DNA from: an uncultured Opitutia bacterium
GTDB taxonomy: Bacteria; Verrucomicrobiota; Verrucomicrobiia; Opitutales; UBA953
DNA length: 45,055 bases
Direction: 5' to 3'
Assembly (NCBI GenBank): GCA_903919185.1
Contig: CAIXHF010000090.1
Coordinates: 1-45,055, forward strand
Position 1 is the stretch's first letter; every line of letters begins with the position of its first letter. This document shows positions 1-45,055 of this stretch, one piece after another. The translations under genes and the position numbers were made by a program. Under the pieces are notes generated by a model. The model saw only the letters and a program-made list of their open reading frames with translations. It was not told where the DNA came from and searched no databases.

Positions 1-114
1 ATCAGCACTGGCCTGTTTGGTCGCTCCGCAGAGGACAACCTCGAAGACTTCTGCGGCGTCTACGACTTCAAGGAAACCTTCCTGAAGCCTTTCGACCCCA
101 AAGCGAAGGCCTGA
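1..114 (+). CDS. C-terminal fragment of an unidentified protein (…FGRSAEDNLEDFCGVYDFKETFLKPFDPKAKA*), truncated by window edge
   Basis: Open frame 1 from base 1 to a TGA at 112-114; converges on the next gene with no gap. Family not recognised. Confidence 0.6.
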   Translation: MSTGLFGRSAEDNLEDFCGVYDFKETFLKPFDPKAKA

Positions 115-1170
115 TTAGGCGTTTACAAAAGCTAGGCTCTTAACCTCCGTACAGCCCGGCAGGTCGCGGATTTTGGCCAACAGGGCACGTTCGTGGAACC
201 GCAGTTCTGTCTTGATGACGGAGTTCTCGCACTGAATAACGAGCCGGCCGCCCTCGACCATCTTGAGCGGGGCACAGCGCCGAGCTAACTTCATCGGGAG
301 TAGTTCACTCCAATGCGCGATGATCATGTCCTCTGGGACGGGCTTATCGAGGCGCATCTTCTTAAAGGCCTCCCCCATGGCTTCATCCATCGTCTTCAAT
401 TCGCGATCGGTCGAACGCCCACGGTCCTCCGGGACCCCGCGGAGGTTGGCGAGGAGGTTGACGACATGGCGCGAGAACTTCCCCTTGGTCTTGCCTTCGT
501 TGAGTAACGCTTGAATCAGCTTGGGCACTTCGACGAGCCGCTCGGCGCGAAGGCATTTCTCGGGAGCATGCCGACCGCCAATAATCACGCCGACGGCGCC
601 TGCATTACGTGGGCCTTCCCCGTCCTCAACCGGACTATCCCCGACATGGACCAAGGCGGTCAACGCCACGCCGAGGCTACGGGCCGCATGTGCATAAGCC
701 TTCGCGTCTGGCTTGGCATAGCCCATTTCCTCGGAGAGGAAGATGCCGTCAAAATGTCGTGCGAGGTCCTTCTGCTCCAACACCCGCCGCATCCGCGAAT
801 CGGCATTAGATAAGACCGCCACCTTGATCCCAAGAAACTTTAGGGCCCCGAGGACGCTAACCACGCCCAGGCAGACCCGCCAAGCCTTGGCGTCGGCAAA
901 GGCCTGCCAGCATTCCTTGAAAACCGCGTCTGCTTGGGAGCCAGGCAAGTGCGCTCCAAAAGTTCGCTCTACCACTTCCCGCCAGAAGACTTCTGCCTTG
1001 GCTTGCTTATTGGCGGAACGTAACGCCGAAGCAAAGGCTACCTCCAACTCAAGGGCATCGACTTTAATTCCATGCTTCTGAGCGCAGGCGGAGTAGACCG
1101 CCCCCACCGAAGGATGGGGAAAAAGCACCGTCCCCGCTAAATCAAAGGTCACTGCCTTTACACTAGCCAT
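115..1170 (-). CDS. HAD-superfamily hydrolase fused to a C-terminal DUF721/DciA-like domain
   Basis: HAD motif I-like VTFDLAGTV, motif II-like AVLSNAD, motif III/IV-like KPDAKAY…VHVGDSPVEDGEGPRNAGA. C-terminus (HWSELLP…GRLVIQCENSVIKTELRFHERALLAKIRDLPG) resembles DUF721/DciA. Likely start is the ATG at 1170 (MASVKAVTFD), not the extended ORF to 1314. Confidence 0.8.
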   Translation of the reverse strand: MASVKAVTFDLAGTVLFPHPSVGAVYSACAQKHGIKVDALELEVAFASALRSANKQAKAEVFWREVVERTFGAHLPGSQADAVFKECWQAFADAKAWRVCLGVVSVLGALKFLGIKVAVLSNADSRMRRVLEQKDLARHFDGIFLSEEMGYAKPDAKAYAHAARSLGVALTALVHVGDSPVEDGEGPRNAGAVGVIIGGRHAPEKCLRAERLVEVPKLIQALLNEGKTKGKFSRHVVNLLANLRGVPEDRGRSTDRELKTMDEAMGEAFKKMRLDKPVPEDMIIAHWSELLPMKLARRCAPLKMVEGGRLVIQCENSVIKTELRFHERALLAKIRDLPGCTEVKSLAFVNA

Positions 1171-1328
1171 ATCAGGAAGCAGCTCGCTGAGCGGGGCAGC
1201 AGGGTAGAGGGGGTGGCAGGGCGAGAATTCATCAAAAATTGCGTCGGAGACTTCTTCGGGGGAGACCCCCAGAGTAGTCCCATCATGTCCCGGCTTGTCT
1301 AATCGCCAACCCAAGTCATGAACAAGTT

Positions 1329-1784
1329 ATGCACCTACCCCGTCTAGCCCTGCTGTCCCTGCTCGGAATTTCCGCCTTAACCACCTCCGGTTGCAATACC
1401 TCGACCCCGGCGGCCGCTAGCCCAGTCTCCAAAGTCTACGTCCGGGACGTCGCCGCATCCTCCCTGCACGCCACCGATATCCTCGCTAACGCCGTCCATG
1501 ACGCCGGGGTGCGGGCACTGTCGGCCCAAGGGTATACCGTCGTAGCGACGGAGGGCGAAGCCGACGCCGTGCTACGCAGTAGCTGGCAAACGCAAAAGAG
1601 CGCCGGCAACCGCTCGGACACCCCCAATATCAGCCTCTCGCTTTCGCTCTTCAATAAGGCCAACCGTCGTCTGTTTGACGGCAACTCCGGCCCCGGTGTC
1701 GCCGCTAATTTCTGGAACGAAGGTCGCGCCACCGCAGAAGTGACCACGATTTTAAAGGGTCTGCCTGCACCCGCGAAGAAGTAA
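1329..1784 (+). CDS. Putative small lipoprotein of unknown function
   Basis: Signal peptide with lipobox-like LTTSGC; 151 aa; no recognisable domain. Confidence 0.6.
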   Translation: MHLPRLALLSLLGISALTTSGCNTSTPAAASPVSKVYVRDVAASSLHATDILANAVHDAGVRALSAQGYTVVATEGEADAVLRSSWQTQKSAGNRSDTPNISLSLSLFNKANRRLFDGNSGPGVAANFWNEGRATAEVTTILKGLPAPAKK

Positions 1785-2696
1785 TCAACGCACCTTTAAC
1801 TTAGCCTCGATCTCGTGCTTCAGGAGTGCGAGTTCGGGCATCTTGGCGCCCGCGGCTAACCCACGAAGGAGCGGCTCGCCCCAAAGGCCGCTTACTTCCA
1901 CCTCACGACCTTCCAGGTAATCAATCAGGCTGGAGGGGCGATAGGCGCCCATGCGCTCGGTGACGTCCATCTGGCCCTGCAAGTGCTGCTCGCTGACGAC
2001 ATGGCCGCATAAGCCTGCCGCCATACGGACTTCTTCCATCAGGCGACGGGCGCGTGCTTTGAGCACCGGGTCGGCGAGAATTAGGTCCGTCGTAATCCCC
2101 CCGCCCGCAATAGCCAAACCGTTGAACGGAATATTCCAGCAGAGCTTCTTCCAGAGTACCGCTTCCAAGGAATCCTCGGCGCGGCAATCCACGCCCGCCG
2201 ACTTAAACCATGCGACACACTGAGTCACCGATGGGGTGATCGGGCCTTCCGCCGCAGCCATCCGGACATAGCCCGAATGCGTATTCGAGACGACGCCAGG
2301 CTCGATCCGATTGATGCACACGAAGCACAAGCCAGCGACAAGTCGTTCCACTGGCACGATAGCACGGAAGGCCTCGACGTTACCCATGCCATTCTGCAAG
2401 GTGAGCAAGAGGGTCTGCGGACCCAGCAAGGGCTGAATGAGCGCTGGCAAGAGGGCATTAGCAGTGGCCTTGGCCGCCACGATAACCAGGTCGCAGGGAC
2501 CGACTCCAGCGCCAGTCGGCGAAGCAGAGGCCAAGCGAACAACGCGCTCTCCGTCCAGGTCACGCATCACCAAACCACGTTGTTGGAGGACTGGATAGTC
2601 ACTCCGACTGATGGCATGCACATCGTGACCAGCCAGCGCCAAGAGGCCACCATACCAACCGCCGATCGCACCTGCGCCGACGATGACAATCTTCAT
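1785..2696 (-). CDS. panE: 2-dehydropantoate 2-reductase
   Basis: N-terminal Rossmann MKIVIVGAGAIGGWYGGLLALAGHDV; ketopantoate reductase family features (LTLQNGMGN, KLCWNIPFNGL). Overlaps nadB stop by 4 nt. Confidence 0.88.
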   Translation of the reverse strand: MKIVIVGAGAIGGWYGGLLALAGHDVHAISRSDYPVLQQRGLVMRDLDGERVVRLASASPTGAGVGPCDLVIVAAKATANALLPALIQPLLGPQTLLLTLQNGMGNVEAFRAIVPVERLVAGLCFVCINRIEPGVVSNTHSGYVRMAAAEGPITPSVTQCVAWFKSAGVDCRAEDSLEAVLWKKLCWNIPFNGLAIAGGGITTDLILADPVLKARARRLMEEVRMAAGLCGHVVSEQHLQGQMDVTERMGAYRPSSLIDYLEGREVEVSGLWGEPLLRGLAAGAKMPELALLKHEIEAKLKVR

Positions 2697-4303
2697 GGCC
2701 GGCTCTGCGGACGACGCACGGAAGTATGGCGGGCAGCGGGCAGCTTGCCCGGATAATCGAGGGTGAAGTGCAGGCCGCGACTTTCGTGCCGTTGCAAGGC
2801 ACAGTCGATGATGAGGTCGGCAACTTGAATCAAGTTACGCAGTTCGAGTAACCGTGGTTCGACACGGAAATTCCAATAATACTCCCGGACTTCGTCAGCC
2901 AGCGTGCCAATGCGCGTGCGGGCCCGTTGCAGGCGCTTGGTCGAGCGGACGATGCCGACATAATCCCACATGGTCCGACGAAGCTCATCCCAATTATGCG
3001 TCAAGACCACACGCTCATCGGGGTCGCCCGCCGAACCGTCCACCCAAGCCGGCAGGGGCAGGGCAGGGCGATGGGCCTGGCGGATATCTGCTTCGGCGGC
3101 TAAAGCGCCGTCATGGGCCAGCACGACGGCTTCGAGGAGTGAATTAGAGGCCAACCGATTGGCCCCATGCAGGCCCGTACAGGCAACCTCCCCAACCGCG
3201 AAGAGGCCGCGAATCGTCGTTTGTCCCTGAAGGTCGGTCGCGACACCTCCGCAAAGGTAGTGGGCGGCGGGCACGACTGGAATCGGCTGGGTCGCGAGGT
3301 CGAAACCTGCTTTCCGGCAAGTCTCGTAGATATGCGGAAAGCGCTCGGGGAGGTGCCCCTGGGCGACCTGCGTGGCGTCGAGCAGGACGTGCGGCGAACC
3401 ATCACGCTTCATGACTAAGTCAATCGCGCGAGCAACAATATCACGCGGAGCCAGGTCTCCGAGCGGATGAAAATCCTTCATGAAGGCGCGACCAGCCAGA
3501 TCGCGTAAGATGGCGCCTTCGCCGCGTACGGCTTCCGAAATCAATGCCCGACTTCCATCCGGAGCCTTGAGGGCGGTGGGGTGAAACTGGACCATCTCCA
3601 TATCACGGACTTCAGCGCCGGCACGATAAGCCATCGCGATGCCATCGCCGGTCGCAATATCTGGATTAGTGGTGAACTGATAGACTTGGCCCATACCGCC
3701 AGTCGCCAAGATAATCGTGAAAGCCGAGAGCGTCTCCACCCGTCCAGCTTGGGTATTCAGCACGTGCAAACCATAGACGCGATCATCGGCCGACCCCACC
3801 TGGCAGCCACCCAGTTTGGCGTTTGTCAGTAAATCGACAGCCAGATGGTGCTCGAGCATCTTGACCTTGGGCTGACGGGCGATGGCCCGGAGGAGGGCTG
3901 ATTCAATGGCCCGACCAGTCATGTCACGCGCATGCAGGATTCGGCGCTTCGAGTGTCCGCCTTCACGTCCAAGGTCAGGCCGACCGTCGGTACCATTCTC
4001 AAATTCGACGCCCCAGGCGATCAATTCGGCCACGCGGGCCGGGCCGGCCTCAATGATATGCCGCACCGCTTCCAAATCGCATAAACCATCGCCAGCCGTC
4101 AGGGTGTCTTGGACGTGGCTGTGGAAATCATCGGCTTGATCGGTGACGCACGCGATACCGCCCTGGGCCCAATTCGTGTTGGATTCCGAGCTGGTCTTCT
4201 TGGTGACGATGGCGACGGAGTGACCGCGGTTAGCCAAATTGAGCGCAAAACTAAGCCCGCCAATGCCACTTCCTACGACAATTGCGTCAAAATGCGTAGC
4301 CAT
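2693..4303 (-). CDS. nadB: L-aspartate oxidase
   Basis: FAD-binding DAIVVGSGIGGLSFALNLA, NWAQGGIACV, HPTAL, GLHGANRLASNSLLEAVV. Start taken at MATHFDAIV (4303). Confidence 0.93.
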   Translation of the reverse strand: MATHFDAIVVGSGIGGLSFALNLANRGHSVAIVTKKTSSESNTNWAQGGIACVTDQADDFHSHVQDTLTAGDGLCDLEAVRHIIEAGPARVAELIAWGVEFENGTDGRPDLGREGGHSKRRILHARDMTGRAIESALLRAIARQPKVKMLEHHLAVDLLTNAKLGGCQVGSADDRVYGLHVLNTQAGRVETLSAFTIILATGGMGQVYQFTTNPDIATGDGIAMAYRAGAEVRDMEMVQFHPTALKAPDGSRALISEAVRGEGAILRDLAGRAFMKDFHPLGDLAPRDIVARAIDLVMKRDGSPHVLLDATQVAQGHLPERFPHIYETCRKAGFDLATQPIPVVPAAHYLCGGVATDLQGQTTIRGLFAVGEVACTGLHGANRLASNSLLEAVVLAHDGALAAEADIRQAHRPALPLPAWVDGSAGDPDERVVLTHNWDELRRTMWDYVGIVRSTKRLQRARTRIGTLADEVREYYWNFRVEPRLLELRNLIQVADLIIDCALQRHESRGLHFTLDYPGKLPAARHTSVRRPQSRP

Positions 4304-4379
4304 AGAGAAGACGAAATTAGGGTTACTCAGGGTGTGAACAAGCGGATTTGACTGTTTTCGTAACATTCCTTACCCCTGC

Positions 4380-5696
4380 TTGGTGGAATTCATAGTGATT
4401 TTAGCCTGCTGGGCAACCATCGGCTTGTTCGAACTCTCGGAAATGGCGCTGGTGTCTTCCAATCGCCGCCGCCTGCAACGGCTGGCCGAAGACGGCAGCA
4501 AGGGTGCTAAGGCTGCCCTCGAGCTACTTGCCAACCCTTCCAAGTTTCTCTCCACCGTCCAAGTTGGCCTGACCTTTGGCAGCATCATTGCGGCGACCTT
4601 TGGTGGTGCCCCTCTGGCCGTCTACCTCAAGCCCATGCTCGAGGCCAGCACTTGGTCGTGGCTCCACGAGAACGCTGATGGTCTTTCCCGCGTGAGCGTT
4701 TCTTTCGTGATTGGTTCGCTGACCATTATTCTCGCTGAAATCGTCCCTAAGCGCCTCGGGCTTTCGAATCCAGAGGGCCTCGCCGTCTTGTTATCGCGGC
4801 CCATGATGGTCATCTCTTTTTTGGCTTCCCCGTTAGTAAGCACCATGAGCTTCGCCGCTGACCTGGTGCTCGGTATGTTTGGTCGGCGCCGAGCCCCCGA
4901 AGATTCGATGTCGGAAGACGAGCTGCGGATGATGGTCGACCAAGGCATGGCTTCCGGTGTCTTGCATGCCTCCGAACACCGCATGGTGCATGGCGCCTTA
5001 TCGATGGACGGGACTACGGCGGAACAACTGATGACACCGAGTAATCGCGTCATCTGGCTCAACCTCGCCGACCCTGATGAGGTCAACTGGCGGAAGGTCG
5101 TGGCTTCGGGCCATACCTGGTTCCCAGTCTTTCAGGATTCGCCGGATAAACCGTTGGGCGTCGTCTCAGTTAAACGTCTGTGGGCCAACCTTTCGCTCGT
5201 TGGGGTCGCTTCCATCAAGGACGTGCTCACGGAAGCCCCAACCGTCACGCCGCACAACACCGCGACGCAACTCCTGGAGAAGTTCCGTAAAGATAAGATA
5301 CATATGGCGCTGGTGGTCGATGAGTTTGCCCGCGTGCGCGGCGTCGTCACTTTGAATGACGTCCTGGAATCGGTGGTCGGTGAACTCCCGAACGAAGGCA
5401 CCCCTTCGGCCCACGTTAAACCGGTCCGCCGCCGCGAAGACGGCAGCTGGTTGGTGGATGCCGTCGTCACGTTAGAAGATTTCCGCGAGCAAACCGGCCT
5501 CATCGGGAGATTTCCAAGCGAAGGCACGGGCAGCTTCACCACAGTGTCGGGATTCTTAATGCGTTCCCTGGGACGCATCCCCAAAGAGGGCGATCGAGTC
5601 GAAGCGCTGGGCATGATCTTTGAGGTCATCGACATGGACAACCATCGCCTCGACAAGGTGCTCGTGATGCCGAAGGCCCAGCCTCGGCCAGCCTGA
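4380..5696 (+). CDS. CNNM (DUF21)/CBS/CorC_HlyC domain membrane protein
   Basis: N-terminal TM DUF21 (FELSEMALVSSNRRRLQRLAEDGSKGAKAALELLANPSKFLSTVQVGLTF), CBS pair, C-terminal CorC_HlyC transporter-associated domain. Confidence 0.9.
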   Translation: MVEFIVILACWATIGLFELSEMALVSSNRRRLQRLAEDGSKGAKAALELLANPSKFLSTVQVGLTFGSIIAATFGGAPLAVYLKPMLEASTWSWLHENADGLSRVSVSFVIGSLTIILAEIVPKRLGLSNPEGLAVLLSRPMMVISFLASPLVSTMSFAADLVLGMFGRRRAPEDSMSEDELRMMVDQGMASGVLHASEHRMVHGALSMDGTTAEQLMTPSNRVIWLNLADPDEVNWRKVVASGHTWFPVFQDSPDKPLGVVSVKRLWANLSLVGVASIKDVLTEAPTVTPHNTATQLLEKFRKDKIHMALVVDEFARVRGVVTLNDVLESVVGELPNEGTPSAHVKPVRRREDGSWLVDAVVTLEDFREQTGLIGRFPSEGTGSFTTVSGFLMRSLGRIPKEGDRVEALGMIFEVIDMDNHRLDKVLVMPKAQPRPA

Positions 5697-5702
5697 GCCC
5701 AC

Positions 5703-6461
5703 TTAGAGCCGAACGGGTAAGCCAGCCAACCGCAGGTATTCCTTGGCCTGCTTCACCGTGTAGGTACCAAAGTGGAAGATGCTGGCCGCCAAGACTGCGC
5801 TGGCCCGGCCATCTTTCAGCACTTGTGCTAAGTGTTCGAGGTTACCGGCCCCGCCTGAGGCGATTACAGGTACTTCGACGGCATCGGAGACCGCGCGATT
5901 TAACGGGACGTCATACCCAGCGGCAGTGCCATCACGGTCCATACTGGTGAGAAGAATTTCGCCAGCGCCAAGGTTATGAACCTGACGAGCCCAGGCGATG
6001 GCATCCATGCCCGTGGCGTTGCGACCACCATGCGTAAAGACTTCCCATTTGCCCGGCGCCACCTGCTTAGCGTCGATTGCTACCACGATACACTGGCTAC
6101 CAAATTTTCGGGCGGCTTCAAGGACCAGGTTGGGGTCCTTGACGGCGGAGGTGTTAAGGGAAACCTTATCGGCTCCGGCGTTGAGCATCGTCCGGATATC
6201 CTCGACCGATCGCAGACCACCGCCGACCGTTAAAGGCATGAAGACCTGATCGGCCGTGCGCTCAACCACGTCGACCATCGTCTTGCGCTCATCACTCGAA
6301 GCCGTGATATCCAAGAAAACGAGTTCGTCCGCGCCTTGTTTTTCGTAAGCGGCGGCCACCGCCACGGGGTCGCCCGCATCGCGCAACTCCTCGAACTTGA
6401 CGCCCTTAACCACGCGGCCGCCATGGACATCGAGGCAGGGGATAATGCGGACAGAAAGCAT
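5703..6461 (-). CDS. hisF: Imidazole glycerol phosphate synthase subunit HisF
   Basis: [68 protein letters not shown]. Confidence 0.96.
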
Positions 6462-6494
6462 GGCTAGGTCTACAGGGGTAGGAAATCGGTCAGG

Positions 6495-6932
6495 TTAGTA
6501 AAGCACTACCGTGACGGGCCCATCGTTGACTAAGGAAACCTGCATATCCGCCCCGAACACGCCCGTGGGGATGGGCTGGCCTAATTCTGTGCTGAGCTGC
6601 TGGACAAAGAGGTCGAATAAAGGCTTAGCCACATCGGGCTTGGCCGCGTTATTAAAGGAAGGCCGATTCCCCTTCGCGAAGTCAGCCAACAGGGTGAACT
6701 GACTCACCGCTAGGACTGCACCTGCGGTGTCTTTAATCGACAAGCCCATCTTGCCGTCAACGTCTTCCATCAACCGCACCTTCGAGACCTGCGCAACCTG
6801 ACGTTGAACCTCGACCGCAGTATCGTCTTTGCTGATGCCGACCAAGAGCAGGTAACCCCGTCCGATTTGTCCCACGGTTTCCCCAGCGACGGTCACCGCG
6901 GCGCTTTGGACGCGTTGGACGACGACCACCAT
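6495..6932 (-). CDS. dtd: D-aminoacyl-tRNA deacylase
   Basis: MVVVVQRVQSAAVTV…VSQFTLLADFAKGNRPSFNNAA and NDGPVTVVL; 145 aa. Confidence 0.95.
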   Translation of the reverse strand: MVVVVQRVQSAAVTVAGETVGQIGRGYLLLVGISKDDTAVEVQRQVAQVSKVRLMEDVDGKMGLSIKDTAGAVLAVSQFTLLADFAKGNRPSFNNAAKPDVAKPLFDLFVQQLSTELGQPIPTGVFGADMQVSLVNDGPVTVVLY

Positions 6933-6934
6933 AC

Positions 6935-8275
6935 TTAGGTCAGCGCTTCCAAGATGGTCCGTAGCTTCATCTCCGTCTCCGCAGATTCCGAAGCCGGATC
7001 CGACCCTTCGACGATGCCCGCGCCCGCGAAGGCCCGGGCGACATTACCTTTAAGGCGCGCGCAGCGAAGCGCGACAAAGAGTTTTCCAGTACGACCGTCA
7101 GCGCCCACCCAGCCGACGGCTCCCGTGTAGAGTCCGCGATTATGCGGTTCAAAACCAGGGATGAAGGGGAGGGCCAAGTCGCGCGGCTTACCGCCGACCG
7201 CCGGCGTCGGATGGAGTTCACCCGCGACCTCTAAGAAACGACGGTCCGCCGGCATTACACCGACGATGGGTGTACGTAGGTGCATGACGTTACCAAGCCG
7301 GAGTAACTCCGCACCCCGCGAAGTCGCGGCGAGTACCCCGACCATCCGCAGACGTCGCAAGATGGAGGCCGTGACAGCGCCGTGCTCGCGTTGATCCTTG
7401 TCACTGGCGAGCAAGGCTTCGGCCAGACTGGCGTCCTCGGAAGCGGACTCTCCGCGGCGGGTCGTACCGGCGACGGCCTCGGAACGGACTTCTCCATCGA
7501 AAAGCGAGAGCAGAGTCTCGGGGGTAGCCCCGACCAAGGCCCCTTCGGGTTCGTCTACTAGATAGGCATGGCACGGCGGATTCGCCCGACGAAGGCGGTG
7601 CAGGGTGGCGTAAGCATTGAACGGCTCGGCGCGCCGCCAATCAAAGGCGCGCGTGAGCACGATTTTCTCGAAAGAGCCCTCCTTGATTAGTTCCGTAGCG
7701 CGCCGGACGGCTTGCGGAAACCAGTTGCCACCGACTTCACTCAGCACTGTCGGCACCGGAGCGCGCAACGCCGAAGCGGACGGGCGATACGAGAAGCGAC
7801 GGAACTGTTCGGCCCGGATAGCCAGACGTGCCGCACAACCGGGCATAGCTTTGTCGGCTAAGGTCACGGTGGTGACGCCATCTTCGGTGACCACCTGCCA
7901 AGCCGGCAGAAACAGCCGGGCTTTCTGCGCTTCTGCACTGTCACCCGGGTAAAAGGGGAAGGTCGCAATCACGCGGGGAGTCCCTCCGATGCATGTCATG
8001 GAGGCATACAGTGCACGTAACCAGCGGTCGGCCTGTTCGAAGCGTTGCGGACCAGCGCCTAACCATTCAGCGATGGGGCTGGCGGCGGCATGCGCGCGTC
8101 GGCGCGAGGGGTTCTCGAAATAGCCGCGCGGTGCTGGCTCGTCGAGGGACTCCAAGACCGCCAGCGGATCGAGCTCAGGCACCTTGAAGGTACAACAAAT
8201 ATAGCCCTCACCTTGCCTAGCCTGTTCCGCTGCGCTTAAGGCGACCAAAAGGTCCTCTGCGGTGAGGCTGGTCAT
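6935..8275 (-). CDS. Isochorismate synthase / chorismate-binding enzyme
   Basis: C-terminal chorismate-binding signatures: KIVLTRAFDWR, EGALVGATPETLLS, EAVAGTTRRGE, ELHPTPAVGGKPRD, GLYTGAVGWVG, AGAGIVEGSDPASESAETEMKL. Confidence 0.88.
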   Translation of the reverse strand: MTSLTAEDLLVALSAAEQARQGEGYICCTFKVPELDPLAVLESLDEPAPRGYFENPSRRRAHAAASPIAEWLGAGPQRFEQADRWLRALYASMTCIGGTPRVIATFPFYPGDSAEAQKARLFLPAWQVVTEDGVTTVTLADKAMPGCAARLAIRAEQFRRFSYRPSASALRAPVPTVLSEVGGNWFPQAVRRATELIKEGSFEKIVLTRAFDWRRAEPFNAYATLHRLRRANPPCHAYLVDEPEGALVGATPETLLSLFDGEVRSEAVAGTTRRGESASEDASLAEALLASDKDQREHGAVTASILRRLRMVGVLAATSRGAELLRLGNVMHLRTPIVGVMPADRRFLEVAGELHPTPAVGGKPRDLALPFIPGFEPHNRGLYTGAVGWVGADGRTGKLFVALRCARLKGNVARAFAGAGIVEGSDPASESAETEMKLRTILEALT

Positions 8276-8281
8276 GTGTGG

Positions 8282-9823
8282 TTAAGCCTGGGCCGGGGCT
8301 TCCGGCTCCTCCATGGGAGGGAATAAAATGCACTTTTCGGCGACCTTAGCACCCGTCGGGAGCGTCGACCAGGAACGCACGGAGTCGAAACTCACCGCCG
8401 GGGGGAGGCCAATATTGACGAGGAGTTGCGCGCAGATTGTGGGCATGACCGGAGTCAAGACGGTGGCGACCAAGCGAAGGCCCTCGGCCACGTGAGCCAA
8501 GCACGAGTCGAGACGGGCGCGATCGGCGGCCTCGGCTGACTTGGCGAGTTTCCAGGGAGCGCGGGCCTCGATGTAGGCATTCATCGCGCTGACAAAAACC
8601 CAAAGAGCCTCCAAGGCATGACTGATCTGTACTTCGGCAAAATGGGCGAAGAACTTCTGCTCGGTTTCTATCCATAACTTCCGGAGATTCTGTTCCAGTT
8701 CCTCATCGGCTCCCGGAGCGGGTACCGTGCCCGCGTAGTTGCGTCCGACCATGTTGAGTAGGCGATTGACGAGGTTACCAAGGTTATGGCCGAGATCAGC
8801 TTTGTAACGCTGGGCAAAGTTCCGCGATGAAAAATCGGCATCCTCACCCACGACCATTTCTCGGCAGAGGTAATAGCGGAACGCATCGGTGCCGAACTTA
8901 TGGGCAAAGCTCAGGCTGTCGGTAGCGTTACCGTCGCTCTTGGAGGCCTTCGCACCGTTCAACGTCCACCAGCCGTGCACCAGCAGTTGCTTTGGCGGAG
9001 CAATATCTAAGGCCCTGAGCATGCAGGGCCAATAGACGGCATGAGGCGGCGCGAGGATATCCTTACCGATGACATGCATGTCGGCCGGCCAGCGCCCCTT
9101 ATCGACCACGGCGGAGTAGTAGTTCGTCAGGGCGTCGAACCAGACGTAAGTAACAAAGTCACGGTCGAACGGGAGCTCAATACCCCAAGTGAGCCGAGAC
9201 TTGGGACGCGAGATACAGAGGTCATTCAAGGGTTCCTTGAGGAACTCGAGGACCTGCTTGCGGCGATGGGCGGGATTGATGAAGTCGAGGTTATCCTTGA
9301 GGTGCTCGATGAGCCACGGCTGGAACTGCGAAAGCTTGAAATAGTAGTTCTCCTCGGTCGTCTGGGTGACCTCGCCATAAATGGCTGGCCAAGTGCCATC
9401 AGCATCGCGGTCCTTGTCGCTCAGAAACTGCTCCTGACGCACGGAGTACCAGCCGGACTTGGTCGCCTTGAAAATTAGCCCCATATCGAAGAGCTTTTGC
9501 AGGAAGTCTTGCACGACGACCTTGTGCCGAGGCTCGGTTGTCCGGATATAGTCGTCGTTCGAGATGTTGAGTAACCCGAGCATCTCTTGAAAAACGCCGG
9601 CGACTTCATCGACCAGAACTTGGGGCTCGACCTGGCGCTTCTGGGCCGTCTGTTGGACCTTCTGGCCATGCTCATCAAGGCCCGTGAGGAAGTAGACGTT
9701 GTCGCCTAACATGCGGTGATGACGCGCCAGCACGTCCGCGAGGACCTTTTCGTAGGCGTGACCGAGGTGCGGGGCGCCATTCGCATAATCGATGGCGGTG
9801 GTGATGTAGAACGGTCGCGACAT
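8282..9823 (-). CDS. metG: Methionyl-tRNA synthetase
   Basis: MSRPFYITTAIDYANGAPHLGHAYEKVLADVLARHHRMLG (HLGH) and KASKSDGNA (KMSKS-like); start at 9823. Confidence 0.95.
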   Translation of the reverse strand: MSRPFYITTAIDYANGAPHLGHAYEKVLADVLARHHRMLGDNVYFLTGLDEHGQKVQQTAQKRQVEPQVLVDEVAGVFQEMLGLLNISNDDYIRTTEPRHKVVVQDFLQKLFDMGLIFKATKSGWYSVRQEQFLSDKDRDADGTWPAIYGEVTQTTEENYYFKLSQFQPWLIEHLKDNLDFINPAHRRKQVLEFLKEPLNDLCISRPKSRLTWGIELPFDRDFVTYVWFDALTNYYSAVVDKGRWPADMHVIGKDILAPPHAVYWPCMLRALDIAPPKQLLVHGWWTLNGAKASKSDGNATDSLSFAHKFGTDAFRYYLCREMVVGEDADFSSRNFAQRYKADLGHNLGNLVNRLLNMVGRNYAGTVPAPGADEELEQNLRKLWIETEQKFFAHFAEVQISHALEALWVFVSAMNAYIEARAPWKLAKSAEAADRARLDSCLAHVAEGLRLVATVLTPVMPTICAQLLVNIGLPPAVSFDSVRSWSTLPTGAKVAEKCILFPPMEEPEAPAQA

Positions 9824-9891
9824 TGCTGAGTCGTCTAGCCTAGGGAGTAGGGGCCCAGCAGGACAACCCTGAAGGGGCACGGAATAGGCAT

Positions 9892-9919
9892 AAAAAAGGC
9901 CTCGGGTCAGCCCGAAGCC
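9892..9919 (-). terminator. Rho-independent terminator for the 9943-11721 gene
   Basis: On the minus strand GGCTTCGGG-CTGA-CCCGAGGCC-TTTTTT: 9-bp stem, 4-nt loop, T run, just downstream of the stop at 9943. Confidence 0.8.
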
Positions 9920-9942
9920 TCCATCGTTAAGGAACCCAACGC

Positions 9943-11721
9943 TCAGCCACCGGCGCGGATGATGTCCGGCTGGAAGGCAATCTCGAAGGCATAGGGCGTG
10001 CCGACCCGGAGGGCCAACGGCTTATTGCGCTCGAGCACTTGGTAGAAATGCATCTTCCCCCAGTTGGTCCGATGCTTCGGATCTTCGCTGACGACCTTGG
10101 TCTCCAACCACTCGCCATGGAAATCGTCTTTCAGGACTTCGCAGCGATGGGATTCGGGGCCGAGGATTAGGGCGCTGCCCGGTGTCATCCGCGAATGTGT
10201 GGCGGCGATCGGCAGAACTAAGCGGAAGTTCTCGAGCGTCACTGCGGCTTTCGGAATCAAGATAAAGCGCCCGACGATTCGGCCACCGTTCAATTCCCAA
10301 TCGACCTTAAGGCTAGCGACTCCACTGGAGAGTTTTTCGTCCTTGTCGATGAGGTCAGGCTGCTCGTAACGGAAGTGATAGGTGCCCGCCTTGGTGCCCA
10401 TGGCCACCTGCAGGTTCTTGCCGTAGAAAGAGGGCGTGTAGACGCGGTCGCCGATGGTATACTCCGGTATAAACGGGGAAGTATAAACGTTGGCCGGCCA
10501 ATCCATGACGCCCGGCATATGCGGGAAGGCCAGCGAATCGGAGAATTTATGCGAGCCGTTAGACAGCACGGGCAAGACGATGTGTAAACCAGAGGTCGGG
10601 TCAGAGTAGGAGAGCAGCCCCTGTTCCTTGCGCGGGGTCTTGTCTAAGGAGTAAAGTCTGCAAACGGCCTGTTTGGAGGTTGGACGGAATACGTCCATGG
10701 TACCACCAACGGTCTTGGCGAGGCGGGACCACTGAGACAGGTAGCGCGCTGCATCAAAGTTCGCCATCCGCGTGGTGTGCCCAGGAATGGTATCGCGTTC
10801 GCCGTCACGGATCACGATGAGCCCATGCTCGGCGTCAAAGAAAGTCGTGAAGAAATGGGCGTAGAGGCGGCGGACTAGGTCACGCGCGAGTGGCTCCTTG
10901 TCGACCGGGATCCAGCGATCACGCAGGGCTTGGAGTAAGAGCGTGATGCAGTGCGTCTGGCCATAGGAACCGATACCACGACCGAAGGACCAGCCAAGGC
11001 CGTCTTCCCGCACCGTCTCTAGGATGATGCGCAGGTACTTCTCGGCATGCGTGCGGAGCTTGGGCAGCTTAGAGTCACGCAACTGAATGTTAGCGTGAAG
11101 CTGGAGCGCCTGGCGGATGAAAATCAAGGCCACCACGCCATATAGGTCAAAGGCGCCACCCAGGCTATCGGGGTTAGCCTGACGCGATGCATCATCATGG
11201 AAGCCACCCGTGGAGGCGGCGGTGATGCGATCGATGAAGCGGTCGACGAGGGCGCCGGTTTCGTCTTTCTTGGTCAGGCCAAAAGAGAAACGACAGACGG
11301 CCTTCGCGATATCGAAGGCCTGGACGTGGTCGTGATGGTCACCGGTGATGGCGAGGCGTTCGTCGATGTGGTTACGGGTAGCTTCATCGAGGATTTCCCA
11401 GACGGGATTACGCTCCCGCGTCGGACCGAAGGCCAGCAAGCCAAGGCAGGCAAAAGCCATCCCGTTGTCAGAGCCATTGGAGAGGCGGACCTGGGCGGTG
11501 ATGGTACGAGCAACAATCTCGGGGATGTTACTGCGGTCTAAGGTAAGTTCACCGGTGGCCCGGTAATACTCGCCAAAGGCTAAGGCAGCGTGGCCTGGCT
11601 CATCCGCGCGGGAAACTTCGCCGGGGACGGGAGTAATCGACCCATCGGCGGAGATGGAACCTAAATTGAGTTTGAGGAGGGCCTTGGTCTGGTCCAGGCA
11701 CTGGCTCGCGAAATTCTGCAT
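9943..11721 (-). CDS. Uncharacterised protein; possible (alpha/alpha)-toroid plus beta-sandwich architecture as in polysaccharide lyase/heparinase-like enzymes
   Basis: 592 aa from ATG at 11721 (MQNFASQCLDQTKALL). Alpha-helical N-terminal half and beta-rich C-terminal half judged by eye; no signal peptide. Family assignment is tentative. Confidence 0.5.
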   Translation of the reverse strand: MQNFASQCLDQTKALLKLNLGSISADGSITPVPGEVSRADEPGHAALAFGEYYRATGELTLDRSNIPEIVARTITAQVRLSNGSDNGMAFACLGLLAFGPTRERNPVWEILDEATRNHIDERLAITGDHHDHVQAFDIAKAVCRFSFGLTKKDETGALVDRFIDRITAASTGGFHDDASRQANPDSLGGAFDLYGVVALIFIRQALQLHANIQLRDSKLPKLRTHAEKYLRIILETVREDGLGWSFGRGIGSYGQTHCITLLLQALRDRWIPVDKEPLARDLVRRLYAHFFTTFFDAEHGLIVIRDGERDTIPGHTTRMANFDAARYLSQWSRLAKTVGGTMDVFRPTSKQAVCRLYSLDKTPRKEQGLLSYSDPTSGLHIVLPVLSNGSHKFSDSLAFPHMPGVMDWPANVYTSPFIPEYTIGDRVYTPSFYGKNLQVAMGTKAGTYHFRYEQPDLIDKDEKLSSGVASLKVDWELNGGRIVGRFILIPKAAVTLENFRLVLPIAATHSRMTPGSALILGPESHRCEVLKDDFHGEWLETKVVSEDPKHRTNWGKMHFYQVLERNKPLALRVGTPYAFEIAFQPDIIRAGG

Positions 11722-11934
11722 GCGAAGGGTTTGGATTGAGGCAGGACACCCCCCTGTCAATGCCACATCGTAAAAAAATCGTAATTTTCCAATTTTCCTC
11801 AGCAATATTCGAGGAACTGTCCGAGGCTTACCCCTCGGAGGTAACCTCGACCGGACAGGCCACCCAACGGTTCTGCAGGCGTCCCCACCGGCTAAGCGCA
11901 ACTCAATGAGCCCAGGAAGGTGGTGCGGTATGGT

Positions 11935-14172
11935 TTAGCGCGGCAGGGGACCACCCAGCGTCCGTCGGAAGAAGTCCAGCCGCTTCTCCCGCATGTCGCC
12001 ACGTTCGCAGGAGCCATGGCCCCCACCGGGGATGACGGTGAATTCCACAAGGTCCATCTTGCCGGCAGCGAGGAAGGCGTCGCGCAGGTCATAGGAGCAT
12101 TTGACGTCTACGTTGGTGTCGGACTCACCGACAGTCAGGAAGAGCTTGCCCTTGAGTTTGCTAGCTTCCGTGAGGCAGGCGTTCGCCGCGTACCATGGAC
12201 CGATGGGGTAGCCCATCCATTGCTCATTCCACCAGAGCTTATCGACGCGGTTATCGTGGCAGCCGCAGTCCGCGGCGGCGGCTTTATAGAAGTCCCCATG
12301 GCGGAGCAACGCGTGCATAGCGTTCTGACCACCCGCCGACCCGCCGAAGATGCCGAGGCGGGTTAAATCCATCTGGGGCTCCGCTTGGCCAGCGGCCTTT
12401 AGCCAGACGATGCGATCAGGAAAGCCAGCATCACCTAGATTACGCCAAGCTTCTTGGTGAAACTCCTTGCCGCGATTCCAGGTGCCGCGGCCATCGATTT
12501 GGACCACGTAGAAACTCTGCAGCGCGGGCTCACGGAAGGAGTTACTCCAGACCGAGAAAGCCTTGGGGACATAAGAATCCTGTGGTCCAGCGTAGATGTA
12601 TTCGATAACGGGGTATTTCTTCAGCGGGTCAAAAGGGTAGGGGCGCACGATGACACCGTGGATGTCAAATTTGCCGGCGCGATCTTTCGCAACGAAGCGA
12701 CGCGGGGCTTCCCAGCCCGCCGCCCGCAGCTTGGTGTCATCGGCTTGGCCGAGCTGCGCTACTTCGCGACCATCTGTGGTGCGACGGAGGACGAAACGGG
12801 GGGGGAGGTCGACGCGCGAATAGGTATCCACGAAGTATTGGCGGCCTGGGCTGAACTGGACGTCGTGCGTGCCGTCGCCTTGCGTGAGCTGCACCAACCC
12901 CGTGCCATCGAAGTTTACGCGATAGACCTGACGATAATAAGGATCCTCGCTCGGATTGCGGCCGAGGCCGATGAAGGTCACCTGCTGAGCAGCTTCATCA
13001 ATATGCACGACGGACTTCATCACCCAAGCACCGCTGGTCACCGCATTGAGCGTCGCACCAGTCTTTAGGTTCACGCGGTACAAGTGCGTCCAGCCCGAAC
13101 GTTCCGAAACCCACAGGGTCGTGTCGTCTGGCAGGTCGTAACGGTACGAACTGCCATAGGTGAAGACAAACTTCGGGTCTTCCTCCGTCAGGAGCTTACG
13201 CCATTTCTTCGTGCTCACGTCAAAGTCAAGGATGCCATGTCCCGTGAAACCTCGGAGGGTATAGGTGGAGCGCAAGCGGGCGGAGTCTGCGGTCCAGTCT
13301 AGTCGATCGGTGTTCATGGTCAGCGCGAGTACGTCGCTACCGGGGAAGCGGAATCCGCCCGACAGGCTGAAAACACACGCTAACTGCTGGGTCTTGTCGT
13401 CGCCCGGTTTGTCGTAATCGATTTCTTTTTCGGTCTGTTTGACCGAATCCTTCACGAGGTATTTACGCACCGGCACCGCGCGGGTCGCCCAGAGCGCGAA
13501 GTGCTTGCCGTCGGGAGACCACGCGGGTTGGCCACTCCAGTTAAAGCCCGCAGGGAGGGCAGGGGTGTTGGGGCCGCCCGTGGAGACGTAGACAACCTTT
13601 TCACCGGAGTTCGCCGTCGCGATCACTTCCGTCGCGGTCATCGCGACGAGCCAGCGTCCGTCCGGGGATTTACTACCGTAGCGTGAAGCACTGAGCATGC
13701 GGGTAGAACCCGAACTGCGGATACGGCCACCAGTCGGCGCCGCCTTCAGTTCCGGCGCCTTCGCCGGGTCTTGTTTCACCACGGAGCCATCGGGTGAAAG
13801 CGTGCAGACAAAACCATTGCCCTCGATCCACAGCTTGCCGTCGTTCTGCGGGAGCACGCGGGCGATACCGAGATTGCGGGCCTCTGCCTTGGGTTTGATT
13901 TCCTTGCGTAACGCCGCCGCCAAGGTTTCCGTATCAAAAGCCGGCGTCAGCTTCCCCGTCGCACACTCGACGAGTTTGAATTCCGTCAGGCCTTCCGGCG
14001 TCCGCCAACTGTAGGTGAGACGCTCACCAGAGGGCGACCATTGGACGTTCTCCAAGCGGGTATTACTGATAGCGCGAGTCCAGGCTTCAGACTGCTTTGG
14101 CAAAACCGGAGTCGAAGGGGCTTGGGCACAGAGTACCCAGGGGAACAGCAGCCAGAAGCAACGGAGGGGCAT
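11935..14172 (-). CDS. S9 family serine peptidase (dipeptidyl peptidase IV-like), secreted
   Basis: Signal peptide MPLRCFWLLFPWVLCAQA; beta-propeller repeats (SPDGRW, SPDGKH); catalytic region IDGRGTWNRGKEFHQ, LGIFGGSAGGQNAMHALL, PGGGHGS. Confidence 0.88.
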   Translation of the reverse strand: MPLRCFWLLFPWVLCAQAPSTPVLPKQSEAWTRAISNTRLENVQWSPSGERLTYSWRTPEGLTEFKLVECATGKLTPAFDTETLAAALRKEIKPKAEARNLGIARVLPQNDGKLWIEGNGFVCTLSPDGSVVKQDPAKAPELKAAPTGGRIRSSGSTRMLSASRYGSKSPDGRWLVAMTATEVIATANSGEKVVYVSTGGPNTPALPAGFNWSGQPAWSPDGKHFALWATRAVPVRKYLVKDSVKQTEKEIDYDKPGDDKTQQLACVFSLSGGFRFPGSDVLALTMNTDRLDWTADSARLRSTYTLRGFTGHGILDFDVSTKKWRKLLTEEDPKFVFTYGSSYRYDLPDDTTLWVSERSGWTHLYRVNLKTGATLNAVTSGAWVMKSVVHIDEAAQQVTFIGLGRNPSEDPYYRQVYRVNFDGTGLVQLTQGDGTHDVQFSPGRQYFVDTYSRVDLPPRFVLRRTTDGREVAQLGQADDTKLRAAGWEAPRRFVAKDRAGKFDIHGVIVRPYPFDPLKKYPVIEYIYAGPQDSYVPKAFSVWSNSFREPALQSFYVVQIDGRGTWNRGKEFHQEAWRNLGDAGFPDRIVWLKAAGQAEPQMDLTRLGIFGGSAGGQNAMHALLRHGDFYKAAAADCGCHDNRVDKLWWNEQWMGYPIGPWYAANACLTEASKLKGKLFLTVGESDTNVDVKCSYDLRDAFLAAGKMDLVEFTVIPGGGHGSCERGDMREKRLDFFRRTLGGPLPR

Positions 14173-14226
14173 ATCACCATTAAACACCCAATGGATTAAG
14201 TATTCAACCCTACATCAAACTAGGGT

Positions 14227-17200
14227 CTACCTCTTAGTCCTCGGGGTCGACGTCTTCAGCGACGATAAGTAGGCGACGACATCCCGTACCTCGGCCGGGG
14301 TCAGAATCCCGAGCATCGGCGGCATCATTGACATCGGCTGAGTGCGGCTGACGACCGAGCCGGGCGCGACGTCCTTCATAACCCCATCCGCTTGGCGTAA
14401 GCGTAAGGCCACTGGGGTCTCGCTGATGACGCTACCAGCAAGGACCTCCCCCGACTTCAAGGTCAGGGTCTCGAACCCAAAACCTGGCACAATCTTCGCG
14501 GAAGGATTAACGAGCGACTCGGCGAGTTCCGCCGGCGTCCGTTGCTCGCCGACTTTCTTGAGAAGCGGTCCGACCTCGCTGCCTTCGTCCAGCTCGAATC
14601 GATGACAGGCGACACAATTGGCAGCGAGATGTTCTTGCGCGAGGGTGCGGCCGCGCCCGGGATCTCCTCCCGCGATTAAGAGTTCGTAGGGTAGCCCAGG
14701 CGCGGCCAGCTGCTCCGGCTTGCGAGCGACTTCGAGGTATCGTTGCAGGGCAACCTGGACCGCTGGCTCGGTCGAGCCCTGCGCAGCAAGGAAGACATCT
14801 AAACGGAGGGACTCGTTGAACTTGGGCTGTAGTAGTTTGTTGACTAGGGCTAGGCGCGGCTGACTCGCCGCCGCTTCGGTGCTGGCGAAGAGCACGCGGA
14901 CCGCGGCTTGCTTCTCGGTGAGATTAGACCCGGCGACGTCAAGGAAACGGCGGGCGACCGACAAGGTGCTGGCGGGGTCAACTTGGGCTAGCAATTGCAA
15001 CCCTTCGATACGTAATGTCGTTTCGCTCCCATCGTTGGTGGCGGCCAAGATGGCTTCCTTGATGGCGACGGAGGACTCCGTCTTAGCCGACAGGAGCCGG
15101 AGGACCTGCAAGCGGACCAACGCACCGACCTTGGTGTCCTTGGCTAACTTCAATAAATCAGCGGTCGGTACGTCCAGCCCGTAGCGAACGAGGATTTCGA
15201 CGCCCTTCGCCTTAAGTGACTCGTTTTTAAACGCTAGTAACTTGGCCTGACCTTGACGTAGCACGGCCACCAGGGCAGCGCGATCGCGTTGGGTGTAGCG
15301 CTTTGCCGTACCATCAACGAGGTCAAGGACGGGCGGAAGTTCGAAGATCAAAAGGGCTTGGAGTGCTTCATCCACCAAGGGGGTAGACTCTGGCTGCGCC
15401 TGTAGCCATAGGAGGATCCGCGTGGCAGCCTCGGGGCTACCTTCGCGGAGGTTCTGATTGATTACCCGACGCAAGGCCGTGGTGGGTAGGGCAGACTGGC
15501 CTAATGACTGAGCCAAAGCGGACTGCGCGGCAGGGATGCCTTCGTCGTCATGGATCGCGCGGATGGCTTCGTTGAGAACGTCCTGGTGCGGAGAAGCCAG
15601 TAACTGGGCCAACAGCGGGGAACGCTGCCTGGCCAAGGCCAAGGTAGCAAAGGTAGCCTGGGCGGCGTCCCGGCCTTGGGCCAGTTTCAGCAAATCTTCC
15701 GACCGCTGCGTCCCGGCTAAACCCATGACTAAGCCATGTCGCAGCCACGGCATCTTCAAGTCAGCGGCGGCATCGTGGAGAAAAGCACCTAAGGGGGCTG
15801 GCGTGGCGTCCAAGCCAACGCGACCTAAACCTAACCGCCCCAAGCTGATGCCAGCCTGCATCCGAAGGCGTGGGTTTTGAGTAGACAGTTGCGCAATCAT
15901 TTTCTCAGCAATGGCATCACCGATTTCGGTTTCGAGCGTCAGGCGCGTGGGCGGAGGTAAGCGACCTTCCGACAAGACCTTGAGCGTCTGCACACGAATT
16001 TCATCGTCCGCATCGCCCAAGAGCTGTGTCACCCCTTGAAGTGAAGGGAGCCGACCATGGCGCAAGCCCATGCCCCAACCCCAGATTGCATGAATGCGCG
16101 CGAGGCGCTCACGCTTATCATTCAGAGCGACGGCTAGCAGGTCGGCCCAAGCCCCAAGTCGATCTAAGCGGAGTGTGGCATTGGCGCGGACCCGTTGGTC
16201 CGGGTGTCCCAACAACGCCAGCAGACGCTCTTTCGGCAGCGGAGTTGAAAGCGGCAGCGAAAGGATTTCTTTGGATACAGGATCGGTCTTCGTGGCGACG
16301 TCCATGTTCCAGACCGCCCCTTTACCGTCGAGCGGGTAGCCGCCCATCCAGTCCGCGAAGTAGGCCTTACCGTCGGGCCCCCAGGCCATCCCGATGCCCA
16401 TGATGCCTCGGTTGATCGTGCGGAGACCCACCATCTTGAAACTATCAGCGGCGGGTTGGAGAGCGAAAGCGTCCATCTTGCCGTTCGGGAACTGATTGAG
16501 GATGAACTGCTCGCGCAGGGAGCCATCCAGCGCATGGCCCGGCTCACGCAGGAACCCCGCGGGGCCGTCGGAGTAATTGGCGACCGGCGAGGTGTAGCAG
16601 AGGGGCTGATTCTGGGCACCGGAGGGCTGCCAGATGTTTTCACGCATCCAGCGGCTGTTCAGCTTCATGTACTGATGCTGATTCCGCCAACCCGAGTCGG
16701 AACCTTCAACGATATAGACAAGCCGTTCCCGCTCCTTGGGTTGATCGGCATCGTTGTCCACGCCGATGATGTTACCGAGGTCGTCGAAGGCGATTTCCTG
16801 GACGTTGCGAATGCCTGAAGCGAAGACCTCGAAGCCGGTGCCATCAGGCTCCGCACGCAGCACGGCGCCGGTGTGCGGGAAGAAGAAGCGCTTACCTTCC
16901 TTGCTAAGCACGTTTGTCCCCTTGTCGCCGATGGTCCAGTAGATGCGGCCATCGGGACCGAGACGTAAGCCATGCATGTCGTGGCCCGCGTAAGCGATAT
17001 GGGCGCCGAAGCCGGTGGCCACCAACTCCTTCACGTCGGCAACGCCGTCGCCATCGGTATCCTTTAACCGCCAAAGATCCGGTTGGACGGTCACATAGAC
17101 CCACCCATCATGATAAAGGATTCCTGCGGCAATGCCCGAGACGACGGAATTGAAGCCCTCGGCGAAGAGGGTGATCTTATCCGCCACGCCATCGCCGTCC

Positions 17201-17574
17201 GTATCGACCAGTTTATAGATGCGCTCTTTATGGAAGGTGAGGTCCTTCCAATCAACGCTGCCATCGCCGTTGTGATCCTTGACGCTACCACGTGGGCCAC
17301 GAAGGACGCCTGGTGCCATCACTCGCTTATAGAAAGCCTCCTTCTCGAGCGGAGAGGTGAGGGCGACGTCCTCTGCAATCCACTGAGTATGCTCGCGGAT
17401 GTCGAGGTCGGCCACTTTACGACGGGTCGTGGTACACACGTAGACCGCCCCTTTTTCGTCGACAGTCACGGCTACGGGGTCGGGCACATTGATTGCCCCA
17501 GACCACTTTACAGGAGTCACTTCCGCCGCCGCTAGGCCGAGGCAGAAGGCAAACAGGGCAAGCAGAGAGCGCAT
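14227..17574 (-). CDS. PVC-type membrane-bound dehydrogenase (NHL/glucose-sorbosone-like propeller) with HEAT repeats and C-terminal cytochrome c domain
   Basis: Signal peptide; DGDGVADKITLFAEGFNSVVSGIA, LRLGPDGRIYWTIGDKG, RVRANATLRLDRLG HEAT-like repeats, heme motif CVACH, LKSGEVLAGSVISETPVALRLRQADG, ILTPAEVRDVVAYLSSLK. Confidence 0.88.
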   Translation of the reverse strand: MRSLLALFAFCLGLAAAEVTPVKWSGAINVPDPVAVTVDEKGAVYVCTTTRRKVADLDIREHTQWIAEDVALTSPLEKEAFYKRVMAPGVLRGPRGSVKDHNGDGSVDWKDLTFHKERIYKLVDTDGDGVADKITLFAEGFNSVVSGIAAGILYHDGWVYVTVQPDLWRLKDTDGDGVADVKELVATGFGAHIAYAGHDMHGLRLGPDGRIYWTIGDKGTNVLSKEGKRFFFPHTGAVLRAEPDGTGFEVFASGIRNVQEIAFDDLGNIIGVDNDADQPKERERLVYIVEGSDSGWRNQHQYMKLNSRWMRENIWQPSGAQNQPLCYTSPVANYSDGPAGFLREPGHALDGSLREQFILNQFPNGKMDAFALQPAADSFKMVGLRTINRGIMGIGMAWGPDGKAYFADWMGGYPLDGKGAVWNMDVATKTDPVSKEILSLPLSTPLPKERLLALLGHPDQRVRANATLRLDRLGAWADLLAVALNDKRERLARIHAIWGWGMGLRHGRLPSLQGVTQLLGDADDEIRVQTLKVLSEGRLPPPTRLTLETEIGDAIAEKMIAQLSTQNPRLRMQAGISLGRLGLGRVGLDATPAPLGAFLHDAAADLKMPWLRHGLVMGLAGTQRSEDLLKLAQGRDAAQATFATLALARQRSPLLAQLLASPHQDVLNEAIRAIHDDEGIPAAQSALAQSLGQSALPTTALRRVINQNLREGSPEAATRILLWLQAQPESTPLVDEALQALLIFELPPVLDLVDGTAKRYTQRDRAALVAVLRQGQAKLLAFKNESLKAKGVEILVRYGLDVPTADLLKLAKDTKVGALVRLQVLRLLSAKTESSVAIKEAILAATNDGSETTLRIEGLQLLAQVDPASTLSVARRFLDVAGSNLTEKQAAVRVLFASTEAAASQPRLALVNKLLQPKFNESLRLDVFLAAQGSTEPAVQVALQRYLEVARKPEQLAAPGLPYELLIAGGDPGRGRTLAQEHLAANCVACHRFELDEGSEVGPLLKKVGEQRTPAELAESLVNPSAKIVPGFGFETLTLKSGEVLAGSVISETPVALRLRQADGVMKDVAPGSVVSRTQPMSMMPPMLGILTPAEVRDVVAYLSSLKTSTPRTKR

Positions 17575-17584
17575 CACACTCTCT

Positions 17585-17701
17585 TTAACCCACTAAGACC
17601 AGGTAAAGTTCCTTCGGACCGTGGGCTCCAAGCACTAAAATACGTTCAATGTCCCCGGTTCGGCTGGGTCCCGTGATGGAAGATGGCCTTGGAATCAGAC
17701 A
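17585..17701 (-). pseudogene. lutC: lutC (lactate utilisation protein C, LUD domain) 3' remnant
   Basis: Minus-strand translation of 17701-17585: CLIPRPSSITGPSRTGDIERILVLGAHGPKELYLVLVG*; matches the conserved LutC C-terminus (…GPSRTADIE…LVLGAHGPRE…). No N-terminal part and no start codon in this frame. Confidence 0.8.
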
Positions 17702-17704
17702 TGG

Positions 17705-18046
17705 TCAGGCGTCGTTAGCCAGAACTTCGGCGATTTGGAGCGGGAGGATTGGCTTACCCTCACGGGAGAGCCAGCCGCCGCTTTGCAGCAGACAGGAGGG
17801 GTCCGAAGAGACCACGTAATCGGCACCAGTCCTGGCGAGAGCGCCGTGGAAGACGCTGAGTGCGCGGATGGCTCCCTCGCGGGCGACGTCCCATTGTCCC
17901 GAATTAAAGGAAGGTTGGCCGCAGCAGGTCTGTTCGGCACGGAATTCCACATCGTGTCCAAGGCGCTTAAGCACCCTGGCCGTGGCCAAGCCTACCTAAG
18001 TGGCGAGCTGATCAAAGAAGCAAGGAACGAAGCGCGAAATGCGCAC
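17705..18046 (-). pseudogene. lutA: lutA (lactate utilisation Fe-S protein A) pseudogene: nonsense codon plus internal deletion
   Basis: Minus-strand reading from GTG 18046: VRISRFVPCFFDQLAT*VGLATARVLKRLGHDVEFRAEQTCCGQPSFNSGQWDVAREGAIRALSVFHGALARTGADYVVSSDPSCLLQSGGWLSREGKPILPLQIAEVLANDA*. TAG at 17998-17996 is in frame with LutA-like sequence on both sides; the first CCG repeat joins directly to the C-terminal SCL…AEVLA segment. Confidence 0.85.
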
Positions 18047-18049
18047 GTT

Positions 18050-20242
18050 TTAGCGGAGGAAGGCCTCATGGAGGCCGCCGTCGACCGTGATAATCTGGCC
18101 GGTCGTCTTGCTGAGGCGATTAGTCACGAGGAGGAAATAGGCTTCGGCCTGGTCGGCAGGGGTGATGGGGTTCTTGGTCAGGGTCCGATCGGCGTAGAAA
18201 CGGGAGAGCTTCGTGGTCAGCGAATCGGTCGCCTCATCATCGGTGTAAGGAATGTTGTACTTCGCAAGCGAAGCAATCACTCGGTCGCGCGGGAACATGG
18301 CCGAACCCTGGACGACGGTCGCCGGGGCGACGCCGTTGACGCGGACCAGCGGGGAGAGTTCCATGGCCAACTCGCGGACGAGGTGGTTGGCGGCGGCCTT
18401 CGAGGTATCGTAGGCGACGGACCCCTTCTTGGCCACCGCGGCATTAGCGCTCGTGGTGAGGACGAGGTTACCGCGGAGGCCCTGTTCCTTCCAGGTGACG
18501 AAGGCTTCGTCCGCGACGAGGTAGCTGCCGGTGACATTGAGGGCGAAGGTCAGAGCCCACTTGTCGTCCGGGATATGGCCAGTGGTGTCCGGCGAGACGA
18601 AGATACCCGCCGTGACGCAGATGGAGTCAAAACAACCGTAGGCGAGGGCGACCTGATCCAGCATCTTGCGGATCGAAGCTCGGTCCATGATGTCGCCGCC
18701 GAGGCCGATGGCCGGGCCGCAATTCGAGAGGCCCGTGCCGGCGACGCCGATGCCGACGCCGTGCTTGGCAGTGATTTCCTTGGCCGTGGCTTGGGCGGCT
18801 TCGACGTTCTTGTCGACGCAGACGATATGGGCGCCTTCCTTGACGAGGCGGTGGGCGGTTTCCTTACCAATACCCGAGCCAGCACCGACGACGATGATGA
18901 CCTGACGGGCGAGTTCCTTCTCGGCCGGCATGCGCTTGAGTTTGGCTTCTTCGAGGAGCCAATACTCGATATCGAAGGCTTCCTGCTGCGGCAGGGAGAC
19001 ATACTCGTCGATGGCTTCTGCGCCGCGCATGACTTCGACGGCACAGTTATAGAATTCAGCCGTGACGCGGGATTCGGACTTATCCTTACCCCACGCAATC
19101 ATGCCCAGGCCAGGGATGAGGACAACGGTCGGGTTCGCATCGCGCATGGCGGGCGAGTTCGCACGCTTACAGGCGTTGTAATAAGTGGCGTAGTCCTTGC
19201 GGTACTGTTCGAGACTGGTGGCCAGCTTGGCCTTGAGGGCGGCGACGTCTTCGGACTGCGGATTCCAAGCCACATAGAGGGGCTTGATCTTCGTGCGGAG
19301 GAAGTGGTCCGGGCAGGAGGTGCCGAGTTCGGCGAGGCGCGGGGCATCGATCGAGTTGACGAAACGGAGAATCTTTTCGTCGTCCTGAATGGTACCGACG
19401 AAGCGCTTCTCCATGGAGACTTGACCGCGCAGCCACGGCAGGATGGCCGCGAGGGTGGCGTGACGCTGCTCGGTTTCGAGCGTCTGGTACTTGGCGCCGC
19501 CGAAGGCCTTGGCGTCACCGCCCTTGGCCTGGTACTTGCCATCGATATAGGCCGCCGCCTGCTCGATCATGGCCAAAGTCAGCTCGTAGCAGGCCTTGTC
19601 GTCGTCCGCCCAAGAAATGAAGCCGTGCTGGCCCATCATGATAGCTTTGATGTCCGGCTGGGCGCGGGAAATATCCTGCATGGCGAGGCCGAGCTCGAAG
19701 CCCGGGCGCATCCACTTCACGTAAGCCATTTTACCAGCAAAAATCTGCTTGGTCAGCGCCTCGCAATTCTTGGAGGCAGCAATCGAGATAATCGCATTAG
19801 GGTGCATGTGGTCGACATGCTTGCCTGGCAGGAAACTGTGCAGCGGGGTATCAATCGAAGAAGCGCGCGGGTTGAGATTGAACGTGGTGTGGTTATACAT
19901 CGCCACCATGTCGTCCTCGGCCTGGGACTTCAGGCCCTTGTCAGCGCGGTCCGCATAGACCGACTGCAGGCTAATGAGCTTATCCTGATAGAGGGAGGAG
20001 AAATTCTCCCGGAGGCTCGTGCGCAGGTCGCCGCCCGAACCCTTGACCCAGAGCACCGGGGTGTCCTTGCCAGACAGTGGGTCCTTTTCAACAATCTTGG
20101 AGGAGGTGTTGCCGCCGCCCGTGTTGGTGATGCGCTGATCAGCGCCCAACTGATTGGAGCGGTAGATCAGGCGAGCCACGGGATCGAGTTTCGCCGCTTC
20201 GGCGTCGTTCCAGAGGTGGGAGACGTACTTGTAGGTAGACAT
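18050..20242 (-). CDS. Bifunctional class II aldolase / short-chain dehydrogenase (rhamnulose-1-phosphate aldolase/lactaldehyde dehydrogenase type)
   Basis: N-terminal class II aldolase (NTGGGNTSSKI, HMHPNAII), C-terminal SDR (VIIVVGAGSGIGKETAHRL, YDTSKAAANHLVRELAMEL, GQIITVDGGLHEAF). Confidence 0.92.
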   Translation of the reverse strand: MSTYKYVSHLWNDAEAAKLDPVARLIYRSNQLGADQRITNTGGGNTSSKIVEKDPLSGKDTPVLWVKGSGGDLRTSLRENFSSLYQDKLISLQSVYADRADKGLKSQAEDDMVAMYNHTTFNLNPRASSIDTPLHSFLPGKHVDHMHPNAIISIAASKNCEALTKQIFAGKMAYVKWMRPGFELGLAMQDISRAQPDIKAIMMGQHGFISWADDDKACYELTLAMIEQAAAYIDGKYQAKGGDAKAFGGAKYQTLETEQRHATLAAILPWLRGQVSMEKRFVGTIQDDEKILRFVNSIDAPRLAELGTSCPDHFLRTKIKPLYVAWNPQSEDVAALKAKLATSLEQYRKDYATYYNACKRANSPAMRDANPTVVLIPGLGMIAWGKDKSESRVTAEFYNCAVEVMRGAEAIDEYVSLPQQEAFDIEYWLLEEAKLKRMPAEKELARQVIIVVGAGSGIGKETAHRLVKEGAHIVCVDKNVEAAQATAKEITAKHGVGIGVAGTGLSNCGPAIGLGGDIMDRASIRKMLDQVALAYGCFDSICVTAGIFVSPDTTGHIPDDKWALTFALNVTGSYLVADEAFVTWKEQGLRGNLVLTTSANAAVAKKGSVAYDTSKAAANHLVRELAMELSPLVRVNGVAPATVVQGSAMFPRDRVIASLAKYNIPYTDDEATDSLTTKLSRFYADRTLTKNPITPADQAEAYFLLVTNRLSKTTGQIITVDGGLHEAFLR

Positions 20243-20285
20243 GGTGCTTTGCTGGTAAAGGCAGGGAAGGGAGGCTTAAGCAGGT

Positions 20286-21755
20286 TTATGACTTCTTTAA
20301 ACCATTAAACTTCACTAAGGCGTCGAGCCAATGAAGGGTGGGGTTGGGTTTGTAAGTGACTACTTCAAAGGACTTTCGGACCACTCCGCGCAGGGCATCG
20401 AGGTTCTTTAACTCCTTCATGGCGACGGCTTGGACGAGGATATTACCGGCGGCGGTGGCTTCGACCGGGCCGGCGATGACCGTCCGGCCCGTGGCGTCAG
20501 CCGTGGCTTGGTTAAGGAGCGCATTGCGGCAGCCGCCACCGACGATGTGTAAAGTCGCGAGCTTACGGCCCGTCAGTTTCTCGATGCCGTCCATCTCGAC
20601 GCGGTAGAGGAGAGCCAGCGACTCCAGCACGCAGCGGGCGACCTCTCCATGGGTTTGCGGTACCGGCTGCTTAGTCTCGCGGCAGAAATCTTGGACCTTC
20701 TTCACCATATCGCCGCGCTTGGCGAAACGGACGTCGTCCGGACGGATGAAGCTGCGGAGCGCTGGAGCCTTCAGGGCGAGCTTTACAATCTCACCGTAGT
20801 CGGAAACTTCCCCGCGCTCCAACCACTCGCGACGGCATTCCTGCAGGACCCACAGGCCTACGAGATTTTTGAGGAAGCGAGTCGTGCCCGCAAAGCCGAC
20901 TTCGTTCGTATACTTCGCCTCGCGTACGGTCTCGTTGACTAACGGCTTGGGTAGTTCGACGCCCAAGAGCGACCACGTCCCGGAAGAGAGGTAAGCCCAG
21001 TCGTCACCCTTCGTTGCCGGCACCGCAGCAACTGCCGCCGCGGTATCATGCGCGCACGTCGTGACGACGTCGGCGGACTTGAGGCCGGTTTCCTTACTCA
21101 GGTAAGGGAGGAGTTTCCCGAGCTTGGTGCCCGGAGCCACTGGCTTCGGGAAGATATGCTTGGGAATCCCGAGCTTCTTGAGTACCGGCCAAGCCCAGTC
21201 GCGCTTACGGGTATCCCACAGCTGACTGCCAGAAATGAGCGTCTCTTCGGCGCGGGCTTGGCCGGTGAGCAGCCAAGTGATGTAGTCGCCAATGAGCAGG
21301 AACTTGTCAGCAAAAGCCAGGATCTCAGGGCGGTTCTCCACGTCGTCAAACAACTGATAGAGCGTATTGATAGAGATAGACGCAATGCCAGTGCCTTCAA
21401 ATAATTGCTTCTGCGAGAACTTCTTCATAGCCTTGTCGAAGGACTTAAAGCTGCGCTCGTCGCGATAGGTGTAGGGCAGGGATAGCATCGGGCCATCGCC
21501 CTTGAGCAAGACGTAGTCGACGCCCCAGGAGTCGCAAGCAATCGACCGAATCGGGCCGAGCTTGGCCCCCTTGGCTAGGCCGATACGAATTTCGCGAAAG
21601 ATGCGGACAATATCCCAGCGCAAGGTGCCGTTGGCCGTGATTGCACCGTTCGAGAAACGGTGAATCTCCTTCATCGTAAGCTTACCACCCTTGAGGGTCC
21701 CGAAGATCACGCGGCCGGATTCGGCGCCGAGGTCGATGGCAAGGTAGTTGGACAT
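20286..21755 (-). CDS. rhaB: Rhamnulokinase / FGGY-family carbohydrate kinase
   Basis: MSNYLAIDLGAESGRVIFGTL; CDSWGVDYVLL; LHIVGGGCRNALLNQATADATGRTVIAGPVEATAAGNILVQA. Confidence 0.9.
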   Translation of the reverse strand: MSNYLAIDLGAESGRVIFGTLKGGKLTMKEIHRFSNGAITANGTLRWDIVRIFREIRIGLAKGAKLGPIRSIACDSWGVDYVLLKGDGPMLSLPYTYRDERSFKSFDKAMKKFSQKQLFEGTGIASISINTLYQLFDDVENRPEILAFADKFLLIGDYITWLLTGQARAEETLISGSQLWDTRKRDWAWPVLKKLGIPKHIFPKPVAPGTKLGKLLPYLSKETGLKSADVVTTCAHDTAAAVAAVPATKGDDWAYLSSGTWSLLGVELPKPLVNETVREAKYTNEVGFAGTTRFLKNLVGLWVLQECRREWLERGEVSDYGEIVKLALKAPALRSFIRPDDVRFAKRGDMVKKVQDFCRETKQPVPQTHGEVARCVLESLALLYRVEMDGIEKLTGRKLATLHIVGGGCRNALLNQATADATGRTVIAGPVEATAAGNILVQAVAMKELKNLDALRGVVRKSFEVVTYKPNPTLHWLDALVKFNGLKKS

Positions 21756-21790
21756 GGGAAGCAGGAAGGGAAGGGGGAGGGAAAAGGCAA

Positions 21791-22546
21791 TTAGAGCCCA
21801 AGCATCTTTTGGCGATAATGCTCGTCGGGCCGACCAGCGATACGTTCGCACTGCGCCGCGGTCAAGAAAACCGGCCCGCCCAACGCGGCCGCGCCCACGA
21901 AAATCTCGGCGGCTTTTTCGGCCATGAGTAGGGAACCGAGGACGGCTTTCGGCGAAGGGCCGACGGCAATGATGCCGTGGTTCTGGAGTAAAATAATCTT
22001 GGGCTCACGGCCGGTACGCTGGACAAAGGCCTGAACCTCGCGGCGAATCGATTGAGCCAGGCCGAGACCAGGCTCCGCGTAAGGCACGAAGACCGACTCA
22101 ATCCCGCACATCACGATCTCATCTGGGCAGGCGCGGCGTTCAGCAAAGTCACGGGCCCGGGGCGAACAGAGAATTTGGTTCACCGCGATGGCGTGGACGT
22201 GGCCGACACAAGCGACGCCAGGCAAGGTCAAGAGGTAAGCGTGGAAGAGGGCCTCAATGGAAGGCTTCTTGGCGGCTTCGCTCACGCGCGACGCGAACAA
22301 GACGTTATCAATCTCCGCGTCGGTGGCGGTGGTCGCATCCAAGAGCGGCAATAAGCGATCGAAGCGGCAAGTCGTCAGGTCGGCGGGTTGGAGCGAGGCG
22401 AGGTTGGAGCCGGAAGCCTTGACCGCGAAAGTCTGGTCATCGAGACGCAGGGAAGTATTACCTTCACCCAAAATAGCCATCCGCAGTCGCTCACCCCCCA
22501 GAGCATGGGAAAGGTCTAACAAGGACTGAAGGGCGTCTTGAGACAT
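21791..22546 (-). CDS. Class II aldolase/adducin family protein (fuculose-phosphate aldolase-like)
   Basis: GEGNTSLRLDDQTFAVKASGSNLASL, GVACVGHVHAIAVNQ, LLQNHGIIAVGPSP; start MSQDALQ at 22546. Confidence 0.85.
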   Translation of the reverse strand: MSQDALQSLLDLSHALGGERLRMAILGEGNTSLRLDDQTFAVKASGSNLASLQPADLTTCRFDRLLPLLDATTATDAEIDNVLFASRVSEAAKKPSIEALFHAYLLTLPGVACVGHVHAIAVNQILCSPRARDFAERRACPDEIVMCGIESVFVPYAEPGLGLAQSIRREVQAFVQRTGREPKIILLQNHGIIAVGPSPKAVLGSLLMAEKAAEIFVGAAALGGPVFLTAAQCERIAGRPDEHYRQKMLGL

Positions 22547-22574
22547 TACCAGGGGGCGTCCAAGGCGGACGAGC

Positions 22575-23351
22575 TTAGGCGGTGAGTACGCGGTCGGGAG
22601 CCATCTTGACCTTCGCCTGCACGACAGCGGCGGCATCAGCGTCCGTCACTAGGAATAGCGTGGAAACATCACGGGTCACCGCGCAGGGACCGCCCCGGCC
22701 AAGCTTTACCTTATTCATACAAATCAACACTTCATCGCTGCGCCGGATAACCTCACGCTGTTGGTGGGAAATATCGCGCTGCGAATTCCAGAGACCGTTC
22801 TCGTCGATGCCTTCGGCGCCGAGGAGAGCCACGTCAAAATTCCAACGGGCAACTTCTTCGAGCGTACGATCGCCGGCGACCATGGCGTGACGGGTCAGGA
22901 ACAAACCGCCAGGAATGTAGACCTCGACGCCTGGGAGCGAGGAGATCAATTGAGCCGTTGGGAGACAGGTCGTCACAATCTGCAAATCAGGGGTGCCAGA
23001 AGCGGCGATGGCTTCAGCGGCGAAGAAGATGGTTGAACCGGAGTCGAGATAGACCGTCATACCAGCCTTGATGCGGGAAGCCGCCTTATTGCCGATCTTG
23101 CGCTTAGCTTCGGCGTCCTCAACCTTGCGATCATCGAGCGGCGGGAAGTTACGGTTGAAGTCCGAAAGTGCGCCACCATGCGTGCGGGTGATGCGACGCT
23201 GACTTTCCAATTCAGTGAGGTCGCGGCGGGCAGTGGCCTCGGAAACATTAAATTGCTTACAGATTTCGAGAACAGGGACGTAACCGACCTTACTCAGTAA
23301 CTTAGCGATAGCTTCACGACGGGCTTCAATGATATGGCGGGCGACTTTCAT
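22575..23351 (-). CDS. DeoR/GlpR-family transcriptional regulator
   Basis: N-terminal HTH (RREAIAKLLSKVGYVPVLEICKQFNVSEATARRDLTELESQRRITRTHGGAL) and DeoR sensor domain (KAASRIKAGMTVYLDSGSTIFFAAEAI). Confidence 0.92.
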   Translation of the reverse strand: MKVARHIIEARREAIAKLLSKVGYVPVLEICKQFNVSEATARRDLTELESQRRITRTHGGALSDFNRNFPPLDDRKVEDAEAKRKIGNKAASRIKAGMTVYLDSGSTIFFAAEAIAASGTPDLQIVTTCLPTAQLISSLPGVEVYIPGGLFLTRHAMVAGDRTLEEVARWNFDVALLGAEGIDENGLWNSQRDISHQQREVIRRSDEVLICMNKVKLGRGGPCAVTRDVSTLFLVTDADAAAVVQAKVKMAPDRVLTA

Positions 23352-23556
23352 GGGGGATCCGATTTATGCTCGATAACCCTCAAGCAATCAATAACGCATT
23401 TTCTAGTAGGTTGAGCTTATAGGTATATTTCGCACAATATACATTATGTCTAATCCTTAAATAGTCAGCAAATCAAGGGCTATATACCATGTTTATCGTA
23501 TTGTCTTGGGGGTTTATACGGGGTCGATTATTTGTATAAATATCAGGCAATAAAGC
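23352..23556. promoter_or_regulatory. AT-rich divergent intergenic region with perfect inverted repeat GTATATT-tcgcac-AATATAC (23423-23442)
   Basis: Sharp drop in GC relative to surroundings between the deoR-type regulator (-) and the amidase (+); 7-6-7 inverted repeat read directly. Confidence 0.6.
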
Positions 23557-24450
23557 ATGTCTCCCTCATATTTAAAGCGTTTAGCGGTTTTTTGTTCAAT
23601 TTTAGCCATCACCGGCTGTGGCACCACCTCTTCGAAAAACTCCGGTGAGTCGACCGGCGTTGTTATCAACGTTAACCCCAAGCTCTCGGTGATTCAGGGG
23701 CCCGCGTCCGCTGCCGTCGAGGTCCGCAAGCAGCCCATCTCGATTCTAGTGCTACACCATACCGCCTCCTCCCTGCCCTCCGCGCTAGAGACCCTGCAGG
23801 GGCGGAACAAAGGACATACGGTTGGCGTCCACTACCTGGTCAGCGCCGAGCTACCCCAGGCACGGATCTTCCGGATGTGTCCCGACTCCCTCGCCGCATT
23901 CCATGCGGGCAAAAGCGCCTGGGGTAAATTCGATAGCCTCAACCAGTCTTCGCTGGGCATCGAGATCGTTAATTACGACGGCAATGTAAACCCATACCCC
24001 AAACCCCAGGTCGAAGCCGTCCTCGCGTTAGCCCAGTACTTAGTGGCCACCCACCAGATCAGCCCTGAGAACGTAGTCGCCCACTCCGACATCGCAGTCG
24101 GTCGTAAAATTGATCCGGGCTCGTTGTTTCCCTGGGAATATTTTGCCGCCAACGGCGTCGGCGCTTGGCCCGATACCAAGGATGTTCAGGCGTTCCGTAT
24201 CTTACTCAAATCCAAGAAGCTCTCGAACGCCGCAATCCAGCAGCTGCTGCGGACCTACGGCTACCGCCTAGATGATAACTCGGACAAGACGCTGGGCCTA
24301 GCGCTCGAATCGTTTCAACGCCACTTCCGTGGGTCCAAGGTCGATGGCGTCGCGGACGACGAAACGGTCGCCCTCCTGCAAGCTTTGGTGAAGAAGTATC
24401 GTAGCGCCCCACCGAAAGTCGCCTCCCCTGCCCGCTCCGGCAAGGTGTAA
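23557..24450 (+). CDS. N-acetylmuramoyl-L-alanine amidase (Amidase_2/AmpD-like) lipoprotein with C-terminal peptidoglycan-binding domain
   Basis: Lipobox-like LAITGCGTTS; LVLHHTASS, GVHYLVS, VVAHSDIAVGRKIDPGSLFPW; PG_binding_1-like C-terminus (IQQLLRTYGYRLDDNSDKTLGLALESFQRHF). Confidence 0.88.
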   Translation: MSPSYLKRLAVFCSILAITGCGTTSSKNSGESTGVVINVNPKLSVIQGPASAAVEVRKQPISILVLHHTASSLPSALETLQGRNKGHTVGVHYLVSAELPQARIFRMCPDSLAAFHAGKSAWGKFDSLNQSSLGIEIVNYDGNVNPYPKPQVEAVLALAQYLVATHQISPENVVAHSDIAVGRKIDPGSLFPWEYFAANGVGAWPDTKDVQAFRILLKSKKLSNAAIQQLLRTYGYRLDDNSDKTLGLALESFQRHFRGSKVDGVADDETVALLQALVKKYRSAPPKVASPARSGKV

Positions 24451-24975
24451 CTATTCCGTCACGACCGCCACGACCGCCTGCGTTTGCCGGTGATAGTGGC
24501 AGAGCATTGCTGGTACCACTTGCTCTTCAGCTAAGCGCCAGCCCAAGGCCTTGAGGGTGGCTTCATACTTCGCCCAGGCGTGGGCAAAGGTCTCGGCTCG
24601 CAGCCGAGATTGCTGGATGCGTTCAGTTACGAGTACTCCCAGATACTTTCCGGCCACGTCCATCATTTCCGGGAAGTCCTGGGCCAAGACTGCATCGCAA
24701 CCCAATTTGGCCTGTGCCCCCAACGCGACCCAGCCGTCTTCCCCATCGTAGGAGATGGAGAGCTTTAAAGGGCAGCCGGTCAAAGTCGGCGCTAAGCCAG
24801 TCTCGTGGAGTTCCACCACTGCACCATACCAAGCGCGCAGTAACTTCAAAATCTCGCGCCGCAAGGTCGCCTTAGCAGCAGGCCCACGGCCGAGCTCCGG
24901 CAAACGGATAAGGTATAGGTCGGCCGCTTGGGGCGCTGGCAATAATGCCGCTTCCGAAAGGTCGTAGACTTTCAT
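24451..24975 (-). CDS. Divergent 4'-phosphopantetheinyl transferase superfamily protein
   Basis: LKLSISYDGEDGWVALGAQAKLGCDAV (cf. Sfp-type SHS…GVDxE) and FAHAWAKYEATLKALGWRL (cf. WxxKEAxxKxxG); encoded right after the NRPS (1-nt gap). Confidence 0.75.
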   Translation of the reverse strand: MKVYDLSEAALLPAPQAADLYLIRLPELGRGPAAKATLRREILKLLRAWYGAVVELHETGLAPTLTGCPLKLSISYDGEDGWVALGAQAKLGCDAVLAQDFPEMMDVAGKYLGVLVTERIQQSRLRAETFAHAWAKYEATLKALGWRLAEEQVVPAMLCHYHRQTQAVVAVVTE

Positions 24976-24976
24976 C

Positions 24977-27900
24977 TTAGTTCATGGGCGCTGGCGCCGA
25001 GGGCGTGCCTTCCCACGAGGTGCGCGCTGGCGTGTGCTCACCCTTGGCCACCAAGGTCAACGGCCCAAGGCGACATTCTTCCCCCACGGAAGCATCATAG
25101 AGCACGGTGGCGCGCACGCCCAAGGTGGCACGGGCACCAATGTTGACTAAGCCTATCCGCATGACCCGGTCTTCGAACAAATGCGTCTGCGGTCCGCTGT
25201 GCTCATTCAGTTCCGCCCCATCACCGATGGTGACACAGTCGAACTCCGTTAGGTCCGTGGTATTAATCCAGGTGCCGCGCCCGACGTTCACACCCAGTAG
25301 CCGTAAGGCCCACGCGAGCATTGGGGTGCCTCGGAGGTAATTGAGTAACGCCGGCACCGCCAAGGATTCATGCAGAATCGTCACGGCTTCACTCAGCCAA
25401 ACAAACAACGTCCACATGGGCGCCAGGCGTGGACGATACTTGCCGATTAAAAGCCACTTAGCCGACCAAACGAAGGCGAAGGCAATCGCGGCGTAGCACA
25501 GCCCCGCCAGCGTCAACGCGACCGCGAAGCCCAGCCAGTCTTCTTCCGTCACATAATCCATGGTCTCGTAGACGGTCACGTAACCTACCGCGATGATGAA
25601 GGCCAAGGGCACGACGATACGCAGGCCTTCGATGCAGGCACGAGCCAAGCGACGACCTTTACTCGGGCGGAAGGTCAGCGTCGGATCCTGCGACTCAATG
25701 GTCTCACGCGCGGGCAAAAGCATCGGCGGAGACCCCATCCAGGTCTGCCCCGGCTGCATCTGCTCGTTGGTCGGCGAACTGGACTGCACCCCGAGCAGGA
25801 AGTCCTCGGGGAAGGTCGTACCATCTGGGACGTAGGCGCCGTTACCCACAAAGGAACGATGGCCGATGCGCGTCCGACGAAGCACCATCCAACCGCCACG
25901 TTGCTCTTCATCGCCGAGCATCGCCCCGTCTGCGATAAAAGATTCATCACCTAATTCCAAAAGCTCCGGCACGACCCCTTCGGCCGTTGAGACTTCAGCA
26001 TCGCGGCCAACTTTCGTGCCGAGCAACCGAAGCCAGGTGGCAACATAGACCGAGGCGTATAAACCGTGTAGGACCTGCAAGGAAGCATCCATGACGGCGG
26101 AGAGTTGCCACTTCCAGAAATACTCTCGACCGTACAAGGAAAAGCGACCTGGGCGTTGCCGCGGTAGGCATTGCTTTAATATACCAGCTAGGCAGGCCGT
26201 GATAACCAAGAGAATCGCCGCTGCTGGCATGGCGAGCAGGAAGAAGAATGGAAAGGTTTCCCACCAGGCGTGGTCTGACTCAAACAGATCGAGCCAGTGT
26301 GCATCCAAATAGTCGATGGCGACAAAACTTGGGAACACCGGGATATAGAAAAGGACGGCCACTAAGGCCGCCCCCAACGCGAAGGCTCCCATCCTTGCAT
26401 AGCGTTCCCACACGCTGGGTCGCGCGGGCGGAGCAGTTACCACGGTATCGGACTCCACCGGACGAGCCGGTGCCCCCGCCCAGGTCTCGCCGGCGGGGAT
26501 ATGCTTCGACTCCGCCAAGGCGGACTGTCCGGCCAATCTGGCGCCGTCCCCGACCGAGGTATCGTTCTCAAGCACCGCGTAAGAATCCACGGCGGCACCA
26601 CGGCCAATCGTGATACGACCGATGATGAGTCGGCCGCCTTCCACGCGAGCGTTCTCCAAATTCACGAAGGTGCCAAGACAGGCGCCGTCCCCAATCGTCA
26701 GGAGTTCCGGCACCGATACGGTGACCGAATTGATGAGACAGTCTCGGCCGACCTTAGCCCCAAGGAGACGCAGGTGCAGGGACTTCCAGGGGGTGCCCGA
26801 AATGAGGTAGACCGCTGGGATTTCGTTGAGGCGGGCGCCAAGCCACCAACGGAAATAGGTTTCGCCCCAGAGCGGATAGTTGCCCGGACGAAGTCGGCCC
26901 ACCAGTAGCCGCCGTAGCAGAATGCCCAAGGGGAACGATAACGCCAACGCTACTAAGTAAGTGCCTAACGCTGCCACGATCGCGACGACTATGCTGTCAT
27001 CGGTGTCGCCAGTCAGAAGGTGGTAGGCAAAGAACGGAGCCAACCACTGGAACATGTGCAGTAGGACGAGGAAAGGCAGACAGGCAGCCTGGGCGCAGCC
27101 GCACCAAAACCGGCGATTGAGCGGAGCGACCTCATGGGCCGGTGCTGGACGACCCGGGGTCGACGCCCCGAGGCCAGCCATCGCTTGGGCCAACGCTCCG
27201 AGCTGACGATTACGGTAGACGTGCTGAACGCCCATACTCGCATAGCGCGGGTCACGACGGAGACGCGTGACCAAGCGCGCCGCGAGCAAGGAATGGCCAT
27301 TGAGGTCTGAAAAGAAATCGACTTCGGGTGCCAAGCGTCGTCCCGGGAAAAACTCGGCTAAAATTGCACGCAAGGCGGCTTCGTGCTCGTTAGCGGCCGG
27401 CGGAGCATCGGCAACTGCCGCCACCTGCAGATCACGTTTACGCAATGCACCCAAGTCCACCTTACCCGAACTTAACCGGGGCATGCTCTCCAAGACCTCG
27501 ACGTGGGCGGGCAACATATAAACCGCCAAGCGTCGGGCCAAGGCTGCGCGTAAGTCGGCCATGTTCGGCGCCGTGCCAGACGCGACGATGAAGGCGACGA
27601 TTTCATCGCTGCCCGCCAATGGACGGACAACAGCCGCCGCTGTACCGACGCCAGATTGGTCCGCCAGCGCCGCCGAAATTTCGTCGAGCTCGATGCGGAA
27701 CCCACGGAGTTTCACCTGATTATCGACGCGCCCAAAACACAGAATTTCGCCCGAGGTATCAATCCGCCCCAAGTCGCCCGTCAGGTAGGCCCGCTGGCCA
27801 GCGATTTCGATAAACCGAGCGGCGGTGAGTTCGGCCCGTCCGAGATAGCCATTGGCTAAACCTGGCCCGAAAACGACAATCTCACCAGCCTCCCCCTGGG

Positions 27901-28933
27901 CAACGAGCCGGCGCTCCGGGTCACAGATGCCAATGTGATAATTAGGCAAAGGACGGCCAATCGTAACTGGCTTACCTGGTCGGAGTTCAGCGAGGGTCGC
28001 CGTGACCGTCGTCTCAGTCGGACCATATGTATTAAAGACTTCGTAGCCCTTACCCGTCAAACGTTCCGATAAGGCATCGGGACAAGCCTCGCCTCCTAAG
28101 TTCAATAAGCGAAGCGAGGACGGCAAGGCTGGCATCAAGGCGACCAGCGTCGGCACGGCATGCAGGACGGTGAGGCGATGGGCAGTCAAGGCCGCTGCAA
28201 CAGCGTCGGGATCAGATACGGTCTCGACGGGGGCGACCCAGAGCGTGGCACCCGCCAGGAAAGAAATCCAGACCTCCTCCACCGACATATCAAAGGCGAC
28301 GGAGAAGCCTTGGTAGACTCGGTCGTCGGCCCGAATCCGCAACACGTGGTTTTCACTGCGAACAAAGTGGCAGACGTTGCGTTGTGAGATGGCGATACCT
28401 TTGGGCTCGCCCGTCGAACCCGAGGTATAAATCACATAGGCATTATCCGATGGCGCCGCTCTAACAATCACGCCGTCCCCAACGACGGGTAAAGTGGCCA
28501 TGACCACCGGAGTTAAGCCACGCTCAAGTACCGCTGCGGACATACCCGCTTCGGTCAGCACCAAAGTACCGCGCGCATCCCGCATGCAGGTTGCCAAGCG
28601 ATCTGGTGGCACGGCCACGTCAAAGGGTAGCCACGCGGCTCCCGACAGCGCGATGCCCACCTGTCCGACGATGAGGTCGCGACCGCGCGACATCCATAGC
28701 CCCACACATTGACCAGGCATAACGCCGCCAGCCCGCAGTCCAGCCGCGACACCCTCCGCCCTGGATAACAAGTCCTGATAAGTCAGGATGCCTTGGGCAT
28801 CCTCCAAGGCAATGGCGGCAGGCTGCCGGTGGACCGTTGCCCGGAAGATATCCGCCAAACACTCGTCGCGGATTAATTCGGGGAGGTCGGGGCCGGTTAA
28901 AATCATGGGGGACGTCTGTAGAACAACTTCCAT
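24977..28933 (-). CDS. Pls/PosA-like non-ribosomal peptide synthetase: adenylation, thiolation, and TM helices alternating with three left-handed beta-helix/acetyltransferase-like domains
   Basis: A domain: AYVIYTSGSTGEPKG, FDMSVEEVW, NLGGEA, NTYGPTETTVTATL, YLTGDLGRI, GRVDNQVKLRGFRIE, SSGKVDL. T domain: FFSDLNGHSLLAARL. Three hexapeptide-rich soluble domains (LLGAKVGRDCLINS…, LLGTKVGRDAEVST…, LLGVNVGRGTWINT…) separated by hydrophobic helices. Single module of about 1320 aa without classical C or TE domains. Confidence 0.88.
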   Translation of the reverse strand: MEVVLQTSPMILTGPDLPELIRDECLADIFRATVHRQPAAIALEDAQGILTYQDLLSRAEGVAAGLRAGGVMPGQCVGLWMSRGRDLIVGQVGIALSGAAWLPFDVAVPPDRLATCMRDARGTLVLTEAGMSAAVLERGLTPVVMATLPVVGDGVIVRAAPSDNAYVIYTSGSTGEPKGIAISQRNVCHFVRSENHVLRIRADDRVYQGFSVAFDMSVEEVWISFLAGATLWVAPVETVSDPDAVAAALTAHRLTVLHAVPTLVALMPALPSSLRLLNLGGEACPDALSERLTGKGYEVFNTYGPTETTVTATLAELRPGKPVTIGRPLPNYHIGICDPERRLVAQGEAGEIVVFGPGLANGYLGRAELTAARFIEIAGQRAYLTGDLGRIDTSGEILCFGRVDNQVKLRGFRIELDEISAALADQSGVGTAAAVVRPLAGSDEIVAFIVASGTAPNMADLRAALARRLAVYMLPAHVEVLESMPRLSSGKVDLGALRKRDLQVAAVADAPPAANEHEAALRAILAEFFPGRRLAPEVDFFSDLNGHSLLAARLVTRLRRDPRYASMGVQHVYRNRQLGALAQAMAGLGASTPGRPAPAHEVAPLNRRFWCGCAQAACLPFLVLLHMFQWLAPFFAYHLLTGDTDDSIVVAIVAALGTYLVALALSFPLGILLRRLLVGRLRPGNYPLWGETYFRWWLGARLNEIPAVYLISGTPWKSLHLRLLGAKVGRDCLINSVTVSVPELLTIGDGACLGTFVNLENARVEGGRLIIGRITIGRGAAVDSYAVLENDTSVGDGARLAGQSALAESKHIPAGETWAGAPARPVESDTVVTAPPARPSVWERYARMGAFALGAALVAVLFYIPVFPSFVAIDYLDAHWLDLFESDHAWWETFPFFFLLAMPAAAILLVITACLAGILKQCLPRQRPGRFSLYGREYFWKWQLSAVMDASLQVLHGLYASVYVATWLRLLGTKVGRDAEVSTAEGVVPELLELGDESFIADGAMLGDEEQRGGWMVLRRTRIGHRSFVGNGAYVPDGTTFPEDFLLGVQSSSPTNEQMQPGQTWMGSPPMLLPARETIESQDPTLTFRPSKGRRLARACIEGLRIVVPLAFIIAVGYVTVYETMDYVTEEDWLGFAVALTLAGLCYAAIAFAFVWSAKWLLIGKYRPRLAPMWTLFVWLSEAVTILHESLAVPALLNYLRGTPMLAWALRLLGVNVGRGTWINTTDLTEFDCVTIGDGAELNEHSGPQTHLFEDRVMRIGLVNIGARATLGVRATVLYDASVGEECRLGPLTLVAKGEHTPARTSWEGTPSAPAPMN

Positions 28934-28954
28934 TCCGGAGAGTTGCAAAAAACT

Positions 28955-30538
28955 TTAGCGGCGGAGGCGCAGCCGGCGCAGGAGACGGTCGCCCAAGCCC
29001 AGCACCATATCGCGCTCCGGATACTTCCACCAAACTAGCACAACCGCGTAGAGCGCTGCGGCGATGCCTCCCGCCAAGGCCATTGAGAAGAGAAGATTAA
29101 CTTTCGTATTCAACCAAGGCTGCCCAACCCTAAACAAGAGGGTATAACCTTGATAAGCCACGAAGCCCATGACCAAGGAGCCCACGAGTGCTTGGACCAA
29201 CGGGACCGTTAGGTTCTCCGTCAGAAACGCCGGAGCCGTCCGGCGCAACTGATAACGCAACAGGAAATATTGCACCACGGCAGAGGCCGCATTGGCCACG
29301 GCCAGTCCTTCGATGCCATAGTTAAACCAGACCGCCGCAATCGAACCCGTAATGTTTATGCCGACGGCCCACAGGGCGACTCGGAAGGTCGCTTGGGTCT
29401 GGCCAGCGACGTTCAAAGCGCGCGTCGCCATCGAAATCATCGCATGGAAAGGCATCGCCAAGGCAAAGAGGACGAGGACGGAACGTGTCTTCGTGCAGTC
29501 CTCGGCGGTGAAACGACCGAACTCAAAGAGTAGCCGGATAATCTGCTCAGAATAAACGGCGAGCCCGATGGCCGCACCAATGTTGATCGCGAGAATCAGG
29601 CGCATCCCTCGGGCGTAGTTGCGCCCCATTGCGGCATGGTCCTTCTCCACGAAAGCCGTCGCCATCGCCGGGAACATCACCGTGGTAATGGCCGTCGAGA
29701 AAAGCCCAATCGGAAGCTCGACGATGCGGTTGGCGATGTAGTAATACGTCAGCGAGGAGCCGGCGAGGTCGAACGCCAAAGACCGCGAAATCAGGAAGTT
29801 GATCTGGAGGATCCCTGCGCCCAGAGCCGCCGGAATGAAGGCGACGCGGAGGGCCTGCCAAGCGGCGACATCGGCCCGTACCGGCGCACTCCGCCACCCG
29901 GCTTGATGGAGACCCCACATCGGAATCAGTAGCTGCAGCGTGCCGCCCGCCAAGGTGCCGAAGCACAACCAACGCGCCCGCCCCAAGTCGCCATCGCCAA
30001 GATAATACCCAAAGAAGCCTAAGCCTAAAATCATGCAGACGTTCAGGCACGCGGATGCCATCTCCGCCAAACCGAAGCGGCCGCTTAAGTTAACGGCGGA
30101 GGTGAACAGCGCCGCGACGCAGATCAGCGGCATATACGGCATACACCACGCCGTGAACTCCGCGGAATTCACATAACGCGGATTCTTGAACAGCATCATC
30201 GCTAAGAGCGAAGTGCCGATGCTGACGAGCGTGATGCCAAGGAGCCACGGAAGAATCTTGCGCAGGACGTAGTTTAAAAAGGCGTGCGCGGCGGGGCGGC
30301 CATGCTTCGCTTCGATTTCCGCCATGACCGGAACCGTCGCCGCCGTCAAAGCACCCTCGCCGAGCAGGCGGCGGAAGAGGTTCGGAATCTGAAAGGCAAA
30401 AAGAAACGCCGCGCCAATCGCGCTGGCACCAAAGAAGGCCGCAATGAGCTGGTCGCGAAAGAGCCCCAGCACACGCGACACCATCGTCCAGGAGGCCGTC
30501 TTGGCCATAGCCTGATACTGGCGCGTCTGCTCAGACAT
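28955..30538 (-). CDS. murJ: Lipid II flippase MurJ (MviN)
   Basis: Polytopic MOP-superfamily protein: SRVLGLFRDQLIAAFFGAS, AFQIPNLFRRLLGEGALTAATVPV, multiple TM segments. Confidence 0.94.
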   Translation of the reverse strand: MSEQTRQYQAMAKTASWTMVSRVLGLFRDQLIAAFFGASAIGAAFLFAFQIPNLFRRLLGEGALTAATVPVMAEIEAKHGRPAAHAFLNYVLRKILPWLLGITLVSIGTSLLAMMLFKNPRYVNSAEFTAWCMPYMPLICVAALFTSAVNLSGRFGLAEMASACLNVCMILGLGFFGYYLGDGDLGRARWLCFGTLAGGTLQLLIPMWGLHQAGWRSAPVRADVAAWQALRVAFIPAALGAGILQINFLISRSLAFDLAGSSLTYYYIANRIVELPIGLFSTAITTVMFPAMATAFVEKDHAAMGRNYARGMRLILAINIGAAIGLAVYSEQIIRLLFEFGRFTAEDCTKTRSVLVLFALAMPFHAMISMATRALNVAGQTQATFRVALWAVGINITGSIAAVWFNYGIEGLAVANAASAVVQYFLLRYQLRRTAPAFLTENLTVPLVQALVGSLVMGFVAYQGYTLLFRVGQPWLNTKVNLLFSMALAGGIAAALYAVVLVWWKYPERDMVLGLGDRLLRRLRLRR

Positions 30539-30544
30539 CGGGGT

Positions 30545-31882
30545 TTAAGGCAAGATGGCCCGCATGCCCTCTTCCAATACGGCTCGTAAAGCCGGGACCA
30601 AGTCGGTCCGTGGGATTTCGGCTTCGGTCCGGTCCGTGAGGCTACGCACCTTGGTCACGCCCTTGGCAACTTCCTCGCCGCCATAAACGAGCGCATACTT
30701 CGCCCCCGCGGTTTCGGCCTGTTGGGCGAGCTTGCCGAATTTTCCATCGCGTAAGTTATACTCAACGCGGAAACCCGCGCGACGGAGGTTGGCGACGTCT
30801 TCCAAGGCCGCGCTCCGCGCATCAGGACCGAGCACCATGACAAAGAAGTCTGGGCCATCAGCATAAGCCGGGATGAGTTTCTTGGCTTCAAGCAAATCAC
30901 GCAGCGTAACGTCCCCCATACCAAAGCCAACGGCCGGAAGATCCGGACCACCGAGCTTCTTAACCAAGGCATCGTAACGACCGCCGCCCGCCAAGGCGCG
31001 GGCTTCGCCACCGGTTTCAAAGGCTTCGAAGACAAAGCCCGTGTAATAGGCTAAGCCGCGTACAATCGTAAGGTCCATCACGATGCATTCACCGAAGCCC
31101 ATGGACTTGAGCGTTCCGAGTAAATGATTCCATTCTTCGAGTCGCGCCGTCATCGCGGCGTCACCGGCGGCCAGTTGTGCGAGTTCTTCGAGCGAACGGG
31201 TCGCCGCAAAGGCGCGGGCGGCCGCCAAGGTCTTCTCCGCGTCGCAAGCCGTCCCGACCAACGCAGCCGTCATCGCCTCAATCAAATCCTTCGGAGCACC
31301 GCGCTCCAGTTTATCGACCACGCCGAGCACAGCCGTCGCATTGGCTTCGGGGACGCCGACGCTGGCGAGGTAACGGAACCAAAGAGTACGGTCGGAAATA
31401 CGGATGCGGAAGTCCTGCTGCGTCAGGCCGAAACCCAAAAGACAATCAGCGCAGAGTGCGATCAGCTCCGCATCGGCGGCGGGACCAGCCTCCCCCAGCA
31501 AGTCGGCGTTCAGCTGATAGAAAGCACGGAGGCGGCCTTTCTGTGGCTTCTCGTAACGGTAGTTCTCGCCAATGGCGAACCAGCGAATGGGCTTCGCCAT
31601 ACCGTTGGCGCGGGCACCGACCATACGCGCCAGCGAAGGCGTCATTTCGGGACGGAGGCTGACCTGGCGGCCGCCCTTATCCTCAAAGTTGAATAACTGC
31701 CGGACGATCTCTTCGCCGGACTTCTCGGTAAAAAGTTCCAAGGGCTCGAGCACCGGCGATTCCCACTCACGGAAACCATAACGGCGGCAGGCTTGGCGCC
31801 AGACGTCAAAGATATGCCCTAAGACCGCACGGTCTTCAGGATAGAACTCCCGGAAACCGGGTAGCGTTCGAATGTCAGACAT
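30545..31882 (-). CDS. hisS: Histidyl-tRNA synthetase
   Basis: Class II motifs: RQLFNFEDKGGRQVSLRPEMTPSLAR, GENYRYEKPQKGRLRAFYQLNADLLG, RGLAYYTGFVFE, AGGGRYDALVKKLGG. Confidence 0.96.
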   Translation of the reverse strand: MSDIRTLPGFREFYPEDRAVLGHIFDVWRQACRRYGFREWESPVLEPLELFTEKSGEEIVRQLFNFEDKGGRQVSLRPEMTPSLARMVGARANGMAKPIRWFAIGENYRYEKPQKGRLRAFYQLNADLLGEAGPAADAELIALCADCLLGFGLTQQDFRIRISDRTLWFRYLASVGVPEANATAVLGVVDKLERGAPKDLIEAMTAALVGTACDAEKTLAAARAFAATRSLEELAQLAAGDAAMTARLEEWNHLLGTLKSMGFGECIVMDLTIVRGLAYYTGFVFEAFETGGEARALAGGGRYDALVKKLGGPDLPAVGFGMGDVTLRDLLEAKKLIPAYADGPDFFVMVLGPDARSAALEDVANLRRAGFRVEYNLRDGKFGKLAQQAETAGAKYALVYGGEEVAKGVTKVRSLTDRTEAEIPRTDLVPALRAVLEEGMRAILP

Positions 31883-31899
31883 TGAAAGTCGGGCGAAAC

Positions 31900-32235
31900 T
31901 TACTGCTTAGGCTGCTCGGGGGCGGCGTCCGTCTTATCGACGTTATACGACTTAAGCTTGGCCTTCAGTTCCTTGCCGGCTTTGAATTTGATGACCGCGC
32001 GCTTCGGAATGACGACGTCAGTCTCCGGGCGGTTCGGGTTGCGACCGATACGGCTCTTACGCACCTGCACCTGGAAGACACCGAAATTACGCAGCTCGAC
32101 ATCGCGGCCGGACAACAGCGCCTCGCTGATGGCATCCAAGGTTAGCTGGACGCTGTCACGGATGTGCTTTTGCGGGTAGCCCTTTTCGGTAAAGATTTTT
32201 AGGACGATTTCCCGCTTGGTGAGGTTGTCGGACAT
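31900..32235 (-). CDS. HU/IHF-family DNA-binding protein
   Basis: MSDNLTKREIVLKIFTEKGYPQKHIRDSVQLTLDAISEALLSGRDVELRNFGVFQVQVRKSRIGRNPNRPETDVVIPKRAVIKFKAGKELK; start at 32235. Confidence 0.92.
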   Translation of the reverse strand: MSDNLTKREIVLKIFTEKGYPQKHIRDSVQLTLDAISEALLSGRDVELRNFGVFQVQVRKSRIGRNPNRPETDVVIPKRAVIKFKAGKELKAKLKSYNVDKTDAAPEQPKQ

Positions 32236-32306
32236 GGAGGAGGGTAAGTGTTGATAGACAAAGGCATGGGAAAAGCCCCATGGCAACACCGCACCCACGA
32301 AAAAGG

Positions 32307-33188
32307 CTATTCGAGGTTCTGCACCTGCTCGCGAATCCGCTCGATCTCGGTTTTAGCCTCTAAAACGGCCTGAGTGGTGGGAATTTCGGCAGCCTTACTC
32401 CCCACGGTATTAACCTCCCGGAGCAGTTCTTGGACAAGAAAATCGAGTTTTCGACCACTTTTTTCGACCTTCAACTCATTGGTAAACTGCAGGATGTGGC
32501 TTTTGAGGCGGACGACCTCCTCGGTGATATCACAGCGGTCGGCGAAGAGCGCCAGCTCTTTGAGCACGCGCTCGTCGGAAGGATCGAGACTCAACCCCGC
32601 TTCCAGTAGGCGTTTCAGAAGGGCCACGCGATGCCGCTTCGGTGCCTCCCGCTCGCCGACTTCCATGTCCGCGACCAGCGAGGAAATTTTCTGCAACCGG
32701 GCACTTAGGTCGGCGACCAGACTACGTCCCTCGGCCTCACGCATCGCAACCAACTGATCCAAGGCGGCGGCAAAGCCCTGGGCGACGGCGACTTCACAAG
32801 TTTCTAAGGTCGGCAAGGCGGCGCGTGCCGAGCGCTTGCTTTCAGCGAGCTGCAGCAGCAGGCGCGCATCGGGTTCGAAAGGTACGCCCGCCCGCGCCGC
32901 TAGGCCACGCAGATCGGCCAAAGTGTTCAGCACGGCCTCTTCATCCCACGCCGTCGTAGTCGGCTTGGCGGCCACATCGGCAAAAGTCACCCGCACCGTC
33001 ACCTTACCGCGGACCAGTCGGGCCCGTATCCACGGAGCGGACAGCGTCTCCAGCGACGACCATTCCTCTGGCGCGTAGCAGGAGACTTGCAGGTTCTTCT
33101 GATTGACCGTGGCGATTTCAACGGAGAGGCGGCGGTCCGGGAGGTTGATTTCTCCGCGACCGAAACCCGTCATCGAAGTCGCCGCCAT
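32307..33188 (-). CDS. yicC: YicC family endoribonuclease-like protein
   Basis: TSMTGFGRGEI at the N-terminus; FLVQELLREVNTVGSKAAEI…KTEIERIREQVQNLE C-terminus. Confidence 0.93.
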   Translation of the reverse strand: MAATSMTGFGRGEINLPDRRLSVEIATVNQKNLQVSCYAPEEWSSLETLSAPWIRARLVRGKVTVRVTFADVAAKPTTTAWDEEAVLNTLADLRGLAARAGVPFEPDARLLLQLAESKRSARAALPTLETCEVAVAQGFAAALDQLVAMREAEGRSLVADLSARLQKISSLVADMEVGEREAPKRHRVALLKRLLEAGLSLDPSDERVLKELALFADRCDITEEVVRLKSHILQFTNELKVEKSGRKLDFLVQELLREVNTVGSKAAEIPTTQAVLEAKTEIERIREQVQNLE

Positions 33189-33190
33189 GC

Positions 33191-34426
33191 TCAGAGCTTG
33201 ATTTCGACACCCATCGCACGGGCAGCGCTCCACACGTCCTTATCGCCACGGCCGGAGAGGTTGATGAGCACGACGTTCGTGCGCGGACCATCGGCCGCGA
33301 CCTTGCAACCGTGGGCGATAGCATGACTCGACTCCAGTGCCGGAATGATACCCTCGGTACACGAGAGCAGCTTGAAGGCGTCGAGGCATTCCTGGTCATT
33401 CGCGTAGGCAAACTCAATGCGACCCTTGTCGTGGTAATAGGCATGCTCGGGACCGACGGCGGCGTAATCCAAGCCTGCGGAGACCGAATGGGTCCCTTCA
33501 ATCTGCCCTTCGCTGTTCTGTAAAATATGTGTCATGCAGCCCTGCAACACGCCCAAGCGACCACCGGCGAAACGCGCGGCATGCTCACCGGTCTTGATGG
33601 CGCGGCCACCGGCTTCGACGCCGATCAGCTGGACGCCTGGCTCGTCGAGGTACTCAAAGAACGACCCGATGGCATTCGAACCACCGCCGACGCAGGCCAC
33701 GACGGTGTCTGGCAAGCGGTCTTCGGCCCGGATCATCTGCTGCTTGGACTCGATGGAAATGATGCGGTGGAAATCGCGGACCATCATCGGATACGGATGC
33801 GAACCATAAGCCGTGCCCAAGATATAATGCGTATCGCGCACATTGGTCACCCAATCGCGCATGGCCTCATTGACGGCCTCTTTCAGCGTACGTTGGCCCG
33901 CTTCGACGCCGCGGACCTCTGCGCCCATGAGACGCATCCGATAAACATTGAGGGCTTGGCGTTCCATGTCCGTCGCACCCATGTAAATGACGCACTTCAG
34001 GCCAAAGCGTGCACAGACGGCCGCGGTGGCGGTACCGTGCTGACCGGCGCCGGTTTCGGCGATGATGCGCTTCTTCCCCATGCGCACGGCGAGTAAGGCT
34101 TGGCCGATGACGTTGTTGATCTTATGGGCCCCAGTGTGGAGCATATCCTCGCGCTTGAGGTAAATCTTAGAGCCACCGCAGTGCTTGGTGAGCGCCTCGG
34201 CGTAATACAGGCCCGTCGGGCGGCCGGCATATTCCACCAACATGTCCGCGTAGGCTTTCTGAAAGGCTGGATCACGCCGGGCCTCGTCATAGGCCTTGGT
34301 CAAGTCGAGCAAAGGCGTCATTAATGTCTCGGGGACGTACATGCCGCCGAATTGGCCGAAACGGCCATGAACGTCGGGAACCTGGAAGCGAGGCTCGGTG
34401 GTCGGGATAAGGCTGGAGGCCGACAT
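33191..34426 (-). CDS. trpB: Tryptophan synthase beta chain
   Basis: [53 protein letters not shown]. Start at MSASSLIP (34426). Confidence 0.96.
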
Positions 34427-34525
34427 AAAGTGTCCTCCGATAAAGCGAGAAGCTCTCGGAAGGGCAAGCGACAAGGTCACATCGCAGGTCTTGCCCTGCC
34501 CTGCGTTCCCAACCAATAAGATGGC

Positions 34526-35491
34526 ATGCGCGGCCTTTGCCTCCTCTTGCTCGCCCTTTATTTCCCCGGCTTTACTTCGGCCGCGTCGCCGCCGGCCCCG
34601 CAAGAAATCAGCCCCGCCGAGGCGCAAGCACAGTTCACGCCGACCCGCGTCATCGTCACCGGCATCGTCGAAGGCGTCACGGAATTCCTACCCGTTTCCT
34701 CGACGGGCCACATGATCATCAGTGACCGCCTACTGGGCGTGGATAATGACGAACACAAAATCGTCCGCGGCGTGGTCGATCGCAAAGGTCGCCCCGTCCA
34801 CCTGGATCGCGTTGCCGATGACTACATCGTCATCATCCAGTTCGGGGCCATCCTCGCCGTGCTCGTCGTCTTCTTCGCCCGACTACGTCAGCTGTTACTG
34901 GGACTGCTCCGGCTGGAGCCCGCCGCGCTGGCGCTCACGCAGTCCATCGCCATCGCCTTCCTACCCGCCGCGGTCTTAGGTTACCTCTGCAAGGAATATA
35001 TCCCCTTTAGCATCGAGATTGTCGCGCTGGCACTCATCGCCGGCGGACTCGTCATCTTACTCGCGGAGCACTACCTACCGAAGCACGCGGCCGAGCCAGA
35101 CGAAGTCCTGCGCCTCAGCTGGAAACAGTCACTGACGATTGGTCTCTGCCAATGTGTGGCGCTGATCCCGGGAACGAGTCGTTCGCTGGCGACAATCCTT
35201 GGCGGCCGCTGGGCTGGCCTATCGGCCGCCGCGGCGACCGAGTTTTCGTTCCTGGTCGGTCTCGCGATTCTCTCCGCAGCCTCATTGTATAAAGTTTACG
35301 GCCTTGGTCCGGCCCTCACCCAGGTCTACCCCGTGGGCAGTGCGGGCGTTGGCCTCGTCATCGCGGCTGGGGCCGCCTTCCTCTCGGTCAAATGGATGGT
35401 CGGATTCATCATGCGCCGCGGCATGGGGCCGTTCGCTTGGTATCGCATAGCCCTCGGCGGCGTTATCTTAGTTTGGCGTGGTCTGGCCTAA
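34526..35491 (+). CDS. uppP: Undecaprenyl-diphosphatase with signal-like N-terminal extension and a charged insertion
   Basis: [20 protein letters not shown] and [15 protein letters not shown]; the helices are interrupted by [28 protein letters not shown]. Confidence 0.92.
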
Positions 35492-35657
35492 GGACCAAAG
35501 ACTGCACAAATGCCCCCGCCTCAAGGCCTTGCGGGTGCGGCTCGCGGACAGCCTGACCAAAGTTATTCCCAAGGGGGCTCTCCCGCTTAACCCTTTGGGT
35601 AAAAGGGGTTTGACTCCCTTATTCATAGGTTATTCATAGAGGAAACCAACCCAACTG

Positions 35658-36674
35658 ATGTTCAAGCGCTTCCCCGGGCTATTCACGCAGGCCATCGGCA
35701 TCGACCTCGGTACCGCCAACACGCTCGTCTTCCTCAAGGACCGCGGCGTCGTTCTCCGCGAACCTTCCGTCGTGGCCATCCGTACGGCCACGCGCAAGCC
35801 CATCGCCGTCGGCAACGAAGCCAAAATGATGCTGGGACGGACACCGGGCGACATTCAAGCACTCCGCCCGATGAAGGACGGTGTCATCGCCGACTTCGAA
35901 ATCAGCGAGCACATGCTCCGCTACTTTATCGGCAAGGTCGCCCGTAAGTCTTTCTTAACTAACCTCACCGTCGTCGTCGCCGTGCCTTATGGCATCACCG
36001 CCGTTGAACGCCGTGCCGTCATGGACTCCGCTTACCGCGCAGGGGCCGATGACGTCATCACCATCCCTGAACCGGTGGCCTCCGCCATCGGCGTCGGCCT
36101 TCCGGTCGAAGAACCAACGGGCTCCATGATCGTGGACATCGGTGGTGGCACGACCGAAGTCGCCGTCATCTCCCTCGGCGGCATTGTCCACGCCCGCTCC
36201 ATTCGCGTGGGGGGCGACGAGTTCGACCTTTCCATTATCAAGTATATCCGCTCGTCGTATAACCTGATTATCGGTGAACGCACCGCGGAAGAGATTAAGA
36301 TCAAGATTGGTTCCGCCTACGCCCTCGAGCAGGAATTAACCTACGAAGTGCGTGGTCGCGACGCGGTGACAGGCTTGCCCCGCTCCCTCCACCTGACCTC
36401 CCAAGAAGTCCGCGAGGCCATGGCTGACAACGTGAACCAGATCATCGAGGCCGTGAAGAGCTCGCTCGAGCGTATCCCCCCCGAACTCTCGGCTGACCTC
36501 GTCGACCGTGGTATCGTCATCGCGGGTGGCGGCGCTCTCGTCCGCCGCATTGACCGCGCCCTCTCCGAAGCCACCGGCCTCCCGGTGATTATCGCCGAAG
36601 ACCCTTTGTGTGCTGTTGTCAATGGCACCGGCAAAATCCTCGCCAACGCCTCCCGCTGGAGCGGCCGAGAGTAA
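35658..36674 (+). CDS. mreB: Rod shape-determining protein MreB
   Basis: GIDLGTANTLVFLKDRGVVLREPSVVAI; IVDIGGGTTEVAVISLGGIV; IAGGGALVRRID. Confidence 0.97.
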   Translation: MFKRFPGLFTQAIGIDLGTANTLVFLKDRGVVLREPSVVAIRTATRKPIAVGNEAKMMLGRTPGDIQALRPMKDGVIADFEISEHMLRYFIGKVARKSFLTNLTVVVAVPYGITAVERRAVMDSAYRAGADDVITIPEPVASAIGVGLPVEEPTGSMIVDIGGGTTEVAVISLGGIVHARSIRVGGDEFDLSIIKYIRSSYNLIIGERTAEEIKIKIGSAYALEQELTYEVRGRDAVTGLPRSLHLTSQEVREAMADNVNQIIEAVKSSLERIPPELSADLVDRGIVIAGGGALVRRIDRALSEATGLPVIIAEDPLCAVVNGTGKILANASRWSGRE

Positions 36675-36694
36675 CTCCTGCGGGCTAACCCGCC

Positions 36695-37588
36695 ATGGAT
36701 AATAACCGCCAAGGAGCCAAAGCGTCCTACGTTGCCCTAGTTTTTTTTCTTGGGCTATGGATGATTTTGCCGAGCGCCGTCCGTCGCTTTAACCGCGAAG
36801 CCTTCGCCGAATTTCAGGCCCCAGCCTTACACTTGGTCGGCAAAGGGCGTGACCTCGCTCGTTATTGGGAACTCAAAAGCCGCTCCCCGGAAGAACTGAC
36901 TGCCGCTGCGCGTGACCTCGCCCGAATCAACGCCGCGCTTGAGCTGAAGATCCACTCCTTAGACGACGCCCGCAAAGAGAACCTCCGCCTCCGCGAGATG
37001 CTTCGCTACCCGAAGACGGAAGAATTCGTTACGGTCGTCGCACGCGTCTCGATCCGGGAAACTTCTTCCTGGTGGCAACGTATCATTATCCGCAAAGGCC
37101 GCAGCGATGGCGTCCGCCCAGGCTGCCCCGTCGTCTTCGGTGACCGCGTCATCGGCCGAGTGAGCATCGTCCACTTGACCACGAGCGAGGTTGATCTCGT
37201 CACCAGCCCGGTCTTCCGCTGCACCGCTTTTCTGGAAGGCGACGAACAATACCACGTCGTCCACGTCAGCGGTCAGGCCGGCCTGGCGCTCTCCGCCCCC
37301 CGCGCCCTGGTCTCCATCATCCCGCTCGATTACAGTCCACCTGCCGGCCAAGTCGCGAAGGTCATGACCACGGGTCTGGGCGGGGTCTTCCCCTCCGGCC
37401 TCACGTTGGGCACGCTAGAAACAGGCGTTCAGTCGACCGCCGAAAAACACCTGCAGACGGGCGCCCTCACCCCCGCCAAAGAACTTAGCTTCATCCAAGA
37501 AGTGTCGGTACTGATTCCCAAATACCCCACCGCGGGTGAAATTCTACTCACCCCGGCCGATAGCGCCAAACCGGAAGAATTCCGATGA
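36695..37588 (+). CDS. mreC: Rod shape-determining protein MreC
   Basis: One N-terminal TM helix, coiled coil, then RVSIRETSSWWQRIIIRKGRSDGVRPGCPVVFGDRVIGRVSIV; position after mreB. Confidence 0.9.
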   Translation: MDNNRQGAKASYVALVFFLGLWMILPSAVRRFNREAFAEFQAPALHLVGKGRDLARYWELKSRSPEELTAAARDLARINAALELKIHSLDDARKENLRLREMLRYPKTEEFVTVVARVSIRETSSWWQRIIIRKGRSDGVRPGCPVVFGDRVIGRVSIVHLTTSEVDLVTSPVFRCTAFLEGDEQYHVVHVSGQAGLALSAPRALVSIIPLDYSPPAGQVAKVMTTGLGGVFPSGLTLGTLETGVQSTAEKHLQTGALTPAKELSFIQEVSVLIPKYPTAGEILLTPADSAKPEEFR

Positions 37589-38115
37589 GCCTGAGCTGGT
37601 CCTGGCTTTTCCTCCTGCTAGCGACCTTCCCATGGTTGCTCGGCGTCGACCTGCTCTCGGACGCAATGGCCACCTCGGGCGTCTGCCTCTTCATCTCGGG
37701 TGCAGCCATTATTGCGCCCTGCCGACGGCTCCGTCGCTGGCAAGCAGTACTCTTCTCCGCCTGCGTAGGCTTCCTCTTCGAATCCCTGCGCCCCATCCCC
37801 GATGGATCGCTGGCGCTCCTCTTGGTCTTGGTGGCCATCTACTTGACCTCCCACCGCGCCGAGATTCGTGACATGCCGAAGATGTTTGGAGCGGCCGTCC
37901 TCGTGAATGGCCTTGCCTGCACGGCTTGGTTCATCGCCGCCGGCCTGGCCCATATGAAAGAGGTCCCCCTACTTTCGCTGCACTTCCTCGGCCAATGGTT
38001 ATTGCATCTGCTGCTCGCGACCATCCTGGCGGTGTTACTGCTGGTGCCGCTGACCTTGGTCCAGAACTTCGCCATGGATAAGGTCGGCGTCCCCCAACCC
38101 GACGAAGTCTTATGA
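37585..38115 (+). CDS. mreD: MreD-like integral membrane protein
   Basis: Small polytopic protein between mreC and mrdA with 4-nt overlaps on both sides. Confidence 0.7.
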   Translation: MSLSWSWLFLLLATFPWLLGVDLLSDAMATSGVCLFISGAAIIAPCRRLRRWQAVLFSACVGFLFESLRPIPDGSLALLLVLVAIYLTSHRAEIRDMPKMFGAAVLVNGLACTAWFIAAGLAHMKEVPLLSLHFLGQWLLHLLLATILAVLLLVPLTLVQNFAMDKVGVPQPDEVL

Positions 38116-40193
38116 AGGACATCGACGGACAGAATCCCTCCGCCCCTTCGGACCCCATTTCCGCCTGGCGGCTGCACGCAATCTTCTTCTTTTTCTGCGC
38201 CGGCTTTGTCTACGTGGCCTTCGGCTTGGGTTATCGCCAACTCTTCCAAAGCGTCGACCTCACCAGCCAGTCTGACAACCAAAGCCGGCGCGTCGTCATC
38301 CAACCATCGTCGCGTGGTAAGATTTTTGATCGTAACGGTTACGTCCTCGTCGATAACCGCGTCCGCTGGAGTGTGAAGGCAGACTTACTCGCGCTCCAGC
38401 CTGAGTTCCGGAAGGAATACCTCGAACTGCTCAAGCAGGAGAAGGCGCGCGTCCCCGACCGGCGCCCCGACTACGACCAACTTCAGCAAACCGCGCGCCT
38501 CAACGTGCTTAATGCTTGGCTGACCAAAATCTGGTTTGTCATCGACTCGACGAATCAGAAAGTGAAGAAAGGCGCCGCCAAGGTTAAGTCCACCCCCGAC
38601 CTGCATCCGGAAGAGCGCATGGTGCACCCCGACGCCCTGAAAAAGCACCTGACCGAACGCCGCGCCCTGAAATTCCCGCTCATTCTTGACCTGGCTTTTT
38701 TAAACTCTGGCCATGCCGTGACGCCCGAGGAAGGCAATCGGGCCGTCGCCCGCTTCATTGAGCAATTCCCGGTCCATGGGCCCATTACCCTCGAAGCCGA
38801 CATGGTGCGCTCCTACCCTAATGGGAAGTTAGCCTCCCACGTCTTAGGTTACGTGCGTGACTCCGATGTCCTCAAAGGCCAACTCGACGACGTGGTCGAC
38901 GATGAATTCGTCAACCTACAAAAACTTGGCTACTCTGGCAAAAAAGGCGCCGATGGAATCGAGGCGACCTACAACGAAGTCCTCTCCGGACACTGCGGCT
39001 GGCAACTCTGGACCAAGACATCTTCCGGCTATAACAAGGATCTGCTCCGATTCGATGCCCCGAAGCAGGGCTCGGACGTGGGGCTTTCACTGGATACCAA
39101 GATTCAGAAATCGGCCGAAGATGCCTTGGCCAAAATTGTGGATTCCCAAGGTAAGCCTCTCCCCGCGGCCGCGGTCATGCTCGACGTCAATACGGGGGAA
39201 ATCCTGGCCTTGGCTAGCCAGCCCTCTTTTAACCCTAACGAAATGGCGGACCGCGTCACCCAGGCCTACTTTCACCAAGTGAACTCGGAAGGCGGCTGGC
39301 TGAACCGCGCGACCCAAGGTCTTTACGCCCCGGGCTCGACCTTCAAGTTAATCACCGCCACGGCGGGCATGCGCGCCGGTAAAATAGACTGGGACGATAT
39401 CTTGGACTGTGGTCCCAGTTATCTGGTCGGAGGACGCGCCTTCCCCGAACATGAACCGTCTGGTTACGGGCAAGTCGATCTCGAGAAGATGCTCGCCGTC
39501 TCCTGTAACGTCTGGAACTACCAGGTCGGCCTAAAGACGGGACCAGAAAATCTCGCCAAGGAAGCCCGCCGTTTCGGACTCGATGCCCCCTTGCTGCAAA
39601 AGCCGGCAGAGCACGACAACCACTCCACCACCGAGCTCCCGAATCCGGCGACGCACATGGTCGTCCCGGATCGCGCCTACAAGCAACGGGTGACGGGGCA
39701 GCCTTGGACCGATGGCGACACCGCTAACACCTCCATCGGACAAGGCTACCTACTCACGACCCCGCTGCACATGGCGTGCGTGGCCGCCTCGATTGCCCGC
39801 GGCGAGACGCGCACGACGCCGACCATCATCCATGATCCGGGCCGCGATGGGCGCCATGCCGGCGCCGAACCCATTGGCCTGACCACGCCGCAACTCCAAG
39901 CCTTACGCGAAGGCATGCTGCGTTGCGTCGAGGAAGGCACCGCCAAGAGCGTGCGGATTCCCGGCCTACCTTACGCAGCAAAGACCGGCACTTCCGAATA
40001 CATTAAGAACGGCGAAAAGGCTCACCTCGCCTGGATCGTCGGCTACGCCCCAGCGGACAACCCCGTGGTTGCCTTCTGTGTGCTCGTGGAAGGCCAACTC
40101 GACACGAGCACCTGGGGCGGCAAGACGGCTGGACCCGTCGCGCGAGACATGATCCTCGCTTGGCAGACCGCGGCCGACAAGAAAGATAAATAG
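38112..40193 (+). CDS. mrdA: Penicillin-binding protein 2 (transpeptidase)
   Basis: RGKIFDRNGYVLVDN; YAPGSTFKLITA (SxxK), SCN, AAKTGTSEY (KTG); follows mreBCD. Confidence 0.93.
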   Translation: MKDIDGQNPSAPSDPISAWRLHAIFFFFCAGFVYVAFGLGYRQLFQSVDLTSQSDNQSRRVVIQPSSRGKIFDRNGYVLVDNRVRWSVKADLLALQPEFRKEYLELLKQEKARVPDRRPDYDQLQQTARLNVLNAWLTKIWFVIDSTNQKVKKGAAKVKSTPDLHPEERMVHPDALKKHLTERRALKFPLILDLAFLNSGHAVTPEEGNRAVARFIEQFPVHGPITLEADMVRSYPNGKLASHVLGYVRDSDVLKGQLDDVVDDEFVNLQKLGYSGKKGADGIEATYNEVLSGHCGWQLWTKTSSGYNKDLLRFDAPKQGSDVGLSLDTKIQKSAEDALAKIVDSQGKPLPAAAVMLDVNTGEILALASQPSFNPNEMADRVTQAYFHQVNSEGGWLNRATQGLYAPGSTFKLITATAGMRAGKIDWDDILDCGPSYLVGGRAFPEHEPSGYGQVDLEKMLAVSCNVWNYQVGLKTGPENLAKEARRFGLDAPLLQKPAEHDNHSTTELPNPATHMVVPDRAYKQRVTGQPWTDGDTANTSIGQGYLLTTPLHMACVAASIARGETRTTPTIIHDPGRDGRHAGAEPIGLTTPQLQALREGMLRCVEEGTAKSVRIPGLPYAAKTGTSEYIKNGEKAHLAWIVGYAPADNPVVAFCVLVEGQLDTSTWGGKTAGPVARDMILAWQTAADKKDK

Positions 40194-40196
40194 GCC

Positions 40197-40682
40197 CTAG
40201 CGAATGTAGACCAGCGTTCCGACCGAAACGCGGTCAAAGAGCGCGATGACATCGGCATCCGCTAGCAGCACGCAGCCGTGGCTATTGGGCGTGCCCAACT
40301 GAGCGTGCTGATTCGTACCATGGACGTAGACGTAGCGTTGCTGGGTGTCGACGACCTGCCCAGCGGCATTGGTGCCGGCGTTATGTCCGGGCTCAAGGCC
40401 AGCTAACCAAAGAATCCGCGAAGTAATGAGGTTATCCTCGGCCGACGGCCAGTCGGACCAGACTTTGCCCGTCGGTTGCCGCGCCTTAAAAACCATGCCC
40501 GTGAGAGCGCCGGCGCCGATCTTCTCTGACACCTGATGCAGGCCGGTAGGGGTCTGTTGCGAATCTTGGACACAGCCGCGGCCTGCCCGCGCCGTGCTGA
40601 TGGTATAGGAATCGCACCCCGCCCCATGAAAATGCCAGAGTTTTTGCTGGTCAACCGACACCAGAAGGCAATGTTCCGACAT
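40197..40682 (-). CDS. L,D-transpeptidase (YkuD domain)
   Basis: YVHGTNQHAQLGTPNSHGCVLLADADVIALFDRVSVGTLVYI (HGT…SHGC active site). Start chosen at MSEHCLLVSV (40682); an upstream ATG at 40754 would overlap the asd start. Confidence 0.88.
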   Translation of the reverse strand: MSEHCLLVSVDQQKLWHFHGAGCDSYTISTARAGRGCVQDSQQTPTGLHQVSEKIGAGALTGMVFKARQPTGKVWSDWPSAEDNLITSRILWLAGLEPGHNAGTNAAGQVVDTQQRYVYVHGTNQHAQLGTPNSHGCVLLADADVIALFDRVSVGTLVYIR

Positions 40683-40747
40683 GGATACACCCAATGCCTC
40701 AAGGCGTTCGGCGAACTCTTTTTTCAAAACCAAGGATAACTCAGAAC

Positions 40748-41767
40748 ATGGCATATCGAATTGGCATCGTGGGCGTGACCGGCGCGGTCGGTCAAGAACT
40801 GCTGGCGTTGATGGCCAAGCGAAAGTTCCCTGTTACCGAGCTCCGCCCCCTCGCTTCGGCCCGTTCGGCTGGGTCTAAGGTCAGCTATGGTGGTCAGGAT
40901 TGGACCGTTCAGGAGGCCAAGCCAGAGGCCTTTGAAGGCCTAGATTTCGTTATCTTCAGCGCCGGCGGCTCGGTTTCCCTCGCCCTGGCCCCTGAAGCGG
41001 TCAAGCGCGGGGTCATCGTCATCGATAATAGCTCGGCCTTCCGCATGGACCCGACGGTCCCCCTCGTGGTCCCGGAGATCAACGCCCAAGCCCTGGACAA
41101 CCACCAAGGCATCATCGCGAACCCGAACTGCTCCACAGCCATCGCTTTGATGGGCCTCTTCCCCCTGCACCAAGCCTTCGGCCTAAAGCGCTTCTTCGCT
41201 TCGACCTACCAAGCGGTCTCTGGTACCGGCGCCGAGGCCATGCGCGAACTCGACACGCAAGTCCGGGCGTGGGCTAAGGGCGAAGCCTCGCCGCCCAAGG
41301 TCTACCCGCACACCATCGCCTTCAACCTCATCCCGCAGGTCGACTCCTTTCAAGAAGATGGCTACACGAAGGAAGAAATGAAGATGTTGCACGAGGGCCG
41401 TAAAATCATGGGCCTGCCCGACCTCAAGGTCACGACGACCTGCGTCCGCGTCCCCGTCTTCCGCGCGCACTCGATCGCGATCAGCGCCGAGTTCGAACGG
41501 CCGGTCGACCTTGCGGTCGCCCGCGCGGCGATTGCCGCCTTTCCCGGCGCCGAAGTCTGCGACGAACCCGCCAAGAAGCTTTACCCCATGCCGCTGGATT
41601 ATGCCGGCAAGGAAAAGTGCGGCGTGGGCCGCCTCCGTAAGGATACGCTTTTCGACAATGGCCTGTCCCTCTGGGTCAGCGGCGACCAGCTCTGGAAAGG
41701 TGCGGCGCTCAACGCCATCCAGATTGCCGAAGCCCTCCACGCCCGCGGCCGGCTGGCCCGCCGCTAA
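40748..41767 (+). CDS. asd: Aspartate-semialdehyde dehydrogenase
   Basis: MAYRIGIVGVTGAVGQELLALMAKRKFP; IANPNCSTAIALMGLFPLH; STYQAVSGTGAEAM. Confidence 0.95.
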   Translation: MAYRIGIVGVTGAVGQELLALMAKRKFPVTELRPLASARSAGSKVSYGGQDWTVQEAKPEAFEGLDFVIFSAGGSVSLALAPEAVKRGVIVIDNSSAFRMDPTVPLVVPEINAQALDNHQGIIANPNCSTAIALMGLFPLHQAFGLKRFFASTYQAVSGTGAEAMRELDTQVRAWAKGEASPPKVYPHTIAFNLIPQVDSFQEDGYTKEEMKMLHEGRKIMGLPDLKVTTTCVRVPVFRAHSIAISAEFERPVDLAVARAAIAAFPGAEVCDEPAKKLYPMPLDYAGKEKCGVGRLRKDTLFDNGLSLWVSGDQLWKGAALNAIQIAEALHARGRLARR

Positions 41768-41770
41768 GCC

Positions 41771-42334
41771 ATGGCTCGGTCCAATGATCGAGCGCCCCGC
41801 CACGCGGACCTCAATAAGCCCATCCGACAGCTGGATGAGACGGATATCCCTGCCCTGCTCGCGCTGCATAAGGACCCGCTCATCCTCGTCCTCGACGGCG
41901 TCCAAGACCCGCATAACCTCGGGGCTTGCCTCCGGACCGCCGATTGCGCGGGTTGCGCCTTCGTCGTCACGACCCGCAAGAACTCCTCACCGGTCAACGA
42001 TACGGTCCGCAAGGTCGCCGTCGGCGCGGCTGAGCACATGCCCATCGTCCAGGCCCACAACCTCCGCAACGCCTTGGTGAAACTCAAAGAGGGCGGCGTC
42101 TGGATTGCCGGCACCAGCGACCACAAGACGAGCCAATCCCTGTTTACTGCTAAACTGACCGGATCGCTCGCGCTTGTCATGGGCGCAGAGGGCGACGGCA
42201 TCCGTCACCTGACAGCAGAAACCTGCGATTTCTTGGTGCGCATCCCAATGCTGGGAGCCGTCCCTTGCCTCAACGTGTCCGTCTCCGCGGGTGTCTGCCT
42301 CTTTGAAGCCGTCCGGCAGCGCGGTCACCGCTAA
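41771..42334 (+). CDS. rlmB: TrmH/SpoU family RNA 2'-O-methyltransferase (RlmB-like)
   Basis: LILVLDGVQDPHNLGACLRTADCAG, LALVMGAEGDGI, RIPMLGAVPCLNVSVSAGVCLFEAVRQ. Short protein with a reduced N-terminal domain, so orthology to rlmB is less certain. Confidence 0.8.
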   Translation: MARSNDRAPRHADLNKPIRQLDETDIPALLALHKDPLILVLDGVQDPHNLGACLRTADCAGCAFVVTTRKNSSPVNDTVRKVAVGAAEHMPIVQAHNLRNALVKLKEGGVWIAGTSDHKTSQSLFTAKLTGSLALVMGAEGDGIRHLTAETCDFLVRIPMLGAVPCLNVSVSAGVCLFEAVRQRGHR

Positions 42335-42390
42335 GGGCTATTTATCCTTTACCCACGGCAGGCAAAGCCCTTTGCTGGCAGTCGTTCAAG

Positions 42391-42462
42391 GGCCGGATAG
42401 CTCAATGGTAGAGCAGTTGACTTTTAATCAATTGGTTCCGGGTTCGAGTCCCGGTCCGGCCA
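42391..42462 (+). tRNA. tRNA-Lys (anticodon UUU)
   Basis: GGCCGGA/TCCGGCC acceptor stem; GCTC/GAGC D-stem; GTTGA-CTTTTAA-TCAAT anticodon arm; CCGGG-TTCGAGT-CCCGG T-arm. Confidence 0.95.
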
Positions 42463-42483
42463 CTTTGAACACCGCTTTACGGT

Positions 42484-42503
42484 CAGGCCCCTTGGCCTGT
42501 TTT
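42484..42503 (+). terminator. Rho-independent terminator between the tRNA-Lys genes
   Basis: CAGGCC-CCTT-GGCCTG-TTTT: perfect 6-bp stem with T run. Confidence 0.7.
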
Positions 42504-42553
42504 CGTGCTTGAAAAAATCCCGCTAGTCCGCACTCCTTCACGTTCCGCTGTCT

Positions 42554-42957
<404 letters not shown>

Positions 42958-43038
42958 GACTCCATAAATATGAAAAGCCCAGACCCCGGCAGGCAACGGT
43001 GCGACCGTAGGGTTGATGGCCTATCAATAATATCAGTT

Positions 43039-44880
43039 TCACTCTACCGTCACCGACTTTGCCAGGTTGCGGGGCTGGTCAATCGAACAGCCGCGCAGGC
43101 GGGCCACGTGATAGGCCAAGAGCTGCAAAGCCACGGCCGCAGGAATCGTCGCGACCAAGGGATCACAATCCGGAATGACTATGCGGTCATCGGCAATGGT
43201 GTCCGCGGACTGACCCGCCGTCACGACCGCAATGATCCGCGCCCCGCGGGCTTTACATTCCTCCGCATTACTCCAGACTTTATCCAACTGCGGCGAGCGA
43301 TTCGCCAGCACGACGACGGGTGTCCCCGGGGTGAGCAAAGCAATGGGACCATGTTTCATCTCGGCCGCATGATAGCCCTCGGCGTGAACATAAGAGATTT
43401 CTTTGAGCTTCAAGGCGCCTTCCAGGGCAACCGGGTGCATCGGACCACGACCTAAAAAGAATGCGTGCTCGGCGGCGGCCATGCGGGCGGCCACCGCAGC
43501 GATGGCATCGTTCTGGGCCAAGACCTGCTCGATGAGCTCCGGCAACCGTGCCAGTTCCGCGACCAGCGCCCTGCCCCGCTCCAAGGAAAGGCGCCGCCCA
43601 CGGCCTAACCGCAGGGCCATCAGCAAAAGGACGGCCACCTGACCAGTGAAAGCCTTCGTCGAGGCCACCGAGATTTCGGGGCCAGCATGAATGAAGACGC
43701 CTTGCCCCGTTTCGCGGGCGATGGTCGATCCCACGACGTTGACGAGCCCGAGGACCAGGGCGCCTTTGGCCTTAGCCTCCCGCACGGCGGCCAAGGTGTC
43801 CGCGGTTTCGCCGGATTGTGAGATGGCTAAGACGAGGTCGTGGCTACCGACCAAGGGATTCCGATAGCGGAATTCGGCAGCCGGTTGCACCTCGGCATTG
43901 AGGTCAGCCAAATCTTCAAAGGCAAATTCACCGACTTGGCCGGCATGCAAGGAGGTCCCACACCCGACAAGGACGATGCGCTGAATCTCGGCTAAGTCAC
44001 GCGAGGAGGTCCCCATGCCGGCTAACACCGCGGTACCGTGCTCGGCATCGAGTCGACCACGTAAGGCATTACGGACGGATTCCGGCTGCTCGTAGATTTC
44101 CTTGAGCATGAAGTGCTCGTAGCCGCCTTTTTCCACCGCGCCAGCGGCCAACCCTAATTCCGCGACTTCGCGTTCGCGGATGACATCGTGGCGATCGCGG
44201 ATATCGACGCTATCGGCGGTGAGGACTGCGATATCACCGTCGTCTAAATAGATGACGCGGCGGGTATGCGCCACCAAGGCCGCCGCATCCGAGGCCACGA
44301 GGGTCTCACCCTCGCCTAAGCCCAAGACCAAGGGACTACCCTTACGGGCCACCACCAGCACGCCCGGTTGGTCGACCGCTAATACGGCGATACCATAGGC
44401 ACCTTCGACTTGGGCCAAGGCCTGCCCCACCGCCTTACGCAGGTCGCCTTGATAATGCTCACCAATCAAACGGGCTAAGGCCTCGGTATCGGTTTCAGAG
44501 ACAAAGACATGGCCCTTGGCCTCCAAGCGAGCGCGGATCGCCCGATAGTTCTCAATGATGCCGTTATGCACTAAACAAAGTCGTCCTTCCGCGGCCGCAT
44601 GCGGATGGGCATTCGCCTCTGTCGGTGCGCCATGCGTCGCCCAGCGGGTGTGCGCGATCCCCGTCTGCGCCGCCACTTGGGCTGATGGCGGCAACTCAGC
44701 GTTCACTTTCTCCGTTAAGCGGGCGACCTTACCCACGGCCCGAACAGTAGTCAGCTGACCGCTCGGCCCCTGCAACGCGACCCCAGCAGAATCGTACCCG
44801 CGGTACTCCAAGCGGCGTAAGCCACCAAGGAGAATGGGGAGCGCGGGCTGTCGACCGACATATCCGATGATGCCACACAT
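43039..44880 (-). CDS. glmS: Glutamine--fructose-6-phosphate aminotransferase (isomerizing)
   Basis: MCGIIGYVGRQPALPILLGGLRRLEYRGYDSAGVAL; GIAHTRWATHG; SIS domains (SQSGETADTLAA, STKAFTGQVAVL); ends NLAKSVTVE. Confidence 0.97.
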   Translation of the reverse strand: MCGIIGYVGRQPALPILLGGLRRLEYRGYDSAGVALQGPSGQLTTVRAVGKVARLTEKVNAELPPSAQVAAQTGIAHTRWATHGAPTEANAHPHAAAEGRLCLVHNGIIENYRAIRARLEAKGHVFVSETDTEALARLIGEHYQGDLRKAVGQALAQVEGAYGIAVLAVDQPGVLVVARKGSPLVLGLGEGETLVASDAAALVAHTRRVIYLDDGDIAVLTADSVDIRDRHDVIREREVAELGLAAGAVEKGGYEHFMLKEIYEQPESVRNALRGRLDAEHGTAVLAGMGTSSRDLAEIQRIVLVGCGTSLHAGQVGEFAFEDLADLNAEVQPAAEFRYRNPLVGSHDLVLAISQSGETADTLAAVREAKAKGALVLGLVNVVGSTIARETGQGVFIHAGPEISVASTKAFTGQVAVLLLMALRLGRGRRLSLERGRALVAELARLPELIEQVLAQNDAIAAVAARMAAAEHAFFLGRGPMHPVALEGALKLKEISYVHAEGYHAAEMKHGPIALLTPGTPVVVLANRSPQLDKVWSNAEECKARGARIIAVVTAGQSADTIADDRIVIPDCDPLVATIPAAVALQLLAYHVARLRGCSIDQPRNLAKSVTVE

Positions 44881-44881
44881 C

Positions 44882-45055
44882 TTAAACGAGGTCGCGGTCG
44901 ACGACGTCCGCTGGTCGCGTGGTTAGGCCCGGCCAAATCTTTCGACCTGGGTAAATCGAAGTATGGATACCCGTGTGCACGCCGTCGCCGATGATGGCGC
45001 CGAACTTACGACGGCCGGTGTCAATGAGTTCGCCCGCGACCATCGAACGATGCGG
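44882..45055 (-). CDS. C-terminus of a sugar-phosphate nucleotidyltransferase/GlmU-like left-handed beta-helix protein (partial at window edge)
   Basis: Reverse-strand translation PHRSMVAGELIDTGRRKFGAIIGDGVHTGIHTSIYPGRKIWPGLTTRPADVVDRDLV*; located immediately upstream of glmS. Confidence 0.75.
   Translation of the reverse strand, partial: PHRSMVAGELIDTGRRKFGAIIGDGVHTGIHTSIYPGRKIWPGLTTRPADVVDRDLV

Follow-up and report, generated by a model that had tools for sequence, protein, structure and literature searches.

A PosA-type synthetase gene in an Opitutia genome, with L-ornithine as its predicted substrate and a neighbouring phosphopantetheinyl transferase gene

The gene pair and its encoded domains

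The window analysed here is a 45,055-nucleotide stretch of contig CAIXHF010000090.1 (assembly GCA_903919185.1) from an uncultured member of the Opitutia (Verrucomicrobiota), a PVC bacterium as a sequence-only reading of the same DNA had supposed. Its minus strand carries a large posA-like gene and, directly downstream, a small gene for a phosphopantetheinyl transferase (PPTase), the neighbour that this earlier reading had also pointed out. The posA-like frame opens with a TTG codon at 28948, while an in-frame ATG at 28933, codon 6, offers an alternative start. The features of the pair are as follows, all on the minus strand.

24977..28948 (-): posA-like gene for an NRPS-like protein of 1323 aa with adenylation (A), carrier (T) and terminal membrane domains (ORF, Pfam, TIGR02353, identity to PosA)
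27461..28846 (-): adenylation domain, core residues 35-369, C-terminal subdomain 423-496 (Pfam, PosA alignment)
27251..27376 (-): carrier domain, residues 525-566, phosphopantetheine serine S553 in DLNGHSLLAA (sub-cut-off Pfam match and motif)
25001..27094 (-): TIGR02353 terminal domain, residues 619-1316, proposed polymerising membrane domain (NCBIfam profile)
26939..27085 (-): transmembrane (TM) pair 1, residues 622-640 and 652-670 (hydropathy)
26372..26938 (-): C1 segment with hexapeptide repeats, residues 671-859 (Hexapep match at 779-809; weak matches to solved hexapeptide proteins)
26189..26371 (-): TM pair 2, residues 860-878 and 902-920 (hydropathy)
25628..26188 (-): C2 segment, residues 921-1107, with family-invariant D1007, R1031 and N1036 (alignment)
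25469..25627 (-): TM pair 3, residues 1108-1126 and 1142-1160 (hydropathy)
24989..25468 (-): C3 segment, residues 1161-1320, with family-invariant E1187, E1235, Q1254, H1256 and E1304; candidate condensation site (alignment)
24451..24975 (-): divergent Sfp-type 4'-phosphopantetheinyl transferase, 174 aa, directly downstream of the NRPS gene (motifs, profile, linkage)

Pfam profiles matched the protein for AMP-binding (6e-70), AMP-binding_C (9e-6) and hexapeptide repeats (4.5e-11), and the A domain scored 361 bits against TIGR01733 (AA-adenyl-dom). The carrier domain is recognised from a sub-threshold PP-binding match (18.2 bits, below the cut-off of 20.8) together with a conserved serine motif, which reads DLNGHSLLAA here and DLGGHSLLAA in most relatives in an alignment of 27 homologues; the asparagine that replaces the usual first glycine is common to relatives of the same subclade, in which the serine is kept. 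A single N-terminal A domain and this carrier precede the terminal domain, and neither a condensation (C) nor a thioesterase (TE) family was found in the protein with Pfam, at E 0.001 or at thresholds up to E 10.

The terminal domain matches TIGR02353 ('Pls/PosA family NRPS') over profile positions 2-694 of 695; its score of 706.7 bits lies well above the curated cut-off, 423.1, so that the family membership suggested from the letters of the DNA is clearly established. Hydropathy resolves six TM helices as three pairs, alternating with three hexapeptide-repeat segments of the left-handed beta-helix type, and Pfam and hydropathy together agree with the earlier description of an A-T protein whose TM helices alternate with three such segments and which lacks classical condensation and thioesterase domains. 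The three-pair layout is that described for Pls and PosA (PMC10522769).

In an alignment of 27 homologues, a Streptomyces Pls among them, the polar positions that never vary within the terminal domain are found for the most part in its second and third segments, and we infer from their distribution that the third segment may hold its active site. A structure-database search with the terminal domain sequence gave weak matches to hexapeptide proteins, YrdA and gamma carbonic anhydrases among them, and nothing that would count as a solved relative of the membrane part. An AlphaFold model of this domain, built on an alignment of eight close relatives only, reached a mean pLDDT of 37.6, too low to bear on this proposal. 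For the condensation step we found neither a settled mechanism nor a solved structure among the members of the Pls/PosA family (PMC10522769).

Elsewhere in the window, an 857-aa ORF at 17735-20308 (+) is without a Pfam match, is fragmented in relatives and overlaps, on the opposite strand, an aldolase/short-chain dehydrogenase gene of 730 aa at 18050-20242 (-), so that it is almost certainly spurious. The real genes of that region form a sugar operon with an FGGY kinase, a second aldolase and a DeoR regulator. A large cytochrome-fused protein of 1116 aa with DUF7133, HEAT and cytochrome c domains is encoded at 14227-17577 (-), and a 652-aa ORF at 9943-11901 (-) has no Pfam match at E 0.001.

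Kinship with PosA and the substrate pocket

Among solved structures, that of PosA (8g95) matches the A domain best by a wide margin, with an E value of 7e-123 against about 1e-87 for the second-best protein. PosA of Acinetobacter baumannii (PDB 8g95-8g98), described in 2023, makes delta-poly-L-ornithine (PMC10522769). The window protein shares its order of A, T and terminal membrane domains and is 47% identical to it over the full length and 49% over the terminal domain. The phylogeny with known Pls and PosA enzymes that had been called for, a maximum-likelihood tree of 27 homologues, unites the window protein, other Verrucomicrobiota proteins and A. baumannii PosA in a clade with 100/100 support, outside which fall the Streptomyces Pls and the enzymes of Rhizobium and Azospirillum, whose codes are of the DLED type.

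Alignment to A. baumannii PosA gives the pocket code DMEHNGTVTK, formed by D220, M221, E224, H263, N283, G285, T307, V315, T316 and K496. The same columns in the A. baumannii protein L061 read DMEHNGTVSK, exactly the PosA code printed in PMC10522769, and the pocket alignment is therefore validated. (The record of L061, NZ_CP104448.1, is a 4.1-Mb replicon that the PLSDB listing gives as a plasmid; at this size it is evidently the chromosome.) Nine of the ten positions equal those of PosA, the remaining one, position 9, being a conservative change of Ser313 to threonine (T316). The hand-read pocket of the sequence-only reading, DMEHLLTVTK, went wrong at positions 5 and 6, where 'LL' should be N283 and G285; its other positions stand, including the acidic residue at position 239. 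The 'unknown substrate' code was a product of misalignment at these two positions.

In PosA, Asp217 and Glu221 are essential, the delta-amine is bound by Thr304 and Ser313, and the S313A mutation lowers efficiency 183-fold; Met218 sets the chain length, this residue being Ala in lysine enzymes and Phe in Dap/Dab enzymes (PMC10522769). The D-M-E set and the two supporting hydroxyls (T304 and S313 in PosA) all have counterparts here in D220, M221, E224, T307 and T316, and the lysine-type pocket with Ala at position 2 is absent, methionine being present. With D, M, E and T kept and a threonine hydroxyl standing in for that of Ser313, the predicted substrate is L-ornithine and the predicted product delta-poly-L-ornithine, in line with the basic amino acid first suspected; the substitution at T316 could shift activity or preference. 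The host can make ornithine, since its genome encodes ArgJ and the window holds an ArgC-like gene at 40694-41767.

The pocket DMEHNGTV[T/S]K is common to PosA and the readable Verrucomicrobiota members of its clade, bar one (L050) with S for T at position 7. Pocket codes follow the clades, with the exception of a distant Sphingomonas enzyme that also carries DMEHNGTVTK. This Pls/PosA-family enzyme, on a plasmid of Sphingomonas parapaucimobilis (NZ_CP155753), likewise has a downstream PPTase gene, but it is 39% identical, sits on a separate branch and has an extra acetyltransferase (GNAT) gene at its locus. The Streptomyces Pls, an epsilon-poly-L-lysine synthetase, resembles the window enzyme in domain order, in its TIGR02353 terminal domain and in its three TM pairs, but differs in its lysine-type pocket (DAESIGTVVK, with Ala at position 2), its 35% identity and its different deep branch. 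What distinguishes the window enzyme from PosA itself is T316 in place of S313, a different phylum and the adjacent PPTase gene; in A. baumannii, no PPTase-like gene was found in the position immediately following posA.

The PPTase gene and the placement of the cassette

The PPTase motifs GxD (D94) and WxxxEAxxK (W134, E138, K142) are conserved in alignment. The PPTase of the window scores 12.6 bits (E 0.15) against the ACPS profile, below the Pfam cut-off of 25, and the profile is matched by all 11 aligned members at E values up to 1, the best being 3.3e-9. Apart from one AcpS-like protein, no other PPTase was found in the genome, which is 89% complete. The gene follows the NRPS gene in most members of the clade, including those in which the pair occupies other genomic sites (L048, L049, L050, L059 and L060), and the two genes therefore travel together. 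The NRPS gene is under strong purifying selection, given a dN/dS of about 0.08 relative to the nearest full-length relative at a synonymous distance of 0.77; with a dN/dS of 0.14-0.18 for the PPTase gene, both are evidently maintained. The PPTase diverges much faster than the NRPS, with about 28-36% against 53-71% identity to the same relatives.

In the subclade of the window, the pair lies between murJ and a convergent amidase gene. In 11 congeners murJ and the amidase gene are immediate neighbours, and two of these genomes (G152 and G004) have an NRPS of 53% identity at another site. The G152 and G004 copies form a separate supported group in the tree, and the cassette thus has two placements in one genus. 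A full-scoring NRPS copy occurs patchily in the genus, in 10 of 37 genomes of a first sample with many incomplete MAGs. It is rare outside the genus, with matches at E 1e-60, ordinary NRPS A domains included, in 14 of 286 genomes of the class.

A MAG titled 'Akkermansia muciniphila' (L044, CALQLO010000001.1) carries the locus as it is seen in the Opitutia genus, both in gene order and in sequence (71% NRPS identity), and its title is probably wrong. An Rfam scan of 23000-31000 returned no match. A literature search for the Pls/PosA family in Verrucomicrobiota yielded no paper, and neither Verrucomicrobiota nor Planctomycetes is named in the main text of the PosA paper (PMC10522769).

Proposed function and alternatives

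We consider it highly probable, judging from homology, that the gene encodes a PosA-type synthetase with L-ornithine as its substrate and short delta-poly-L-ornithine as its product; in vitro, PosA yields 7-12-mers (PMC10522769). In the mechanism that we tentatively propose, the PPTase would load phosphopantetheine on S553, and the A domain would activate L-ornithine, with the alpha-amine held by D220, the delta-amine by E224, T307 and T316, and side-chain length limited by M221. The activated ornithine would then be loaded onto the carrier, and the terminal domain, with its six TM helices and three beta-helices, would form, over and over, a bond between the carboxylate of an ornithine and the delta-amine of a second one, so that a short isopeptide with positive charges results. 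H1256 and E1235 may help to deprotonate the attacking delta-amine. The steps up to the aminoacyl carrier are proposed because of the A-domain homology.

The same mechanism could act on a different basic amino acid, such as lysine, 2,4-diaminobutyrate or an ornithine derivative. The threonine at pocket position 9, serine in PosA, would fit this, as would the weak activation of lysine by PosA's own A domain (PMC10522769) and the other codes of more distant homologues from the same class (e.g., the lysine-like DAESIGTVIK). Nevertheless, the methionine at position 2 is an ornithine-type size gate, occupied by Ala in lysine enzymes and Phe in Dap/Dab enzymes (PMC10522769), and nine of the ten positions and the clade are those of PosA, so that we regard another substrate as improbable. 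The same pocket identity, with its single S-to-T change from the A. baumannii delta-poly-L-ornithine enzyme (PMC10522769), speaks against the undescribed polymer for which the gene had been put forward as a candidate.

An envelope modification had been offered as the other outcome, and ornithine, single or as an oligomer, might indeed be transferred to an acceptor such as peptidoglycan or lipid rather than freed as a polymer. A membrane terminal domain with acyltransferase-like beta-helices would suit such a transfer, and the only other pointer is the position between murJ and a cell-wall amidase gene in the lineage of the window. However, those two genes stand next to each other without the cassette in the 11 congeners, even where the NRPS lies elsewhere, and the linkage to the cell wall is therefore incidental; in more distant relatives the cassette is flanked by other neighbours, and PosA released free polymer in vitro (PMC10522769). 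Envelope transfer is accordingly very unlikely, and a decaying or silent gene that yields no product is hardly credible: its patchy presence and slightly altered carrier motif would fit decay, but the 1323-aa frame and the A-domain motifs are intact, the purifying selection noted above is strong, and the DLNGHS variant is a subclade trait that retains the serine.

On the preferred reading, as a delta-poly-L-ornithine synthetase, the gene product adds a member to a known kind of enzyme and brings to light neither a new polymer nor a new mechanism. What is modestly new is the occurrence of a PosA-type enzyme in small freshwater Opitutia genomes (the freshwater origin being read from the names of the Opitutae bins that are the closest named relatives, with no recorded habitat), accompanied by a PPTase of its own and lodged at two separate sites within one genus. 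A more speculative scenario, to which we give a small chance, is that a mobile poly-ornithine cassette in these genomes of about 2 Mb, composed of the synthetase and a fast-diverging dedicated PPTase, entered one genus at least twice, and that its product might have a function other than antibiosis, for instance in attachment to surfaces or in the binding of polyanions in lake water. Activity of the predicted polymer against fungi or bacteria would be presumptive. The finding extends a recently described enzyme, whose product is antifungal in vitro, to the phylum Verrucomicrobiota, and it provides several natural orthologues that differ by T or S at one pocket position, together with a candidate native PPTase, which would be useful for expressing the family.
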